Positions 1-64,000 of a stretch of 64,000 nucleotides of DNA are shown piece after piece (the first letter of the stretch is position 1; the number at the start of each line of letters is the position of its first letter). The translations under genes were made by a program, and so were the position numbers. The DNA comes from an uncultured Clostridia bacterium (lineage in GTDB: Bacteria > Bacillota > Clostridia > Oscillospirales > Ruminococcaceae). The stretch lies in assembly GCA_947632025.1 (NCBI GenBank), contig CANRNN010000006.1:1-64000 (forward strand), read 5' to 3'. Below the pieces are notes generated by a model. It ran no database searches. It worked only from the letters and a program-made list of their open reading frames with translations, and was not told the DNA's origin.

Positions 1-2
1 CT

Positions 3-68
3 GTATATAATAAACTTGGTTATGTAGATGATAATGAACTTCATTTATCAAAACGAGTTAAGAGATAG
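3..68 (+). CDS. C-terminal tail of an unidentified protein (cut by window edge)
   Basis: An open frame enters from the left edge and ends at a TAG at 66-68. It encodes about 21 residues ending in LHLSKRVKR, and a strong intrinsic terminator follows about 40 bases downstream, as expected for the end of a real gene. Too little is present to name the family. Confidence 0.4.
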   Translation, partial: VYNKLGYVDDNELHLSKRVKR

Positions 69-105
69 TCAAATTCCCATAAGTCGAGCAGATTACTAAC
101 AGAAC

Positions 106-140
106 AAACGACCGGAGAATTTTCTTCTTCGGTCGTTTTT
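106..140 (+). terminator. Rho-independent terminator
   Basis: Nine-base arms AAACGACCG / CGGTCGTTT enclose a 15-base loop and are followed by a short T run. It closes the gene entering from the left and separates it from the truncated helicase. Confidence 0.8.
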
Positions 141-206
141 CATATTCGTATAGCTAACGGGTTTAATGGATTGGCTCTGTATCGGCGTTCGTTGAGTTGA
201 TAATGT

Positions 207-2129
207 GTAGCCACGGGCACGCCGGTATCAAACTCTATGACTGAATTGTACATAATGCAGCAGTATCTTCGTCCATCTGCGCTGTTGCATCAGGGTTTGC
301 AGAATTTTGACGACTGGGCAAACACGTTCGGCGAGGTGGTGTCGCAACTTGAGCTGAAGCCTGCAGGTGATGGCTTCCGTATGAAAAAGAGATTTGCCAA
401 ATTTACAAATCTCCCTGAACTAATGCAGACATACAAGGATTTTGCAGACATTAGGACGGCAGATATGCTGAATTTGCCAACTCCGGATATTGAGGGTGGC
501 AAACCTCAGATAATATCAGCAAAGCCAAACGAGTTTCAACAGGCGTATATGACCATACTCGCAGCGCGCTCTGAAGCTATCCACAACGGCAATGTTGATC
601 CGTCAGAGGACAATATGCTTAAAATCACAAATGAAGCGCGTCTGCTCGGCTTAGACGCGAGATGTATCAGTCCCGATGCAGGAAACGACCCATACAGTAA
701 GGTAAATCTTCTTATCTCAAAGGTTATGGAGATCTACACCGAAACGACACCGCAAAAAGGTGTTCAAGCTATCTTCTGCGATATAGCCATAAACGGCGGT
801 GGCAATAAAGTTGCTGAGGACACGGATGAGGAGATTGATGAAGCGTTTGACGATGACAGCGAAAAGATTTTGAGTGTAGAAAAGCAGACTGAACTGCTTG
901 GCGCATCAAAATTCTCCGTTTACGATTATATTAAGGAGGAACTCATAAGCCGCGGAATTCCCGCCAACGAGATATGCTTCGCCGGTGATGCCAAAAATCA
1001 AGGACAACGCAGTGAATTGTACGCGCAGCTTCGTGCAGGAACAAAACGCATAGTAATAGCAAGCACGTCCAAAATGGGAACGGGTGCAAACGTTCAGACA
1101 AGATTATGCGCTCTTCACAACCTCGACATACCGTGGAAACCCTCGGATTTCGAGCAGCGGATCGGACGAATTGTCCGTCAGGGAAATACTTTTTCAACAG
1201 TAAAAATTTTCAACTATGTGACCGAGGGTACGTTTGACGCTTATATGCTTAACCTCATCGTCACCAAACAGAAGTTCATTTCTCAGCTGATGAGCGGTAA
1301 AGCACCTGCGAGAACCTGTGAGGACATTGACGATGCTGTGTTAAACTATTCCGAAATGCAAGCGATTGCTAGTGGCGATCCAAGAATTAAGGAAAAAATA
1401 AAACTCGATACTGATGTATCCCGCCTGCGGTTGCTCGAAAGCGAACATATGAATAACAAGTACCGGCTTGAGGATAAAGCTACACTTTGCAAAGCGCAGC
1501 TGTCTATCTCTCGAAAACAGCTTGATCTCGCTTTTAAGGACAAAGAATTTGCCGCGAAAAACCAATTGCGCGATGGAGATTTTGAGATGGAAATCAACGG
1601 AAGAATTTTCACCGAACGCAAGGACGCGGGCGCAGAACTGCGAAAGGCGCAAATGACTTTTCTTTCAACGAAAAAGCCTGAGGAGATCGGCGAATATCGC
1701 GGCTTTAGGTTATCATTAAATTGGGAACTTGTAGGTGATGAGCAGCATAATGTTTCGGCGCTTCTCCGAAAGCCCGACACAGGTCTTACCTATTCTGCAG
1801 GACTGGAGCTTTTGAATGATATTGGAAATATCACCCGCATTGAAAATGTTTTGAAATTTGGCATTGAAAAACGAATTGCAGCACTAGAAAGCGAAATATA
1901 TCGAAATGAGAAAGACCTTGCCGAAGCGGAACGTACAAAGGATGCGCCTTTCGAGTATGCCGAAGAGCTTGCACAGAAATCCTTGCGGCTTGCACAGCTC
2001 GATGCGGAACTCGGCATTGAAAAAAGTGACGAGATCGTTTTCGATGATAACGAAAAAACGGAAGATGAACACGGCAAAGAAAACGATAAACTCGAACAAA
2101 ATCAAAAGCCCAAGCGTCCTAAGCACTAA
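207..2129 (+). pseudogene. 5'-truncated SNF2-type helicase (DEAD/DEAH helicase-methylase family of ICEs)
   Basis: This is the C-terminal part of the very large helicase/N-6 adenine methylase fusion proteins carried by clostridial integrative elements. The recognisable frame starts before the first ATG (237): codons 210-236 read ATGTPVSNS, the family's SNF2 motif III, and run straight into MTELY. An in-frame TAA at 201-203 and unrelated sequence upstream show that the methylase domain and the first RecA lobe, with its ATP-binding motifs, are missing. The remaining part has the second RecA-like lobe with SKMGTGANVQTRLC (about residue 275 from the ATG) and the arginine-finger motif QRIGRIVRQG (about 307), then a charged coiled-coil tail. 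No ribosome site precedes 237, so the remnant is probably not functional as a helicase, though 630 residues stay open. The TOPRIM gene follows 60 bases later. Confidence 0.75.
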
Positions 2130-2188
2130 TTTTATATCCCCGTCATATCGACGGGGATAATTTCTTATAAATTTTAGGAGGAATTATT

Positions 2189-3142
2189 ATGGAATGGAAT
2201 GAACAAGTTGAAGCAGCACGTTCGGCAAACCTTGCCGAATATTTTCAAACGCACGGATATGAGTGTGAACTGCGAAAAAATGAACTGCACGTCAAGGGAT
2301 TTGGCGGGTTGTTTGTAAACGTAGAAACAGGCGGTTGGTACTGCTTCTCGGAAAACAAGGGCGGAAGCAATGCCGTAAATTGTTTAACAGAATTACTCGG
2401 AATGGATTTCAAAACCGCCGTTAAAGAACTTGCAGGGAACGCTGTTTCATTTATACCGCGTCGAGAAAATACTTCCTTTTCAGAAAAGAAAAACGAGCTT
2501 GTACTTCCCGAAAAGGCAGACAATATGCGTAAAGTCTTTGCGTATCTTTGCAAAACGCGGGGAATTTCCGCAGACATTGTTTCACAGCTTGCACACGAAA
2601 AGTTACTGTACCAAGATACAAAAGGCAACGCAGTTTTTCTCCACAAGGATGACAGCGGGAAAATAATCGGCGCGGAAATTCAAGGTACAAATTCTGAAAA
2701 GCGTTTCAAGGGTGTGGCAAAAGGGACGAGAGACAGCGTTTTTTCTTTTCAAATCGGCGATCCGAGAAAGTGCTATGTTTTTGAAAGCGCGATAGATCTA
2801 CTTTCGTTCAAACAATTGGCAAATCAAGAGAAAATTCAAAACTCGGTTCTCGTATCAATGGCAGGGCTTAAGCCAAATTCTCTTAAAAGTATCGCTGACA
2901 AGGGAATAAAAATTTACTCCTGCGTAGACAACGATGAAGCGGGACACGATTTTGAAATCAGCAACGGGTTTCCAAGTTGTAGAAAGGTTCTGGTCGAAAA
3001 CGGCGTTAAGGATTTTAATGAGCTTTTGAAAAAAGTATCATTTCCGAGAGAGATTTCTAAAGAACCGTTGACAAAAAACGATACGGGAAAATTGGAAAAC
3101 GAAAAAACATCGCAGAAAAAAACATCGCATAATCGTAGGTAA
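2189..3142 (+). CDS. TOPRIM/DUF3991-type primase-like protein of a mobile element
   Basis: A 317-residue protein with a strong ribosome site (AGGAGG) upstream. The N-terminal part contains a zinc-finger-like primase fold without its cysteines, with the GGWYCFSENKGGSN stretch (residues about 47-60) typical of DUF3991 proteins. A TOPRIM core follows: FESAIDLLSF (catalytic Glu, about residue 195) and the acidic CVDNDEAGHD motif (about 247-256). Such proteins sit beside the helicase and relaxase in clostridial ICEs and are thought to act in replication or priming of the transferred strand. The C-terminal 30 residues are Lys/Asn-rich and probably disordered. The terminator hairpin begins 25 bases after the stop. 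The family is fairly certain; the exact activity is inferred. Confidence 0.8.
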   Translation: MEWNEQVEAARSANLAEYFQTHGYECELRKNELHVKGFGGLFVNVETGGWYCFSENKGGSNAVNCLTELLGMDFKTAVKELAGNAVSFIPRRENTSFSEKKNELVLPEKADNMRKVFAYLCKTRGISADIVSQLAHEKLLYQDTKGNAVFLHKDDSGKIIGAEIQGTNSEKRFKGVAKGTRDSVFSFQIGDPRKCYVFESAIDLLSFKQLANQEKIQNSVLVSMAGLKPNSLKSIADKGIKIYSCVDNDEAGHDFEISNGFPSCRKVLVENGVKDFNELLKKVSFPREISKEPLTKNDTGKLENEKTSQKKTSHNRR

Positions 3143-3167
3143 AGAATAAAAATTTTTGCAAAAATTT

Positions 3168-3200
3168 TAAGCCTATTGCTTTAGTAGGCTTAATTTTTTT
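3168..3200 (+). terminator. Rho-independent terminator
   Basis: Eight-base arms TAAGCCTA / TAGGCTTA are followed by a T-rich run, just after the TOPRIM gene. A second partial copy of the AGCCTATT arm lies at about 3215-3235. Confidence 0.75.
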
Positions 3201-3239
3201 TAGCAGAAAACAAAAAGCCTATTGATATAATAGGTAATG

Positions 3240-3360
3240 AAAAGGGTTTCAGGGATTTTCCCTGAGTGTAAGAAATCCCGCTGCGGGGTTTGGGGCGGCA
3301 GCCCCAACACAAGGCACTTTTGGCAAGCTCCGCTTGCCAAAAGTGCTATTGTGTTTAGTA
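3240..3360. other. Nested inverted repeats upstream of the relaxase, candidate oriT region
   Basis: This non-coding stretch has three stacked hairpins: ATCCCGCTGCGGGGTTT, GGGGCGGCAGCCCC, and a long one at 3306-3355 whose outer arms AACACAA/TTGTGTT flank inner 15-base arms GCACTTTTGGCAAGC/GCTTGCCAAAAGTGC. MobV relaxases nick origins lying just upstream of their own gene, and the relaxase starts 50 bases downstream. No T run follows the long hairpin, so it is not a standard terminator. The oriT role is inferred from position and structure. Confidence 0.4.
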
Positions 3361-3410
3361 CTTTACAGGAACACGGTTTCTTTCAGTAGTATTTTTAGGA
3401 GGACTTCTTT

Positions 3411-5291
3411 ATGGGTTTGAAAAAATTTTCGACATCTTTTCAAGTGGCAAATAAGAGCGAAACTCGGAACTTAGGCGTAATTTCTCATAACAACCGCAGA
3501 TTTTTTGCAAAAAATGTTGATCAAAAAAGGAGTGCGGACAATGTGACTTACGTTGAAAAAGATCTACGAGAATTTTATCACGAACTGTTCGATGATGCTC
3601 TAAAAAGCTACAATGACAAAATGAGATCGAATAGAAAAATTGTCGACTACTACGAACACATCAAGAACTCGAAACAAGAACGTTTGTTTCAAGAGATAAT
3701 AGTCGGTTTCGGAAACGCAAAAGAGATAGGTGTTGGAACAGACGATTGGGAAACGGCTAAAAATCTTTGCGACGAATATATCCGCACGTTTGAAAAAAGA
3801 AATCCAAACCTCAGGGTGTTCAATGCGGTTATGCATCTCGATGAAGCAAATCCACATCTTCATATAGATTTTGTACCGATAGCGACAAATCAATCACGCG
3901 GATTATCTACCAGAGTCTCAATGAAACGTGCGCTTATGGAGCAGGGATTTGTTTCTGCTCATAAAAAAGACAACGAGCTGATCGCTTGGGAAGATAGCGA
4001 AAGAGAATTTATGACTCAGATTTTACATCGTCATAAACTGGAACGTGATTTTAAAAACGAACATCGCTCACACTTGTCGATTTCAGAATACAAAGCACAG
4101 CAGGAAGAGCTGCAAAAGATTAAAGCTCAAACAGAAAAGATAAAAGCTAATGTCTCAGCTGCAATTCAAAAAAATCCTTCGGACATTACTGCCGATGAAG
4201 CCGCTATGATAAAAAACGAAAACGCTTTAATGCGGAAGAAAATCGAACGGCAGCGCGAACAGATCAACGAGTTATCCGAACGCTATCAATCGCCACTTAT
4301 AAAATTTGAGATATTCGATGCCGATAAGCTGTTGTATGTTGCCCGCGAACTGGAGAATAGGAATATAAAATTTGCTGAGGATAATAATTCGATTTATGTT
4401 CCAGAATTCGCGCTTGCACAATGTAAAAAATTTGCTGCAGAATTTAAGAGCATCATTCCGGGCATAAAAGAAAAAATCAAAATGGACATTGATGTGCTTG
4501 TGCTGTCGAGTGAAAGTTTAGAGCAGCTTTTGGACAAGATGACAGCTCTCGGCTATGAAATAAAGCGAGGAAAGTATCTCGCTGTCAAATCTCCGGATGC
4601 TCAAAAGTTTACACGGTTGAAAACTCTTGGTGAGGATTATTTGCCTGAAAATCTTGAGAAACGTATCACAAATCGAAACGATTTCCCGAATGCTGTCTAT
4701 TCGGCTATTGAAAATTCTTCCGACATAGAGCGCGAATTTCATCTTGAAATTTCAAAGACAATTGTCGCGATCAGAGGTCTGGCGTTTCGTCCCAAAAAGC
4801 TGCGCGAGGATAGGATCTACGATTTTGAAAACGACAATTTAATCAACGAGCTTTCAAAACAAATCCTTACCATCACAGAATTCAACATCAATTCGCGCGA
4901 AAAACTTTATGCTGTCGCTGAAGAACTTGAAAACAAAATTGCGGAGAACCTTCGGCGTGTAGAAGAATTGAAAAACGAGATCCCTGTGCTGAAAAAGAAA
5001 ATAGAAAATGACAAACCGACCGAGGATCAACATCGGCGATATGATTTACTTCCCAATTATATTGATAGTCTGAAAGCAGAGATCGAGCGTGACAGGCGTA
5101 AGCTCTCTCGCGTGGTTGACGTTATCGAACATTATGAGCGTGTTTCCGGCGGAGATTATCTTAAAAATATTATTCGGGAACAGCAAGCCGATCAGAATTT
5201 TGCACGCGCAAAGGATCTCCGTGAGCAGGACGGCAAAAGCATCTCAGCTAAGCAGCGTACAGAAAGCATTGACGCACCGAAAAAATCTTGA
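3411..5291 (+). CDS. MobV (Mob/Pre) family relaxase, plasmid recombination enzyme
   Basis: A 626-residue relaxase that would nick and covalently hold one strand at oriT to start mobilisation. Motif I (HNNR, His26-Arg29) matches the HNxR signature of MobV enzymes such as MobM, where the His carries the nucleophile role. The metal-binding motif is HLDEANPHLHIDFVP, with His142, His149 and His151. The catalytic domain covers roughly the first 200 residues; the rest is a long charged, coiled-coil-rich tail. The start is fixed by an AGGAGG-type site (TAGGAGGAC) eight bases before the ATG. It follows the candidate oriT and precedes a terminator at 5399. The element lacks any coupling protein or secretion genes in this window, so it is either mobilizable or its transfer genes lie to the left. 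Confidence 0.9.
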   Translation: MGLKKFSTSFQVANKSETRNLGVISHNNRRFFAKNVDQKRSADNVTYVEKDLREFYHELFDDALKSYNDKMRSNRKIVDYYEHIKNSKQERLFQEIIVGFGNAKEIGVGTDDWETAKNLCDEYIRTFEKRNPNLRVFNAVMHLDEANPHLHIDFVPIATNQSRGLSTRVSMKRALMEQGFVSAHKKDNELIAWEDSEREFMTQILHRHKLERDFKNEHRSHLSISEYKAQQEELQKIKAQTEKIKANVSAAIQKNPSDITADEAAMIKNENALMRKKIERQREQINELSERYQSPLIKFEIFDADKLLYVARELENRNIKFAEDNNSIYVPEFALAQCKKFAAEFKSIIPGIKEKIKMDIDVLVLSSESLEQLLDKMTALGYEIKRGKYLAVKSPDAQKFTRLKTLGEDYLPENLEKRITNRNDFPNAVYSAIENSSDIEREFHLEISKTIVAIRGLAFRPKKLREDRIYDFENDNLINELSKQILTITEFNINSREKLYAVAEELENKIAENLRRVEELKNEIPVLKKKIENDKPTEDQHRRYDLLPNYIDSLKAEIERDRRKLSRVVDVIEHYERVSGGDYLKNIIREQQADQNFARAKDLREQDGKSISAKQRTESIDAPKKS

Positions 5292-5398
5292 CAAGTTATA
5301 TAAGTTTCATTTGCTTTATAGGGATCGTTTATTACGAAATGATAAAGGGTAGCGACGTTGTTCTTTATGTAAAGGCAAATGAAAAAACTTTGATTAGA

Positions 5399-5433
5399 CC
5401 CGTTCTGAGCTAACCCTCGGAACGGGATTTTTG
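5399..5433 (+). terminator. Rho-independent terminator
   Basis: Seven-base arms CCCGTTC / GAACGGG followed by ATTTTTG. It ends the relaxase transcript and abuts the first copy of the TTGTGT(T/C)ACTTGTGACACAA palindrome. Confidence 0.75.
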
Positions 5434-5450
5434 TGTTACTTGTGACACAA
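5431..5450. repeat. Palindrome copy 1 (one mismatch)
   Basis: TTGTGTTACTTGTGACACAA, an 18-20 bp palindrome with one mismatch. It lies between a terminator and a sigma-A promoter, 14 bases upstream of the -35. Further copies occur at 5987, 7335 and 7360. Confidence 0.8.
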
Positions 5451-5463
5451 AAGCAGAATTCCC

Positions 5464-5492
5464 TTGACTTTTGCGGTAAAGTGTGGTACAAT
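5464..5492 (+). promoter_or_regulatory. Sigma-A promoter of the mntA-like gene
   Basis: TTGACT, a 17-base spacer and TACAAT. The gene starts about 48 bases downstream. Confidence 0.8.
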
Positions 5493-5539
5493 GGGACTAA
5501 GGATGGTGTATGTGCTTGTGGGAAAGGAGTGACAAACCG

Positions 5540-5884
5540 ATGTGTGTTTACAAAATCGAAGAAATAGCGGAACGTGTTCGTCCTATAGCTGAACGTTACA
5601 ATATTCCGAAAGTATATCTTTTCGGCTCTTACGCACGGGGAGAAGCCACCGAAGAAAGCGATATTGATTTATTGATTGATGCTCAAAACATTAAGGGATT
5701 ATTTGAACTTGGAGGAGTGTATGCTGATTTGGGAGAGGCTTTGAACAAAGAAATAGACCTTGTGACAATTGAAGCACTTAACGAGCACAAAAACGACCCC
5801 TTGACGGTTAGATTTGTAAAGGAAATTTCAAGGGAGGAAAAATTGATTTATCAAATAAATGATATGGATAAAAACTGCACCTGA
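5540..5884 (+). CDS. MntA-like minimal nucleotidyltransferase (antitoxin half of a HepT/MntA pair)
   Basis: A 114-residue protein of the minimal nucleotidyltransferase family. It shows FGSYARG (the GSx signature) followed by SDIDLLID, giving the two metal-binding aspartates, and EIDLVTIE supplies the third acidic position. In HepT/MntA toxin-antitoxin systems the MNT protein AMPylates and thereby silences the HEPN RNase. The ATG at 5540 is preferred over one 30 bases upstream because GGAAAGGAG sits directly before it. The usual HEPN partner should overlap the end of this gene, but only a broken remnant is found there, so the protein may be an orphan antitoxin. The gene is isolated between two terminators with its own promoter. 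Confidence 0.8.
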   Translation: MCVYKIEEIAERVRPIAERYNIPKVYLFGSYARGEATEESDIDLLIDAQNIKGLFELGGVYADLGEALNKEIDLVTIEALNEHKNDPLTVRFVKEISREEKLIYQINDMDKNCT

Positions 5885-5962
5885 ATGTATCGTGCGTCAT
5901 TGTAACAGAATAAGCAGCGACATTGAAGCGCACGGCAGAAGATGCATATCCGAATACCCCCT
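5859..5962 (+). pseudogene. Remnant of a HEPN-domain (HepT/DUF86-like) gene
   Basis: The nucleotidyltransferase frame ends in MDKNCT-stop, and a second frame overlapping it continues as IVRHCNRISSDIEAHGRRC, which resembles the first helix of HepT/DUF86 toxins. The reading then runs into a terminator and stops making sense. It lacks the RNase motif Rx4-6H expected near residue 100 of a complete HEPN protein. I infer a truncated, frameshifted toxin; the identification rests on a short stretch and on gene order. Confidence 0.4.
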
Positions 5963-5990
5963 CCCCACCAAGAATGGTGGGGATTTTTGT
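5963..5990 (+). terminator. Rho-independent terminator
   Basis: Perfect arms CCCCACCA / TGGTGGGG around a GAA-type tetraloop, then ATTTTTG. It directly abuts palindrome copy 2, exactly like the arrangement at 5399-5450. Confidence 0.8.
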
Positions 5991-6006
5991 GTCACTTGTG
6001 ACACAA
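5987..6006. repeat. Palindrome copy 2 (perfect)
   Basis: TTGTGTCACTTGTGACACAA, a perfect 20-bp palindrome between a terminator and the promoter of the lipoprotein gene. Confidence 0.9.
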
Positions 6007-6089
6007 TTGACCAAAATAAACAAAATTCTCCATAAAGCCGTGCCAAATTTGTGCATTTTGTCAAATTCAGCGAAAAGTAGTATTTCCTG

Positions 6090-6118
6090 TTGACATTGGC
6101 GCTTTAAAGTGGTACAAT
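6090..6118 (+). promoter_or_regulatory. Sigma-A promoter of the lipoprotein gene
   Basis: TTGACA, 17-base spacer, TACAAT. The spacer and -10 (AAAGTGGTACAATG) closely resemble the promoter at 5464, suggesting the two promoter blocks are duplicates. Confidence 0.85.
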
Positions 6119-6171
6119 GTAATATGTGAACTACGATTTCACAATTACGATCACAGGAAAAGAGGAAATTT

Positions 6172-7305
6172 ATGAAGAGGAAAATTTTTACATTGGCACT
6201 TGCGACGCTGCTTTTGACGTGTGTATGCGCGTTAGGCGGCTGTTCGGGGAAAAAGGTCATTGACCTTGAGGATTATGTTAGCGTTAGATTTTCGGGCTAC
6301 AACGGTGATGGCAGCGCAAGCGTGGTTATCGACACGGACGCTATGCTCCCGCTCATCGAGGATCAGAACTCCCCCGAAATGATAGCGAGCAGTTTTACCG
6401 CAGAGGAGATCAAAAACAACGGCAAGCTCTCCAACGGTGACACAATCGGCGTTACCGTTAAATTCAACGAAAAAATGATGGAAAACGCAAAGCTCAACGT
6501 TCAGAACCCAACGCTGTCATTCACCGTTTCGGGGCTGAAAGAAAAGCAGCTTCTGGATCTGTTTTCTAATGTTGAATTCAGCTGCGAAGGGACTTCTCCG
6601 GAATGTACCGCTGAATTAAAGTACACCAATGATACCGGCTTAGATATGCGCGATTGGTTTACGTGGAAATCAAGCGGCGGCAAGTCGGGAAGCAAAGCAG
6701 ACATTTCTAATGCACAATTTGAAGATGGCGAGGTCATAACCGTTACGATTGCAGATAAAATCCTTGAAGAACTCCGCAAGGAACACATAATTGAAGTGAT
6801 TACCAAGGATTACACAGTAAAAGCGGACGGCAGATATATCCTTACGGCGGCGGATCTGACCGATGAATATCGCAGTGAAGTAGACAAAATCGCTGAAGAG
6901 CTTGTGAACGAAAAGGTAGACGAGATATATAACAAAAAAGATCGTGACGCGAGATATAATCTGCTGTCACAAGTATCGGGTCTGAGTGTTGGAAAAATGT
7001 ATGCGGGCTGTTCCGATCAAATCAAAAAGCTGGAGATAACGCAGTTGAATTCGGCTTACGTTGGGGTCGGGGATAAAAATCAGAAGTATATTTATTACAT
7101 TTACGATGCGAAGGTTTCGTATTATATGAAGGACTTCTTTACCGTTTATGATGATGAAAAGGATTGCGTTCTGATCGTCCGCATAAGCGGTTCGAAAATA
7201 ACGCCCGAAGGCGTGATGTATTCCGACTGGGCGTTCGGTTCGGCGAAGGATTTCAACAGTGCCTACAATTCATATATCACTTCAAATTTTGAGAGACTTC
7301 CCTAA
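6172..7305 (+). CDS. Lipoprotein of unknown function with repeated FSGYNG-type domains
   Basis: A 377-residue exported lipoprotein. Residues 1-23 form a signal peptide and the lipobox LGGC puts the lipid-modified cysteine at position 24. The mature part begins with YVSVRFSGYNGDGSA, a beta-rich module often seen in Firmicute surface proteins, and a second related beta-rich stretch follows around residues 125-210. The C-terminal third (YIYYIYDAKVSYYMKDFF onward) may form another small domain. No catalytic motif is visible. The ribosome site is GAGGAAA just before the ATG. It is cargo of the mobile element, between a perfect palindrome upstream and two palindromes just after its stop. Function unknown; a cell-surface role is inferred only from the lipobox. 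Confidence 0.75.
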   Translation: MKRKIFTLALATLLLTCVCALGGCSGKKVIDLEDYVSVRFSGYNGDGSASVVIDTDAMLPLIEDQNSPEMIASSFTAEEIKNNGKLSNGDTIGVTVKFNEKMMENAKLNVQNPTLSFTVSGLKEKQLLDLFSNVEFSCEGTSPECTAELKYTNDTGLDMRDWFTWKSSGGKSGSKADISNAQFEDGEVITVTIADKILEELRKEHIIEVITKDYTVKADGRYILTAADLTDEYRSEVDKIAEELVNEKVDEIYNKKDRDARYNLLSQVSGLSVGKMYAGCSDQIKKLEITQLNSAYVGVGDKNQKYIYYIYDAKVSYYMKDFFTVYDDEKDCVLIVRISGSKITPEGVMYSDWAFGSAKDFNSAYNSYITSNFERLP

Positions 7306-7334
7306 CTTTCTTTTTCAGAATTGAAACCTGTTTT

Positions 7335-7350
7335 GTGTCACAAGTGACAC
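7335..7350. repeat. Palindrome copy 3 (inverted core)
   Basis: GTGTCACAAGTGACAC, the same palindrome with an AA instead of TT centre, 30 bases after the lipoprotein stop codon. Confidence 0.85.
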
Positions 7351-7359
7351 GCCGTTTTG

Positions 7360-7375
7360 GTGTCACTTGTGACAC
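7360..7375. repeat. Palindrome copy 4
   Basis: GTGTCACTTGTGACAC followed by TTTTTT. With copy 3 it forms a tandem pair nine bases apart. The T run means this copy could also work as a terminator for the lipoprotein gene. Confidence 0.85.
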
Positions 7376-7421
7376 TTTTTTGCATTTTTTGCAAAAAAAT
7401 AATATATTTTGCAAAATGCTA

Positions 7422-7450
7422 TTGACAAATGTCAAAAAATAAGTTATAAT
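7422..7450 (+). promoter_or_regulatory. Strong sigma-A promoter in front of a non-coding stretch
   Basis: TTGACA, 17-base spacer, TATAAT: a consensus promoter. The -35 is embedded in a perfect palindrome TTGACAAATGTCAA (7422-7435). No coding frame starts within the next 500 bases, so it appears to drive a structured RNA. Confidence 0.8.
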
Positions 7451-7456
7451 AAAATT

Positions 7457-7910
7457 GGTTTTGGAATTTCTGATGAATGCGTGAATACAAAGCCAATTGT
7501 TCCTTGACAATTTAATCGGGCAGGCACATAAATTGTAAACTGTGGCAAACGCGAAGATGTTTCTGCCGCTCTATCGTCTGTGATACTCTATCCGTGGTCA
7601 AGCATTATGAAATCAGCGCGGGAATAGAAATCAGGGGATAACGGTCAATTGAAAGCAACAACGCAGTTGTGAGTAGCAAGGAACGGAGCGAAGGCAATTG
7701 AACAGTTGGCAATATAATGATACTTACCGTGAGGTCCGTACCATAGGAATGGTCGGAGGTGAAAGTCCTATGTGCAGGTTGCGTGATTACCTGCGGCTTG
7801 CCTTTGTAAGCAACGATTTTTTCGGGGCGTAAGCCCCTTTCGGCGCGTGGGAAACCACGCGCCACATATGCGAGGAGCGGGAGAAATTCCGTTAATCGTT
7901 CCAAAAAAAC
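7457..7910 (+). ncRNA. Structured non-coding stretch, probably a decayed group II intron 5' part
   Basis: No coding frame is supported here. From about 7615 to 7800 the sequence has features I associate with domain I of bacterial group II introns: AAATCAGGGGATAACGG, AGTAGCAAGGAACGGAG, CGAAGGCAATTGAACAG, and GGAGGTGAAAGTCCTATG. A stable pair of hairpins follows (GGGGCGTAAGCCCC and GGCGCGTGGGAAACCACGCGCC at about 7815-7865). No intron-encoded reverse transcriptase and no domain V-like hairpin with a terminal AY were seen before the recombinase gene, so the intron would be truncated. It is transcribed from the promoter at 7422. An unrelated regulatory RNA is the alternative. Confidence 0.45.
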
Positions 7911-7932
7911 ACGGCATTTTTGAAAAAATGTG

Positions 7933-7961
7933 ATGACAAGCGACAAGAAATGTGCTATAAT
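7933..7961 (+). promoter_or_regulatory. Sigma-A promoter of the serine recombinase
   Basis: ATGACA (one mismatch), 17-base spacer, TATAAT, ending 46 bases before the start codon. Confidence 0.75.
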
Positions 7962-8007
7962 ATAATTGTGCAAAATCATTTGTTTGTCATCACGAAAGGA
8001 GTAAAAA

Positions 8008-9684
8008 ATGCCACAGACAAACAGAAAAATCACAGCCCTTTACTGTCGCCTTTCACAAGAAGATATGCGTTTGGGCGAAAGTGAAAGCATACAAAACCAG
8101 AAGGTTATTCTGGAACGGTATGCAAAAGAAAATCACTTTCCGAATATCCGCTTTTACATCGATGACGGCGTTTCGGGTGTTGAGTTTGACAAGCGAGAGG
8201 GACTGCAAAGAATGCTCGATGATGTCGAAGCGGGAAATGTTGCGACGGTCATTACAAAAGACTTGTCAAGGCTCGGAAGAAACTATCTCAAAACAGGTGA
8301 GCTTATTGAGATCGTTTTCCCCGAAAACAATGTGCGGTACATTGCGATAAGCGACGGTGTTGACACAGCACGCGAAGATAACGAATTTATGCCGCTGCGG
8401 AATTGGTTCAATGAGTTTTACGCCCGTGATACTAGCAAGAAAATACGAGCTGTCAAATTTGAAAAGGCTCGACGCGGGGAACGCGTAAACGGTGTTACGC
8501 CGTACGGATACACTGCTGACCCAAATGATCGCAATCATCTGATACCGGATCCCGAAGCTGCGGTAGTGGTGCAGAAGATTTTTGAAATGTTTCTGGACGG
8601 CTCGTCGATGATGGGCATCCAAAGGTGGTTGCGGGATAATAACATTCTTGCACCCGCCGAATACAGACGTTTCAAGAAAGACAGCAATCACATTCTAACC
8701 GAGCATTCGTATGATTGGCAAATTTTAACGATAGAGATGATCCTTCAACGGGTCGAGTACATAGGTGACACGATTACGAACAAAAGTCACAGACTCTCGT
8801 TTAAATGCCACAGGCAGATATATACCGACAATTCGGATCAGTTCTACTTCCCCAGCACGCACGAGCCGCTGATTGACAAAGATGTGTTTGAGCAAGTGCA
8901 AATACGGTTGCAAAATCGTATCAGGCACAAGAAAAACAGCGAAATCGACATACTTTCGGGCTTAGTGTTTTGCGGAGAATGCGGTGCGAAAATGCACAGT
9001 ATACACTCAACAACAGGCGGTCGAATGTGCGCTTACACTTGCGGCAATTATCGAAACAGACGTCAAAGTCGTAAGTTTAAGGAATGCACGGCGCATTACA
9101 TAAAGCAAGAGATCGTTCTCGATGTTTTACGTGCGGAATTGAAGCGAATTCTGACGTATGTAAATAATAACGGTCAGAAGTTCATCGCTGCAATGAGTAG
9201 GACAAATGAACGCAACGCAAAAGAAACTCTTATCCGCAAAGAGAAAGAGCTAAAGGCTGCGGAAAAACGCATTGCAGAGCTTAATGTTTTGTTTCGTAAA
9301 TCATACGAGGATAATGCTTTGGGTAGGATTTCCGATGAACAGTTTTCTTTTCTGACAGGAGATTTTGATGAGGAAAAAGCCGCATTGGAGAAACAGATCA
9401 ACGAGCTGAAAAAAGAAGTTGATCTTCCTGCGGAACAAACGTCAAATGCTAAGAAATTCGTTGCGCTGGCAAAGAAATATGCCGGGTTTACCGATATCAC
9501 ATATGAAAATATTCACGAGCTTGTGGAACGAATTCTGATACACGCAACTGACGTTGAGACGAATACTCGTGAAATTGAAATTTATTTTCGGTTTGTCGGG
9601 AAAATCAAAATTAAAGCACCTCAAACCACCTATGAATATGGTTCTAATAGGTCACACGGTTTAATACGGGTTTTTGTAACATAG
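8008..9684 (+). CDS. Large serine recombinase (integrase/excisionase of the element)
   Basis: A 558-residue recombinase of the TnpX-like large serine family, expected to integrate and excise the element without a host factor. The N-terminal resolvase domain carries the catalytic serine in CRLSQED (Ser16, with Arg14), and LSRLGRN near residue 90 is the conserved arginine-bearing helix. The recombinase domain follows (GVTPYGYTADP onward). A zinc ribbon has CGECG near residue 322 and paired cysteines CAYTCGN and KECTAHYI. A long coiled coil runs from about 395 to 470. The ribosome site is AAAGGAG seven bases before the ATG. Being the last element gene, it marks the right boundary, as is usual for such ICEs. 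Confidence 0.9.
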   Translation: MPQTNRKITALYCRLSQEDMRLGESESIQNQKVILERYAKENHFPNIRFYIDDGVSGVEFDKREGLQRMLDDVEAGNVATVITKDLSRLGRNYLKTGELIEIVFPENNVRYIAISDGVDTAREDNEFMPLRNWFNEFYARDTSKKIRAVKFEKARRGERVNGVTPYGYTADPNDRNHLIPDPEAAVVVQKIFEMFLDGSSMMGIQRWLRDNNILAPAEYRRFKKDSNHILTEHSYDWQILTIEMILQRVEYIGDTITNKSHRLSFKCHRQIYTDNSDQFYFPSTHEPLIDKDVFEQVQIRLQNRIRHKKNSEIDILSGLVFCGECGAKMHSIHSTTGGRMCAYTCGNYRNRRQSRKFKECTAHYIKQEIVLDVLRAELKRILTYVNNNGQKFIAAMSRTNERNAKETLIRKEKELKAAEKRIAELNVLFRKSYEDNALGRISDEQFSFLTGDFDEEKAALEKQINELKKEVDLPAEQTSNAKKFVALAKKYAGFTDITYENIHELVERILIHATDVETNTREIEIYFRFVGKIKIKAPQTTYEYGSNRSHGLIRVFVT

Positions 9685-9703
9685 TTGTATCGTTAAGTTA
9701 TTA

Positions 9704-9898
9704 TTGCTTTTTGAGTATTGCGTGAAATATGCAGATTTATTAGCTGAAAAATATAAAACACCATTTTTACCTAAAGGAGAAGAAGCTCAAAAGGAAATAT
9801 TAGAATATGTAAGTGAATGTCAAAAACAATACCCTGAAATTGATACGAATCATATTGTAAATATTTTTTCTACTGTCTGCTGGTTAGCAAATAGGTAA
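9704..9898 (+). pseudogene. Short open frame, probably a fragment left at the element boundary
   Basis: The frame encodes about 60 residues (KYADLLAEKYKTPFLPKGEE onward) with good amino-acid composition and ends at TAG 9896-9898. It has only a TTG near its start and no ribosome site. I do not recognise the family. Its place directly after the recombinase suggests the 3' end of a host gene interrupted by integration, or an eroded cargo gene. Confidence 0.35.
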
Positions 9899-10233
9899 GA
9901 GCTTTTAAATTCTGATTTACCTAAACAGTTTCGTAATACCGGTACCGAACAATTTTGTTCTGCACACTGAACGAGAATATCCTAGGTCAATAATTTCAAC
10001 GCGCGGTCGGCTATATTGTACAGTTTCCGAGCCGTTGTTTTTAGTTCGAAAACAATTTGTGATGGCTTGCGAAACTACTCAAATCCAGTTGTAATTGCGC
10101 TTTGCAGTTAATGTTCATAATAAAGTTCCTCTGAATACAAATTTTAAGGTTTGTGATTTATTACTGAAAACCGTTTTTGTCTTGCGAAAATAAATTCTGC
10201 TGCCCTTAGTAACAATAGGAATAATTTCATACA

Positions 10234-10267
10234 AAAATGACCGCCGGTTTATTGCTGCGGTCATTTT
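10234..10267. terminator. Bidirectional-type terminator hairpin
   Basis: Perfect 11-base arms AAAATGACCGC / GCGGTCATTTT around a 12-base loop. The A/T ends give a U tail in either direction. Confidence 0.65.
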
Positions 10268-10418
10268 CTACGGTAATGATTTTTAGTGTGAACAAGTTTA
10301 ATGACGTCAATAACAAACTTGATACGCTGACAAGGCGGTCGTTAAATTATATTGCAGTAACTATGCCTGTTTACATAAACGCTCAACTCCCGTCTTTCGG
10401 CGGATTTTCCGCAAGCTA

Positions 10419-10444
10419 ATTGTCCCGCGAAACCGCGGGACAAT
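10419..10444 (-). terminator. Hairpin downstream of the collagen-like gene
   Basis: Perfect 11-base arms ATTGTCCCGCG / CGCGGGACAAT with a four-base loop. It lies about 90 bases past the stop of the minus-strand collagen-like gene; the U tail is poor. Confidence 0.5.
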
Positions 10445-10535
10445 CGTTTATATCGGCATTTCAAAACCTGTTCTGAAAGAAATGCCCGAAAGTAAGAAAA
10501 CGCGCTTAAAATTTAACTTCTCCGCTTTCAGCAAC

Positions 10536-11831
10536 TTATGCAAGCTTTATAAATATGATGTGTGCCGAAACAGGCTGAGTTCCGCCCGCATCAGGCGTTA
10601 TTATCAAAGCCGAGGGATTGTCGGCGGGATTGCGGACAGTTACGGAGGAGTTTGCGTCAGTTGATGTCACAAGCGCTGTGCCTATTATTGACGACGCGCC
10701 TGTCGCTCTGCCGAAAACAGCGTAGTCAAGCTCCTCGCCGTTAAGCGTAAGCACAAGCTGCCCCGCCTGATTGGCGTTTACTGTGAAAATAACAAGATAT
10801 GTTCCCGCTTCAGTAAGCGTAAATGTCGAATCGTCAGACCTTACAACCATGTTGTTTGACGACGAAGCGTTCCTCGGAAAACTTACGTCTCCTCCGGGTG
10901 CGACGGTTTCGGCATTGTCGGGCGGCATAAGAGCGTAAAAGTCCGCGTATCCCGCGGCTGTCGGCAAACCCGGTTCGCCTTGAGGACCCTGCGGTCCTGT
11001 TGCGCCTGCGGGCCCCGGTTCGCCCTGTGGACCTTGCGGTCCTGTCGGTCCTGCGGGTCCCGGTTCGCCCTGTGGACCTTGCGGTCCTGTCGGTCCTGCG
11101 GGTCCAGGTTCACCCTGAGGACCCTGCGGTCCTGTTGCACCTGCGGGTCCAGGTTCGCCTTGAGGACCCTGCGGTCCTGTTGCACCTGCAGGTCCTTGTT
11201 CGCCCTGAGGACCTTGCGGTCCTGTTGCGCCTGCGGGTCCCGGTTCACCCTGAGGACCTTGCGGTCCTGCTACGCCTGCGGGTCCAGGTTCACCCTGAGG
11301 ACCTTGCGGTCCTGTTGCACCTGCAGGTCCTTGTTCGCCCTGAGGGCCTTGCGGTCCTGCTGCGCCTGCGGGTCCTTGTTCACCCTGAGGACCTTGCGGT
11401 CCTGTCGGTCCTGCGGGTCCTTGTTCGCCCTGAGGACCTTGCGGTCCTGCTACGCCTGCAGGTCCCGGTTCGCCCTGTGGTCCTTGCGGTCCTGTCGGTC
11501 CTTGCGGTCCTGTCGGTCCTGCGGGTCCTTGTTCGCCCTGAGGACCTTGCGGTCCTGCTGCGCCTATAGGACCCTGTTCACCCTGAGGACCTTGTGCGCC
11601 CGTAGCTCCTATAGGTCCTTGCTCACCCTGAGGACCTTGTGCGCCCGTAGCTCCTATAGGTCCTTGCTCACCTTGAGGCCCTTGAGGTCCGACAGGACCC
11701 TGCTCGCCCTGAAAACCTCTCGGTCCGGGACAGCCCGGAGGTCCCGGAGGACCAGGGGGTCCGGGAGGACAACAGCCGTTGTTATTTTGTATATTGTTTC
11801 CCATATTGTTGGGGAAGTTCTGTCTGTTCAT
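10536..11831 (-). CDS. Collagen-like (GXY-repeat) surface or exosporium protein
   Basis: A 431-residue protein. A short Asn-rich N-terminus ending in [17 protein letters not shown] (about 20-36) leads into a collagen-like region of uninterrupted Gly-X-Y triplets to about residue 290, built on a 15-residue unit such as [15 protein letters not shown]. The C-terminal 140 residues form a beta-rich globular domain ([20 protein letters not shown]) resembling the BclA/C1q-like trimerising heads of spore-surface glycoproteins. The Thr-rich triplets are likely glycosylation sites. There is no export signal, as in BclA-type exosporium proteins. The start follows AAGGAGTGAG. No sigma-A promoter is evident upstream, which would suit a sporulation sigma factor, but that is inference. 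Repeats make the length likely to vary between strains. Confidence 0.85.
10975..11720 (-). repeat. 45-bp minisatellite array encoding the collagen triplets
   Basis: About 15 head-to-tail copies of a 45-bp unit (15 codons) with scattered point differences and a few shorter units. GAA/CAA and GCC/ACC alternations distinguish the copies, and several neighbours are almost identical, pointing to recent duplication. Confidence 0.85.
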
Positions 11832-12046
11832 AACAGCTCACTCCTTTGTTACTTTAATTTAAACAGGTTTTGTACTTCAAAATATGATTTTCGCATTTTT
11901 TTGACACCGTTTTAAAATAAATATTTTGTATTTTTGGAAAAATTTTTGAATTTGTATTGTATTTTTTAATATTCTGTTAAATTATTTTTAGAAAATAATC
12001 ATAATGTTGAAAAATTATGACATAAAAATTTTAAGGAGATAAACTT
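11832..12046. other. AT-rich intergenic stretch
   Basis: No gene. It is very rich in A/T and separates the divergently oriented collagen-like gene and the decayed receptor gene. An AAGGAG ribosome site at 12032 belongs to the decayed gene. Confidence 0.5.
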
Positions 12047-12503
12047 CTGAATAACAGAAGCAAGGTTTACAAATTGGGACTGTACATCATGCCTATGATG
12101 CTTGTCGCTTAGGCTGTGGAATCTACATTATCGAAAAAGCAAACGGAAAAAGTGAGGACCTCTGCGGTTTTATCGCATACAATCAAGACTGAGTTTCTTA
12201 CATGGCTGCGTATAACGGCATAAGCGACTACAAATAAGTGTTTGTTATTACCAACAAAAGAAATGAGGTTTACGCCTCGGCTTATGGGCTTTTAGAATAG
12301 TGCTTGCGATAATCTGCCTTTTTAGCGCGCTTATTCTTACGGCTATAGTTTATTTCCTGATAAACTCGGCGGTTAAGCCTGTAAAGAGCATTGAAAGAGC
12401 AATTGTTGAATTAGGAAACATTCGTCTTATCTCCGCGTGCTCACCGTCCGAGCTGCGTTACGGAATCTATTCCAACAAAAAAGCACACCCTCAAACGCTT
12501 TGA
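12047..12503 (+). pseudogene. Decayed membrane receptor gene with HAMP linker (chemoreceptor-like)
   Basis: An AAGGAG site at 12032 precedes a CTG where an ATG would be expected. The reading begins NNRSKVYKLGLYIMPMMLVA (a first membrane segment), meets stops, and continues in other frames as CGIYIIEKANGKSEDLCGF and VSYMAAYNGISDYK, resembling an extracellular sensor domain. The intact part from 12300 encodes a second membrane segment and a HAMP-like helix (VKPVKSIERAIVELG). The signalling domain is missing. At least three stops and frame changes mark it as a dead gene for a methyl-accepting protein or sensor kinase. Confidence 0.55.
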
Positions 12504-12514
12504 GAACGTGCTTT
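12480..12514 (+). terminator. Terminator-like hairpin
   Basis: Outer arms AAAGCAC/GTGCTTT and inner arms CTCAAA/TTTGAG, followed by AGTATTTT, at the end of the decayed receptor gene. Confidence 0.5.
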
Positions 12515-12632
12515 AGTATTTTGAATTTTCCACAATGCTGATTTGGCTTGTGCAGAACAGTTTTCGGGTGTATTAAATATATTTGATAGTTTAGATAAAT
12601 CAGAATTAAGTATCATAAAACTGTATTAACAT

Positions 12633-13412
12633 TTAATTGACCCCATACACGAATCCACGATATCCTAAACATCTATTTCTCAAATCATATTCTTTGCAGA
12701 GATATGTTTCCTGCCGTACATCACAATCTTTATCTTCAAGATATTTGAAGTAATCGCCTTTATTGTTTACTTTAAGGTACTCTTCCTTAAATCTGCAATA
12801 GCACAGCATACAGCCGTAATCATCGTTTCCATACGGTGAATAATCAGAATATTGACAAGTAAAACAACACTTCATATAGTAATCCTGCGCCATTTGTTGA
12901 CAAATATCATATAAGTTAGATTCAAAATCCAATGTCTTTTTTGTACTGCTATATTTCACTCCGTCCACATGGAGAGTAAAGTCATAGACATTCTCATCAT
13001 CGTGATATACTTGCACATTGTCACAGTACGTCCTTGCCTGACATTTTTCCATATCATGCTCTTTGTATTCAAAAGAAATATGAATTATGCCCTGAATTTC
13101 ACAGTTGTCACGTTTACGGACTACTTTCACAGGTATTTCAATATCAAGTGCATATCTTTGCAATTCATACCAGTATGGTATCTTAGTGTTACCAATACTA
13201 AAACCACCTGCTTTTAAAATATAAAATTTTTCCTTTGCCTCATCATACTTCGTATCATCAGCAAGCATAAAACAATTGAAACTACTCCCTTGAAATTTTA
13301 CTCCGTCCAAAATAAAAGAAATAGGATCTGTCCGGCTATCCTCTTCTGTATTGAAAATATCAATAATAGTATCGTGGAATCTGTCTTTATAATGTGCTTT
13401 TAAAATTTGCAT
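12633..13412 (-). CDS. Conserved-type protein of unknown function with Cys-rich C-terminus
   Basis: A 259-residue soluble protein with no signal peptide or membrane segment. The N-terminal part looks mixed alpha/beta. The last third has many cysteines (CCFTCQYSDYSPYGNDDYGC and CMLCYCRF), which could bind metal. It resembles the DUF6304-type proteins found beside polymorphic-toxin or contact-dependent genes in Firmicutes, but I recall that family only loosely. The start follows a GAGGAGAAA site. It is AT-rich like its two minus-strand neighbours, in a gene-poor accessory island. Confidence 0.6.
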   Translation of the reverse strand: MQILKAHYKDRFHDTIIDIFNTEEDSRTDPISFILDGVKFQGSSFNCFMLADDTKYDEAKEKFYILKAGGFSIGNTKIPYWYELQRYALDIEIPVKVVRKRDNCEIQGIIHISFEYKEHDMEKCQARTYCDNVQVYHDDENVYDFTLHVDGVKYSSTKKTLDFESNLYDICQQMAQDYYMKCCFTCQYSDYSPYGNDDYGCMLCYCRFKEEYLKVNNKGDYFKYLEDKDCDVRQETYLCKEYDLRNRCLGYRGFVYGVN

Positions 13413-13514
13413 ATTTTCTCCTCGTTTTAATAGATTAAATAAAAATTCATCTAAATTCCGATAAATAATAAATTTTCTTCTTCATTGTTGGATTCTCAAT
13501 AAATAACTTACATA

Positions 13515-13778
13515 TCAGATTTCACTAAAAGCAGCATAAAATGTACTTTCATCAGAGAATTCTTTCATATGATCATAAATGATATGGTATACCGTTTCAT
13601 CACTTGATACGATATCAATACTTACACTATATTCAGTCAGAAATTCTCCTTCCTTTTTCCAGAATTTATAGAAATCATAAAGCCACTTTATCTTCTGAGG
13701 TGTTGAGCCTTGCTCCCAAATTGTTATTTGAACATCCAAACGACCGGTATAAGGATAAATTTCATAATATGTCAGCAA
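13515..13778 (-). pseudogene. C-terminal half of a frameshifted membrane-anchored protein
   Basis: The frame encodes LTYYEIYPYTGRLDVQITIW onward, 87 residues, with no ribosome site before its first ATG. It overlaps the upstream frame by 17 bases, and the protein sense runs from YTNYIFAD in that frame directly into LTYYEIYPYTG here. Both halves have the character of one alpha/beta extracellular domain. I therefore read the two frames as one gene with a single-base shift near 13765-13778 (or a sequencing error). Confidence 0.5.
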
Positions 13779-14205
13779 AGATATAATTGGTATATGCTGT
13801 TATTCCACGCGGATTTAAGAACCCGTCCTGAATTATTTCATCAAATTGTGCGATAACTCTTGCTCCAAAATAACCGTCTACTAAGATTCTCCCTTTTTCA
13901 GCAGTAATTCCAAATTCGACATCGTCTAATTTAAAGACAATACAATCTCTGAAGTTGTTCCATACAAAAGGTTTTGCCGTATTAAATTCTTTGTTAATGA
14001 TTGTAGCTTTAGGATAATGTTCCTCCGCATATTCAAGAATTACTTGTTGGTTTTTTCTGGCTTCACCTTGCCATGGCAGAAGCAGATTTGCATTAAGAAA
14101 AACAATCATAGTGACAAGCACGACAATCACACTCAAGGTGATAAGAAGTGTACAAAATAATCGTTTCTTTTTTTGAGATCCGGAAGGCTCTACAATATGC
14201 CTCAC
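13762..14205 (-). CDS. Membrane-anchored protein of unknown function (N-terminal half, probably frameshifted)
   Basis: The protein has a basic N-terminus (SQKKKRLF), one membrane segment (LLITLSVIVVLVTMIVFL), then an extracellular domain of about 110 residues (QQVILEYAEEHYPKATIIN onward). The GTG at 14205 is the likely start because GGGAGG lies six bases before it; a GTG at 14220 has no such site. The pattern of one anchor followed by a small domain resembles YfjL-type proteins of Firmicutes, not certain. The reading probably continues into the frame ending at 13515. Confidence 0.55.
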   Translation of the reverse strand: MRHIVEPSGSQKKKRLFCTLLITLSVIVVLVTMIVFLNANLLLPWQGEARKNQQVILEYAEEHYPKATIINKEFNTAKPFVWNNFRDCIVFKLDDVEFGITAEKGRILVDGYFGARVIAQFDEIIQDGFLNPRGITAYTNYIFADIL

Positions 14206-14472
14206 AAAAAATCCTCCCACGATCGTTATAATCTGAGCTTAATTTGTCTTAGTTATACGAATAACAATTCAAAACCATGTTACAGAAAGAACATTCCCTG
14301 CAGAGCAACTTCTGCTGGCTGTCTGACTTTTGATTTCTTTTCGAAAACAAATCGTTCCGCAGCGACCTGCGAGATGAACTTGCCGCCGGTCACACCGGCA
14401 CCTTTACCCAATGATTACATAATATCCGTACAGAAAACAACGTCCCAGCGAGATCAACGTCACACTGGGACT
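14206..14472. other. Intergenic stretch
   Basis: No gene supported. The ribosome site of the minus-strand membrane protein lies at its left edge and the tRNA 3' flank at its right edge. Confidence 0.4.
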
Positions 14473-14559
14473 TGGTGCAGGTGACGGGACTTGAACCCAC
14501 ACGACATTGCTGCCACTAGCACCTGAAGCTAGCGCGTCTGCCAATTCCGCCACACCTGC
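14473..14559 (-). tRNA. tRNA-Leu (anticodon CAG)
   Basis: The minus strand reads GCAGGTGTGGCGGAATTGGC at the 5' end with acceptor partner CACCTGC-A-CCA, so the CCA is encoded. The anticodon stem CUAGC/GCUAG closes a seven-base loop UUCAGGU, giving CAG. The long variable arm and GGTTCAAGTCC T-loop fit a class II leucine tRNA. Confidence 0.9.
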
Positions 14560-14660
14560 GTATTATTTTCCACTTTTTACTCGGTGGAAATTCCGAGGAG
14601 CATTTCGCTCGTTTATCAAAACGGTTAACCCGTTTCTCACAAAATAAACCCCTGTCGTAA

Positions 14661-14722
14661 CACGACCTGAAACTAGCTCGTCTGCCAAATTCAGCGTTAA
14701 TGCAGTTAACTCGCACACCTGC
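14661..14722 (-). pseudogene. Decayed partial duplicate of tRNA-Leu
   Basis: The minus strand begins GCAGGTGTG like the intact tRNA and later reads GAATTTGGCAGACGAGCTAG and TTTCAGGTCG, matching its D arm and anticodon arm. A block of about 19 extra bases interrupts the region after the acceptor stem, and the variable and T arms are absent. The 5' flank (CGTATTA on the plus strand) is shared as well, so the leader was duplicated too. Confidence 0.7.
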
Positions 14723-14949
14723 GTATTAAAATTCAGATTCTTTCACTGAACATATAATATTATACCACAATGCATTGAGTTTGTCAAGAGCTTTTTTGAA
14801 AAAATGCGTAAATTTTGGCTTAGTCCTTGAAACGCGGGCAGTTCACAGTTTTCGGCAAAGTGAATTTTCGCAGCCGAGAACTCTTCCGACTGTCACGAGT
14901 TGTCACGGGGAATGTATGCGCTGTCAGTGCTGTGCTGATAAATTAGAAT

Positions 14950-15360
14950 TTATGAATCCTTTTCTTCGTAGGGCTTATCCCACGAACCAATCTCAATCAG
15001 ATTACCTTCGGGATCAGCAATATAACAGGTTTTCTGTCCCCAAGGCTCAAGCTTCGGCTCCATTACAGGAATAGCTCCGTTTTCCACAACTTTTTTGAAC
15101 GCAACATCAACCTCATCAAATGTATCAACATAAAGAGCCAATTCAAAATGTCCGTTCAATCCCTTGATATAGTCATATCTTCGGTTTGTCATTTTTTCAA
15201 AGTCTTTTCTCCCATACAACAGAAACAAAGTATCGTCTTTCACAAGATAAACGTTCGATGTATTATCGGTTTCTTTAATCTCAAAGCCGAGTACATCTCT
15301 GTAAAACCGAATCATTTTAGCCATATCCTCAACAAATAATCCAAAACCGTCCAATCTCAT
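14950..15360 (-). CDS. VOC (glyoxalase/bleomycin-resistance) family protein
   Basis: A 136-residue protein with the paired beta-alpha-beta-beta-beta modules of the vicinal oxygen chelate fold: FGLFVEDMAKMIRFYRDVLG at the start, and FELALYVDTFDEVDVAF with YIADPEGNLIEIG at the end. The DPEGN-E motif supplies one metal ligand (Glu). Members include glyoxalase I-like enzymes and antibiotic-sequestering proteins; the substrate here cannot be told. The start follows AGGAGGTAGCTT. It stands alone on the minus strand between the tRNA region and the Rrf2 gene. Confidence 0.85.
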   Translation of the reverse strand: MRLDGFGLFVEDMAKMIRFYRDVLGFEIKETDNTSNVYLVKDDTLFLLYGRKDFEKMTNRRYDYIKGLNGHFELALYVDTFDEVDVAFKKVVENGAIPVMEPKLEPWGQKTCYIADPEGNLIEIGSWDKPYEEKDS

Positions 15361-15569
15361 AAGCTACCTCCTATAAATCCCGATTTGTAGTATAAATTTC
15401 TACTTTATAATTGTACCATACAAGACGGATAATGTCAACCGGCTGAAAAGAAAAAAAGCATTACAGATGTGTAACGCCATTCATCTTAAATTCGCTGTAT
15501 ATATGTTTATCGAATTGGCACTGCAAACCGGTGTCCCCGCGTTCAAAACGCCGCTTGCTCCCCTAACAG

Positions 15570-15598
15570 TTGACATCACCGCAATATTGTTGTATAAT
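15570..15598 (+). promoter_or_regulatory. Sigma-A promoter of the Rrf2 gene
   Basis: TTGACA, 17-base spacer, TATAAT, 26 bases before the start codon. The imperfect repeat CAATATTGTTGTATAATATTATTG spans the -10, a possible autoregulatory operator. Confidence 0.85.
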
Positions 15599-15624
15599 AT
15601 TATTGAGAAAAGAGGTGCGCTGTT

Positions 15625-16059
15625 ATGCAAATTTCAAGCAGATTTACGCTTGCTGTTCATATTTTGATATGCATCGATACTTTCAAAGATGATTGTAAAA
15701 CCACAAGCGATTTCCTCGCGGGCAGCACAAATGTAAATCCCGTCATCGTGAGAAAAATTTTAAGTCAGCTAAAATCAGCCGGACTTGTTAATGTCGCAAG
15801 AGGTTCGGGCGGAGCTTCGATTACAAAGCCTTTGGGCGAAATAACTTTTCTTGATATTTATAAAGCAGTGGACTGCGTCAACAAGGGGGAACTGTTTCAT
15901 TTCCACGAAGCCCCTAACGAAAAATGTCCTGTCGGAAGAAACATTCACGCTATTCTCGACGATAAGCTTTTACAAGTGCAAAACGCGTTGGAAAGGGAAC
16001 TTAAGTCAATTACTCTTGAGGATGTAAAGAGCGACCTCAAACGTTATCTTGATAGCTGA
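15625..16059 (+). CDS. Rrf2-family transcriptional repressor (YwnA-like)
   Basis: A 144-residue winged-helix regulator. The Rrf2 DNA-binding domain is clear: MQISSRFTLAVHILICI, TSDFLAGSTNVNPVIVRKIL as recognition region, and the wing GLVNVARGSGGASI. It lacks the CX2CX5-7C cluster ligands of IscR/NsrR, having only scattered cysteines, so it is closer to the cluster-free YwnA/CymR branch. A strong promoter lies upstream and GAGGTG serves as ribosome site. The cupin gene follows within 100 bases, with an operator-like inverted repeat in its promoter, so this regulator very likely controls it. Confidence 0.9.
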   Translation: MQISSRFTLAVHILICIDTFKDDCKTTSDFLAGSTNVNPVIVRKILSQLKSAGLVNVARGSGGASITKPLGEITFLDIYKAVDCVNKGELFHFHEAPNEKCPVGRNIHAILDDKLLQVQNALERELKSITLEDVKSDLKRYLDS

Positions 16060-16079
16060 AAATTTTTTCGTTGAAACAC

Positions 16080-16108
16080 TTGACATTACAACGAAAGCGT
16101 GCTATAAT
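16080..16108 (+). promoter_or_regulatory. Sigma-A promoter of the cupin gene
   Basis: TTGACA, 17-base spacer, TATAAT. Confidence 0.85.
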
Positions 16109-16138
16109 ATAGTTGTAACCATTGAGGTTGCAACTATA
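16108..16138. promoter_or_regulatory. Putative Rrf2 operator
   Basis: Twelve-base arms TATAGTTGTAAC / GTTGCAACTATA (one mismatch) with a seven-base centre. It starts at the last base of the -10 and covers the transcription start, an ideal repressor position. Confidence 0.75.
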
Positions 16139-16157
16139 TTTTTTGGAGGAATTATTT

Positions 16158-16514
16158 ATGAGCAATTACACAAAAGTAAGCGTATCCGCCGATGCGAGAA
16201 CAGAGCTTCACGACAAGCTGTCTTTAACAGGTGCGGAGATAAGTGTGAACAATCTTCCTGCGGGAGCGGGCGTGCCGTTTGTTCATTCTCACAAGAATAA
16301 CGAGGAAATTTATGCTGTTCTTTCCGGAAAAGGAAAGGCAGTCATTGACGGAGAAACCGTGGAACTTTCGGCAGGGGACTGGATACGGGTATCTCCTTCG
16401 GCGAAAAGACAGTTTTCGGCGGCGGACGATTCTCCGATAAGCTATATCTGCATTCAGGTAAAGGAGAATTCTCTCGGCGAATACACACAGGGCGACGCTG
16501 TAATTGAAAAATAA
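16158..16514 (+). CDS. Small cupin-domain protein
   Basis: A 118-residue single cupin barrel. Cupin motif 1 is HSHKNNEEIYAVLSGKG and motif 2 is GDWIRVSPSAKRQF. Two His and one Glu in motif 1 can bind metal; motif 2 lacks the usual His. TTGGAGGA just before the ATG at 16158 fixes this start over an upstream in-frame codon. Rrf2-cupin pairs are common in Firmicutes and often belong to oxidative or electrophile stress responses; the substrate is unknown. It is separately transcribed from a repressible promoter and ends at a strong terminator. Confidence 0.85.
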   Translation: MSNYTKVSVSADARTELHDKLSLTGAEISVNNLPAGAGVPFVHSHKNNEEIYAVLSGKGKAVIDGETVELSAGDWIRVSPSAKRQFSAADDSPISYICIQVKENSLGEYTQGDAVIEK

Positions 16515-16542
16515 AACCGCCGACCGCCGAAGATCCATAAAT

Positions 16543-16577
16543 TATCCCCCGAACAGCTTCGGGGGATATATTTTTTT
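16543..16577 (+). terminator. Rho-independent terminator
   Basis: Perfect arms TATCCCCCGAA / TTCGGGGGATA followed by seven T residues. Confidence 0.9.
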
Positions 16578-16605
16578 AACTTTATATAATTGAGTCCGCT
16601 GAAAA

Positions 16606-17220
16606 TCATTTCAGACTGCTCTTGTCGTTTTGAACCTCTGTGCCCTCCGCGTCTATTTCATCGGGAACACGGTCTTTCATAATTTTTGCCGTCGCGAATA
16701 CCGTAATGAGATTCAGAATACCCTCCGACGCAAGCGAGATACCCAGAAATACCGTCAGCAGCTGCGCACTTCTTGCAGAATCGAAAACCAGTGTGATCCC
16801 CACCAGAATAGTGACGACAGCGAACACCAGCACCACCCACCAGCTCTTAACGCCGAGAGTCTTTGAATCCATAGCCGTGCGTATCTTGCAGATACCGTCC
16901 ACAAGCACCGAGATGCCTATTATAACGCAGATGAACGTCATCAGCCCCTCAGGATTCAGCAGAATTATCGCGCCGATTATTATCATCAGTATACCCGCTT
17001 CACGGTCGAATCTGAACGCCCTGTATGCGTCGCCGGAAACACCTCCCGCAAGCTTGAGTATCCCGAAAACCAGCATGGTGATACCTGCTATAACTCCTAT
17101 GGTCTTGACCGTAAGCGCGGGTACTGTTATAAAAATTATCCCCACTGCGAGAAGTATCACGGAAATGGTCGTGTAACCGAACTTTGCTATTTTTAAAGGT
17201 GCTGTTGATCGTTTTTTCAT
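16606..17220 (-). CDS. DUF308/HdeD-like membrane protein
   Basis: A 204-residue protein with six hydrophobic segments arranged as two similar triplets, each holding the DUF308 pattern (ITMLVFGILKLAGG; GISVLVDGICKIRTAM; GISLASEGILNLITV). HdeD-like proteins are linked to acid or envelope stress, but no function is established in Firmicutes. The C-terminal 25 residues are charged and cytoplasmic. The start follows CGGAGGG. It stands alone, convergent with the cupin gene. Confidence 0.8.
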   Translation of the reverse strand: MKKRSTAPLKIAKFGYTTISVILLAVGIIFITVPALTVKTIGVIAGITMLVFGILKLAGGVSGDAYRAFRFDREAGILMIIIGAIILLNPEGLMTFICVIIGISVLVDGICKIRTAMDSKTLGVKSWWVVLVFAVVTILVGITLVFDSARSAQLLTVFLGISLASEGILNLITVFATAKIMKDRVPDEIDAEGTEVQNDKSSLK

Positions 17221-17344
17221 AAAAAACCCTCCGAATTTTATACTTTATTTTACACTTCAATATATATATTACAACTTTGCGGAGCGTCTGTCAAGGGAAT
17301 TTGGGAAATTGCACGGAATTTTTTGATATGAGTACGGATCCACC

Positions 17345-17373
17345 GCTTGAAAATTGAAACAGAATGTGATATA
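17345..17373 (+). promoter_or_regulatory. Sigma-A promoter of the ABC exporter operon
   Basis: TTGAAA, 17-base spacer, TATAAT, giving a leader of about 100 bases before the first gene. Confidence 0.7.
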
Positions 17374-17477
17374 ATAAAATTGATTGCCGCGCTGAAGCGT
17401 AATGATTTACCGTTGTTTATTATTTGCCGCGGCAGGGATTGGTGTAGGATATTTTTGAGTTTTAGGAAAAAGAGGTA

Positions 17478-19220
17478 ATGAAAATGCACAAATACCGCGA
17501 GCATATCGCGAAAAACCGCGCCTGCTTCATTTTAGGACCGCTTTTTATGACGCTGGAGGCTTCGGGAGAATTCATTCTGCCGTTTCTTAACGCCGATATC
17601 ATAAACAACGGCGCAGCGAACGGTGATATACCGTACATAATTCGGCAGGGAATATTTATGGTGATTATCGCGGTTCTGATGCTCGTCACGGGTATACTGG
17701 GCGCGTATTTCGCAGTCAAAGGCTCGGCGCGGGCGTGTTCGGGAGTACGCCGTGATGTTTTCGCGAAGATACAGTCGCTGTCGTTTTCGGATATCGACAG
17801 GTTCTCAACAGGCTCGCTGATAACTCGTGTCACCAACGACATAACACAGATACAGACGTTTATGCAGAGTATGCTGAGGGGATTTTTCCGAAGCCCTGTT
17901 ATGCTTATCGGAGCGCTGGTGATGAGCTTCCTGCTTTCGCCGTCAATAGCGTGGGTGATCTTTATCGTCGTGCCGTTTCTGGCTTTGGCGACATTCCTTA
18001 TTATAAAGACAGCTTCGCCGCGCTATACAATAATGCAGGAGCAGATAGATGCCCTTAACACGGGCGTGGGCGAAACAGTCACGAATATCAAGGTAATAAA
18101 ATCGTTTGTCCGGGAGGACTTTGAGAACGAAAAATTCGGCAGGATAAATTCCTCGCTTCGGGAAAAATGTGTTAATGCGCTGAAAATGATGATACTTATG
18201 CAGCCCGTGTCGGCGCTTGCGGTAAATGTCACGACGCTTGCGGTGGTGTGGATAGCAGGCAGGCATATTATGGTGGGAGATATGGAGGTCGGGACGCTGA
18301 CGGCGTTCATAACCTATCTGTCGCAAGTGCTTACGGCACTGAATTTCCTTGCGAATCTGTTTTTGCAGGCGACAAGAGCGGCAGCCTCCGACAAGAGAAT
18401 ATCGGAAGTGCTTGAAACCGTTCCGTCCGTATCGGACGAAAACTCCACTCAGAAAGAACATATTATAAAAAGCGGCTCGATAGAGTTCAGAAACGTCACA
18501 TTCCGCTATATGAAAAACAACCGCAAGCCCGCTCTGGATAATGTTTCACTGAAAATAGAGCCGGGCGAAACCGTCGGGATAGTGGGCTCTACGGGTTCGG
18601 GAAAGACGACGCTTGTTTCGCTTATACCGCGGCTTTACGACGCAGATTCGGGGGAGGTGCTTGTCGACGGCGTGAATGTTCGGGAGCTGTCGTCAACGGC
18701 GCTGCGTGACGGCATCGCGGTGGTATTGCAGAAGAACACGCTGTTTTCGGGAAGCGTTTCCGAAAATCTCCGCTGGGGAAACGAAAATGCCGACGACGAG
18801 GAGATCGTTCGGGCGTGCAGGCTCGCTCAGGCTCACGACTTTGTTATGTCGTTCCCCGACGGTTATGATACGGATATAGGTCAGGGCGGAGGAAACCTCT
18901 CCGGCGGTCAGAAGCAGCGGCTCTGCATAGCCAGAGCGCTTTTGAAGTCGCCGCAGATCATGATACTTGACGATTCGACTTCGGCTGTGGATACAGCCAC
19001 TGACGCGGCGATAAGAAAAGCCCTGCGCGAAAATGTCCCCGACATAACGAAAATAATAATCGCCCAGAGGATAGGCTCGGTAATAGACGCGGATAAGATA
19101 ATCGTCCTTGACGAGGGGAAAATAGCGGGTGTGGGAACTCATTCCGAGCTGCTGAAAGTCTGCGGTGAATATCGTGAAATATACTATTCCCAGACCGATG
19201 AAAAGGAGGATCCGGCGTGA
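17478..19220 (+). CDS. Heterodimeric ABC exporter subunit with degenerate nucleotide site
   Basis: A 580-residue half transporter: six membrane helices (about 15-310) then an ATPase domain. Walker A is GSTGSGKTT (about 370), the signature LSGGQKQR is intact, but Walker B reads MILDDSTSAVD, with Asp in place of the catalytic Glu, and the switch loop reads IAQR, with Gln in place of His. These are the hallmarks of the degenerate-site partner of heterodimeric exporters such as BmrC or TM287. It overlaps the next gene by four bases, so the two subunits are translationally coupled. Substrates may be drugs, lipids or peptides. Confidence 0.9.
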   Translation: MKMHKYREHIAKNRACFILGPLFMTLEASGEFILPFLNADIINNGAANGDIPYIIRQGIFMVIIAVLMLVTGILGAYFAVKGSARACSGVRRDVFAKIQSLSFSDIDRFSTGSLITRVTNDITQIQTFMQSMLRGFFRSPVMLIGALVMSFLLSPSIAWVIFIVVPFLALATFLIIKTASPRYTIMQEQIDALNTGVGETVTNIKVIKSFVREDFENEKFGRINSSLREKCVNALKMMILMQPVSALAVNVTTLAVVWIAGRHIMVGDMEVGTLTAFITYLSQVLTALNFLANLFLQATRAAASDKRISEVLETVPSVSDENSTQKEHIIKSGSIEFRNVTFRYMKNNRKPALDNVSLKIEPGETVGIVGSTGSGKTTLVSLIPRLYDADSGEVLVDGVNVRELSSTALRDGIAVVLQKNTLFSGSVSENLRWGNENADDEEIVRACRLAQAHDFVMSFPDGYDTDIGQGGGNLSGGQKQRLCIARALLKSPQIMILDDSTSAVDTATDAAIRKALRENVPDITKIIIAQRIGSVIDADKIIVLDEGKIAGVGTHSELLKVCGEYREIYYSQTDEKEDPA

Positions 19221-21103
19221 ACGAACAAAGAGCGAAGCGCCTTGAGGAAAAGTACAATTCCGCCAAGGTAAATTCTCAGAAAAGAAAGCAGCTTGATCTC
19301 GGCAGGAACGGCGGCCGTGAGCGGGCAATGACCTCCGCCGGCAAGCCGAAAGATCTGAAAACAACGGTAAAACGCCTTGCGAAATACGTTTCCCACGAGC
19401 GGGGTATCATCACGGCTGCTCTTATATGCTCGATAATAAATACCGTGTCGACGCTTGCGGCGGGATATTTGCTGCGTCCGATAATCAATAAATTCATCTG
19501 GTTCGACGAAGGAAAGCCCGACATTTCCGAGCGGCTCGCGGGACTGGGCGCGTGGCTTATACTGCTTGCGGTCATCTACGGAGTTTCGGTAATAACGCAG
19601 TGGGCGCAGCAGAGGCTTATGCTGTGCGCCTCGCAGAGGACTCTCGAAAGAATGAGAGGGGAGCTTTTCGACAAGCTCAGGACTCTTCCCGTGAGGTATT
19701 TTGATGTGAACGCGGCGGGCGATATCATGTCGCGCTTCACCAACGACGCGGACACCGTCGGGGAAATGCTGAACACGACGCTTATACAGATAATTTCGGG
19801 CGCTATGACCATAGTCGGTACAATAATCCTCATGCTTGTCACGAATCCCGTTCTCGGAGTTATCACGATAATAAGCACGCCGATACTGACGTTCCTCACA
19901 AGAGTGATAATGAAAAAAGGACGAGCGGCTTATTCGGCGCAGCAGCGCTGTCTGGGAATGCTGAACGGATTTTCCGAGGAGATAATTTCTGGACAGAAGG
20001 TAGTCAAGGTTTTCAATCACGAGGAAATAGCCGTCGACGAATTTTCTTACCTGAATAAGAGATTGTGCCGCGCTCAGGAAACGGCGCAGTTCCGTTCGGG
20101 GATCTTGGGTCCGGTAACTCACCAGCTGTGCAATGCCGTTTATGCGGTTTCGGCAATGGTCGGCGGAATTATGGTGGCTAAGGGCGTTTTCGATATCGGA
20201 GGACTTACCGTTTCACTTAATTACACACGGCAGTTCAACAGACCCATAAACGAAGTTGCTATGCAGGTGAACACTGTATTCTCGGCGCTGGCGGGCGCGG
20301 AACGTGTATTTGAGGTACTCGACGCGGAGGGCGAAGCTCCCGATAAAGATCCCGTAAGACCCGACAAGATAAAGGGGCATATCGTTCTCGATAAGGTAAA
20401 TTTCGGATACGTTCCCGGCGTGACGGTGCTTCACGATATTTCTCTTTACGCAAAGCCCGGACAGAAGATAGCTTTTGTCGGCTCGACAGGAGCGGGAAAA
20501 ACGACGGTCACGAATCTACTTTCGAGATTCTACGATATAGAGGAGGGGACAATAACCGTCGACGGAATAAATATCGAGCGCATAGACAGAAGCATTTTGC
20601 GGTCGAATATCGCGATGGTTTTGCAGGATACGCACCTGTTTACGGGAACTGTCCGCGAGAATATCCGTTACGGGCGTCTGGACGCTACAGACGAGGAGGT
20701 TGTCGAGGCAGCGAAAACCGCGTCGGCTCATTCGTTTATCGAGGGTCTGGAGCATGGCTATGACACCGTTCTTGAAAATGACGGAGCTAATCTGTCACAG
20801 GGACAAAGGCAGCTTCTGAACATTGCCAGAGCGGCTATCTCAAAAGCGCCGATATTGATACTCGACGAGGCGACAAGCTCGGTCGATACGAGGACGGAGC
20901 TTCACATAGAGCAGGGAATGGACGCTCTTATGGAGGACAGGACGACTTTCGTCATAGCACACAGACTTTCTACCGTAAGGAAATCCAACGCGATAATGGT
21001 TCTGGAAAAAGGGAGGATCATCGAGCGGGGGACACACGAGGAGCTGATAGCTCTCGGCGGAAGATACGCCGACTTGTGGAAAGGCGTGAGCGAACTGGAT
21101 TAA
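19217..21103 (+). CDS. Heterodimeric ABC exporter subunit with canonical ATPase
   Basis: A 628-residue half transporter starting at a GTG inside the stop of its partner. The first 50 residues are a charged cytoplasmic extension (KRLEEKYNSAKVNSQKRKQ); membrane helices follow to about 355. The ATPase has GSTGAGKTT (about 422), signature LSQGQRQL, complete Walker B ILILDEATSSVD and switch IAHR. It supplies the hydrolytic site of the heterodimer, like BmrD or TM288. A terminator shared with the convergent AraC gene follows directly. Confidence 0.9.
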   Translation: MNEQRAKRLEEKYNSAKVNSQKRKQLDLGRNGGRERAMTSAGKPKDLKTTVKRLAKYVSHERGIITAALICSIINTVSTLAAGYLLRPIINKFIWFDEGKPDISERLAGLGAWLILLAVIYGVSVITQWAQQRLMLCASQRTLERMRGELFDKLRTLPVRYFDVNAAGDIMSRFTNDADTVGEMLNTTLIQIISGAMTIVGTIILMLVTNPVLGVITIISTPILTFLTRVIMKKGRAAYSAQQRCLGMLNGFSEEIISGQKVVKVFNHEEIAVDEFSYLNKRLCRAQETAQFRSGILGPVTHQLCNAVYAVSAMVGGIMVAKGVFDIGGLTVSLNYTRQFNRPINEVAMQVNTVFSALAGAERVFEVLDAEGEAPDKDPVRPDKIKGHIVLDKVNFGYVPGVTVLHDISLYAKPGQKIAFVGSTGAGKTTVTNLLSRFYDIEEGTITVDGINIERIDRSILRSNIAMVLQDTHLFTGTVRENIRYGRLDATDEEVVEAAKTASAHSFIEGLEHGYDTVLENDGANLSQGQRQLLNIARAAISKAPILILDEATSSVDTRTELHIEQGMDALMEDRTTFVIAHRLSTVRKSNAIMVLEKGRIIERGTHEELIALGGRYADLWKGVSELD

Positions 21104-21107
21104 AAAA

Positions 21108-21152
21108 CGGGAGAGCTTTGGACGCTCTCCCGATATTTTTTATTCTTTTTTG
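21108..21152. terminator. Bidirectional terminator between convergent genes
   Basis: Nine-base arms CGGGAGAGC / GCTCTCCCG flanked by an A run on the left and T runs on the right, serving both the exporter operon and the AraC gene. Confidence 0.85.
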
Positions 21153-21922
21153 TGCTTGTCCGCGTAATTTTTCGGCGAACAGCCGTAATATTTTTTGAAA
21201 ACTCTCGAAAAATACAGCGGTTCTGAAAATCCGCAGATGTAAGCGATCTGCGAAATATTCTGGTCGCTCCCGTCAGCCGTACACAGCAGCTGCTTCGCCA
21301 TTTCCATTCTCAGCGAGGTAAGGAAGTTGTGAGGCGTAAGTCCGGTGTCGTTCTTGAATATCTTCCGCAGGTAGTCGTAGCTGAACGGTATTGTCTTAAG
21401 GAATTCGTCAAGCTCGTAGCCGCAGTCCGTGAAGTTCTTCATTATATCATTTTTTATCATATCCGTCACTTCCCGCAGCGGCTTTGTGTTGTGGAAAGCG
21501 ATAACATAATTAACTATCAGGTTCCCGAACGCCGCGAGTATAAGAGCTTTATTGTCTATAGCGCTGTTGTAGAAGTAAAACGCGTCGTTGAACGAATTCA
21601 AGATATGCTTTTCACCGTCGTCCGAAATTATCACCGGTTCCTTGAATGAAAGCATTGCATTTTCAATATTGATATGAATGTTTGTGAATCCCTCGACGGA
21701 GTTGTTTGCGTGGAGAGTATCGGGCGGTATAACTACAATGTCCCCCTCGGAGTACTTTATCGAGCTGTTCTCAAACAGAAATTCCCCGCCGCCTTTGGTG
21801 CAGTACACAAGCTCCCAGTTCTCGTGAGAGTGCCTGTGCATTGAGAACGTTATGAGATTTTTCCCGATATATACGATCTCGTTCGTTTTTCTCACCCCTT
21901 TCAGCCGTGAAAAATATTTCAT
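21140..21922 (-). CDS. AraC-family transcriptional regulator with N-terminal cupin
   Basis: A 260-residue regulator. The N-terminal sensing domain is a cupin (HRHSHENWELVYCTKGGGEF, then GDIVVIPPDTLHANN). The C-terminal 100 residues hold the paired helix-turn-helices: NFLTSLRMEMAKQLL and the conserved ISQIAYICGFSEPLYFSRVFKK. The architecture fits sensing of a sugar or uronate. It is the only regulator next to the pectin locus, which starts 220 bases away, so it is the best candidate for controlling it; this is inferred. An operator-like palindrome lies 50 bases upstream of its start. Confidence 0.9.
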   Translation of the reverse strand: MKYFSRLKGVRKTNEIVYIGKNLITFSMHRHSHENWELVYCTKGGGEFLFENSSIKYSEGDIVVIPPDTLHANNSVEGFTNIHINIENAMLSFKEPVIISDDGEKHILNSFNDAFYFYNSAIDNKALILAAFGNLIVNYVIAFHNTKPLREVTDMIKNDIMKNFTDCGYELDEFLKTIPFSYDYLRKIFKNDTGLTPHNFLTSLRMEMAKQLLCTADGSDQNISQIAYICGFSEPLYFSRVFKKYYGCSPKNYADKHKKE

Positions 21923-21973
21923 TCGTTATTTTGCAGAATCTGTATTAGTGCTAAATTCAACAGGTGATTTTTG

Positions 21974-21994
21974 TGCAAAATTAACAATTTTGCA
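21974..21994. promoter_or_regulatory. Operator-like palindrome upstream of the AraC gene
   Basis: Perfect nine-base arms TGCAAAATT / AATTTTGCA around AAC. It lies eight bases before a plus-strand -35 element and about 50 bases upstream of the AraC start. Confidence 0.55.
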
Positions 21995-22002
21995 AAAAAC
22001 CG

Positions 22003-22031
22003 TTGAAAAAAGTGCCGCAATATGATATACT
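22003..22031 (+). promoter_or_regulatory. Sigma-A-like promoter pointing into the pectinesterase 3' end
   Basis: TTGAAA, 17-base spacer, TATACT. Nothing recognisable lies downstream on this strand except a 33-codon frame starting at ATG 22045, seven bases or so after the expected transcript start. Confidence 0.5.
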
Positions 22032-22044
22032 AAAATTACAGGAT

Positions 22045-22146
22045 ATGCGTAAACGATTACCTCGCCTGCTTATGGCGGTTTTCGCGTATGCGGCAGCGCA
22101 TTGCCGGTCGTGTCCCGACTGTTTTGACCGGCAGCGGGTCACTTGA
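22045..22146 (+). CDS. Possible 33-residue peptide
   Basis: A short frame beginning MRKRLPRLLMAVFAYAAA and containing three later cysteines. A basic start with a hydrophobic stretch resembles a secretion signal. There is no ribosome site, though a near-leaderless transcript from the promoter just upstream could initiate here. The end overlaps the pectinesterase stop on the other strand. Weakly supported. Confidence 0.2.
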   Translation: MRKRLPRLLMAVFAYAAAHCRSCPDCFDRQRVT

Positions 22147-23044
22147 AATATTCAAGAAGCTTGTCCTTTTCGGATTCCGAAAGAACCTTGCTCCACGGTA
22201 CGCGCCCTTCGGGGATCTCGCCGTATTCCGCAAAACGTGCCGTTTTATCACGGTTGGTATCGTTCCATTTGTTGAAGCCTTCGGCGGCAATGTGCCTGCC
22301 GTATGAGCAGTCGATAAATGAGCATTTCCCGTAGTCACGCCACGGACGCGCAAGGAATATCGAGCCGTCCGCGACCGTATCTTCACAGGTGAAGCGGCAG
22401 CGGTCAAATACAAAACAGATTTCCTGTTCGAGAGCATGAGCGGGAGCGGCAACATATCCGTGACCGCGCACATCGTAGATCGACTTTATCTCGCAGTTTT
22501 CAAACAGCGTATCGCCGCAGCCGAAAATAAAGTCCACGTTGCCCGCGATAAAGCAGTTTCGGAAGATGCCGCGCTGGAAGTTCCCCGTGCGGAGGTCGTC
22601 CTTAAGAAATCCGTCGTAGCGCTCGATGAGGTCGGGCGGGAGCGGACCGCAGAAAATCGTGTCCTGAGTGGAAATAAATCGGCAGTTCTCCGCGAGGAAC
22701 CCGTCGGCATAAACCGTGAGGGCTACCTCCTGTCCCTTTTCTTCGGGTCTGAGAGCGTCGTTTTCAACGGTGAGATTTCGGAAAGTCACGTTCGGCGCAA
22801 TGACCGCGGCGGTATAGGTACGGAAAGTGACGTATTCAACACCTTTTTCATCAAGTTTTTTCGCGTAATCGTCCCAGATGATCACGGTTTTTTCGGGATC
22901 TTCCCCGACGAGGGAAATACCCTCGGTGCGGATCTCAAGCTTTACGCGATAGGTTCCTGCGGAAAGACGGATCTCCGTTCCTGAGGGAGCCGAGCTGACA
23001 GCTTTTTGGAGATCGTCGTTGGGCGTGACATTTAAAACAGACAT
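22139..23044 (-). CDS. Pectin methylesterase (CE8 family)
   Basis: A 301-residue enzyme of the right-handed beta-helix pectinesterase family, removing methyl groups from polygalacturonate to give free acid plus methanol. Family motifs are present in order: GTYRVKLEI, FISTQDTIF (first catalytic region with QDT), GNVDFIFG (nucleophile Asp) and ARPWRDYG (Arg and Trp of the active site). No signal peptide is visible, so it probably acts inside the cell on imported methylated oligomers. A minus-strand promoter lies upstream and CGAAAGGAG is the ribosome site. It is divergent from the large pectin operon. Confidence 0.9.
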   Translation of the reverse strand: MSVLNVTPNDDLQKAVSSAPSGTEIRLSAGTYRVKLEIRTEGISLVGEDPEKTVIIWDDYAKKLDEKGVEYVTFRTYTAAVIAPNVTFRNLTVENDALRPEEKGQEVALTVYADGFLAENCRFISTQDTIFCGPLPPDLIERYDGFLKDDLRTGNFQRGIFRNCFIAGNVDFIFGCGDTLFENCEIKSIYDVRGHGYVAAPAHALEQEICFVFDRCRFTCEDTVADGSIFLARPWRDYGKCSFIDCSYGRHIAAEGFNKWNDTNRDKTARFAEYGEIPEGRVPWSKVLSESEKDKLLEYFK

Positions 23045-23089
23045 AAAAGTTCTCCTTTCGTTCTGAAAAAGTAATGTGACTACTATTTG

Positions 23090-23118
23090 ATTATATACAA
23101 ATCGGCGAACATTTTCAA
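23090..23118 (-). promoter_or_regulatory. Sigma-A promoter of the pectin methylesterase gene
   Basis: On the minus strand TTGAAA, 17-base spacer, TATAAT, ending about 45 bases before the start codon. Confidence 0.75.
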
Positions 23119-23190
23119 GGAGGAATTCGGATTTTTGTGAGTTTTTGACAAATTGTCTTACAGAAATTCATAGATTTTCAACAAATATTT

Positions 23191-23210
23191 CTGAAACTTA
23201 AAAGTTTCAG
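23191..23210. promoter_or_regulatory. Perfect palindrome in the divergent pectin promoter region
   Basis: CTGAAACTTAAAAGTTTCAG: nine-base arms around AA, midway between the pectin methylesterase gene and the main operon. Likely a regulator site for one or both directions. Confidence 0.6.
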
Positions 23211-23258
23211 GTGTGAATAAAGATGTCCGAATTGTCCATAAAATGAATTAAAAATGAC

Positions 23259-23288
23259 TTGCAGTATATCCCTGTTATGAGGTAAAAT
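23259..23288 (+). promoter_or_regulatory. Weak sigma-A-like promoter of the pectin operon
   Basis: TTGCAG, 18-base spacer, TAAAAT, about 100 bases upstream of the first operon gene. It is off consensus, so activator dependence is plausible. Confidence 0.45.
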
Positions 23289-23387
23289 AATAAAGATAAC
23301 TGCAAATCAATTTGAACTCCGAATCGTGGGAATATACATATTATAAAAATTCGGACCCGTGTCCTGAAGGCAGGCAGTCTTTACAAA

Positions 23388-23978
23388 ATGAATTTAACCT
23401 TAAAACAATATAAAGCGATAGATATCGCGATACTGACGGGAATACTGGTGCTGGGTACGTTCCTTGCGACTAAAGCTACAGAGTGGTTCCCGATGGAGCT
23501 GTACGCGCTGTCGCCTGTGGTGGCGCTTGTGTGCATCGTGATGATGCGCTGGGGCGGCTGGGCAGCGATCGACGTTGTGGCAGGCGGGCTGACGTACTGT
23601 GTGGCGCTGGGCGCTGACTGGCAGCAGTATGTGGTCTGCTGTGTCGGCGGACTGGGCGGCATGGCGGGGCTTATTCTGTTCAAGACACTCGGCAAGGAAA
23701 AGATCCGCGCAAGCTTCAAGCTTTCGGAGCTGTTTATGCTGACGGTATACGTCGGTTCGGCGTTCGGAAAGGGGATCGTAAGCCTTTTGCTCGGTGCGCC
23801 GCTTTCAACTTTGGTCATGTTCTTCTGGACCGACCTTATTTCGCTGCTGTTCGCGGCAGTCGCCATTTTTGTGGCGAGAAGGGTAGACGGTCTGTTCGAG
23901 GACCAGAAAAGCTATCTTATTAGAACCGAGTCGGAACGTGCGAAGGCAAGGCTCGGCGGGGACGATCGGCTTATGTGA
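23388..23978 (+). CDS. Small multi-pass membrane protein, first gene of the pectin operon
   Basis: A 196-residue protein with about five hydrophobic segments (ILTGILVLGTFLATKA, LSPVVALVCIVMM, VVCCVGGLGGMAGLILF, a fourth around GSAFGKGIVSLLLGAPLS, and DLISLLFAAVAIFVARR) and a charged cytoplasmic tail. The size and topology recall ECF-transporter S components, but no ECF ATPases are adjacent. It precedes the sugar ABC permeases by 66 bases, so it probably takes part in the same uptake system. Function unknown. Confidence 0.7.
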   Translation: MNLTLKQYKAIDIAILTGILVLGTFLATKATEWFPMELYALSPVVALVCIVMMRWGGWAAIDVVAGGLTYCVALGADWQQYVVCCVGGLGGMAGLILFKTLGKEKIRASFKLSELFMLTVYVGSAFGKGIVSLLLGAPLSTLVMFFWTDLISLLFAAVAIFVARRVDGLFEDQKSYLIRTESERAKARLGGDDRLM

Positions 23979-24044
23979 CTCCCGTAAACATAGGGCATAA
24001 TCTGCAAAGCAGTTGAGAAAATATCATTTGCAGGAGGTTTCAAA

Positions 24045-25097
24045 ATGGCACTCAACGTATCAGACTATCTGATTTTCGATGAGGAAAGCGGTACCTACAT
24101 CGAAAATCCCGAACAGGTCGTTCGCGATGACGTGGAAAAGCATCATTGGCTGAACGTCTTCCGTCAGGTTTTGAAGGATTGGCGTTTGTATCTGATGCTC
24201 GTCCCGATGATCGCGGTATTCCTGTTATGGCGCTATTTACCGATGTACGAGCTGCTCGGATGCTTTAAGGTGACGGATGATGTAAAGACCGTCGCTGAAC
24301 AGTTCTATTCCGGCTTTTCGTATTTCAAGCAGCTGCTTATCGGCGGCACGACACTGTCGACGGAGTTCTGGAGAGCGTTCAGAAACACGTTCCTCCTCAG
24401 CTTCTACGGCTTGATTTTCGGATTCCCGATGCCGATCATTATCGCGTTGTTCTTCAACGAGATCCGGTCGAACATCATGCGTTCGATTTATCAGGTACTT
24501 ACATACCTTCCTAAGTTTATGTCGACAGTCGTTATGACCTCGCTTATTACGATGCTTGTTAAGCAGGGCACGATCATCAGCGGCGCGGGCGTTATCTCTC
24601 AGATGCTCGAACATCTGGGTCTTATCTCTTCGGAGGTCGCCAATGCCGGACTGCTGAACAACCCATCGTTCTTCCGAGCCATTTATCAGATAAGCGGTAT
24701 CTGGGAGACGGCGGGCTACGATTCTATCGTATTCTTCGCGGCGATCATCGCGATCTCCCCGACGAGCTACGAGGCTGCTCAGATCGACGGCGCAGGCAAG
24801 ATGGCACAGATGAAATATGTTGTACTGCCGAGTATCCTTTCAACTATCGTAATCATGCTTATTACGAAGATCGGTACTCTGCTGAACATCGGATACGAGA
24901 AAGTCCTGCTTCTCTATAAGCCGGAAACTTACATGACCGCAGACGTAGTTTCCACTTTCTCACAGCGTTACGGTATCGCGGGCACTATGAAGGGTCTTGC
25001 GGCTGCCGCTGAAATGATGAACAACGTAATCGGAATGCTGCTCGTTATCGGCGCTAACACAATCGCTAAAAAGGCGTCGAACGTGTCACTCTATTAA
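24045..25097 (+). CDS. Sugar ABC transporter permease (LplB-type)
   Basis: A 350-residue permease of the MalF-like CUT1 group, closest in style to LplB. It has a 55-residue cytoplasmic N-terminal extension, then six membrane segments. The EAA loop that contacts the ATPase is EAAQIDGAGKMAQMKYVVLP. It pairs with the YtcP-like permease and the large binding lipoprotein. Substrates in a pectin locus would be oligogalacturonides or rhamnogalacturonan fragments (inferred). AGGAGG precedes the ATG. Confidence 0.88.
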   Translation: MALNVSDYLIFDEESGTYIENPEQVVRDDVEKHHWLNVFRQVLKDWRLYLMLVPMIAVFLLWRYLPMYELLGCFKVTDDVKTVAEQFYSGFSYFKQLLIGGTTLSTEFWRAFRNTFLLSFYGLIFGFPMPIIIALFFNEIRSNIMRSIYQVLTYLPKFMSTVVMTSLITMLVKQGTIISGAGVISQMLEHLGLISSEVANAGLLNNPSFFRAIYQISGIWETAGYDSIVFFAAIIAISPTSYEAAQIDGAGKMAQMKYVVLPSILSTIVIMLITKIGTLLNIGYEKVLLLYKPETYMTADVVSTFSQRYGIAGTMKGLAAAAEMMNNVIGMLLVIGANTIAKKASNVSLY

Positions 25098-25115
25098 AAC
25101 GAACGAGGTCTGTGT

Positions 25116-26006
25116 ATGAAAAGAAAACTTGAAATTTCGGAGCTTATATTCAAAATTATAAGCTACCTTTTGCTTACGATCTTCGCGATAATGTGTCTTT
25201 ACCCGTTCATTTATACGATTTCATCGTCGATTTCGGACTATGACGCAGTAACGCACAGCGAGGTCGTTCTTCTCCCGAAGAACCTTCAGTTCGACGCGTT
25301 CAAGGCTATGTTCAATACGAACGGATTCTGGAACTCTTACACGAACACACTGTTCCTTACCGTTTACGGTACTATTTGGGAGCTGCTGCTCTCCGTTTTG
25401 GGCGCGTATGCGCTTTCAAAGCCCAGACTGCTGTTCCGTAAGGGATTCAACTTCTTCCTCGTGTTCACGATGTGGTTCAGCGCAGGTCTTGTACCGCAGT
25501 ACTTGAACTACCTCGCAACTCAGAAGGTTTTCCGTGCGATAGGAATCGTGGACGACAAATGGCTTGTCGTATTCGCAATGGGTATGGCGGCAATGAACAT
25601 AATCCTGCTTCGTAACTCCTTTGAGGGAGTGCCCTCCGAAATTGAGGAGGCGGCAATAGTCGACGGAGCAACGGAAATGCAGGTTCTCACGCGCGTATAC
25701 CTCCCGATGAGCAAGTCGATCATAGCTACAGTAACGCTGTTCTACGCGATATCGCGCTGGAACGGATACTTCTGGGCAAGACAGATGATAACCAATAACA
25801 ACGAACACCCGCTGATGGTATTTATGCGTGTTCGTCTTGAGGACTACACCGATCCGGAGAAGATCGCGGGCTGGAACTACAACTATGCTCCTGACTCGCT
25901 TATCTACTCGCTTATCGTCTGCTCCGTTATCCCGATACTTATTATATATCCTTTCATTCAGAAATACTTCGCAAAGGGCGTAAACGTCGGCGGCGTAAAG
26001 GAATGA
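25116..26006 (+). CDS. Sugar ABC transporter permease (YtcP-type)
   Basis: A 296-residue MalG-like CUT1 permease with six membrane segments. The EAA loop is EEAAIVDGATEMQVLTRVYLP. YtcP/LplB pairs serve pectin-fragment uptake in Bacilli and Clostridia. The gene follows the first permease after 18 bases and precedes the binding protein, the standard order for this transporter type. Confidence 0.88.
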   Translation: MKRKLEISELIFKIISYLLLTIFAIMCLYPFIYTISSSISDYDAVTHSEVVLLPKNLQFDAFKAMFNTNGFWNSYTNTLFLTVYGTIWELLLSVLGAYALSKPRLLFRKGFNFFLVFTMWFSAGLVPQYLNYLATQKVFRAIGIVDDKWLVVFAMGMAAMNIILLRNSFEGVPSEIEEAAIVDGATEMQVLTRVYLPMSKSIIATVTLFYAISRWNGYFWARQMITNNNEHPLMVFMRVRLEDYTDPEKIAGWNYNYAPDSLIYSLIVCSVIPILIIYPFIQKYFAKGVNVGGVKE

Positions 26007-26155
26007 TTCGGGTATCACCGAAAAGCGCTTTGTTGTCAATGTGCGTGAGTACATAAGCAGAGCGGGATCTAATGCTATCAAACGCGAAAAAAACGCGGTT
26101 GATATATAACTCAGGCAAAATTAAGCCTTACAAACAATCCTTAAGGAGGAACAAA

Positions 26156-28378
26156 ATGAGAAAATCAAAAATTGTTGCTTCTCTCCTTGCGGCTTCTGTT
26201 GCAGCAACCACACTTCTTGCGGGCTGCAATACTACCGGAAACGAGAACAGCAACAGCAGCAACAGCGGCAACAGTAGTGCGGGAGGAAGCTCTTCCGCAG
26301 GCGGAGATACCAGTTCAAACGCACCCGAAGCTCCTAAGCTTGAATACGCAGATGACACAATACTTCGTATGGCAACAGGTTATAACAGTGCTTCTACGGG
26401 ACTTTTCTTCGATGAAAAGACAATTACCGATAACGGCGAAAATGGTGCTCTGACCCTTTCTGACGGTAATACCTACCGTAACGGCGACCTCAAGCCTACT
26501 TGGGTAGAGGTTCAGAACCGTCTGAAGGTAAAGTTTGAGAACAAGTATCAGGGCAACTCTGCAAGCAAAGAGTTTGACTACTGGAAAGAGAAACTCGGCG
26601 ATGTAGATATGGTTTCCGGTACGGCTACTCAGCTTACTGAAAACGGTGCTGCAGGCAAGCTCGTTGATATCTCCAAGTATCTCGACAGCATGCCTAACTT
26701 CAAGGCTTACCTCGAAGCTAATCCTATCGTTCGTCTTTCTATCACAGGTTCTGTTTCCGGTGCAGACAAGGGCGCTATCTACTTCAGCCCGTACTTCGAC
26801 GGTGTAAACGATATCGAGCGTATGCCCCTTATGAGAACCGACTGGGTTGAAAAGCTTCTTAACGGCGAAGGCGAATTCAAAGCAGACGCATACAACAACA
26901 CAAGCACTCCTGCTTATCAGCCTTATATGCCCACTTCCGGCAAGGTTGCTGTTGACGTTGTAAAGAAGGATGGCTCCGGCGTTGAGACAATCAACAAGGA
27001 CTATGACAAGGCAGGCAACATTGTTGCAAAGATGAACGAAAAGGGTCCTATGACCGGTGTTGAAGCTGTCAATATGCTCCGCACATATATCGACGAAGCT
27101 TATGACGGATACTACGGAACCAACCGTGCTGACCTCTTTATCGGTCAGAACGCTGCTTGGGACGCAGACGAGCTTGTTGCTCTTCTCCGCTGCGTAGTAG
27201 CTAACCCGCAGACACTTAACGGTACTTCTTCTGTTCAGGGTCTTCACAGCCGTGAAGATGCTAACAACCAGCGCCGTGTTGATATGTTCAGATTCGCAGG
27301 CACTCTGTTCGGAGTTCGTGGACTGGAGTCCCGTCAGGATTATCTCTATGTAGGTACTGACAACCAGATGCACGACGCTCGTCAGGAAAAGGAATGCTGG
27401 GAAGCAATGGACAAGATGAACGCAATGGTTAAGGAAGGTCTTATTTCTACTGCGTTCGTTAATGGTGAGGACGTAAAGACTCAGGATTACCTCAAGGATG
27501 ACCTTGGCTTTATGCACTATGACTACAACCAGACCCAGACCCTTTACGATGATGAATCACAGGGTATACTCGACACCGCTAATGGTGAGAAGTACATGGC
27601 TGTAATGGTGCCTGTTGCTCGCTGGAACGACGGTACTGAAAAGTACATGAGATTCACCGAGTCTTGGCGTTCTGTTAAGACCGATGGTTGGGGCATCTCT
27701 GTTGAGGGCGTTGGAAACGACACCAATAAGCTCAACGCTGCACTTTCTCTTATCGACTATGCGTACAGCCAGGAAGGTCAGATCCTTATGTCCTACGGTC
27801 CTGATTCCTTCATCAAGACTAAGGCAGACGGTTCTTACGAAACATTCAACTTCAACGGCGAACAGTGGCCTGTAATCTCAGACAAGACTCGTGAAGAGCT
27901 CTGGAGCCTTGGTAAGGGCAACTACACCAACTACGCTCGTTACTTCCTTGGTTCTACTCTGAGCTTTGCAAAGAGCCAGGCATTTGAGTATCAGTGCACT
28001 TCCGATGTAGGAAGAGAGGGCGCAGGCTACATCTCTACCGCAATCGGTCTTGGCACAATCAAGCACCCTGAGCTTGCACTTGCTGAGAATCCTTGGTACA
28101 CTTCTGTTCCGACAGTTCTTCCTTACACAACAACTCAGAAGAACATGATCAACGGCTTTACCGAGATCGGTGAAAAGGGACAGTTCAGCTCCTCTAAGGA
28201 TCCTAACGTTAACCTCCTCGTTGATGTTATCACTAAGGGTTACACCGGTTCGGCAGGCGCTAATGCAGAAGCAGTAGCAACTACTATCTCCGGCGATTGG
28301 AACGGCGCTCAGTACCTTGCACTTGCAAACACTGCATGGAAGCTGCTCGTTGACTACTACAATACTCTTAACGCTTAA
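26156..28378 (+). CDS. Large extracellular solute-binding lipoprotein
   Basis: A 740-residue lipoprotein. The signal peptide ends in LLAGC, with lipidated Cys24, followed by a Ser/Gly/Asn-rich linker (about 25-60). The binding domain is much larger than the usual 400-550 residues of CUT1 binding proteins, as for oligosaccharide-binding LplA/YtcQ types. The ATG at 26156 is set by AAGGAGGA; an earlier in-frame ATG has no ribosome site. Codon use is more biased than in its neighbours (CTC/CTT, CGT, AAG), a sign of very high expression. Hairpins without T runs follow the stop, which may protect this part of the mRNA. Confidence 0.85.
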   Translation: MRKSKIVASLLAASVAATTLLAGCNTTGNENSNSSNSGNSSAGGSSSAGGDTSSNAPEAPKLEYADDTILRMATGYNSASTGLFFDEKTITDNGENGALTLSDGNTYRNGDLKPTWVEVQNRLKVKFENKYQGNSASKEFDYWKEKLGDVDMVSGTATQLTENGAAGKLVDISKYLDSMPNFKAYLEANPIVRLSITGSVSGADKGAIYFSPYFDGVNDIERMPLMRTDWVEKLLNGEGEFKADAYNNTSTPAYQPYMPTSGKVAVDVVKKDGSGVETINKDYDKAGNIVAKMNEKGPMTGVEAVNMLRTYIDEAYDGYYGTNRADLFIGQNAAWDADELVALLRCVVANPQTLNGTSSVQGLHSREDANNQRRVDMFRFAGTLFGVRGLESRQDYLYVGTDNQMHDARQEKECWEAMDKMNAMVKEGLISTAFVNGEDVKTQDYLKDDLGFMHYDYNQTQTLYDDESQGILDTANGEKYMAVMVPVARWNDGTEKYMRFTESWRSVKTDGWGISVEGVGNDTNKLNAALSLIDYAYSQEGQILMSYGPDSFIKTKADGSYETFNFNGEQWPVISDKTREELWSLGKGNYTNYARYFLGSTLSFAKSQAFEYQCTSDVGREGAGYISTAIGLGTIKHPELALAENPWYTSVPTVLPYTTTQKNMINGFTEIGEKGQFSSSKDPNVNLLVDVITKGYTGSAGANAEAVATTISGDWNGAQYLALANTAWKLLVDYYNTLNA

Positions 28379-28496
28379 TCCGACCCCGGCAAATTGAATT
28401 AAAGCGAACCTGCGGGTTTCCCCGCAGGGACGCAAAATCCACATTATGTTCAAGAGGGGGAGGCAGCCCCTCTCCCTCAAACATAAAGGAGTTTTT
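28379..28496 (+). other. Intercistronic hairpins after the binding-protein gene
   Basis: Two hairpins: CCTGCGGGTTTCCCCGCAGG (about 28409-28428) and GAGGGGGAGGCAGCCCCTCTC (about 28453-28473). Neither has a T run, suggesting mRNA stabilisation or partial attenuation between the abundant binding protein and the membrane genes. Confidence 0.6.
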
Positions 28497-29090
28497 ATGT
28501 ACAAGAAACAAATGATTTTCCAGAAGGTAATATGCTATGTAATGCTGGTCGCAAGCGCGCTGGTGTTCGTATATTCCTTGGGTCTTTCGACCGATTTGTA
28601 TGACGCACTTAATTCAACCATGATGGACCCTTCGGATTATGATATGACCGACGTTCAGGGTTCACGCATTTATTACGATATTCAGCCGTTCAACAAGGCG
28701 CTTACTATGGTTTCTATCGGTCTGATTATCGCGAATCTGATTTTGTTTATCACCTGCACACATTCGCGCAGAAAGTACTACATAGGCAACTTCTTCTCTA
28801 TCGGACTTTCGACAGTATGCAATGTTGGTGCGTCCGTATGGGCTATCAGCAATCTGATGGCTTATAAACAGACATATCTTCAAATCGACTTTGAGGCTTT
28901 GAAAGCGCACGCAGATTTGTGGAAAACGTTATACACGGATTCGACATTCTGGTTTGATATAAGCTTCTTTGTGTTCGGTTTGCTTTTGTTGACAACCGTT
29001 TTGCTTCTTGTTAATTTGGCTTTGAAAGTAATCATGATGAAGGAAGAAAGACGTTTGATCGGCAGCAGAAAGGATGTGGTGGGAAGATGA
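28497..29090 (+). CDS. Small four-helix membrane protein in the sugar ABC operon (A)
   Basis: A 197-residue protein with four predicted membrane segments (ICYVMLVASALVFVYSLGL; MVSIGLIIANLILFITC; FFSIGLSTVCNVGASVWAI; ISFFVFGLLLLTTVLLLVNLAL) and an extracytoplasmic loop between the first two. AAAGGAG before ATG 28497 fixes the start over an upstream frame. It overlaps the next gene by four bases. No family recognised. It sits between the binding protein and the ATPase of the importer. Confidence 0.75.
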   Translation: MYKKQMIFQKVICYVMLVASALVFVYSLGLSTDLYDALNSTMMDPSDYDMTDVQGSRIYYDIQPFNKALTMVSIGLIIANLILFITCTHSRRKYYIGNFFSIGLSTVCNVGASVWAISNLMAYKQTYLQIDFEALKAHADLWKTLYTDSTFWFDISFFVFGLLLLTTVLLLVNLALKVIMMKEERRLIGSRKDVVGR

Positions 29091-29596
29091 CTTTGAACAA
29101 TGACGCCCTTATCAAAAAGGACAGACTTCGCTTTACGAAGAACAAGTTATCCGCAAACCTTACGTTGCTGGCGATCGTATTTGACGCGCTGTACTTCGTC
29201 AGTATCTATAAATCCGATGTAGGAACGTATTTTTACAATTGGCTCATCGGGGTTTCGATCGTTTACAATCTTCTTTTTATGCTCGCGGCGTTCCTGTGCG
29301 AGGAGGGCGTAAAGGGCTACAAGATGGGATATAGTTATGTCCTCATTCTTCTTGGATTGGGTCAGCTTGTAAGGATCCTTATAATTCCGATGCAGGCTAA
29401 AAACGCTGAGGTAGCTATCGGCGGCGAAAACGTAGTCGCAATGGACAACGTACAGTTTATTTATGTGTCGGTATGCCTTATTGCTTCAGCCGCTCTGTGC
29501 ATCATAGCAGGCATTGTCGGGATCATCAAGACATCGACGCTTAGAAGCTATGAAGCGGAACTCGAAAAAAGGAATAGGAGTGGTGGCAAGTCATGA
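29087..29596 (+). CDS. Small four-helix membrane protein in the sugar ABC operon (B)
   Basis: A 169-residue protein with four hydrophobic segments (LTLLAIVFDALYFVSIY; LIGVSIVYNLLFMLAAFL; YSYVLILLGLGQLVRILII; VCLIASAALCIIAGIVGII) and cytoplasmic charged ends. Its start overlaps the preceding stop (ATGA) and its stop overlaps the ATPase start, so the three genes are translationally coupled. That coupling argues for a fixed stoichiometric complex. Family unknown. Confidence 0.75.
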   Translation: MTLNNDALIKKDRLRFTKNKLSANLTLLAIVFDALYFVSIYKSDVGTYFYNWLIGVSIVYNLLFMLAAFLCEEGVKGYKMGYSYVLILLGLGQLVRILIIPMQAKNAEVAIGGENVVAMDNVQFIYVSVCLIASAALCIIAGIVGIIKTSTLRSYEAELEKRNRSGGKS

Positions 29597-30654
29597 GTGA
29601 CCTCAGATTACAGCATCTCGATAAAATTTATGACAACAAGGTACAGGCTGTCTATGACTTTAACCTTGATGTCAGAAACGGTGAGCTTATCGTCCTCGTC
29701 GGACCTTCAGGGTGCGGAAAATCCACGACGCTCCGTATGGTCGCGGGTCTTGAGGATATTTCAGCCGGAAACCTGATAATCGACGGCAGGGACGTTACTC
29801 AGATGCCGCCTAAGGACCGCGATATCGCGATGGTTTTCCAGAACTACGCGCTGTACGGTCATATGACGATCTACGAGAATATGGCGTTCTCGCTTATGCT
29901 CCGCAAGGAAAATAAGAACGAGATCCACCAGAAAGTTCTGGCGGCTGCCGAAATTCTCGATCTTACCAGCCAGCTCAATAAAAAACCGAATCAGCTCTCA
30001 GGCGGTCAGCGTCAGAGAGTTGCAATGGGACGTGCGATTGTTCGTACTCCTAAGGTTTTCCTCTTTGACGAGCCGCTTTCAAACCTTGACGCAAAGCTGA
30101 GGTCTGCGACACGTCGTGAGATACTTCTGCTTCATAAAAGACTTAAAGCGACGATGCTTTATGTAACGCATGACCAGACCGAGGCGCTGACTCTCGCGGA
30201 CAGAATCGTATGTATGTCGATGGGTCACGTTCAGCAGGTCGGGACTCCTCTTGAGCTGTACGATACGCCTGCGAATCTTTTCGTAGCGTCCTTTATCGGA
30301 CTGCCTCCTATGAATATGTTTGACGTTGAGATCAAAAACGGTCAGGCTATTTGTGAGGATTTCGCTGTTGACCTCAGTGCTGAGGAAAAGGCGATGCTTT
30401 CGAGATACGAGGGCAGAACGGTCGTTATGGGCGTTCGTCCCGAAAACGCTGTAGAGGGCGGAAATATCACGGTCAATGTATTCTCAAATGAGAACTTGGG
30501 TCAGACAACTCTCGTAAACGGCAATGTCGGCAAGCACAGGATCACCTGCAAATTCCGCGACTGGTGCAACTACAAAGCCGGCGACGAGGTCAAAGTTTCC
30601 TTTAACAAGATGCATTTCTTCGATAAGGATACCACCGACGCAATAAGATTATAA
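29593..30654 (+). CDS. Sugar ABC transporter ATP-binding protein (MsmK/UgpC type), first copy
   Basis: A 353-residue CUT1 ATPase. Walker A GPSGCGKST (about 37-45), Q-loop FQNYALYG, signature LSGGQRQR, Walker B VFLFDEPLSNLD, switch THDQTEAL. A C-terminal MalK-type regulatory beta-domain begins near residue 240 (PPMNMFDVEI, MGVRPENA). It is coupled to the two small membrane proteins upstream by start/stop overlaps, which is unusual since MsmK-type ATPases often stand alone and serve many importers. Confidence 0.92.
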   Translation: MSDLRLQHLDKIYDNKVQAVYDFNLDVRNGELIVLVGPSGCGKSTTLRMVAGLEDISAGNLIIDGRDVTQMPPKDRDIAMVFQNYALYGHMTIYENMAFSLMLRKENKNEIHQKVLAAAEILDLTSQLNKKPNQLSGGQRQRVAMGRAIVRTPKVFLFDEPLSNLDAKLRSATRREILLLHKRLKATMLYVTHDQTEALTLADRIVCMSMGHVQQVGTPLELYDTPANLFVASFIGLPPMNMFDVEIKNGQAICEDFAVDLSAEEKAMLSRYEGRTVVMGVRPENAVEGGNITVNVFSNENLGQTTLVNGNVGKHRITCKFRDWCNYKAGDEVKVSFNKMHFFDKDTTDAIRL

Positions 30655-30670
30655 TAAAGGAGACGAGAAG

Positions 30671-31246
30671 ATGGCTAATAGTGTTAAAAAGCAGGGCCGC
30701 GGAATTAAAGAGTTTATCCGTAAATTCATCGTATCCCTTAAAAGAAGTCCTCACAACCTGATCCTTTTTGCGTTGGTCGTGACATTCGTTATCTACTCGT
30801 TGAACCTCACGTCGATTTCTAATACGACGATGAAGGTCAATATGACAAATATGGGTCAGTGCGAGTTCGCGGGAATGCTTCTGTCAATTCTGACGTTTGT
30901 AACATTCCTGAGGTCGTTCCCCAGACGTCAGAAAGCCAACAAGCCTATGGTCGCTCTTACGGTGATTATGCTTGCGGCGAATATAGCTGTAGACTTTGTC
31001 TATGTAATGAGAGTTTCTCAGGCTCTTTCAATGACGGGCGCTGACGCAATTGCAATTACAGCTGATACAATGTATATCCCGAATTCGCGGACAATATTGA
31101 CGATCCATATGATTTGTCTTGCAATTTGCCTTGCGTTGATACTTCTGCTTCCTGTATACAGCAAATTGCTTAAGAAAATCAATACTTCTATCGACGTTGA
31201 GGGCAACGAAAATATGGCTGCGATCGACATCGCTTCAGAAGACTAA
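30671..31246 (+). CDS. Small four-helix membrane protein in the sugar ABC operon (C)
   Basis: A 191-residue protein with a basic N-terminus (about 30 residues), four membrane segments (NLILFALVVTFVIYSLNL; FAGMLLSILTFVTFL; MVALTVIMLAANIAVDFVYV; MICLAICLALILLLPVY) and an acidic cytoplasmic tail. AAAGGAG lies upstream. It follows the ATPase by 16 bases. No homologous family comes to mind; the role is inferred from position only. Confidence 0.75.
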   Translation: MANSVKKQGRGIKEFIRKFIVSLKRSPHNLILFALVVTFVIYSLNLTSISNTTMKVNMTNMGQCEFAGMLLSILTFVTFLRSFPRRQKANKPMVALTVIMLAANIAVDFVYVMRVSQALSMTGADAIAITADTMYIPNSRTILTIHMICLAICLALILLLPVYSKLLKKINTSIDVEGNENMAAIDIASED

Positions 31247-31308
31247 TATCGAATGTAAAGCAGCATTAGCCGTAGGCTTTTGTTGCTTTCATTTCAAAAG
31301 GGGATAAA

Positions 31309-31947
31309 ATGTCTAAGAAAAGCAAAAACCAAATACGCGACAGGGAAAAGACAACGGCTGAATATTACGACCTTAAAACAGACGCTGTCAACAAGCTCCT
31401 GAACGCGAAGGACGCTCCGAAGGTCAGCGACAAGGAAATCAGGAAATACACATCTAAGAATAAATTCCACATTCCGAGCTGGGTGAAAATCGTTTTCATC
31501 AAGTTCTGGTTTGCGGGAGCGATGTGCTACTTCTTCCTGTGGGGTCTGGGAATGTATTTGCAGAACCTCGACCTTATGGTGGTGCTTGCGTGTGCGCTCG
31601 GCGCTTCAATGGATCTGATGGTGAATCATCTGCTCCACTATTTCGAGCCGACAAAGGGCGAGTATGACAAGTGGATGATGGTTACAGTCAGAAAATTCTG
31701 GTCGCTGTTCATAAATATTCTGTACGCGGGGTTGCTGCTTATCTGCGTTATGCAGGCATATGAGCTGATAAATATGCTTGTGACAGGAACGACTGCCGAA
31801 AACGCCGAAAGCGTGCCGGTGGGAGTTGAGCCGCTGCTTTTCGGTATCCTCTTTATGGCGTTTGATATGCTGTTTATCGGAATAAAGAATTTGCTTATCA
31901 AAATTTTCCGTGACGCTCAGAAAAAGGTAAGCGAAAAGAATTCGTAG
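31309..31947 (+). CDS. Small four-helix membrane protein in the sugar ABC operon (D)
   Basis: A 212-residue protein with a 55-residue highly charged cytoplasmic N-terminus, four membrane segments (IKFWFAGAMCYFFLWGLGMYL; MVVLACALGASMDLMVNHLL; LFINILYAGLLLICVMQ; LLFGILFMAFDMLFIGI) and a basic C-terminal end. It is the fourth of the small membrane proteins after the binding protein and precedes the polygalacturonase. Family unknown. Confidence 0.75.
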   Translation: MSKKSKNQIRDREKTTAEYYDLKTDAVNKLLNAKDAPKVSDKEIRKYTSKNKFHIPSWVKIVFIKFWFAGAMCYFFLWGLGMYLQNLDLMVVLACALGASMDLMVNHLLHYFEPTKGEYDKWMMVTVRKFWSLFINILYAGLLLICVMQAYELINMLVTGTTAENAESVPVGVEPLLFGILFMAFDMLFIGIKNLLIKIFRDAQKKVSEKNS

Positions 31948-32050
31948 TTCACAAATCAAATTTCGGTCGCGGAATTGCGGTATACGCAATTTCCGCGTAT
32001 CCGAATGTTTTTAATGTTTATTGAATTGAATGGAGGCGCTTGGAGAAACA

Positions 32051-33592
32051 ATGGTAAATATACTGTTTGCAGGGTCGGTGTCGGCTTGCTTCGAGTTCGA
32101 CAACAAAAGCCCATATTATAATGATAAGGAATACACCGTGACGCTTGATGGGGAGAAGAAATTTTCCTCTAATACAAACGTCTTTTCGTTGTTTTCTCTG
32201 AAACCCGATACCGAATACACACTTGAGGTTTCGGGAGAAGAGCCCTTGAAATTCAAGACAGCAAAAGAATCCTGTGCGGTCAACGTGAAGGATTTCGGCG
32301 CGGTCGGCGACGGAAAAGCGGACGATACGCTCGCTATCCAGACCGCTGTAAACTGCCTGCCGAAGGGCGGCAGACTGTACATTCCCGACGGAGTGTACAA
32401 CACGGCTCCGCTGAGTCTTAAAAGCAATATGACGATCGAGCTTGGAGAAAACGCTGTTCTGCTCGGACTGACAGACGAGTCGCGGTATCCCGTAATTCCC
32501 GGAACGCTTAATGACATCGTAACGGGTGAGGACGTTCAGTTCGGTATGTGGGAGGGCGAATCCGTACCGATGCATCAGTCGCTTCTTTTCGCGGAATATG
32601 CCGAAAATATCAACATTATCGGTCGCGGAACAGTCGATGGAAATGCTCAGAATTCCCAGTGGTGGGTAAATGTTAAAGAACGCAAGATCGCAAGACCGAG
32701 ATTGCTGTTCTTCAATCGCTGCAAAAATGTTACCGTTCACGGTATAACGGTGCAGAATGCTGCTTCGTGGCAGATACATCCGTATTTTTCGCAGCAGATG
32801 AATTTCTTCGACCTCGAAATAAATGCTCCGAAAGACAGCCCGAACACCGACGCTCTTGATCCGGAAGCGTGCGATAACGTCAATATCGTCGGGTGCAAGT
32901 TCTCCGTCGGAGATGACTGTATCGCGATAAAATCGGGCAAAATTGAAATAGGAAAGAAATACAAAACTCCCGCAGATCATCACACTATCCGTAATTGCCT
33001 TATGCAGTTCGGTCACGGTGCGGTGACTCTCGGAAGCGAAATGGCGGGCGGCGTGAAGAATCTCACAGTGAACCGCTGCATTTTCAACCATACCGACCGC
33101 GGTCTTAGAATAAAGACCAGACGCGGACGCGGCAAGTACGCCGTTATCGACGGAGTTTTGTTTGAAAATATAAAAATGGACGGAGTGCTTACTCCTATTG
33201 TAATAAATATGTGGTACAACTGCTGCGATCCGGACAGATTCTCCGAGTACAATACAACTCGCGAAAAACTGCCTGTCGACGACAGAACGCCGTATCTCGG
33301 AAAGTTCACGTTCAAGGATATGGATTGTGAAAATTGTCAGGTAGCCGCCTGCTACTGCGACGGACTTCCCGAAATGCCGATAGATGAGATAACAGTCGAG
33401 AACATAAAATTCACATACGATCCCGACGCTAAACCCGGTTATCCGTCAATGAAGAACAACAATGTTCAGCTTTGCAGGGCGGGAATGTATTTCGACAACG
33501 TCCGCAGGCTTACCGTGAAAAATGTCACGGTCGACGGCTGTGACGGCGAGGAGCTTATGGCTCAGAATTACGAGGAACTGACGAAGGAGTAA
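32051..33592 (+). CDS. GH28 polygalacturonase-type glycoside hydrolase
   Basis: A 513-residue enzyme hydrolysing galacturonic-acid linkages in (rhamno)galacturonan. A fibronectin-like N-terminal part (to about 80) precedes the beta-helix, entered through VKDFGAVGDGKADDT. The GH28 active-site motifs are NTDALDPEACDN, GDDCIAIKSGK (paired aspartates), FGHGAVTLGSE and RGLRIKTRRG. There is no signal peptide, so it works on imported oligomers. GGAG five bases before ATG 32051 favours this start over one 21 bases upstream. The next gene begins four bases after the stop. Confidence 0.9.
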   Translation: MVNILFAGSVSACFEFDNKSPYYNDKEYTVTLDGEKKFSSNTNVFSLFSLKPDTEYTLEVSGEEPLKFKTAKESCAVNVKDFGAVGDGKADDTLAIQTAVNCLPKGGRLYIPDGVYNTAPLSLKSNMTIELGENAVLLGLTDESRYPVIPGTLNDIVTGEDVQFGMWEGESVPMHQSLLFAEYAENINIIGRGTVDGNAQNSQWWVNVKERKIARPRLLFFNRCKNVTVHGITVQNAASWQIHPYFSQQMNFFDLEINAPKDSPNTDALDPEACDNVNIVGCKFSVGDDCIAIKSGKIEIGKKYKTPADHHTIRNCLMQFGHGAVTLGSEMAGGVKNLTVNRCIFNHTDRGLRIKTRRGRGKYAVIDGVLFENIKMDGVLTPIVINMWYNCCDPDRFSEYNTTREKLPVDDRTPYLGKFTFKDMDCENCQVAACYCDGLPEMPIDEITVENIKFTYDPDAKPGYPSMKNNNVQLCRAGMYFDNVRRLTVKNVTVDGCDGEELMAQNYEELTKE

Positions 33593-33596
33593 CTTT

Positions 33597-34724
33597 ATGT
33601 ACGCTCAGATCGACAAATATATCGACCGTCTGCTGGACGGCTCAAAGCCCGAAGCTCCGCTGTGGAACATCGAAAATATACGTCAGGGAAAGCCCGCACA
33701 CTGGAATTACATCGACGGCTGTATGATAACAGCTCTGCTGTGCGCAAGCGAGATCACCGGCGAAAAGCGCTATGCGGATTTCGCGGAGAATTTCATTGAT
33801 TATTATGTCAATGAGGACGGCACCATACGCGGGTATTCAATGGATAAGTTCAACCTTGACGATGTGAATGAGGGTCGGGTGTTGTTCGACCTCTATAAAT
33901 CTACCGGCAAGGAGAAGTATAAAAAAGCTATCTTTATGCTTCGGGAACAGCTTGAAAAACAACCCCGCACAAATACGGGAAACTTCTGGCATAAGAAGAT
34001 CTATCCGAATCAGATATGGCTTGACGGACTTTATATGGCGCAGGTTTTCTACACAAGATTCCAGAAGGAATTCGGCGGCGGTGATTATTCCGATATTGTC
34101 GCACAGTTTAAGAATGTCCGCAAATATATGTTCGACGAGAATAAGAAGCTGTTCTATCACGGCTGCGACTGCTCAAAAACGGCGTTCTGGGCGGATAAGG
34201 ACACGGGCTGCTCGAAAAATTTCTGGCTGAGAGCTATAGGGTGGTTCTGTGTGTCGCTTGCCGATAATATCGACTATATGGACGACGAGAATTCGCGAAA
34301 CGAGCTTATTGCGATCTTCCGTGAGGCAATTGACGGAATAGCGCAGTACGCTGACCCCGAAACAGGTATGTATTATCAGGTCGTTGACCGCGGAGGAAGC
34401 GAGGGAAATTACCTCGAAACCAGCGGCAGCAGCATGATAGCTTACGCTATGATGAAAGGCGCAAGACTCGGCGTTATAGACAAGAAGTATTCGGAAATGG
34501 GCAAGAAAACGTTCGACGGTATCTGTAACAAGTACCTCAGGATTTCCGAGGACGGCGAGCTGAATTTGGGCGGTATCTGCCTTGTTGCGGGTCTTGGACC
34601 TGAGGACAACAGACGCCGCGACGGCAGCTACGAGTACTACATTTCCGAGCCTGTCGTTGACAATGACGCGAAAGGCGTTGCGCCGTTCGTGCTGTGCTAT
34701 ACAGAAGTAAAGCGTCTGGGTTGA
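33597..34724 (+). CDS. GH105 unsaturated rhamnogalacturonyl/galacturonyl hydrolase (YteR-like)
   Basis: A 375-residue cytoplasmic enzyme with the alpha6/alpha6 barrel of GH88/105. Motifs typical of YteR are WLDGLYMAQVF (catalytic Asp), FWLRAIGWFCVSLAD and ETSGSSMIAYAMMKGARLG. It removes the 4,5-unsaturated uronic acid left by pectate or rhamnogalacturonan lyases, releasing 5-keto-4-deoxyuronate for KduI encoded downstream. AAGGAG precedes the ATG. Confidence 0.9.
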   Translation: MYAQIDKYIDRLLDGSKPEAPLWNIENIRQGKPAHWNYIDGCMITALLCASEITGEKRYADFAENFIDYYVNEDGTIRGYSMDKFNLDDVNEGRVLFDLYKSTGKEKYKKAIFMLREQLEKQPRTNTGNFWHKKIYPNQIWLDGLYMAQVFYTRFQKEFGGGDYSDIVAQFKNVRKYMFDENKKLFYHGCDCSKTAFWADKDTGCSKNFWLRAIGWFCVSLADNIDYMDDENSRNELIAIFREAIDGIAQYADPETGMYYQVVDRGGSEGNYLETSGSSMIAYAMMKGARLGVIDKKYSEMGKKTFDGICNKYLRISEDGELNLGGICLVAGLGPEDNRRRDGSYEYYISEPVVDNDAKGVAPFVLCYTEVKRLG

Positions 34725-34899
34725 TTTGTTGCCGAGAACGGAAGGCGGCTGTTTTGGAGCGAAAAGTAAAAACGGGAGCGCTGTGGTTTCCGGTTTTGCG
34801 GGAGTTTCGGTCACGGCTGTCGGACAAAAGGATTTTCGGCTTGAAAAAACTGCATAATAATGCTGTATATGTTGAGCTTATTCAACAAAAAGGAACACT
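34725..34899. other. Largest gap inside the pectin operon
   Basis: 175 bases without a supported gene, terminator or clear promoter. Transcription probably reads through. Confidence 0.4.
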
Positions 34900-36306
34900 A
34901 TGAAAAACATTAAAATCGCGTACATAGGCGGAGGCTCTAAGGCGTGGGCAAGGGTCTTTATGACTGATCTTGCGCTTGCGGAGGGGCTTTGCGGAGAAAT
35001 CGCGCTTTACGATATCGACGTTCCGGCAGCGGAGCGCAACAGGAAGATCGGCGCGAGAATAAACGAATCTCCCGAAACGATATCAAAGTGGGATTACAAG
35101 GTATATGAGAATATAGGCGACGCTCTGGACGGAGCGGATTTCGTGGCTTGCTCGATACTGCCGGGTACGTTCGATGAAATGCAGAGCGACGTACATCTTC
35201 CCGAAAGATACGGTATCTTCCAGTCTGTCGGCGATACGGTGGGTCCGGGCGGAGTTTTAAGAGCAATGCGGACGGTGCCTATATACGAGGGTTTTGCGAA
35301 CGCTATCCGTGAGCATTGCCCCGACGCGTGGGTCATTAACCTCACGAATCCTATGACCGCCTGTACGAAAACGCTTCACGATGTTTTCCCCGAAATAAAA
35401 GCGTTCGGCTGCTGTCACGAGGTGTTCCACGCGCAGGAGTTCCTTTGCTGCGCGGCAGAGGAAATTCTCGGCGTAAAGCGTCCCACAAGACACGATATAC
35501 AGATCGACGCCTGCGGCATAAACCATTTCACATGGATAACAGAGGCAAATTTCAACGGGACGGATATGCTGAAGCTGCTTCCCGATTTTATTGACAGATT
35601 CTACGAAAAAGGCTATTGCGAACAGGTCGGATTCAAACCGCAGGATTTTCGCGGTGAAAATCCGTTCCTATACGGAAACAAGGTCAAGATGGACCTGTTT
35701 AGGCGGTTCGGAGTTCTTGCAGCAGCGGGCGACCGGCATCTTGTCGAGTTTATGAACAAGAGCTGGTATATAAAGGACAAAGACGACGCGGAGAGTTGGC
35801 TGTATCACCTCACTTCCGTGGATTATCGCAAGAAAGACCGCGAGGAGAAAATCGCTCAGTCGGATCGTATCGCGGCGGGCGAGGAGAAGATTCCCGTTAA
35901 AAAAAGCGACGAGGAAGTCGTCGAGCTTATGAAGGCGATCCTCGGAATGATACCTGCTCACGTTTCCAATGCCAATGTGCCTAACGTCGGACAGATGCCC
36001 GATATGCCGTTGGGGTCAATAGTTGAAACCAACTGCGTATTCTCGCGGGATTCGGTGAAGCCGATAGCCGCAAAGCCGCTTCCGAAAACAGTAAACGCAC
36101 TGGTTCTCCGAAACGCGCTGAACATAGAGAACACATATTACGGCATAAAGCACAGGAATTTCAAAGAGATATTCGAGGCGTTCGCGAATCAGCCGCTCTG
36201 TTCGGAGCTGTCAATTTCGCAGGCGAAAGAGCTTTTCACCGATATGGTGAACGCAACTTCGGAATATCTGAAAGACTATTTCCCGCTTAAGGAGCTTAAA
36301 CTGTGA
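34900..36306 (+). CDS. lplD: GH4 alpha-galacturonidase (LplD-like)
   Basis: A 468-residue NAD- and metal-dependent family 4 glycosidase. The NAD-binding fold begins YIGGGSKAWARVFMTDL; metal and substrate motifs are NLTNPMTACTK, GCCHEVF and GINHFTWI. In Bacillus the LplD enzyme splits galacturonic acid from small oligogalacturonides or from GalA-Rha. Its product, galacturonate, feeds UxaC here. The stop overlaps the GTG start of the AEC transporter. Confidence 0.88.
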   Translation: MKNIKIAYIGGGSKAWARVFMTDLALAEGLCGEIALYDIDVPAAERNRKIGARINESPETISKWDYKVYENIGDALDGADFVACSILPGTFDEMQSDVHLPERYGIFQSVGDTVGPGGVLRAMRTVPIYEGFANAIREHCPDAWVINLTNPMTACTKTLHDVFPEIKAFGCCHEVFHAQEFLCCAAEEILGVKRPTRHDIQIDACGINHFTWITEANFNGTDMLKLLPDFIDRFYEKGYCEQVGFKPQDFRGENPFLYGNKVKMDLFRRFGVLAAAGDRHLVEFMNKSWYIKDKDDAESWLYHLTSVDYRKKDREEKIAQSDRIAAGEEKIPVKKSDEEVVELMKAILGMIPAHVSNANVPNVGQMPDMPLGSIVETNCVFSRDSVKPIAAKPLPKTVNALVLRNALNIENTYYGIKHRNFKEIFEAFANQPLCSELSISQAKELFTDMVNATSEYLKDYFPLKELKL

Positions 36307-37298
36307 CAGACGCGCTTTTGTTTTCCGCAAACGCTGTTTTGCCGATCGTACTTCTGATAGTTCTGGGATATGTGCTTAAACGCATAAAGCTGCTTACTCC
36401 GGCGTTCCTTGAAGTGGGAAACAAGCTAACGTTCAGGGTGCTGCTGCCGGTAATGCTTTTCTGCAATGTGTATGCTATCGAAAGCTTCAGCGATATAAAT
36501 GCAGGCTTTATCCTATACGGCATAGGCGCGGTGTTGGTGATATTTTTTCTGGCTATCGGGATATGCTGCTTGTTTACGAAAGATCCCGCAAAGCGGGGAG
36601 CGCTTATTCAAGGCGTGTTCCGCTCGAATTACGCAATAATCGGGATCCCGCTTGCAACGTCGCTTTTCGGCGACGCGGGCGCGGCTGCAGCGGGAGTTAT
36701 GTCGGCGTTCTGCGTTCCGACGTTTAATATTCTGGGAGTTATCGCGCTGTCGATCTTCAACGGCGGAGAGCGGAAAAAAGTAAATGTCGGAAAGATACTT
36801 CTCGGCATATGCAAAAATCCGCTTATAATAGGTACGGTCGCCGGTCTGGCGGTACTCGGCATACGCACGGGCTTTGAGGCAGCGGGTATTTCGTTCAGGC
36901 TCTCGGATATTGAATTCCTTTATAAATCGCTTCAGAACGTGAAGTCCGTCTGCACACCGTTTGCACTGATAGTGCTGGGCGGAAAGTTCGAGTTCTCGGC
37001 GGTTTCGCGGCTTTGGAAAGAAATCGTTTTCGGTACGGCGATACGCACCGTGGCAGTGCCGGTCATGGGTCTTGGAGCAGCGTATCTTTTAAGGAATGCG
37101 CTTTCACTCGGCGGCGAGCATTTCGCGGTATATGTCGGAGTATTCGCAACGCCCGTGGCGGTCGCAAGCGCCATTATGGCAAAGGAAATGGGCGCGGACG
37201 ACGAGCTTGCAGGACAGCTTGTGGTATGGACGAGTCTTGTGAGCGCCGTGACGATATTTATTTACTCAACAGTCCTGAGAGCGGTCGGCATCTTTTAG
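36303..37298 (+). CDS. AEC-family transporter (auxin efflux carrier-like)
   Basis: A 331-residue membrane protein with about ten segments in two inverted halves, the family's fold (NAVLPIVLLIVLGYVLKRI at the start; FAVYVGVFATPVAVASAIMAKEMG near the end). Family members export or import organic acids such as malate or malonate. It starts with GTG overlapping the previous stop, so it is tightly tied to the galacturonidase gene. A role in uronate or organic-acid movement is inferred. Confidence 0.85.
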   Translation: MTDALLFSANAVLPIVLLIVLGYVLKRIKLLTPAFLEVGNKLTFRVLLPVMLFCNVYAIESFSDINAGFILYGIGAVLVIFFLAIGICCLFTKDPAKRGALIQGVFRSNYAIIGIPLATSLFGDAGAAAAGVMSAFCVPTFNILGVIALSIFNGGERKKVNVGKILLGICKNPLIIGTVAGLAVLGIRTGFEAAGISFRLSDIEFLYKSLQNVKSVCTPFALIVLGGKFEFSAVSRLWKEIVFGTAIRTVAVPVMGLGAAYLLRNALSLGGEHFAVYVGVFATPVAVASAIMAKEMGADDELAGQLVVWTSLVSAVTIFIYSTVLRAVGIF

Positions 37299-37395
37299 AA
37301 GAGTTCAGCCGGAAACGGACGATAGTTCAACAAGATTTTTTTGGTCGGAGAATTCCGTACCATAAAATAAATTTATTTAGCGGAGGAAAAAAATC

Positions 37396-38169
37396 ATGAG
37401 TATTTTAGACAAATTCAGCTTAACAGGAAAAGTCGCTATCGTAACAGGAAGCGATACAGGTCTGGGACAGGGCTTCTCGAAGGCGTTCGTTGAGGCGGGC
37501 GCAAAGGTTCTCGGTGTATCCAATATGCCGAGTACAGCTACACAGGAGATGCTCGGCGCGGATAAATTCCAGTTCATTCAGGCTGACCTCTCTACTCTCG
37601 ACCCTATCGACACTGTTATCAATACCTGTCTTGAAAAGTTCGGACGTATTGATATTCTCGTAAACAATGCGGGCGTTATCAAGCGCGAGGACACTATCGA
37701 CTTCTCGGTTGCAAGCTGGGATCTGGTAATGAACGTAAACTGCCGTACACTGTTCTTCCTGTCGCAGGCAGTAGCTAAACAGTTTATGAAGCAGGAAGCC
37801 GTTGAGGGCAAAAGCCGCGGCAAGATAATCTCCGTAGCGTCCATGCTGTCTTATCAGGGCGGTATACGCGTTCCTTCTTACACAGCGTCGAAGTCCGCTG
37901 TTAAGGGAATCACAATGACTATGGCAAACGAGTGGGCTAAGGACGGCATTAACGTAAACGCTATAGCTCCCGGATATATGGCTACCAACAATACAAAGGC
38001 TCTGCGTGCAGACGCTGACAGAAGCGAAGCTATTCTCGACCGTATCCCCGCAGGCAGATGGGGTACACCCGATGACATTATGGGTACGGCTGTATTCCTC
38101 GCGTCCGAGGCAAGCAACTATGTAAACGGCTTCACCATCGCTGTTGACGGCGGCTGGCTCGGCAGATAA
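37396..38169 (+). CDS. kduD: 2-deoxy-D-gluconate 3-dehydrogenase (KduD)
   Basis: A 257-residue short-chain dehydrogenase. Cofactor motif TGSDTGLGQGF, NNAG at about 91, catalytic Ser/Tyr/Lys in SMLSYQGGIRVPSYTASKSAVKG. The C-terminal SNYVNGFTIAVDGGWLGR matches KduD. It reduces 2,5-diketo-3-deoxygluconate to KDG, the step after KduI. GGAGG precedes the ATG. Confidence 0.9.
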   Translation: MSILDKFSLTGKVAIVTGSDTGLGQGFSKAFVEAGAKVLGVSNMPSTATQEMLGADKFQFIQADLSTLDPIDTVINTCLEKFGRIDILVNNAGVIKREDTIDFSVASWDLVMNVNCRTLFFLSQAVAKQFMKQEAVEGKSRGKIISVASMLSYQGGIRVPSYTASKSAVKGITMTMANEWAKDGINVNAIAPGYMATNNTKALRADADRSEAILDRIPAGRWGTPDDIMGTAVFLASEASNYVNGFTIAVDGGWLGR

Positions 38170-38273
38170 CAGTCGTTTCGGCTTGCTAAAAGTACCGATT
38201 TTTGCAAAAAAAGCCTGTTTGTACTGAACGTCACAATTGTGGCGAAAAATAAACAATTTGGAGGAAATTTGAA

Positions 38274-39245
38274 ATGGCTATTGATATGAAAGCTTTTCAG
38301 GACCAACTTGAGTTCACGGGTATAATCCCTGTTATCAAGCTGGAAGATACATCCAAGGCTGTCGACCTTGCCAAGGCGCTCCGCGCGGGCGGCATCAACG
38401 CGGCGGAAGTAACGTTCCGTGCGGCGGGTGCGGATAAGGTCATCTCCGATATGACCAAGGCGTTCCCCGATATGCTCGTGGGCGCGGGTACTGTAACCAC
38501 AATAGAGCAGTGCGACGCTGCTATCGCGGCAGGCGCGAAGTTCTGCGTAGCCCCCGGTCTTAACGCTAAGGTCGTTAAGCACTGCCTTGACAAGGGCGTT
38601 CCGTTCGCTCCCGGTGTTGCGAACAGTTCACAGATCGAAGAGGCTATGGAGCTGGGTCTGGACTTCGTTAAGTTCTTCCCCGCAGAGCAGGCGGGCGGTC
38701 TGGCTTACATCAAGTCCATTTCCGCACCGTATTCCAATATGAAGTTTATGCCGACAGGCGGCGTTAACGAGAAGAACCTCAACACCTACCTCGGATTTAA
38801 GAAGATCATCTGCTGCGGCGGCTCGTGGATCGTTCCCGGAGATCTCGTTAAGGCGGGCGACTGGGACGGCATTACGGCTCTCTGCCGCACCGCTGTAAAC
38901 AAGATGCTCGACTTCCAGATCGTTCACGTTGGTATCAACTGCGCGAACGAGGATGAGGCTAAGGACACCACCGCGAAGTTTGCGAAGATGTTTGGCTGGG
39001 AGCAGAAGGTAGGCAACAGCAGCGTATTTGCGGGTACTGCCATAGAGTGCATGAAGAGCCCGTTCAAGGGAAAGAACGGTCATATCGCGGTCGCTACGAA
39101 CAGTCTGCGCAGAGCCGTTTACCAGCTCAACGCTATGGGCATTGAAACCGAGAAGAAGGCTGTCGAGATCGACGCGGATACTAAGGCAGTTTATCTCAAG
39201 GATGAGTTCAGCGGATTTGCTGTTCATCTCGTTGAGAGAAAGTAA
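38274..39245 (+). CDS. eda: KDPG aldolase fused to a C-terminal VOC domain
   Basis: A 323-residue protein. Residues 1-215 are a complete class I KDPG/KHG aldolase: IIPVIKLED, AEVTFRAAGADK (catalytic Glu), VGAGTVTT, VKFFPAEQ (Schiff-base Lys) and PTGGVN. The last 105 residues (FQIVHVGINCANEDEAKDT onward, ending FSGFAVHLVER) form a VOC/glyoxalase-like unit, absent from the usual 205-215 residue Eda. The aldolase splits KDPG to pyruvate and glyceraldehyde-3-phosphate. The extra domain may be regulatory or a lyase-type metal site; its function is unknown. TTGGAGG precedes the start. Confidence 0.88.
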   Translation: MAIDMKAFQDQLEFTGIIPVIKLEDTSKAVDLAKALRAGGINAAEVTFRAAGADKVISDMTKAFPDMLVGAGTVTTIEQCDAAIAAGAKFCVAPGLNAKVVKHCLDKGVPFAPGVANSSQIEEAMELGLDFVKFFPAEQAGGLAYIKSISAPYSNMKFMPTGGVNEKNLNTYLGFKKIICCGGSWIVPGDLVKAGDWDGITALCRTAVNKMLDFQIVHVGINCANEDEAKDTTAKFAKMFGWEQKVGNSSVFAGTAIECMKSPFKGKNGHIAVATNSLRRAVYQLNAMGIETEKKAVEIDADTKAVYLKDEFSGFAVHLVERK

Positions 39246-39317
39246 TCGGGACTGACCCCGCAGGACGGGTCTAACAAACGGATATACGACATTAAAATTT
39301 TAAGGAGATTGATTGAC

Positions 39318-40349
39318 ATGGCTAAGGTTATCACAATGGGCGAGATCATGCTTCGCCTTTCCACTCCCAACAGCGAGAAGTTCATTCAGGCTGACGAGTT
39401 CGACATCAACTACGGCGGCGGTGAGGCAAACGTTGCGGTTTCTCTCGCAAATTACGGTCATGACGCGGAATTCGTTACCGCAGTCCCCGATAACGAGATA
39501 GGCGAGTGCGCTGTAGCGGCACTGCGCAAGTATGGTGTTGAAACAAAGCATATCGCAAAGTGCGGCGAGCGTCTGGGTATCTACTTCCTTGAGAGCGGCT
39601 GTTCTATGAGGCCTTCCAAGGTCGTTTACGACAGAGCGCATTCCTCAATTTCCACCGCAACCGCAAAGGACTTCAACTTTGACGAAATATTCAAGGGCGC
39701 TGACTGGTTCCATTTTACGGGAATCACTCCGGCGGTTTCCGATGAGGCTGCTGTACTTACCGAAGAGGCTCTCAAGGCTGCTAAGAAGCACGGCGTAAAG
39801 GTTTCCGTTGACCTCAACTTCCGCAAGAAGCTCTGGTCCTCCGAGAAGGCTCAGAAGGTCATGAAGAATCTTATGCAGTACGTTGATGTATGTATCGGAA
39901 ATGAGGAGGACGCTGAACTCGTTCTCGGATACAAGCCCGCAAACACCAACGTTACCTCCGGTAAGCTCAATCTCGACGGATACAAGTCCATTTTCGAGCA
40001 GATGGTAAAGGACTACAACTTCGAGTACTGCATCTCTTCGCTTCGCGTATCGCACTCCGCATCTGACAATGGCTGGTCTGCGTGCATCTACAGCAGAGAT
40101 TCAAAGGAGTTTTATCACTCCAAGGAGTACTCCATTCACCCGATCGTTGACCGTGTAGGCGGCGGTGACAGCTTCGCGGGCGGAGTTATCTGCGGTCTTG
40201 TTGACGGCAAGGACTTCAAGTCGGCGCTTGAATTCGGCGTTGCGGCTTCCGCTCTGAAGCACACAATCCCCGGCGACTTCAACCTCGTATCCCGCAAGGA
40301 AGTAGAAACTCTCGCGGGCGGCGACGCTTCGGGACGCGTTCAGAGATAA
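39318..40349 (+). CDS. kdgK: 2-dehydro-3-deoxygluconokinase (PfkB family)
   Basis: A 343-residue sugar kinase. The N-terminal sugar-binding part has YGGGEANVAVSLANYG; the C-terminal PfkB signature GGGDSFAGGVICGL contains the catalytic Asp. VDLNFRKKLW fits KDG kinases. It phosphorylates KDG to KDPG for the aldolase encoded just upstream. ATG 39318 follows AAGGAGA; a TTG nine bases earlier has no spacing for it. The next gene starts three bases after the stop. Confidence 0.9.
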   Translation: MAKVITMGEIMLRLSTPNSEKFIQADEFDINYGGGEANVAVSLANYGHDAEFVTAVPDNEIGECAVAALRKYGVETKHIAKCGERLGIYFLESGCSMRPSKVVYDRAHSSISTATAKDFNFDEIFKGADWFHFTGITPAVSDEAAVLTEEALKAAKKHGVKVSVDLNFRKKLWSSEKAQKVMKNLMQYVDVCIGNEEDAELVLGYKPANTNVTSGKLNLDGYKSIFEQMVKDYNFEYCISSLRVSHSASDNGWSACIYSRDSKEFYHSKEYSIHPIVDRVGGGDSFAGGVICGLVDGKDFKSALEFGVAASALKHTIPGDFNLVSRKEVETLAGGDASGRVQR

Positions 40350-40352
40350 TAA

Positions 40353-41186
40353 ATGAAACTTTTTATCCGTGCCCACGACTTAGGTGTCAAGGGCGAAAAG
40401 AATATCACCGCACGGCTTGACGAGCTTGGGCTTTGCGGTGTGCAGCTCGTAGCGTATAAATGTCTGGACGACGTGTCCTACGTCCCCGGCTCGATCACTT
40501 CCGACCGAGCCGAGGCGTTACGCCGCGAATTCGAGAGAGCAGGCAAGACAGTGCCGCTTATCGGAGCGTATTTCAATCCCGTTCACCCGAATGAGGAGAA
40601 AATAAAAAACGGCGTTGCGGTATTCAAGGATTACCTCAAACACTGCCACGAGCTGGGCTGTGATATCGTCGGGAGCGAAACAGGCTCCTATAACGGCGAT
40701 AAGTGGACTTACCACCCCGAAAATCGTACCGATGAAGCCGTAAGGCGGGTAATAAGCACCTTTTCGGAGCTGTGCGACTACGCCAAGGACAACGGCGCTT
40801 ACGTCGGCATGGAGGGGGCGTTCGGACACGTCTGCTGGGAGGTAAAGCGGCTGGAATACGCCGTAAAGTCGATCGGCAGAGATAACATCAAGATCATCTT
40901 CGACCTTTACAATTATCTTGACGGGTCGAATGTTGACAAAATGTATGATATCCTAAACGAGGGGCTTCAGACTTTCGGCGACAGGATATGTGTATTCCAC
41001 ATCAAGGACTGCACGATAGAGCCGGACGGCTCGCTTAAACAGTGCGGCGTGGGAAAAGGCATTTTCGATTACTCCAGAATACTCGGAGAAATCAAAAAAG
41101 TCTGCCCGAACGCCAACCTTGTATTCGAGGGTACGACCGGCGACGATATACCGTTTGCCGTTCAGCACCTCAAAGAACGTATGTAA
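40353..41186 (+). CDS. Sugar phosphate isomerase/epimerase (TIM barrel)
   Basis: A 277-residue AP-endonuclease-2-like TIM barrel with the usual metal ligands placed in GSETGS, GMEGAFGHV, FDLYNYLD and FHIKD, and the final FEGTTGDD glutamate. Such proteins isomerise or epimerise sugars or uronates. Its place between kdgK and kduI suggests a reaction on a uronate or keto-uronate intermediate, which cannot be specified from sequence. Confidence 0.82.
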   Translation: MKLFIRAHDLGVKGEKNITARLDELGLCGVQLVAYKCLDDVSYVPGSITSDRAEALRREFERAGKTVPLIGAYFNPVHPNEEKIKNGVAVFKDYLKHCHELGCDIVGSETGSYNGDKWTYHPENRTDEAVRRVISTFSELCDYAKDNGAYVGMEGAFGHVCWEVKRLEYAVKSIGRDNIKIIFDLYNYLDGSNVDKMYDILNEGLQTFGDRICVFHIKDCTIEPDGSLKQCGVGKGIFDYSRILGEIKKVCPNANLVFEGTTGDDIPFAVQHLKERM

Positions 41187-41198
41187 CAGGAGAAAACA

Positions 41199-42035
41199 AT
41201 GACCTTAGACACCAGATACAGCAATCACCCCGACGATTCGAAGCATTACGATACCGAAACGCTTCGTGAAAAATACCTCATTGAGAAGGTTTTCGTCGAG
41301 GACGACATCGCGCTTACCTACTCGCATCAGGACAGAATGATAGCGGGCGGCGCAATGCCTGTAAACAAAGAGCTTTCTTTGGGAAGCATGAAAGAGCTTG
41401 GAACGGAATATTTCCTTGAAAGACGCGAAATGGGCGTTATCAATGTCGGCGGCAAGGGAACAATAGTTCTCGACGGCAAGGAGTACGCTCTCGGCTTCAA
41501 GGACGGGATCTATATCGGAATGGGCACAAAGGACATAGTGTTCAAGTCCGATGACAAGTCAAATCCCGCGAAGTTCTACATCAATTCCTGCCCCGCGCAC
41601 AAGACCTATCCTACCGTGTACATCACGAAAGATATGGCGGTACATCGCCCGCTCGGCACTCAGGAAAATATGAACAAGCGCGTTGTAAATCAGTATGTGA
41701 ATCCCGCCGTTTGCGAAAGCTGCCAGCTCGCTATGGGTATGACGGAGCTTGCAGTCGGCAACAGCTGGAACACAATGCCGTCGCATACTCACGAGAGAAG
41801 AATGGAAGTTTACTTCTACTTCGAGCTTGAGGGCGACAATGTGGTATTCCATATGATGGGACAGCCCAAGGAAACACGCCATATAGTAATGCACAACGAG
41901 CAGGCGGTCATTTCGCCGAGCTGGTCCATACACAGCGGCGTCGCGACAAGCAACTACACCTTCATCTGGGGTATGTGCGGCGAGAACCAGACCTACGACG
42001 ATATGGACAACATCAACAATAAAGACCTCAGGTAA
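41199..42035 (+). CDS. kduI: 5-dehydro-4-deoxy-D-glucuronate isomerase (KduI)
   Basis: A 278-residue cupin-fold isomerase of the normal KduI length. The zinc site shows as [17 protein letters not shown] (two His and a Glu) with a fourth ligand in [17 protein letters not shown]. It converts the 5-keto-4-deoxyuronate released by GH105 into 2,5-diketo-3-deoxygluconate for KduD. CAGGAGAAA precedes the ATG. Confidence 0.93.
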
Positions 42036-42102
42036 TCGGCTTCCGGTTACGGAATAAAGGGCGAAGCCCAAAAAATCCATTTTGAAAAGTGAGAGTACCG
42101 TT

Positions 42103-43209
42103 ATGGCTTATTTAACTTTAAGAGGAATCAACAAGATTTACCCGAATGGCTTCCATGCCGTTCACGATTTCAACCTCGAAATCGAAAAGGGTGAGTTTAT
42201 CGTATTTGTCGGCTCTTCGGGATGCGGCAAATCCACGACTCTGCGTATGATCGCAGGTCTTGAGAACATCAGTAAAGGCGAATTTTTAATCGACGGAGTC
42301 AGAGCAAACGAGAAGGGACCTCGTGAGCGCGGTGTCGCTATGGTATTCCAGAGCTACGCGCTTTATCCGCACATGACGGTTTACGACAACCTTGCGTTCG
42401 GACTTATGCTCCAAGGTGTTGACGAGGACGTTATCGAGCAGAAGGTACTTGCTACCGCGAAGATACTCGGACTTACGGATTACCTTGACAGACTTCCGAG
42501 AGCGCTCTCCGGCGGACAAAGACAGCGTGTGGCAGTAGGACGCGCTATCATTCGTAAGGTTGACATTTTCCTTATGGATGAGCCGCTTTCCAACCTCGAC
42601 GCGAAGCAGAGAGTTACGATGCGTTCCGAAATAACCCAGATCCACCGTGAAACGGGCGCTACGACCATCTATGTAACGCACGACCAGACCGAGGCTATGA
42701 CCATGGCGGACAGGATCGTCGTTATGAAGGACGGTTATATTCAGCAGGTAGGAACACCGTATGACCTGTACTTCAACCCGACAAATATGTTCGTCGCAGG
42801 ATTTATAGGCGAGCCTCCGATGAACTTTATCGAAGGGTATGTCAAGGACGGAAAGCTGAATATTTCCGATAATATCATCGACCTTATCGCTATAGCGGAT
42901 AAGGAAGTCGTTGATAAGTACGAGCGCGAGGAAGTGGTATTCGGATTCAGACCGGAGGCTATCAAGCTCGTAGGTAAGGACGATATACGCAAGGCGTTCA
43001 AGATCTCTTGTACCGTTGAGCTTACAGAGCTTCTCGGCGATAATACCAACGTTTACGTTGATATTCACGGTATCAAGACTATCCTTAAGGTAGACCCGCA
43101 TGATTCGCCCGCTATTGACTCGAAGCTGGAGTTTGCTATCCCGTTCGAGAGCATTTATTTGTTCGACAAAGAAACCGAGAAGCGCATAAAGCTCAGAGCA
43201 AATGGCTGA
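42103..43209 (+). CDS. Sugar ABC transporter ATP-binding protein (MsmK/UgpC type), second copy
   Basis: A 368-residue CUT1 ATPase with Walker A GSSGCGKST, signature LSGGQRQRVAVGR, Walker B IFLMDEPLSNLD, switch THDQTEAM and a MalK-like C-terminal domain (EVVFGFRPEAIKL). It is closer in the C-terminal region to ordinary MsmK than is the first ATPase. ATG 42103 is chosen because homologous ATPases begin MAYLTLRGINKIY; a TTG seven codons upstream is the alternative. It overlaps the MATE gene by eight bases. Confidence 0.9.
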   Translation: MAYLTLRGINKIYPNGFHAVHDFNLEIEKGEFIVFVGSSGCGKSTTLRMIAGLENISKGEFLIDGVRANEKGPRERGVAMVFQSYALYPHMTVYDNLAFGLMLQGVDEDVIEQKVLATAKILGLTDYLDRLPRALSGGQRQRVAVGRAIIRKVDIFLMDEPLSNLDAKQRVTMRSEITQIHRETGATTIYVTHDQTEAMTMADRIVVMKDGYIQQVGTPYDLYFNPTNMFVAGFIGEPPMNFIEGYVKDGKLNISDNIIDLIAIADKEVVDKYEREEVVFGFRPEAIKLVGKDDIRKAFKISCTVELTELLGDNTNVYVDIHGIKTILKVDPHDSPAIDSKLEFAIPFESIYLFDKETEKRIKLRANG

Positions 43210-44605
43210 TTCTACCTCGGTAAGCGAAAAGGACCGTAAGCGGAGGGAATTTATTCTGACCGGCAACCCGTTGGCTGTCGTTCTGCACATTTCCCTTCCG
43301 CTTATGGCACTTGGCGCGTTTTCTTATATAAGCAGCATTATTGACACGGTGGTCGTGTCCACGACCGATAACGACGCGCTTTCAAGCGTGGTTATGATCT
43401 CGCAGATCAAGTCGCTTATTTCGGCGCTGGGCGCGGGATTTGCTACGGGCAGTTCGATAATCGTTTCACGACTTATCGGGCGCGGCGAATACGACAAGGC
43501 GAAGAAAGCGGCGAATACCACCGTTGAGCTGTTCTTTTTGCTCGCGATAGTGCTGATACTGCTTTTGCAGGTGTTCGCGGTGGGGATACTGCGGCTGGGC
43601 AGGCTAGACGATGAGATGATCGGCATGGGAATCGGTTATTTCCGTGTTCAAATAGTTTCACTCGGCGTGGGAATGTTCAATTCCGTGTTCATGGGACTGG
43701 AAAAGTCGCGCGGCGCGATGATGAACATTACCGGAATAAACATCATGTCGATGGTGCTGAAGCTGGCGTTTACGATAGTGTTTGTAAACGTGATGCACCT
43801 CGGCACTACATGGATAGCGGCGGGAACGCTCTGCGCGGATCTGTCGGTAACGACGTATGCGATGATAAACCTGTTCCGCAGGAGCTACCTGTTTAAGTTC
43901 AGCCCGCGGAACACTATGTTCACGAAAGAGTTCTTTAAGCCGCTGTGTTCGTTGTCGATACCTGTTTCTCTCGGAAAGTTCGTCTTTTCGATGGGTAAGG
44001 TCATAGTCAACGGACTGGCGAAAGACTATTACGGCGGCGACGCTCCGGGCGCACTCGGTGTGTCCAACCAGATAAGCGGTGCGGTAACGCACCTCACCAC
44101 ATACAGCGAGGACGCGGAGAGCTCGATTATCAGCTACAACCTCTCCAAACAGTACTACGCTCGTATGATAAAGGTATTCTTCTGCACGCTGGCGGTGAAC
44201 TTGACGATTACGTCGGTCGGATTTGTGCTGCTGAGGATCTTCAAAGCCCCGCTCTCGATGTTCTTCGCGGACGGGAACGCCGAAAAGGCAGCTTTGATAG
44301 AAAAGATCTTCGGATTTGAGAGCATCGGCATAATCGCGCTGGGCGTGAACTCGGCGGTCAATGGTCTGATTTACGGATTGGGCTATACAAAGCTCTCCAT
44401 GGTGTGCAACCTGTCGCGTCTGTTTGTGTTCAGAATTCCCTCGATGCTGATGATGATCAATTTCTTCCCGAATATCGGCGCGGAGAGCCTCGGTATCGCG
44501 ATGCTCATCTCCAATGTCGGTATCGGATTGATGTCGGTGGGAATAGGAATATTCTGCATTATCAGAATAGCCCAGCACAAAACCAAGGACAAGATAGCAA
44601 TTTAG
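43202..44605 (+). CDS. MATE-family efflux transporter
   Basis: A 467-residue membrane protein with about twelve segments in two bundles, beginning with the MATE pattern GNPLAVVLHISLPLMALGAF and showing FATGSSIIVSRLIGRGEYDKAKK. MATE proteins are cation-driven exporters of drugs or metabolites. It overlaps the upstream ATPase gene, and no drug-resistance genes lie nearby, so a link to sugar metabolism, for instance export of a toxic keto-intermediate, is possible but only inferred. Confidence 0.88.
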   Translation: MADSTSVSEKDRKRREFILTGNPLAVVLHISLPLMALGAFSYISSIIDTVVVSTTDNDALSSVVMISQIKSLISALGAGFATGSSIIVSRLIGRGEYDKAKKAANTTVELFFLLAIVLILLLQVFAVGILRLGRLDDEMIGMGIGYFRVQIVSLGVGMFNSVFMGLEKSRGAMMNITGINIMSMVLKLAFTIVFVNVMHLGTTWIAAGTLCADLSVTTYAMINLFRRSYLFKFSPRNTMFTKEFFKPLCSLSIPVSLGKFVFSMGKVIVNGLAKDYYGGDAPGALGVSNQISGAVTHLTTYSEDAESSIISYNLSKQYYARMIKVFFCTLAVNLTITSVGFVLLRIFKAPLSMFFADGNAEKAALIEKIFGFESIGIIALGVNSAVNGLIYGLGYTKLSMVCNLSRLFVFRIPSMLMMINFFPNIGAESLGIAMLISNVGIGLMSVGIGIFCIIRIAQHKTKDKIAI

Positions 44606-44721
44606 ACCCGTCAGACAGATCTTGCAAACCCATGCCGCATAAGACTGCGGCTTTCGGTTTGCACACGGCGTTCGGCGAAAAAATCGCCGTGCGCGATAAA
44701 ATTATTTTGAGGTATTGAAGT

Positions 44722-46158
44722 ATGAAGGACTTGAACAGAACCAATTACGACAAAAAAAGCGAAAGACCGATCAAAATTCTCCAGTTCGGTGAGGGCAACT
44801 TTTTAAGGGCGTTTGTCGACTGGATCTTGCAGAACCTCAACGACAGCGGAGTGATAAATTCCGATGTCGCGGTGGTACAGCCAATGCCCACGGGACGAGT
44901 AAAGGATCTCGAAAAACAGGACGGACTTTACACGCTCTGCCTTGAGGGTATCGACAAGGGGCAGAAAGTGCAGGACAAGAAAATAATCAACGTTCTGCGC
45001 GACTTTATCAACCCGTTTGAGCAGTATGACAAGTTCCTTGGATACGGAAAGAGCGAGGACCTTGAAATAGTTATCTCCAACACGACCGAGGCGGGAATCG
45101 CGCTTGACACTTCCGATACAGACCTTACAAAGTGCCCGAAGAGTTTCCCCGGAAAGCTGCTTGCTCTGCTGAAAGCGAGATACGATCACTTTAACGGCGA
45201 TATGAACAAGGGCTTGGCTATCGTGCCGTGTGAGCTTATCGACCACAACGGCGACGAGCTTAAGCGCGTTCTTATAGAGCTTGCGAAGATAAACAAACTT
45301 GACGATAAGTTTATAAACTGGATGACGACCGCATGCCACTACACTTCGACGCTCGTCGACAGAATAGTTCCCGGATATCCTCGTGACAATGCCGCTCAGA
45401 TATGCGAGGAAACAGGTTTCAGCGACAATAACATCGTCAAGGGCGAGATATTCCACCTCTGGGTGCTCCAGAAAGAAGCGTTCGTTCAGTCGAAGCTGCC
45501 CGCAGACAAGTCGGGTCTTAACGTCATTTTCGCGGACGACATCACGCCTTACAAGCAGCGCAAGGTGAAGATACTCAACGGTTCGCATACCGCTATGGTA
45601 CCTGTGGCTTATCTTGCGGGAATTGATACCGTGCGCGAGTCTGTGACTGACGAAGATGTCGGAAAATTCGTTCAGGAGCTTGTGAACGACGAGATAAAGC
45701 CCACCATCGACCTTCCGAAAGACCAGATGGACGCTTTCGCGAACAGCGTTATCGAGCGCTTTATGAATCCGTTTATCCGTCACGAGCTGATGAGCATTGC
45801 GCTTAACTCCACTACTAAGTTCAAGACAAGACTTCTCCCGACTTACAACGATTACCGCAAGAAGTTTGGAAAGAGCCCGAAGCACATTCTGTTCTCGTTT
45901 GCGTCGCTTTGCGTATTCTATCGCGGCAAGCGCGGAAATGATGATATAGCTCTCGCGGACGACGCGAATTATCTCGCGTGGTGGAAAGAGCTGTGGACGC
46001 TTTCCGACCCGAAGGAGATCGCTGTTAAGGCGCTTTCTAATAAGGATTTCTGGGAGCAGGATCTAAACGAGGACGACAACGCCGAGCTTGTGGCGTCTTA
46101 TATCGACAACATTTTGAAGAACGGAGAAAGAGCCGCTCTTAAGGCGTTTCTTGGGTGA
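44722..46158 (+). CDS. uxaB: Tagaturonate reductase (altronate oxidoreductase)
   Basis: A 478-residue polyol-type dehydrogenase of the mannitol dehydrogenase superfamily. The NAD-binding start is KILQFGEGNFLRAFVDW; the catalytic lysine region is KVKILNGSHTAMVPVAYLAG, typical of UxaB. It reduces tagaturonate from UxaC to altronate for UxaA, whose gene begins six bases after its stop. Confidence 0.92.
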   Translation: MKDLNRTNYDKKSERPIKILQFGEGNFLRAFVDWILQNLNDSGVINSDVAVVQPMPTGRVKDLEKQDGLYTLCLEGIDKGQKVQDKKIINVLRDFINPFEQYDKFLGYGKSEDLEIVISNTTEAGIALDTSDTDLTKCPKSFPGKLLALLKARYDHFNGDMNKGLAIVPCELIDHNGDELKRVLIELAKINKLDDKFINWMTTACHYTSTLVDRIVPGYPRDNAAQICEETGFSDNNIVKGEIFHLWVLQKEAFVQSKLPADKSGLNVIFADDITPYKQRKVKILNGSHTAMVPVAYLAGIDTVRESVTDEDVGKFVQELVNDEIKPTIDLPKDQMDAFANSVIERFMNPFIRHELMSIALNSTTKFKTRLLPTYNDYRKKFGKSPKHILFSFASLCVFYRGKRGNDDIALADDANYLAWWKELWTLSDPKEIAVKALSNKDFWEQDLNEDDNAELVASYIDNILKNGERAALKAFLG

Positions 46159-46164
46159 TCGGAT

Positions 46165-47643
46165 ATGAAAAATACTATCGTTATAACCCCGAATGATTCC
46201 GTGGGAGTGGCGCTTACTCCGCTTAAAAAAGGCGAAACTTACGAGGGAGTCACTCTTATCGAGGATATCGAAAAGGGTCATAAATTCGCGCTTAAGGCTA
46301 TCAAGGCGGGAGAGCGTGTAATAAAGTACGGCGAGGTTATCGGCAAGGCGACAAAGGATATTGCCGTCGGCGAGCATATCCACTCGCACAATATGGCGAC
46401 GAATCTGGAGGGGACGCTCACCTATTCCTACAACAAAAAGGAAATTGCTAAAGCTCCTGATTTCAAGAGCCGCAAAGTGAACGTCTACGAGCGCAAGAAC
46501 GGCGAAGTCGGCATACGAAACGAGCTGTGGGTGATCCCGACAGTAGGCTGTGTGAATTCGCAGGCGAGAGCAATAGTCGAGGCATTCAATAAAAAGCACG
46601 GCGATATTGAGGGCATTGACGGAGTTTTCACGTTTACGCACCCTTACGGCTGCTCGCAGATAGGCGAGGACCACAACCGAACGAAAATGATTCTCCAGCG
46701 CATGGTAAAGCACCCGAACGCGGGCGGCGTTCTCGTACTCGGACTCGGCTGCGAGAACAACAGAATGGACGTTTTCCGTGAAACACTCGGAGATTACGAC
46801 GCGGACAGAACGGAATTCCTCATTGCGCAGGACGTTGAGGACGAAATTGCCGAGGGCGTAAAGTTGCTTGAAAAGCTCTGCGAAAAGGCAAAGAACGACA
46901 AGCGCGTTGAAAAGGACATCTCCTGCCTTAAAGTCGGACTTAAGTGCGGCGGCTCGGACGGTCTTTCCGGAATTACCGCAAATCCGCTTGTAGGACGGTT
47001 TTCGGACTACATCGCGACTGTGGGGGGAACTACCGTTCTGACAGAGGTGCCCGAAATGTTCGGCGCGGAACAGCTGCTTATGGACAGAGCAAAGGACGAA
47101 GCTACTTTCGATAAGATAGTCCATCTCGTAAACGGCTTTAAGGAGTATTATCAGAAGCACGACCAGCCCGTTTATGAAAATCCCTCGCCCGGAAATAAGG
47201 CGGGCGGAATAACGACGCTTGAGGACAAATCGCTTGGTTGCACGCAGAAATCCGGTTCGCGCGAGGTGTGCGACGTTCTGTTTGACGGCGACAAGCTTAC
47301 TTCTCACGGACTTAATCTTCTGAACGGTCCCGGAAACGATATGGTCGCGGTGACGAATCTGGCGTCCGCGGGCTGCCATATGGTTCTGTTCACAACCGGA
47401 CGCGGCACGCCGTTCGGCGGATTTGTACCTACCATCAAAATTTCCACTAACTCCGACCTTGCGGGAAGAAAGAAGAACTGGATAGACTTCAACGCGGGGA
47501 GCATTGTGACCGGCGATACGTTTGAGCAGAAACTCGAAGAACTTATCGACCTCGTAGTTGAAACAGCCAACGGCAAAAAGACCGTCAATGAGCGGTACAA
47601 TTCCCGCGACATCGCGATCTTCAAGACCGGAGTTACCCTATAG
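46165..47643 (+). CDS. uxaA: Altronate dehydratase
   Basis: A 492-residue iron-dependent dehydratase of normal UxaA length. The N-terminal SAF domain (to about 95, HIHSHNMATNL) is followed by the large catalytic domain with conserved cysteines in VGCVNSQARAIVE, YGCSQIGEDH, GLGCENNRMD, LKCGGSDGLSG and LGCTQKSGS. It dehydrates altronate to KDG. A long intercistronic hairpin lies between it and uxaC. Confidence 0.93.
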   Translation: MKNTIVITPNDSVGVALTPLKKGETYEGVTLIEDIEKGHKFALKAIKAGERVIKYGEVIGKATKDIAVGEHIHSHNMATNLEGTLTYSYNKKEIAKAPDFKSRKVNVYERKNGEVGIRNELWVIPTVGCVNSQARAIVEAFNKKHGDIEGIDGVFTFTHPYGCSQIGEDHNRTKMILQRMVKHPNAGGVLVLGLGCENNRMDVFRETLGDYDADRTEFLIAQDVEDEIAEGVKLLEKLCEKAKNDKRVEKDISCLKVGLKCGGSDGLSGITANPLVGRFSDYIATVGGTTVLTEVPEMFGAEQLLMDRAKDEATFDKIVHLVNGFKEYYQKHDQPVYENPSPGNKAGGITTLEDKSLGCTQKSGSREVCDVLFDGDKLTSHGLNLLNGPGNDMVAVTNLASAGCHMVLFTTGRGTPFGGFVPTIKISTNSDLAGRKKNWIDFNAGSIVTGDTFEQKLEELIDLVVETANGKKTVNERYNSRDIAIFKTGVTL

Positions 47644-47672
47644 AGGTAAGAAGTTTAGAAGTAAGAGGTAAG

Positions 47673-47704
47673 AGTGCAGTATTCGCCGTGGCGGATACTG
47701 CACT
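47673..47704 (+). other. Intercistronic hairpin between uxaA and uxaC
   Basis: Arms AGTGCAGTATTCGCC / GGCGGATACTGCACT, 15 bases with one mismatch and almost no loop, no T run. Likely an mRNA-processing or stability element. Just before it lies a purine repeat GAGGTAAGA...GAGGTAAGAG. Confidence 0.6.
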
Positions 47705-47734
47705 GAAAGATTTACATAAGGAGAAGACCTGATT

Positions 47735-49132
47735 ATGAAAGAATTTATGGGCAATGATTTCGTTCTTAAGAACGCGACTGCGCAGAAGCTTTACGACAAC
47801 TACGCAAAGGATATGCCTATTTTCGACTTCCACTGCCACCTTAATATCGAGGAGATCTACAACGACAAGAAATTTTCCTCAATCACCGAGGCTTGGCTCG
47901 GCGGCGACCACTACAAGTGGCGTCTGATGCGCGAAATGGGCGTTGATGAAAGCTACATCACCGGCAAGAACCACTCCGATTTTGAGAAGTTTATGAAGTA
48001 CGCGGAGGTTATGCCCTACGCTATCGGAAATCCCATCTTCCACTGGACGCACCTTGAACTTCGCCGTTATTTCGGAATCGAGGAAATTCTCTCCCCGAAA
48101 ACTGCAAAGGAAATTTTCGACAAGTGCAACGAGAAGCTCCAGACGCTTACAGCTCGTCAGCTTATCAAAATGTCGAACGTAAAGAAGCTCTTCACGACCG
48201 ACGACCCGATTGACGATCTGCACTTCCACAAACTCCTTAAAGAGGATAAATCCTTTGATGTTGAAGTTGCTCCCGCGTTCCGTCCCGACAAGGCGATAAA
48301 TATCGAGCTGCCGACTTACGTTCCGTATATCGCGAAGCTCGCGGACGCAGCGGACGTTCGTATCGACGGCATTGACAGCCTTTGCGAGGCTCTCACAAAG
48401 AGGATCGAATATTTCGACAGCGTTGGATGCGTATGTTCCGACCACGCGCTGGACGTTGTAATGTTTATGCCTGCCGACAAGGAAACCGTTGACAAGATCG
48501 TCAAGAAGGCTCTTGCGGGCGACGACCTCACCCGTCAGGAGATAGAGCAGTATAAGGGATATATCCTCGTTCACCTTGGAAAACAGTACGCGCGTCTGCA
48601 CTGGGTACAGCAGTATCACATCGGAGCGCTGCGCAACAACTCCGAGCGTTATATGCGTGAGTTGGGTCCCGATACGGGCTTTGACGCTATCGAGGATCAG
48701 ACTTTCGCGAAAAAGCTCTCGATGCTGCTTGACACTCTCGACAACACGAACGAGCTTCCGAAAACAATCCTTTATTGCCTGAACCCGCGTGACAACGAAG
48801 TTCTCGCGACGCTTATCAACTGCTTCCAGCAGGGCGGTGTAGTCGGCAAGATGCAGTTCGGTTCGGCTTGGTGGTTCAACGACCAGAAAGACGGCATGGA
48901 GCGCCAGCTTATGGCTCTTTCGCAGGTAGGTCTTATCAGCAAGTTTGTGGGAATGCTTACCGACTCGCGCAGCTTCCTGTCCTACACCCGCCACGAGTAT
49001 TTCAGAAGAATTCTCTGCAATATGCTCGGTACGCTTATCGAAGAGGGCGAATACCCCAACGATGTTGAGTTCGTCGGCGAAATAGTCAAGGACGTTTGCT
49101 ACAACAACGCGATAAAGTATTTCAGCAAGTAA
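47735..49132 (+). CDS. uxaC: Glucuronate/galacturonate isomerase
   Basis: A 465-residue amidohydrolase-superfamily isomerase. The metal motif FDFHCHLN near residue 32 and the C-terminal MLTDSRSFLSYTRHEYFRRILC are UxaC signatures. It converts galacturonate to tagaturonate and glucuronate to fructuronate. AAGGAGA precedes the start. It is the last gene of the pectin operon, closed by a terminator. Confidence 0.94.
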   Translation: MKEFMGNDFVLKNATAQKLYDNYAKDMPIFDFHCHLNIEEIYNDKKFSSITEAWLGGDHYKWRLMREMGVDESYITGKNHSDFEKFMKYAEVMPYAIGNPIFHWTHLELRRYFGIEEILSPKTAKEIFDKCNEKLQTLTARQLIKMSNVKKLFTTDDPIDDLHFHKLLKEDKSFDVEVAPAFRPDKAINIELPTYVPYIAKLADAADVRIDGIDSLCEALTKRIEYFDSVGCVCSDHALDVVMFMPADKETVDKIVKKALAGDDLTRQEIEQYKGYILVHLGKQYARLHWVQQYHIGALRNNSERYMRELGPDTGFDAIEDQTFAKKLSMLLDTLDNTNELPKTILYCLNPRDNEVLATLINCFQQGGVVGKMQFGSAWWFNDQKDGMERQLMALSQVGLISKFVGMLTDSRSFLSYTRHEYFRRILCNMLGTLIEEGEYPNDVEFVGEIVKDVCYNNAIKYFSK

Positions 49133-49177
49133 AATAAAAAGCTCGCAGCAACGAGTTTCAAACAATTATCAAAAAAG

Positions 49178-49210
49178 AGGAGAGCCCGATTTAAGGCTCT
49201 CCTTTTTGTA
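49178..49210. terminator. Bidirectional terminator ending the pectin operon
   Basis: Nine-base arms AGGAGAGCC / GGCTCTCCT with an A run to the left and T run to the right; it serves both uxaC and the convergent antiporter gene. Confidence 0.85.
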
Positions 49211-49237
49211 TGTTAAAGCCGATTTGATTTTTTAAGC

Positions 49238-50938
49238 TTATGATTCGACTTTATTCTTTTCATCCTCCACATCCGTCACGACAACGATGTCCCCGCCTTT
49301 GATTTCGGTATTGCCCGACGGGATAATGCTTTCGCCGCTGCGCTTTATCATCACTATAAGCAGCCGGCGGGGAAGATTGAGATTCCGTATCTCGGAGTTT
49401 TTCCAACGGTGATTCTCCGTGATGAATACCTCGCGCAGCTGAAGCGATTTGTCGCTCTCGTATGGAGGAACGGAGAGGATAACGCTGTCGTGTGCCTGAA
49501 TTACTGTATCGCCGCGCGGGATTATCGTTTCGCCTCCGCGCTTGACCATTACAGCCAGCGACCCCGTCGGAAGCGATATCTCCGACAGCTTCCGTCCCTG
49601 CCAGCTGTGACCGTCGGGTATGAACATTCTCATCATAGTGATGGAATCCTCTTCTTTATAGTCGTTGAACGTTTTGAGAACGTCGGCGTTGTTGTCAATA
49701 AGTTTCAGACCTTTAGCCGCCGCAGGCAGCAGTGTTCCCTGAATAAGCATCGACATCAGGCATACGCAGAACACTATGTTGAAAATATTGTTTTCGGCGG
49801 GGACTTCACTTACTACCGCAAGTATTGCGAACACTATCGACGAAGCCCCGCGAAGTCCTGCCGCGCAGAGAAAGATCCTGTCCGCTAACGGCGACTTTCC
49901 TCCGAAAACAAGCACGGCAAGAGGTCTTGAAATAAGCGTCAGCGCAAGATATATCGCCGTCGCGGGAAGTATGCTTCTGGGAAATTCCGACGGTGTGCAG
50001 AGCAGTCCCAACAGAAAGAAAACCAGTATCTGGCATATCCCCGTAATGCCGTTGAGGAAAACGACCGTATCGGCGGGCGCGATTTTCTTTCCGCCCGAAA
50101 GCCCTATTCCGAGGACATTGTTGAAAAAACGCTTGAAAGGACGGTCTTTCTGGTGGCAGCGGTTCAGCGGAGTTCTCGCGTTTCCCATAATGATTCCGGC
50201 TATGTAGACCGAAAGGTATCCGTTTCCGTTGATAAGCGACGGCAAACCGTAAGCCGACAGCGCAAACGCGACAAACAGTATACTCTCGAAGCCTTCGGTC
50301 TGCGCACGGAATTTGCTAGCGATAAACGCGCCTAGTATCCCGACGCCCATTCCGAGCAGTGCTCCGAAAACAAGCTGTGAGAACACGAGTTTTCCGATAA
50401 AAGCCGTACCCTCGTTTTTCAGCAGGGATATGGCAATTATTGTAAGCATATACGAGAACGGGTCGTTGCTTCCGCTTTCGGCTTCGAGAAGCGGCGCAAG
50501 ACCGTTTTTAAGGTTCAGCTTTTTGGAACGCAGCACCGAGAACACGCTTGCCGCGTCTGTGGAGCTTATTACCGAGCCTATCAGAAAGCTCTCGGCGGGC
50601 GGGATCTTCAGCACCAGCCAACAGAACAGCGCCGTCACTCCCGCCGTAACTGCCACGCCCAAAGTCGACAATATACCCGCTTTGACGGCGACGGGTCTTG
50701 CGGCTTTCAGATTTATCGAAAATCCGCCTGTGAACATTATCACAATAAGCGCTGCTTCGCACGCGTAGGACACAAATTGGTAATTCTCGAATTCAATGCG
50801 GACGACACCGTCCGTTCCGAAGAAAATACCGACTCCGATAAATATCAAAAGGGCAGGAACACCTATTTTTCCCGAAAGTCTGTCCGAGAAAACGCAAAGA
50901 ATAAGCACCGCTGCCGCAAGCAATATAAACAAGGACAA
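49238..50938 (-). CDS. Potassium/proton antiporter with two C-terminal TrkA-C domains
   Basis: A 566-residue CPA1-type antiporter. About twelve membrane segments (to about 395) include GAALLGMGVG and ISSTDAASVFSVLRSKKLNLK, the family's charged helix. Two consecutive TrkA-C nucleotide-binding-like domains follow (HSWQGRKLSEISLPTGSLAV and HRWKNSEIRNLNLPRRLLIV), each near 70 residues, like the CvrA/YjbQ/NhaP2 group that may respond to c-di-AMP or nucleotides. The start appears to be a TTG (reading MSLFILLAAAVLI) with a weak ribosome site. Confidence 0.88.
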   Translation of the reverse strand: MSLFILLAAAVLILCVFSDRLSGKIGVPALLIFIGVGIFFGTDGVVRIEFENYQFVSYACEAALIVIMFTGGFSINLKAARPVAVKAGILSTLGVAVTAGVTALFCWLVLKIPPAESFLIGSVISSTDAASVFSVLRSKKLNLKNGLAPLLEAESGSNDPFSYMLTIIAISLLKNEGTAFIGKLVFSQLVFGALLGMGVGILGAFIASKFRAQTEGFESILFVAFALSAYGLPSLINGNGYLSVYIAGIIMGNARTPLNRCHQKDRPFKRFFNNVLGIGLSGGKKIAPADTVVFLNGITGICQILVFFLLGLLCTPSEFPRSILPATAIYLALTLISRPLAVLVFGGKSPLADRIFLCAAGLRGASSIVFAILAVVSEVPAENNIFNIVFCVCLMSMLIQGTLLPAAAKGLKLIDNNADVLKTFNDYKEEDSITMMRMFIPDGHSWQGRKLSEISLPTGSLAVMVKRGGETIIPRGDTVIQAHDSVILSVPPYESDKSLQLREVFITENHRWKNSEIRNLNLPRRLLIVMIKRSGESIIPSGNTEIKGGDIVVVTDVEDEKNKVES

Positions 50939-51265
50939 ATCAGTTCACCACACAATAAGTTTATTTCCAAATTTATCATATCACAGCGGCAATGCCGCCT
51001 TTTCCGATATAACGAGGTTTTTACCGAACAACGTTCTCTGCAAGTCAATAAGCACATTTATACATTTATATTATATCATACCGAAAAAACTCTTGTCAAG
51101 AAATTTTGAATCTTTATTTTTATTTTATTGCAAAAAATAACGTTAAATTCTTGACAATAGCTGCTCAATGGTGTATAATATTATAAGATAGGAAGTGAGA
51201 GGCGCAGCAGCTTCTTGATCCTTAATTCTGACTTTAACCTCTTACCTTACGGAAAGGAAATAATT
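50939..51265. other. Divergent promoter region
   Basis: No gene. It holds the aconitase promoter at 51151 and, at 51229-51253, a pyrimidine stretch whose reverse complement (GGTAAGAGGTTAAAG) resembles the purine repeat near 47645-47672. The antiporter promoter on the minus strand was not identified with confidence. Confidence 0.4.
51151..51179 (+). promoter_or_regulatory. Sigma-A promoter of the aconitase gene
   Basis: TTGACA, 17-base spacer, TATAAT, giving a leader of about 80 bases. Confidence 0.85.
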
Positions 51266-53197
51266 ATGGGACTTACATTAACGGAAAAAATCATTAAGGC
51301 ACACATAGTTGACGGAGAAATGAAAAAAGGCACGGAGATCGGCTTGAAGATCGACCAGACGCTTACTCAGGACGCTACGGGTACTATGGCGTATTTGCAG
51401 TTTGAGGCTATGAATGTTTCACGCGTAAAGACCGAGCGCAGCGTGGCATACATAGACCATAATACCCTACAGAGCGGCTTCGAGAACGCCGACGACCACC
51501 GCTTTATCGGCTCTGTCGCGAAAAAGCACGGGATATGGTTTTCGCGTCCCGGAAACGGCATATGCCATCAGGTACATCTCGAACGTTTCGGAAAGCCCGG
51601 AAAGACGCTTATCGGCTCGGACAGCCATACTCCCACGGGCGGCGGAATAGGTATGCTGGCAATGGGCGCGGGCGGTCTGGACGTCGCGGTAGCTATGGGC
51701 GGAGGCGCGTATTACATCACTATGCCGAAGGTCGTTAAGATAAATCTTACCGGAAAGCTGCCTGACTGGGTTTCCGCAAAGGACGTCATCCTCGAAGTGC
51801 TGAAACGGCTCTCCGTCAAGGGCGGCGTCGGAAAGGTTATGGAATACTGCGGAGAGGGCGTGAAGTCGCTTTCCGTTCCCGAAAGAGCAACTATTACGAA
51901 CATGGGCGCGGAACTTGGCGCGACGACTTCTATTTTCCCGTCGGACGAAACCACTCTCGCGTTTTTGAAGGCTCAGGGGCGTGAGGAAGATTTTGTGGAA
52001 CTTTCGGCGGACGCGGACGCAGTCTACGATGAGGAAGTCGACATAAATCTCTCCGAGCTGAAACCTCTGGCAGCGTGTCCGCATTCTCCCGACAACGTGA
52101 AACCTGTCGAGGAACTTGCGGGAATGAAGATAGATCAGGTATGTATCGGCAGCTGCACGAATTCTTCCCTGCAGGATATGCTGAAAGTGGCGCACATTCT
52201 GAAAGGCAAGACGGTTCACCCCGATGTGTCGCTGGCGATAGCTCCCGGCTCGAAGCAGGTGTTCAATATGCTGGCGGAAAACGGCGCTCTCGCCGATATG
52301 ATAGCGGCAGGCGCAAGAATCCTTGAAAGCGCGTGCGGTCCGTGTATCGGAATGGGACAGTCGCCGAACTCTAAGGGCATTTCGCTTCGCACGTTCAACC
52401 GCAACTTTGAGGGGCGCAGCGGCACAAAGGACGGACAAATTTACCTCGTATCCCCCGAAACCGCTGCAGCTTCGGCTATTGCGGGAGTTTTCACCGATCC
52501 GAGAGGTCTTGGAAATATGCCGCCTTATATAATGCCGGAGCGGTTTTTGATAAACGACAATATGGTAACACCTCCCGCAAGCGAAGCGGACGCGCCGAAT
52601 GTGGAAATCCTCCGTGGTCCGAATATAAAGCCGTTCCCGAAGGCTGCGCCGCTTGCCGAAACTATCGAGAGCGGGGTAACTCTCAAAGTCGGCGACAACA
52701 TCACGACAGACCACATTATGCCTGCGGGCGCGAAAATTCTGCCGCTGAGGTCAAATATTCCCGCGATTTCGGAATATTGTTTCACGGTCTGCGACGAAAC
52801 GTTCCCGAAACGCGCAAAAGAAGCGGGAACTTCAATTATCGTCGGCGGCGTGAACTACGGTCAAGGCTCGTCGAGAGAACACGCCGCGCTTGCTCCGCTT
52901 TATCTCGGAGTTAAGGCGATAATCTGCAAGAGCTTTGCGAGAATCCACCGTCAGAACCTTATAAATAACGGAATTTTGCCTCTTGAATTTGTAAACGAAG
53001 CCGATTACGACAAAATCGAGCAGGGCGACAAGCTGGTTCTCGCGAATATCCGCGAAATTATCAAGACGAACGGAAAGATAGTTGTCGAGGACAAGACAAA
53101 GGGCTTTTCGTTTGAGGTGAAGTGCGAATTGTCCGAGCGCGGACGCGGTATGATGCTCGCGGGTGGATTGCTGAACTTCACAAAAGAGGGCAAATAA
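51266..53197 (+). CDS. acnA: Aconitate hydratase
   Basis: A 643-residue aconitase of the short bacterial type (about 640-660 residues). The 4Fe-4S ligands lie in SCTNSS and ACGPCIGMG; GQGSSREHAALAP marks the swivel domain. Substrate-binding DSHTPTGGGIGML is intact. It isomerises citrate and isocitrate. ATG 51266 follows GGAAAGGAAA; an upstream in-frame codon lacks a ribosome site. With the dehydrogenase downstream it forms the oxidative branch from citrate to 2-oxoglutarate, here for glutamate synthesis rather than a full cycle (inferred). The gene symbol is by function. Confidence 0.93.
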   Translation: MGLTLTEKIIKAHIVDGEMKKGTEIGLKIDQTLTQDATGTMAYLQFEAMNVSRVKTERSVAYIDHNTLQSGFENADDHRFIGSVAKKHGIWFSRPGNGICHQVHLERFGKPGKTLIGSDSHTPTGGGIGMLAMGAGGLDVAVAMGGGAYYITMPKVVKINLTGKLPDWVSAKDVILEVLKRLSVKGGVGKVMEYCGEGVKSLSVPERATITNMGAELGATTSIFPSDETTLAFLKAQGREEDFVELSADADAVYDEEVDINLSELKPLAACPHSPDNVKPVEELAGMKIDQVCIGSCTNSSLQDMLKVAHILKGKTVHPDVSLAIAPGSKQVFNMLAENGALADMIAAGARILESACGPCIGMGQSPNSKGISLRTFNRNFEGRSGTKDGQIYLVSPETAAASAIAGVFTDPRGLGNMPPYIMPERFLINDNMVTPPASEADAPNVEILRGPNIKPFPKAAPLAETIESGVTLKVGDNITTDHIMPAGAKILPLRSNIPAISEYCFTVCDETFPKRAKEAGTSIIVGGVNYGQGSSREHAALAPLYLGVKAIICKSFARIHRQNLINNGILPLEFVNEADYDKIEQGDKLVLANIREIIKTNGKIVVEDKTKGFSFEVKCELSERGRGMMLAGGLLNFTKEGK

Positions 53198-53229
53198 AAA
53201 ATTACTTGCGCGAAGCGCGAGAAAACGGA

Positions 53230-53285
53230 GTCCGGAGGGAGGACGCACCCTCCGGCAGGGGGAACGGGGGGACAGAGTCCCCCGA
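53230..53285. repeat. REP-like GC-rich hairpins after aconitase
   Basis: Two adjacent hairpins CCGGAGGG/CCCTCCGG and GGGGG/CCCCC in a stretch unlike the flanking genes, resembling dispersed extragenic palindromes of clostridial genomes. Confidence 0.5.
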
Positions 53286-53399
53286 ACCAAAGTGTCCGTG
53301 ATAAAACTTTCTGTGCGCTGAAAAAGGAGAACCGCTTTCAAGTCAGCCGCAGGCAGCAGCGCGGAATTTACGTTTTGTCTGCTTATTAAAGGAGAACCA

Positions 53400-53810
53400 A
53401 TGGACGAAGAAATTAAAAAGCGCTGGAGCGAAGCGTACAAGGCGAACCCCAGGGTCTACGAAAAGGACGGAACGCTGATGGTGGGTTTTGCGCTGACGGA
53501 GGACACCGATTCGCTGTTCCCGCTCTACCCTGAAAAGCAGTGGGATATTCCCGGAAAAACCATAAGTATGTGGATGATTTCGTTTGTGACGGTTGTGACG
53601 CAGCCCGGCAAGAAAAATCCCACGGGAAACGTTGAGGGTATGGTCGATTATCACGAGGCTATGAAACGCTTAGAGCCGTATTTTATCGCGTATGGCGACG
53701 ACTGGAGGCTTATCCGTGCGCTGACGAAAGCGGAGATCATTTCCGTGGCGACCGGAGAGCCGGTAAAGCCCGAAAAACACGGGCTGTTCGGATTGTTCGG
53801 GAAAAAATAA
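53400..53810 (+). CDS. Small protein of unknown function between aconitase and ICDH
   Basis: A 136-residue soluble protein with no export signal. It has no motif I know; the sequence is mixed, with a central ISMWMISFVTVVTQPGK beta-rich stretch and a Phe/Gly-rich end (HGLFGLFGKK). AAAGGAG precedes the ATG. It lies between two citrate-branch genes in the same direction. Confidence 0.7.
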   Translation: MDEEIKKRWSEAYKANPRVYEKDGTLMVGFALTEDTDSLFPLYPEKQWDIPGKTISMWMISFVTVVTQPGKKNPTGNVEGMVDYHEAMKRLEPYFIAYGDDWRLIRALTKAEIISVATGEPVKPEKHGLFGLFGKK

Positions 53811-53820
53811 CAGGAAAATT

Positions 53821-53925
53821 ATGGATTTCAGACAGATAAACGCCGAAAACGAGGTTCTCCCGATATTCGAGCGGGCAATAAATCACTTTGGCGGGAACAA
53901 AAAATATATTTTCGCAATACCGTAA
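53821..53925 (+). CDS. Possible 34-residue peptide or gene remnant before ICDH
   Basis: A short frame beginning [20 protein letters not shown], ten bases after the previous stop, with GGAAAA upstream. It could be a leader peptide or the N-terminal remnant of a larger protein. Weakly supported. Confidence 0.3.
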
Positions 53926-53944
53926 ATTTAAGGAGGTAACTTTA

Positions 53945-55159
53945 ATGGCAAGAATACAAATGACTACGCCGCTTGTCGAAATGGATGGCGATGAAATGAC
54001 CAGAATTATCTGGAAGATGATAAAGGATATTCTCATAAATCCTTATATTGACCTTAAAACCGATTACTACGACCTCGGTCTGGTCCACAGAAATGAAACC
54101 AACGACCAAGTGACGATAGACTCCGCGAATGCCGCGAAAAAATACGGCGTTGCGGTAAAGTGCGCGACCATTACCCCGAACGCTCAACGTATGGAGGAGT
54201 ATAAGCTTAAAGAAATGTGGAAGTCGCCGAACGGCACTATCCGCGCCATTTTGGACGGAACGGTTTTCAGAAAGCCTATTCTTGTAAAGGGCATCACTCC
54301 CTACATTCCGACGTGGACAAAGCCTATTACTATCGCGCGTCACGCTTACGGCGATATTTACAAGAACACCGAGCTTAAAGCTCCTAAAGGCTCGAAAGCA
54401 GAGCTTGTTATCACCAATCCTGACGGCTCCGAAACACGCGCTCTTATCCACGATTTCAAAAATTCCGACGGTATCGTTCAGGGGGTACACAACCTTGACA
54501 GCTCGATTTCAAGCTTTGCAAGAGCGTGCTTTAATTATGCTCTTGACGTAAAGGAGAGTTTGTGGTTCGCGTCAAAGGATACTATCTCCAAGACCTACGA
54601 CCACCGTTTCAAGGATATTTTCGCGGAAATTTACGAGAACGAATACAAGGCGAAGTTTGAGGCAGCGGGAATTGAGTATTTCTACACGCTGATCGACGAC
54701 GTTGTGGCAAGAGTTATCCGCTCCGAGGGCGGATTTATCTGGGCTTGCAAGAACTATGACGGCGACGTTATGAGCGATATGCTCGCGACGGCGTTCGGCT
54801 CGCTGGGACTTATGACGTCGGTGCTTGTGTCGCCTGACGGAGTTTATGAGTATGAAGCGGCTCACGGGACCGTGACACGTCATTACTACAATTACCTTAA
54901 GGGTGAAAAGACCTCCACAAATCCTATTGCCACTATTTTCGCATGGAGCGGCGCGTTCAGAAAGCGCGGAGAGCTTGACAATATCCCCGCCCTTCGCGAT
55001 TACGCCGACAAGCTCGAAAAGGCTTCCATCAGAACTATGGAGGACGGAATTATGGACAAGAATCTTGCGGCTATGAGCAAGCTGCCCGAAAAACGCGTTG
55101 TTGATACCGAAACTTTCCTCGTTGAAATCAATAACAGATTAGATAAGCTTATGGGCTGA
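53945..55159 (+). CDS. icd: NADP-dependent isocitrate dehydrogenase
   Basis: A 404-residue enzyme of the dimeric eukaryote-like (type II) IDH family. Motifs: [14 protein letters not shown] at the N-terminus, [14 protein letters not shown], and the cofactor loop [27 protein letters not shown]. It oxidises isocitrate to 2-oxoglutarate making NADPH. ATG 53945 follows TAAGGAGG at good spacing. Confidence 0.94.
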
Positions 55160-55189
55160 TTTCAGCACGGGGAACGGGAGTGCGATCTA

Positions 55190-55828
55190 ATGCAGGATAG
55201 AAGCAATATATCAATGACCGTAATAAGGCGTTTACCGAGATATTACCGTTTTCTCGGCGAATTGGAACGTGAGGGAAAGGAGAAGATCTCCTCGCGGGAG
55301 CTGTCCGAAAAAATGCGCCTTACTGCTTCGCAGATAAGGCAGGATCTGAACTGTTTCGGCGGCTTCGGAATGCAGGGATACGGATATAACGTGTCGGAGC
55401 TTCGCGCCGAGATAGGCGAGATATTGAATCTCAACCGGGGACATACCGCAATACTTATCGGCGCGGGCAACCTCGGAAGAGCGATAACTATGCACCTCAA
55501 TTTTGAGAAATTCGGTTTTAAGCTGATAGGAATATTCGACTGCGAGGAGAATCTTGTCGGGGACGTTATTTCGGGACTGAAAGTGCGTCCGTCGGGTGCG
55601 CTGCCGGAATTCTGCCGTGAGAACAAGCCCTCTATGGCGATTTTGTGCATACCCCGCACAAGTGCGCCTAAGGTGGTAAAGACGCTTACGGATTGCGGCG
55701 TCACGGCGTTCTGGAACTATTCGCATTACGATATTCTCGGAGATTTTCCCGACGCTGTCGTCGAGAACGTCCACCTGAACGACAGCCTTATGGCATTGAG
55801 TTATATGCTTGGCATTGATGAAAAATAA
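55190..55828 (+). CDS. rex: Redox-sensing transcriptional repressor Rex
   Basis: A 212-residue regulator. The N-terminal winged helix (PRYYRFLGELEREGKEKISSREL, then TASQIRQDLNCFGGFG) binds DNA; the Rossmann domain LIGAGNLGRAI reads the NADH/NAD ratio. Located 30 bases after icd, so probably co-transcribed, though it may have its own promoter. It ends at a strong terminator. Confidence 0.94.
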   Translation: MQDRSNISMTVIRRLPRYYRFLGELEREGKEKISSRELSEKMRLTASQIRQDLNCFGGFGMQGYGYNVSELRAEIGEILNLNRGHTAILIGAGNLGRAITMHLNFEKFGFKLIGIFDCEENLVGDVISGLKVRPSGALPEFCRENKPSMAILCIPRTSAPKVVKTLTDCGVTAFWNYSHYDILGDFPDAVVENVHLNDSLMALSYMLGIDEK

Positions 55829-55834
55829 TTATAT

Positions 55835-55868
55835 TCTCCCGCTGCTTCGGCGGGAGATTTTCGTTTTT
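55835..55868 (+). terminator. Rho-independent terminator after rex
   Basis: Arms TCTCCCGC / GCGGGAGA followed by TTTTCGTTTTT. Confidence 0.85.
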
Positions 55869-55921
55869 AAGCATATTTCTGATGTTTTTATAAATAATTT
55901 CAAAATAATTCACAAACCCCC

Positions 55922-55950
55922 TTGAAATGGAAGACATTTTGTGCTATAAT
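55922..55950 (+). promoter_or_regulatory. Sigma-A promoter of the binding-protein/diguanylate cyclase operon
   Basis: TTGAAA, 17-base spacer, TATAAT; the GTG start follows about 58 bases on. Confidence 0.75.
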
Positions 55951-56008
55951 TAAATAAAGCGTTAAATTTTAAAAATTGTAAAATTATATAGAAAGAAGGT
56001 CGGTTTTC

Positions 56009-57040
56009 GTGAAAAGAATCGCCGCCGCACTGGTAAGCATAGTTGCTTTTTTGTCGCTTGTCGGTTGTTCGTCAAATAAAACTGTACAAAATATTAAACC
56101 GCCTCCCGATTTCGTACCGCTGAACGATGTAGTTGAGGGGCAGAAGAATATCTACCTCATCGTCAAGAATCTCGACAGCAGCTATTGGCAGGTAATAATC
56201 AACGCCGCAGAAGAAAGCGGCAGGGACAACAACTGCAACGTCTACTACAGCGGCACCTACGCCGAGAGCGACTGGGAATCGCAGGAGAAACTTCTTAATG
56301 ACGCGGTAAACTCAGGCGCGGACGCTATTCTCATCTCACCGAACGATTCCGTGCAGCTTTCGGGAAAAATAGATGATATACACGAAAACGGAATACCCGT
56401 AGTACTTATAGATACCGTCGTGAATACTAATAACTATGATGTGTGCTATATGACCGATAACCTTATGGCAGGTCAGAAAGCAGCAGAGGAAATGTATTCG
56501 CAGTTTCTTAAAAACGGCTATACCGAAAACGACAGCGTAAAGGTGGGGATACAGGTAGGTTCTACTTCATCTCAGACAATAAACGAGCGGCTTGCGGGAT
56601 TTTTTAATTTCTGGAGCAAAAACGCTCCTGAAAAATGGGAAATAATCCCCGATATAAAGTGCAACGAAGGCTATGTAGACAGGGCGGTGGACTGCGCCGA
56701 GGAACTTCTGAAATATGACGGCATAAAGGGTGTTTTCGGGACAAATAACGGCTCTACAGTCGGTTTCGCGAAAGCGGTAAAGGAAGCGGAGCGCAAGGAC
56801 GTTGTCGTGATAGGTTTCGATTATTCCGAAGAAATAGCCGAACTTATCAACAACGATGAATACCTCGCCTCCACAATACTTCAGAAGCAGTACGATATGG
56901 GTTATGTCGGAGTGCAGACAGCAATGGATCTGATAAACGGCGCAAAACTTCCCGCAAAATTCAAGGATACGGGAGTAGTCGTAGTAAATAATGAAACAAA
57001 GGACGAGCCGGAAGCGCGGGACGCTATCTCCCACGCGTAA
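56009..57040 (+). CDS. Sugar-binding periplasmic-type lipoprotein
   Basis: A 343-residue lipoprotein starting at GTG with AAAGAAGG upstream. Signal peptide ends in LVGC (lipid Cys20). The mature part has the type I periplasmic-binding fold (NIYLIVKNLDSSYWQVIINA, ILISPNDSVQLSGKI, GIPVVLIDTVV, VFGTNNGSTVGFAKAVKEA), as in ribose- or galactose-binding proteins and receptor ligand modules. There is no permease or ATPase gene beside it. A membrane diguanylate cyclase follows in the same operon after 16 bases, so the lipoprotein may act as its ligand sensor (inferred). Confidence 0.85.
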   Translation: MKRIAAALVSIVAFLSLVGCSSNKTVQNIKPPPDFVPLNDVVEGQKNIYLIVKNLDSSYWQVIINAAEESGRDNNCNVYYSGTYAESDWESQEKLLNDAVNSGADAILISPNDSVQLSGKIDDIHENGIPVVLIDTVVNTNNYDVCYMTDNLMAGQKAAEEMYSQFLKNGYTENDSVKVGIQVGSTSSQTINERLAGFFNFWSKNAPEKWEIIPDIKCNEGYVDRAVDCAEELLKYDGIKGVFGTNNGSTVGFAKAVKEAERKDVVVIGFDYSEEIAELINNDEYLASTILQKQYDMGYVGVQTAMDLINGAKLPAKFKDTGVVVVNNETKDEPEARDAISHA

Positions 57041-57056
57041 TGTATAATGGAGTTAT

Positions 57057-58592
57057 ATGAAAGAAATGAATTCTGCATCACCGAATGAATTAGCCAAGAG
57101 ATTTTCATTTATCAGAATGCTTATCGTGTATATCGCGATCTGCGGAGTCGGGATAACTGTTCTTCTTATCAACTTGAACGGCTTGATAAGAAGCCACGAT
57201 AAAACGCTGACAGGCGATATCTGCAGCTTGGTGACTGAGAAAATGAACAACTCCATCAACTATATGACAAACTCTGTCGAAAATATGGCGGCAGTGCTGA
57301 CAGCGGAGGACCATTACGACCTACAGAATCTGTACAATACTATCTCCCGTGATAAAAAGGGAACAGGCTATGTAAGTATCGGCGTTATTGACGAAAACAA
57401 TAAGATTTACGCTTCCGATATAGAGCTTGCTGAGTTTGAGAAGTGGGATCTTCTGGAAACAGCAAAGCTTGCAGATCCCGTGTCTATTTCCGCGCCTTAT
57501 CGTTCGGGAGAGGTGGGAGAACCTGTGTTCTCGATGTTTACACACTTCTCCTACGCCGGCGGGAAGATAGGATATCTTTTCCTTACATATCCGTTAAAAG
57601 AGATACAGAACATAGCATATACCGAATCCCTGACAGAGGACGCGGAGATATGGCTTATGGAGGCAGCGTCGGATAATATTATTCAGTGCGCAGGTTCCAA
57701 TAAATACGCTATCGGAAGCTGGAACAACGCACTGCTCTCTATAAGGCAACAGATAGACTCGGCTTATCAGGACGACTACAGTAAGTGGAAAAGTCTTATG
57801 AGCGCGGGCGAGGACTCCGCGAATATCTCCTATAAAATAAACGGCGTAACCTATACTCAGGTGTATTCAAAAATTGATTTTATGCACGGCTGGTATGTTG
57901 TGGTAAGGATCCCAAGTCAGGCGCTTTCGTCCGCAATACAGCAGTTTCGGGAGAGCGTTATCATCTTTATGACTATCCTGCTGATAACTACGGTGATAAT
58001 GTTTATTTTGTTCCACAGGCACGAGGCTGAGGAAAAACGTGTACTGGAGAACCTTTCCGTACTTGACCCGCTTACGTCGGTAATGAACAGACGCGCATTC
58101 GATTTTACCGCGGAGCAGTATTTCGGAAAATCATTGAAAAATGAAGCGTCGCTGCTTTTCTTTGATGTTGATTATTTCAAGCAGGTGAACGATAGATTCG
58201 GTCACGAAGCGGGCGACAGGATATTGAAAGGATTTTCCGCAGCATTGAGGGAAATTTTCGGAAACGAGGGCTATATTTCCAGATACGGCGGCGATGAGTT
58301 TGTGGTTCTTTTGAAAAACGGCGACGTCGAGAGGATAAGTACGCAGCTTAAAAATCTTCAGAAGAAAGCGGGAGAGGTAAAACCTGCCGACGACAGCGCA
58401 GTGTGCGGGGATTTCAAACTTACTTTCAGCTGCGGCGCGGCGGTGTTCCCGAAGGACGCGTCCGACCTGAAGAGTTTGGAATCGTGCGCTGACAGTGCGT
58501 TGTACATTGTCAAGAAAAAGGGAAGAAACGACTTTGGGTGGTTTAAGAATTCCGACACGGCAGAACGGTCGGAGGAGGAAGTTAAGGAATAA
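57057..58592 (+). CDS. Membrane diguanylate cyclase with Cache-type sensor
   Basis: A 511-residue protein. One membrane segment (IRMLIVYIAICGVGITVLLI), a large extracytoplasmic double-Cache-like sensor (about 50-295), a second segment (VIIFMTILLITTVIMFILFH), then a GGDEF domain with the RYGGDEFVVLL motif and DVDYFKQVNDRFGHEAGD. No RxxD inhibition site lies five residues upstream of GGDEF, so product feedback is unlikely. It makes cyclic di-GMP in response to an external signal, possibly relayed by the upstream binding lipoprotein. Confidence 0.9.
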   Translation: MKEMNSASPNELAKRFSFIRMLIVYIAICGVGITVLLINLNGLIRSHDKTLTGDICSLVTEKMNNSINYMTNSVENMAAVLTAEDHYDLQNLYNTISRDKKGTGYVSIGVIDENNKIYASDIELAEFEKWDLLETAKLADPVSISAPYRSGEVGEPVFSMFTHFSYAGGKIGYLFLTYPLKEIQNIAYTESLTEDAEIWLMEAASDNIIQCAGSNKYAIGSWNNALLSIRQQIDSAYQDDYSKWKSLMSAGEDSANISYKINGVTYTQVYSKIDFMHGWYVVVRIPSQALSSAIQQFRESVIIFMTILLITTVIMFILFHRHEAEEKRVLENLSVLDPLTSVMNRRAFDFTAEQYFGKSLKNEASLLFFDVDYFKQVNDRFGHEAGDRILKGFSAALREIFGNEGYISRYGGDEFVVLLKNGDVERISTQLKNLQKKAGEVKPADDSAVCGDFKLTFSCGAAVFPKDASDLKSLESCADSALYIVKKKGRNDFGWFKNSDTAERSEEEVKE

Positions 58593-58616
58593 ATAATAGA
58601 AATTGGATAATTGAAA

Positions 58617-58646
58617 ATCAAAACGCCCCTCGCGGGGCGTTTTGAT
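58617..58646. terminator. Bidirectional terminator between convergent genes
   Basis: Perfect 13-base arms ATCAAAACGCCCC / GGGGCGTTTTGAT around TCGC. Confidence 0.9.
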
Positions 58647-58648
58647 TA

Positions 58649-59572
58649 TCAGATCCTTTTTGTGAGGAAGCCGAGAATATCCTCCATAACCTCCTGACGG
58701 TTCAGCTCGAACATGAGCTCGTGCCTTGCTTCACGATAGATCCGGATATTTGCCATACACCCCGCTGCAAGATATTTCTCACACGCCGAGCGTACTCCCG
58801 AACCGTATTCTCCTATAGGGTCCATTCCTCCCGAAAGAAAAAGCATAGGCACATCTTTCGGGGTGTTTTCGATTATAGCAGCGGAATTGCACGCCATAAG
58901 CGCACTCAGCATATCCCGATACCCTGCCGCGGTGAACGTAAAGTTGCATTTCGGGTCGGCGCAGAATTTGTCGACGCTTTTGTCGTCACGGGAAAGCCAG
59001 TCGTTCGATGTGCGTATGTTTTCGGTTCTCAGATTAAATATTCCGAAAACCACACGCGTACCGAATTTCGGTCTGTAAAAATCGCCGTGATTTAGTGTGA
59101 TAAGGTCGAGAGTGCTTTTAAGCGGCACGGAGCCCGAAATTCCGCCTGCCGTTCCCGTCAGTATCACGCCGTCCCAGCGGTCTTTGTATTTTGAGATAAG
59201 GATCCTAGCCAGAAAGCTTCCCATACTGTGTCCCATCAGAAAGTGCGGTATATCCGGCAGTTTCCTTTCGAGAATGACTTTCATTCGGTGAAGATCCCGC
59301 ACCATATTGATATAGCCGCGCTCCTCGCCGAAATATCCGAGCATATCCATATCGGTTATGGAATTTCCGTGTCCGAGGTGGTCGCACCCGCACAATGCCA
59401 CATCATTTCCGCACAGAAATTCCGCGAATTCCTCGTAGCGCTCGATGTATTCGCACATTCCGTGAGATAGCATAACGGCGGCTTTCGGTTCTGAATTTTC
59501 CGGAATGTAAAAGTAGAATTTTATATCGCAAAGCCCGCTTGTCGACGCAAACGAGCCTTTGAATTTTCTCAT
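58649..59572 (-). CDS. Alpha/beta hydrolase (lysophospholipase/monoacylglycerol lipase type)
   Basis: A 307-residue serine hydrolase. Oxyanion motif LSHGMCEY, nucleophile elbow GHSMGSFLAR, acid Asp in SGGMDPIG and catalytic His in ARHELMFE near the end. The sequence is typical of PldB/lysophospholipase L2-like enzymes that act on lysolipids. Last of three minus-strand genes, nine bases after trmB. Confidence 0.88.
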   Translation of the reverse strand: MRKFKGSFASTSGLCDIKFYFYIPENSEPKAAVMLSHGMCEYIERYEEFAEFLCGNDVALCGCDHLGHGNSITDMDMLGYFGEERGYINMVRDLHRMKVILERKLPDIPHFLMGHSMGSFLARILISKYKDRWDGVILTGTAGGISGSVPLKSTLDLITLNHGDFYRPKFGTRVVFGIFNLRTENIRTSNDWLSRDDKSVDKFCADPKCNFTFTAAGYRDMLSALMACNSAAIIENTPKDVPMLFLSGGMDPIGEYGSGVRSACEKYLAAGCMANIRIYREARHELMFELNRQEVMEDILGFLTKRI

Positions 59573-59581
59573 AAAACGCTC

Positions 59582-60256
59582 CTATCGCGAATTTACGGCT
59601 TCCAGTCTGTAAATAGGCTGTCCCAGCTGCGTAAAACGCGTTTCGTACTCTGTCATAATATTCCCCTCAAAGCCGCTGTTATGCAGATCCAGACTTACAT
59701 TTTTCAGCGGGAAGCCGCATTTTGAAAACTGTTCTATCGAAAACTCGAAGAAGTGCATATTATCGGTCTTTTGGTGTATCTCCGCGTTTTCCGAGAGGAC
59801 TGTTTTATAGATCGCAAGGAATCTTTCGTGGGTCAGACGATGATTCGCGTATTGATTTTTCGGGAACGGGCAGCTGAAATTCAAGAATATTCTGTCCACA
59901 GAATTTTTATGGAACATATGTGTGAGATATTCCGCCTGTCCCAGACAGAACCGCAGATTCGGAAGCTTTTCGTTCATAAGCGCTTCCATTCCCGTTACGA
60001 TTACGTTCGGTGTTTTTTCGAGAGCGATAAGGTTTATATCGGGATTTCTCCTCGCAAATTCAAGCGCAAATCCGCCCTTTCCGCAGCCTATTTCGAGATA
60101 CAGAGGGTTATCGTTTCCGAATATTTTTCGCACGTCCACGAAAAACTCCTCCGAAAGCGGGTCGTCCTTATGCTCGTTCTGGCATTGCATATACAGCATC
60201 ACGGGCTTACAAGCCGCGAGCCGTTCGTCCAGATTTTTCTTTCTTCTCATTCTCAT
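59582..60256 (-). CDS. trmB: tRNA (guanine-N7-)-methyltransferase
   Basis: A 224-residue SAM-dependent enzyme making m7G46 in tRNA. SAM motif LEIGCGKGGFALEFARR, then IALEKTPNVIV; DRIFLNFSCPFPKNQYANHRL is the conserved acidic/Pro motif (with S-C in place of the usual D-P, a minor oddity) and the C-terminal TEYETRF is diagnostic. Second gene of the operon. Confidence 0.92.
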   Translation of the reverse strand: MRMRRKKNLDERLAACKPVMLYMQCQNEHKDDPLSEEFFVDVRKIFGNDNPLYLEIGCGKGGFALEFARRNPDINLIALEKTPNVIVTGMEALMNEKLPNLRFCLGQAEYLTHMFHKNSVDRIFLNFSCPFPKNQYANHRLTHERFLAIYKTVLSENAEIHQKTDNMHFFEFSIEQFSKCGFPLKNVSLDLHNSGFEGNIMTEYETRFTQLGQPIYRLEAVNSR

Positions 60257-60298
60257 ATTATTATCACCTGATGCTTATGCCCTATAAACTTTTAGCTG

Positions 60299-61693
60299 TT
60301 AAAGGTTACAAAGCTCCCTTCCCATAAGGACTCCCATAGCGGAAGCCATCATAAGTCCGCGTGTCCAGCCGCTTGAATCGCCCAGACAGTGCAGCCCTTT
60401 AAGATTCGTGTTGAAATGCTCGTCCATTTTTATACGGTTGGAATAAAATTTCAATTCCGGCGAATACAACAGGGTTTCATTCGACGCAAATCCCGGAACG
60501 ACATCATCTACCGCTTTTATGAAGTTTATGATGTTGGTCATTGTCCGGTAGGGGATAGCGGCGGTGATGTCCCCCGCGACCGCGTCCGGAAGCGTCGGAC
60601 GGACGTTCGAGAACGAAAGCTCCTTTTCCCACGTCCGCTTTCCGTCAAGTATATCGCCGTATCTCTGCACCAGAATATGTCCGTTTCCAAGCATATTCGA
60701 CAGCTCGCCGACACGCTTTGCATACTCTATCGGCTGGTTGAACGGCACGGAAAAATTGTGCGAGCATAATATCGCAAGGTTCGTGTTGTCGGATTTGTAG
60801 TTTTTGAATGAGTGACCGTTGACTACCGCAAGTCCCTCGTCGTAGTTTTCCTGTGCTACGAATCCACCCGGATTCTGACAGAACGTGCGAACTTTGTTCT
60901 TGAACGGCGCGGGGTAGCCTATAAGCTTCGACTCGTATAGGACTTCGTTTACCTCCTCCATGACCTCGCTTCTTACCTCCACCCGAACGCCTATATCGAC
61001 CGTACCCGAACGATGTTCTATCCCGTGAAGTCTGCACACGCCTTCAAGCCAGTCCGCTCCGCGTCTGCCTGTAGCGATAACGATATGGTCGCCGAAAACC
61101 TCCCGCGTAGAGTGTCCGTCGTCTATCACGGCTCCGACGCAGGCGCCGTCCTTTACGATAATATCGTTGCAGACGGTTTTGAAAAGTATCTCCACTCCCG
61201 ACTCCAACAAATATTGTTCGATTCTGAAGTAAAGCTGCTGCGCCATTTCCGTACCGAGGTGGCGGATAGGGCAGTCGACTAGCTTAAGATTCGCGTTTAT
61301 TGCTTTTTTTCGTATCTCGCGGACTTTTTCGGGATTTGAAATGCCTTCAACGTGAGTGTCCGCGCCGAATTCCAGATATATCTTGTCGGCATAGTCTATT
61401 GTTTTCTGGGCAAGCTCCGCGCCTATAAGCTCCGGCAAAGTACCCCCGACCTCACACGACAGCGAAAGCTTCCCGTCCGAGAACGCCCCCGCGCCGGAAA
61501 ATCCTGTCGTGATGTGGCAATACGGCTTGCAACCGACACATTCCTTGGTCTGTGCTTTCGGGCAGTGCCTGTGTTCGACGGCTTCTCCCTTTTCGACGAT
61601 AAGTATCTTTTTTTCTGAGCCGCGGCGCAGCATTTCTATCGCGGTGAATATCCCCGCGGGTCCCGCGCCGATTATAACAACATCGTATTTCAT
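60299..61693 (-). CDS. FAD-dependent oxidoreductase (COG2509 type)
   Basis: A 464-residue flavoprotein. FAD motif IIGAGPAGIFTAIEML at the N-terminus; the Cys-rich segment HCPKAQTKECVGCKPYCHITTG (in parts) then FSGAGAFSDGKL marks this dehydrogenase family; ATGRRGADWL is the second FAD contact and the end LMMASAMGVLMGREL closes the site. Substrate unknown. First gene of the minus-strand operon; its start lies 90 bases from the divergent membrane-protein gene. Confidence 0.88.
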   Translation of the reverse strand: MKYDVVIIGAGPAGIFTAIEMLRRGSEKKILIVEKGEAVEHRHCPKAQTKECVGCKPYCHITTGFSGAGAFSDGKLSLSCEVGGTLPELIGAELAQKTIDYADKIYLEFGADTHVEGISNPEKVREIRKKAINANLKLVDCPIRHLGTEMAQQLYFRIEQYLLESGVEILFKTVCNDIIVKDGACVGAVIDDGHSTREVFGDHIVIATGRRGADWLEGVCRLHGIEHRSGTVDIGVRVEVRSEVMEEVNEVLYESKLIGYPAPFKNKVRTFCQNPGGFVAQENYDEGLAVVNGHSFKNYKSDNTNLAILCSHNFSVPFNQPIEYAKRVGELSNMLGNGHILVQRYGDILDGKRTWEKELSFSNVRPTLPDAVAGDITAAIPYRTMTNIINFIKAVDDVVPGFASNETLLYSPELKFYSNRIKMDEHFNTNLKGLHCLGDSSGWTRGLMMASAMGVLMGRELCNL

Positions 61694-61783
61694 AATATTC
61701 TCCTTAAATGAAATTAATTTTCCGAACTATCATAAATCGGAACTCAGCCGAATATATTTTATAAAAAACAAAGGAGCAAAAAA

Positions 61784-62488
61784 ATGGAAACTGCCGCAAA
61801 TCATAATTCAGGCGTTCTGCCCGCGGGATTTTCAGCCGAAGCGGAAAAGCTTCCGAAAATCCCCGAATACAACAGTCCTGCCGCCGAACCGTACAAGCCC
61901 CCGCAAATCGAGCCGCCGACCGGCTCTTCCGAAGACATTTCCGATTATCACTCCGAAAATTACGATTATTCCGAAAGATACACCCATGTGCGCTATCCGA
62001 AAATAAGTCGCCGCGGGCTGCTTATTCTGATGATTTTTTCGGGAATTTCCGGGGCTTTGGCGGGAATTATTCCGACGCTTCGCGGAATTATCCCGACAAC
62101 GGAGCTTTCGGGAACGTTTATGGAAATATTTCTCAGCAGGATTTCCATAGGAGCCGCTGTTCTTGCAGCGGAATATCTGCTTGGATTTTTCGCGTTCGGT
62201 GATCTGCTTGTATGGGCATTACCGCTGTGGTATTGTATGGGAGGAGCGTTGAGAGTAACGGCAAGCGCCCATTGGAAACTTCTGCCCGGCATTATAATCG
62301 GCGGTATTCTTACGGCGTTCGGGGCAGCGGTTTCGGGAGCGTTCTCGCAGGGGATAATGCGCGTCCTTAAAGGCGGCACCGTACATTTTGACGATTCACC
62401 GCGCCGAGGCTTCACGCTTACGTTTTTGGGGATACTTGCCGGTATACTTGCCTGCTGCCTTTATGAAGCGATAATCCTCACACTGTAA
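61784..62488 (+). CDS. Membrane protein of unknown function with Pro-rich cytoplasmic N-terminus
   Basis: A 234-residue protein. The first 80 residues are hydrophilic and Pro-rich (NSPAAEPYKPPQIEPPTGSS), then about five membrane segments (LLILMIFSGISGALAGII; SIGAAVLAAEYLLGFFAFG; LLVWALPLWYCMGGAL; IIIGGILTAFGAAVSGAF; LTFLGILAGILACCLYEAII). AAAGGAG precedes the ATG. It may be a stage II sporulation-like (SpoIIM) or similar protein, but no firm match is seen. Confidence 0.7.
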   Translation: METAANHNSGVLPAGFSAEAEKLPKIPEYNSPAAEPYKPPQIEPPTGSSEDISDYHSENYDYSERYTHVRYPKISRRGLLILMIFSGISGALAGIIPTLRGIIPTTELSGTFMEIFLSRISIGAAVLAAEYLLGFFAFGDLLVWALPLWYCMGGALRVTASAHWKLLPGIIIGGILTAFGAAVSGAFSQGIMRVLKGGTVHFDDSPRRGFTLTFLGILAGILACCLYEAIILTL

Positions 62489-62542
62489 GTTATTGCTCTT
62501 TCAGCGCACAAAATCAGCGCAACATTGCCTTCAATATCAAAA

Positions 62543-62580
62543 ATCGACCCCGAATCAGAAGTTCGGGGGTTGATTTTTAT
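62543..62580 (+). terminator. Rho-independent terminator between convergent genes
   Basis: Arms ATCGACCCCGAA / TTCGGGGGTTGAT (12 bases, one mismatch or wobble) followed by TTTTTA. Confidence 0.75.
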
Positions 62581-62584
62581 GCTG

Positions 62585-63211
62585 TCAAAGCGATTCCCGC
62601 ACCTTTTCTGTAATTTCCTCCGCGAGGATCTTCATATCCTCACGGTCAATTGTTTCGGGATTTACCGCGGGATTTGCCGTGTATTTTGCCATAGTCGGAG
62701 AATTTACCCCCGCTGCCGCGCAAAGCCACATCACAAGCTCAATGTTCTTGAGCTTCCTTAAATCTATACGCGGGTCGGAATCCGTTTTCAGGGGCATGAA
62801 CATAAACTGCTTTTTGTCAAGGGTACATTCGGGCGTGCTGTAAAACTCCCGCCGCGCGTAATACGCAATGAAAAAATGCCACTTCTGGTCGAAATTTTTC
62901 TCCCCGTAAAGCAAAATCGAGTCGAAATCTTCGGGCAGGTATTTAAGCGTGAGAAAATCCGTCCGATTATTCTTGTTATCGTGAAAATTCTTGCAAATCC
63001 ACTTGTAAAGCTCCACGATCTCCGTCTTAAATCCCGTATTGTCAAGCTCGTCGCGGTCAATGCCGTTCAGCTCGCAAAACACGCGTTTTGTCGGGATATA
63101 TCCGAGCCGTTTTTGCCAGAATTCTTTCGGTATCGGGCAGAGCGCGGGGTCTTTGTCCGCGAAAAATTTCAGAATATCCTCGTGAGTTACGTCGAAGGTT
63201 TTCTTGCTCAT
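62585..63211 (-). CDS. Protein of unknown function coupled to an acyl-CoA synthetase gene
   Basis: A 208-residue soluble protein without recognised motifs; the N-terminal half resembles small phage- or DUF-type helical proteins, with [18 protein letters not shown] central. Its ATG overlaps the stop of the synthetase by four bases, so it is translationally coupled. Function unknown. Confidence 0.7.
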
Positions 63212-64000
63212 TTATTTTCCTCGTTCTTTTTTATGTCGTTCTGACGTATCTCAACGCGGCGTATCTTTCCGCTGACGGTTTTGGGAAGCTCTTCCACAAA
63301 TTCGATAACACGCGGATATTTATACGGAGCGGTGTTGTGTTTTACAAAGTCCTGAATTTCCTTGGCAAGCTCGTCGGAAGGCTCATAGCCGTCAACAAGC
63401 ACGATAGTCGCCTTGACGACCTCTCCGCGTATCGGGTGAGGCACGCCCGTTACCGCACATTCCAGAACGGCGGGGTGAGAAGCCACGGCGCTCTCCACCT
63501 CAAACGGACCTATACGATAGCCGCTTGATTTTATGACGTCGTCGTTTCTTCCGACATACCAGTAGTAGCCGTCCTCGTCGCGTGTAGCCGTATCGCCCGT
63601 GTGGTAATAGCCGTTGTACCAGACGTTTTCGGTAAGCTCAGGGTGCTTGTAGTAACCTCTGAAAAGCCCCGGAGTGTTTGTGTATTCGCCCTTAACGACG
63701 ATCTCCCCAACCACTCCCGGCGGCACGGAATTGCCCTCTTTATCCACAAGGTCGACCTCGTACAGCGGCGTGGGCTTGCCCATAGAGCCGGGCTTCGGAT
63801 TCATACCGATTATATTTCCGATAATGCAGGTGGATTCCGTCTGACCGAATCCCTCCATAAGCTTCAATCCCGTAGCCTCGTACCACTTGTTGAAAATTTC
63901 GGGCTGCAGAGCTTCTCCTGCGATATTGCAGTATTTAAGGCTTGAAAGATCGTATTTTTCAAGTCCGACATTGATAAAGAATCTGTACATTGTCGGCGGC
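63208..64000 (-). CDS. Acyl-CoA synthetase, AMP-binding family (5' part beyond the window)
   Basis: The 3' part of an adenylate-forming ligase enters from the right edge. The frame extends beyond the first ATG as PPTMYRFF, the conserved mid-domain motif. AMP-binding motifs are [17 protein letters not shown] and [34 protein letters not shown] (in parts). The C-terminal catalytic lysine lies in [12 protein letters not shown]. It is close in style to the acetyl- or medium-chain acyl-CoA synthetases of the MACS type. Chain specificity is not visible. Confidence 0.88.

Follow-up and report, generated by a model that had tools for sequence, protein, structure and literature searches.

Our study revealed a fixed nine-gene block, carried by certain gut and rumen bacteria, in which five small membrane proteins (M0 to M4) are encoded together with the two permeases, ATPase and binding protein of a sugar ABC importer. 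The block was identified in a window of 64 000 nucleotides on a contig (CANRNN010000006.1) from an uncultured member of the Ruminococcaceae, where all five reading frames reported by the initial annotation were recovered in place. Two permeases, an ATPase and a binding protein are regarded as the full complement of a CUT1 importer; here, we consider it somewhat probable that all nine genes specify a single importer, with M0-M4 as accessory subunits around the permeases LplB and YtcP, and this suggests a larger type of machine for sugar uptake, as yet undescribed. The order M0-LplB-YtcP-SBP-M1-M2-MsmK-M3-M4 was exact in 56 of the 58 loci with enough upstream sequence, and was retained with one gene split in the other two (SBP in L014 and YtcP in L061). 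These loci were fetched through M4 and represent the best 80 of 250 relatives, after exclusion of 22 with too little upstream sequence. M0-M4 were encoded alongside the CUT1 core in all 58 loci, which is the opposite of homologues occurring mostly away from ABC genes. The isolate Ruminococcus albus 8 likewise carries the cassette on one of its contigs (L054).

By homology, the core is a CUT1 system of the alginate-importer type (AlgQ/AlgM1/AlgM2/AlgS), with putative ATP-driven, SBP-dependent sugar import. LplB (24045..25097, plus strand, as are all nine genes) is the first permease and is AlgM1-like (E 1.4e-62 over residues 39-346), and YtcP (25116..26006) is the second and is AlgM2-like (E 8.9e-77). 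Approximately 38 conserved residues, with a mean identity of 73 % across loci, precede the region of LplB that can be aligned to the solved chain of AlgM1, although this difference is unsure because the solved chain may represent a shortened construct. MsmK (29593..30654) is an MsmK/UgpC-type ATPase (NF008653, 455.4 bits against a cut-off of 432; ABC_tran) with the OB domain (OB_MalK) of the MalK/UgpC type. The solute-binding lipoprotein SBP (26156..28378; frame open from 26072) is AlgQ-related and has a lipobox, LLAGC, that was spotted by eye. Its profile (A11, built from 29 of 40 representatives plus the window and L013) matched AlgQ1 in the PDB remotely and in two stretches (E 1.6e-16), and further SBP entries with E values of about 1e-11. 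At 740 residues, the SBP is large compared to the 490-516 residues of the solved AlgQ chains. This size, and the presence of M0-M4 together with the importer, would also fit M0-M4 being needed to build the importer, through assembly or by anchoring the lipoprotein or surface enzymes, but absent from the finished machine. However, five distinct dedicated factors per importer would be unusual, and another sugar-type permease pair in the same genome (L143) comprises merely an SBP-like gene and two permeases; we regard this explanation as very improbable.

M1 (28497..29090), M2 (29087..29596), M3 (30671..31246) and M4 (31309..31947) are predicted tetraspan proteins. Alignment-averaged hydropathy gave four membrane segments for each, bearing out the helix count of the initial annotation, and their basic ends place both termini inside. 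The M1 frame is open from 28446 and its start was taken as the ATG at 28497, preceded by AAAGGAG; M1 is predicted to be N-in/C-in, with two outside loops of approximately 40 residues each, both net acidic. M3 has a basic N-terminus, and M4 has a 58-residue N-terminus, predicted inside, that is mostly absent in the most distant member, L013. The predicted structure of M1 (pLDDT 91.5) was a long four-helix bundle whose similarity to known folds was unspecific. Compared with four-helix proteins of the tetraspanin, claudin or TARP kind, the best fold matches were designed bundles and the others included soluble proteins, which indicates a common arrangement rather than kinship.

The M proteins fall outside known families. 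None of M0-M4 reached a Pfam cut-off, in agreement with the earlier description of M1-M4 as unknown: the M1, M4 and SBP sequences of the window had no Pfam match, and those of M0, M2 and M3 had weak matches below cut-off (E 0.12 or worse). No NCBIfam family matched M0-M4 or SBP at E 1, and the five M profiles found nothing convincing among PDB sequences. Alignments of M0-M4 were built from 39-40 of the 40 representatives plus the window and L013, apart from an M1 and an M3 that were over-long. When these (41-42 members each) were searched against Pfam at E 0.05, no family matched more than 12 members; the weak matches included DUF6057 (12 of 41 M3 members, best E 0.0024), HisKA_7TM (8 of 41 M3 members, best E 6.7e-05) and, as the best for M1, DUF4064 (2 of 41, E 0.00047). 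The DUF624 proteins YesL and YteU, which lie near the Bacillus subtilis YtcQP-YteP and YesOPQ operons, probably belong to another family than M0-M4, and DUF624 (PF04854) was absent from the Pfam families listed for the M alignments (25 of 31 families in the case of M3). As regards MreD, no other mre genes were encoded alongside. A relationship as mutual paralogues found no support, as all ten pairwise profile comparisons among M0-M4 gave probabilities of <3 %, and the initial impression of unrelated proteins therefore holds at the profile level.

Each of M0-M4 had a mean pairwise identity of 46-53 % across 40 representative loci and the window, and this conservation, with the fixed gene order, rules out chance reading frames or artefacts. 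That M0-M4 are passengers or artefacts of gene prediction and play no part in uptake would accord with their lack of a known family, but is barely credible and already contradicted by reading frames and order that are conserved over the fetched Clostridia- and spirochaete-labelled contigs. M0-M4 evolve faster than LplB, YtcP and MsmK, for which mean identities were 78-80 %. Distance matrices of the nine genes correlated at 0.38-0.88, in keeping with a single importer, whereas the faster evolution of M0-M4 and the value of only 0.38 for SBP and MsmK count against it.

M0 (23388..23978) is the first gene of the operon, as had been annotated. However, the five helices assigned to it were revised to six, as alignment-averaged hydropathy gave six hydrophobic segments and the high-confidence predicted structure resembled the six-helix ECF S components. 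What is new here is that the predicted fold of M0 is of the ECF S component type, yet no EcfT-like profile was found among M0-M4 using a profile built on 11 EcfT-family sequences, for which the control passed. A lone weak Pfam CbiQ match (1 of 42 M2 members, E 0.0046) was likewise unsupported by profile comparison, and M2 was rejected as an EcfT. M0 has no sequence family match to S components such as ThiT, RibU, PanT and BioY (Pfam S-component families at E 0.05 in 0 of 42 members) and, unlike them, is partnered by an SBP-dependent CUT1 importer. An AxxxA motif in helix 1 is a trait of ECF S components; at the candidate pairs of M0 (10/14, 17/21 and 21/25), small residues occurred in only 43-57 % of 42 sequences, and solely positions 29 and 30 were nearly always small. 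A PF02361 EcfT-family protein was encoded elsewhere in all 10 cassette genomes searched. Together with the predicted fold, this would be compatible with M0 as a working S component on the shared EcfT/EcfA of the cell, importing a small ligand such as a uronate or cofactor while M1-M4 have other roles, an explanation that we find quite improbable.

Co-occurrence across genomes, a check put forward with the initial annotation, linked the M proteins to one another and to the importer. Of the 148 genomes of the family sample, the same five had M1, M2, M3 and M4, and of the 295 genomes of the order sample, the same eight had strong matches to SBP and M4. M0 was found in seven of these eight, the eighth being cut by a contig end. 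Weak matches covering at most a third of the profile were left uncounted (M4 in 3 of 11 genomes, E 9e-4 to 9e-3; M0 in 1 of 8, E 2e-4). In the phylum sample, the cassette was seen in 1 of 348 genomes, that of the window itself, and its distribution is therefore patchy. It is well supported that the M proteins serve the importer.

Conserved gene order denotes shared function, not contact. On balance, we infer that the M proteins and the permeases form one physical complex, a conclusion held with modest confidence. The alternative, which we think unlikely, is that M0-M4 constitute a membrane complex of their own, either a sensor or a further carrier of pectin products, which is only co-expressed with the importer and makes no contact with LplB-YtcP. 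Co-expression and co-occurrence fit this equally well, and M0-M4 have no sequence match to known importer parts. Moreover, related cores have been described without them: in the portions of PMC5717064 available to us, the AlgQ2/AlgM1-AlgM2/AlgS-AlgS complex of Sphingomonas sp. A1 and the Smon0123/Smon0121-0122/0120 importer of Streptobacillus are presented without extra subunits, so that the core needs none in principle. However, MsmK is encoded between M2 and M3, at a distance of ≤30 bases from either in 53 of 56 loci, M0 precedes LplB, and the surrounding enzymes vary between loci whereas the nine genes stay together. The M1-M2 gap was ≤30 bases in 56 of 56 loci. The arrangement of M1-M4 around the ATPase gene (M1 and M2 before, M3 and M4 after) and their partial coupling by ATGA overlaps (M1/M2 at 29087-29090 and M2/MsmK at 29593-29596) were both as first described.

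The two alginate importers have permease, ATPase and binding-protein families in common with the cassette, which adds five membrane proteins to their two permeases, one ATPase and one SBP (PMC5717064, in the same portions); acidic (poly)uronide substrates and cytoplasmic degradation are further likenesses in the accessible parts of PMC7055323 and PMC5717064. Among Gram-positive importers for pectin-type pieces, to which the cassette would belong, the YtcQP-YteP and YesOPQ systems of B. subtilis take up pieces of polygalacturonan and rhamnogalacturonan using a shared ATPase, MsmX, that is encoded elsewhere, and the accessible part of PMC5730181 makes no mention of subunits like M0-M4. Extra membrane subunits are likewise not mentioned for TogMNAB, the pectic oligomer importer of Dickeya, in the accessible part of PMC7055323. 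No description of the M0-M4 cassette was found in the open-access literature, which omits most subscription papers, and to that extent the complex may be undescribed, as had been suspected.

The pectin substrate proposed initially fits most loci, as GH28 or GH105 enzymes were encoded near 56 of 59; the other three (two spirochaete-labelled and one Lachnospiraceae-labelled) lacked both nearby. Upstream in the window, on the minus strand, are a divergent AraC-family regulator with cupin and HTH domains (21140..21922; Pfam HTH_18 and AraC_binding) and a pectin methylesterase (22139..23044; PF01095, E 2.8e-32). Downstream, on the plus strand, follow a GH28 polygalacturonase-like enzyme (32051..33592; PF00295), a GH88/GH105-type unsaturated uronyl hydrolase (33597..34724; PF07470, E 8.7e-92), a GH4 glycosidase (34900..36306; PF02056), an AEC-type membrane transport protein (36303..37298; PF03547) and Pfam-assigned uronate catabolic genes (37396..42035; KduD-like SDR, KDPG aldolase, PfkB kinase, TIM-barrel isomerase-like protein and KduI). 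The GH28 enzyme scored 416.7 bits against NF051860 (PglA), below the cut-off of 600. In a signal-peptide check that used hydropathy only, on five window proteins, the methylesterase had no hydrophobic N-terminus (N-terminal maximum 0.27) and is probably cytoplasmic, and the GH28 enzyme had no clear signal peptide (1.48, versus 2.02 for SBP).

In the mechanism that we propose, the substrate would be acidic oligosaccharides, chiefly oligogalacturonides that are partly methylated or unsaturated. Once captured by the large surface SBP, the chain would pass through a channel made by LplB and YtcP, with transport driven by two MsmK subunits. The S-component-like, six-helix M0 and M1-M4 would pack around LplB-YtcP as accessory membrane subunits. 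M1, with two acidic outside loops on long helices, would most likely contribute to an outer collar to which the oversized SBP docks and which aligns the chain. On the cytoplasmic side, the LplB N-terminus, together with the charged termini of M3 and M4, could provide surfaces close to the ATPases. Import of the intact chain would be followed by cleavage inside the cell by the methylesterase, GH28 and GH105. If true, this would change the view of acidic-chain uptake in some gut and rumen bacteria, with imported chains perhaps longer than short oligosaccharides, and would assign a function to five new protein families, one of which is predicted to share its fold with a different class of ABC importer.

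A divergent second cassette adjoins heparinase/alginate-lyase-like genes, and the architecture may therefore not be limited to pectin. This cassette lacks M0, has a marginal M1 match (E 0.013) and carries at the M3 position a reading frame without a profile match, all of which speaks against the single-importer reading. When its SBP was used as bait, 10 matches were found in 8 of 160 genomes (4 of the 8 already in the order sample): six in complete cassettes, one in the divergent cassette itself, two cut by contig ends and one solitary. Tentatively, and with more doubt than confidence, the cassettes may represent importers of a hybrid class that combine an SBP-dependent CUT1 engine with an ECF-S-like subunit and a tetraspan ring, so that long polyanionic chains pass from the lipoprotein through an additional membrane collar into the channel, in at least two substrate versions, one for pectin and one, without the S-like subunit, for an alginate- or heparin-like polymer.

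The spacer between SBP and M1 (28379..28496, plus strand) contains strong hairpins (fold -51.2 kcal/mol), with z < -2 in 55 of 56 loci relative to 30 single-base shuffles, a lenient control. By the same control, hairpins were also seen in other spacers (YtcP-SBP, 34 of 53; M3-M4, 25 of 26).

The cassette in the window comprises nine genes on the forward strand: M0 (23388-23978), the permease genes LplB (24045-25097) and YtcP (25116-26006), the gene for the 740-residue solute-binding lipoprotein SBP (26156-28378, in a frame open from 26072), M1 (28497-29090), M2 (29087-29596), the ATPase gene MsmK (29593-30654), M3 (30671-31246) and M4 (31309-31947). ATGA overlaps join M1 to M2 and M2 to MsmK. 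None of the window's M0-M4 and SBP proteins reached a Pfam cut-off, and none matched an NCBIfam family.

Scanning genome contigs with an M4 alignment returned 250 relatives, and the best 80 of these were mostly metagenome bins labelled Clostridia or families within it, with a few labelled spirochaete or Solobacterium and one isolate, Ruminococcus albus 8. Among these 80 loci, 58 extended 8.8 kb or more upstream of M4 and were scored for gene order; M0-LplB-YtcP-SBP-M1-M2-MsmK-M3-M4 was exact in 56, and in the remaining two (L014 and L061) the order was unchanged but SBP or YtcP was broken into two frames. Gaps were ≤30 bases for M1-M2 in all 56 loci measured, and for M2-MsmK and MsmK-M3 in 53/56 each. 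Across 40 representatives and the window, mean pairwise identity was 78-80 % for LplB, YtcP and MsmK, 63 % for SBP and 46-53 % for M0-M4.

The initial annotation had proposed co-occurrence with the ABC genes as a check on its multi-subunit reading, and this co-occurrence was borne out. When sought separately, M1, M2, M3 and M4 were common to one set of five genomes in a 148-genome family sample, and SBP was present in the identical eight of 295 genomes of the order that gave strong M4 matches. M0 was found in seven of these eight, the contig of the eighth stopping inside LplB. A further search, of 160 genomes from a neighbouring family, was baited with the SBP of a divergent cassette (L113). 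It yielded 10 matches in 8 genomes: 6 in complete cassettes, 1 the divergent cassette itself, 1 a solitary SBP-like protein and 2 in contigs that stop at SBP with M0-LplB-YtcP visible. Of the 8 genomes, 4 also belong to the order sample. The block travel of the nine genes is not merely a product of using M4 as bait. In the phylum sample, the cassette occurred in 1 of 348 genomes, the window's own; the sole companion of another sugar-type permease pair in the same genome (L143) was an SBP-like gene.

It is very likely that M0-M4 serve the CUT1 importer, and we lean towards their being subunits of a single assembly with LplB-YtcP-MsmK. The main rival, in which M0-M4 form a separate membrane complex that is merely co-expressed, appears improbable. 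Within a single assembly, the topology of M1 prompts a tentative guess that it is part of an outer collar for SBP and the chain.

The core belongs to a known importer type. LplB and YtcP matched the alginate-importer permeases AlgM1 (E 1.4e-62) and AlgM2 (E 8.9e-77), respectively, and the SBP profile matched AlgQ1/AlgQ2 (E about 1e-16) and three more SBP sequences (E about 1e-11), which we take to be Smon0123. LplB has 38 residues (24045-24158) ahead of the start of its alignment with the solved AlgM1 chain, from which full-length AlgM1 may differ; this stretch has 73 % mean identity across loci and is a possible docking segment. In published accounts (PMC5717064; PMC7055323), alginate-type importers consist of a permease pair, two ATPase subunits and one SBP, with no extra subunits described, whereas five further membrane proteins are co-encoded here. 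As the core shows the sequence features tested for a CUT1 importer but is encoded together with these further membrane proteins, the system was filed as a CUT1 variant. No published description of the nine-gene cassette was found in the open-access literature, a scope that omits most subscription journals.

Upstream of M0, in divergent orientation, are genes for a pectin methylesterase (22139-23044) and a regulator of the AraC type; M4 is followed by GH28 and then GH105, GH4, an AEC-type permease and uronate catabolic genes. The Pfam match of the KDPG aldolase (38274-39245) covers residues 11-203, leaving about 120 C-terminal residues that, by eye, resemble a VOC/glyoxalase-type domain. GH28 or GH105 was nearby in 56 of the 59 loci whose sequence continued for 5 kb or more downstream of M4. 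The exceptions were L085 and two loci with spirochaete labels (L082 and L083); the two spirochaete-labelled loci may have a different substrate or enzymes located elsewhere. The cassettes of these two adjoin PfkB (ribokinase-like; Pfam for L083 only) and, by eye, a CobW-like gene. A second MsmK-type ATPase gene lay 3' of the cassette in 24 of the 48 loci with at least 9.5 kb downstream of M4.

By hydropathy, a crude test, the window's methylesterase, GH28, GH105 and GH4 had no clear signal peptide, and the pectinase family sought, PF00544 pectate lyase, had no member in the genome. On these grounds we infer that oligogalacturonides, freed by other organisms or other enzymes, would enter the cell whole. 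Since the methylesterase N-terminus is not hydrophobic, de-esterification would probably be cytoplasmic and follow import.

Compared with single-base shuffles, 55 of 56 loci had a strong hairpin (z < -2) in the SBP-M1 spacer, and hairpins were also frequent in the YtcP-SBP (34/53) and M3-M4 (25/26) spacers. Hairpins 3' of binding-protein genes usually increase the amount of the upstream product, so the SBP-M1 hairpin would fit an abundant SBP with M1-M4, like the permeases, at a lower level.

The divergent cassette, found in one genome only across the order and neighbouring-family samples, lacks M0, matches M1 (E 0.013), M2 (E 1e-6) and M4 (E 2e-13), and has an ORF without a profile match in the place of M3. 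A DUF4962 gene and a heparinase II/III-alginate-lyase-like gene adjoin this cassette and point to another acidic polysaccharide as its putative substrate.

Further SBP domains were noted. In genome G262, a solitary protein (L129, contig C127, 2516-6058, reverse strand) carries an S-layer homology domain and a Listeria-Bacteroides repeat before a cassette-type SBP domain, perhaps a wall-anchored display of the binding domain. A second solitary frame, of 1104 residues, in G294 (L128, contig C29, 3229-6540, reverse strand), with no other cassette genes in the 15 kb covered, encodes an SBP domain together with additional sequence that has no match; by eye, its N-terminus is lipoprotein-like. At the divergent locus of G262 (L115, contig C91, 2708-4279), an SBP domain additional to that of L129 lies directly 3' of GH28.
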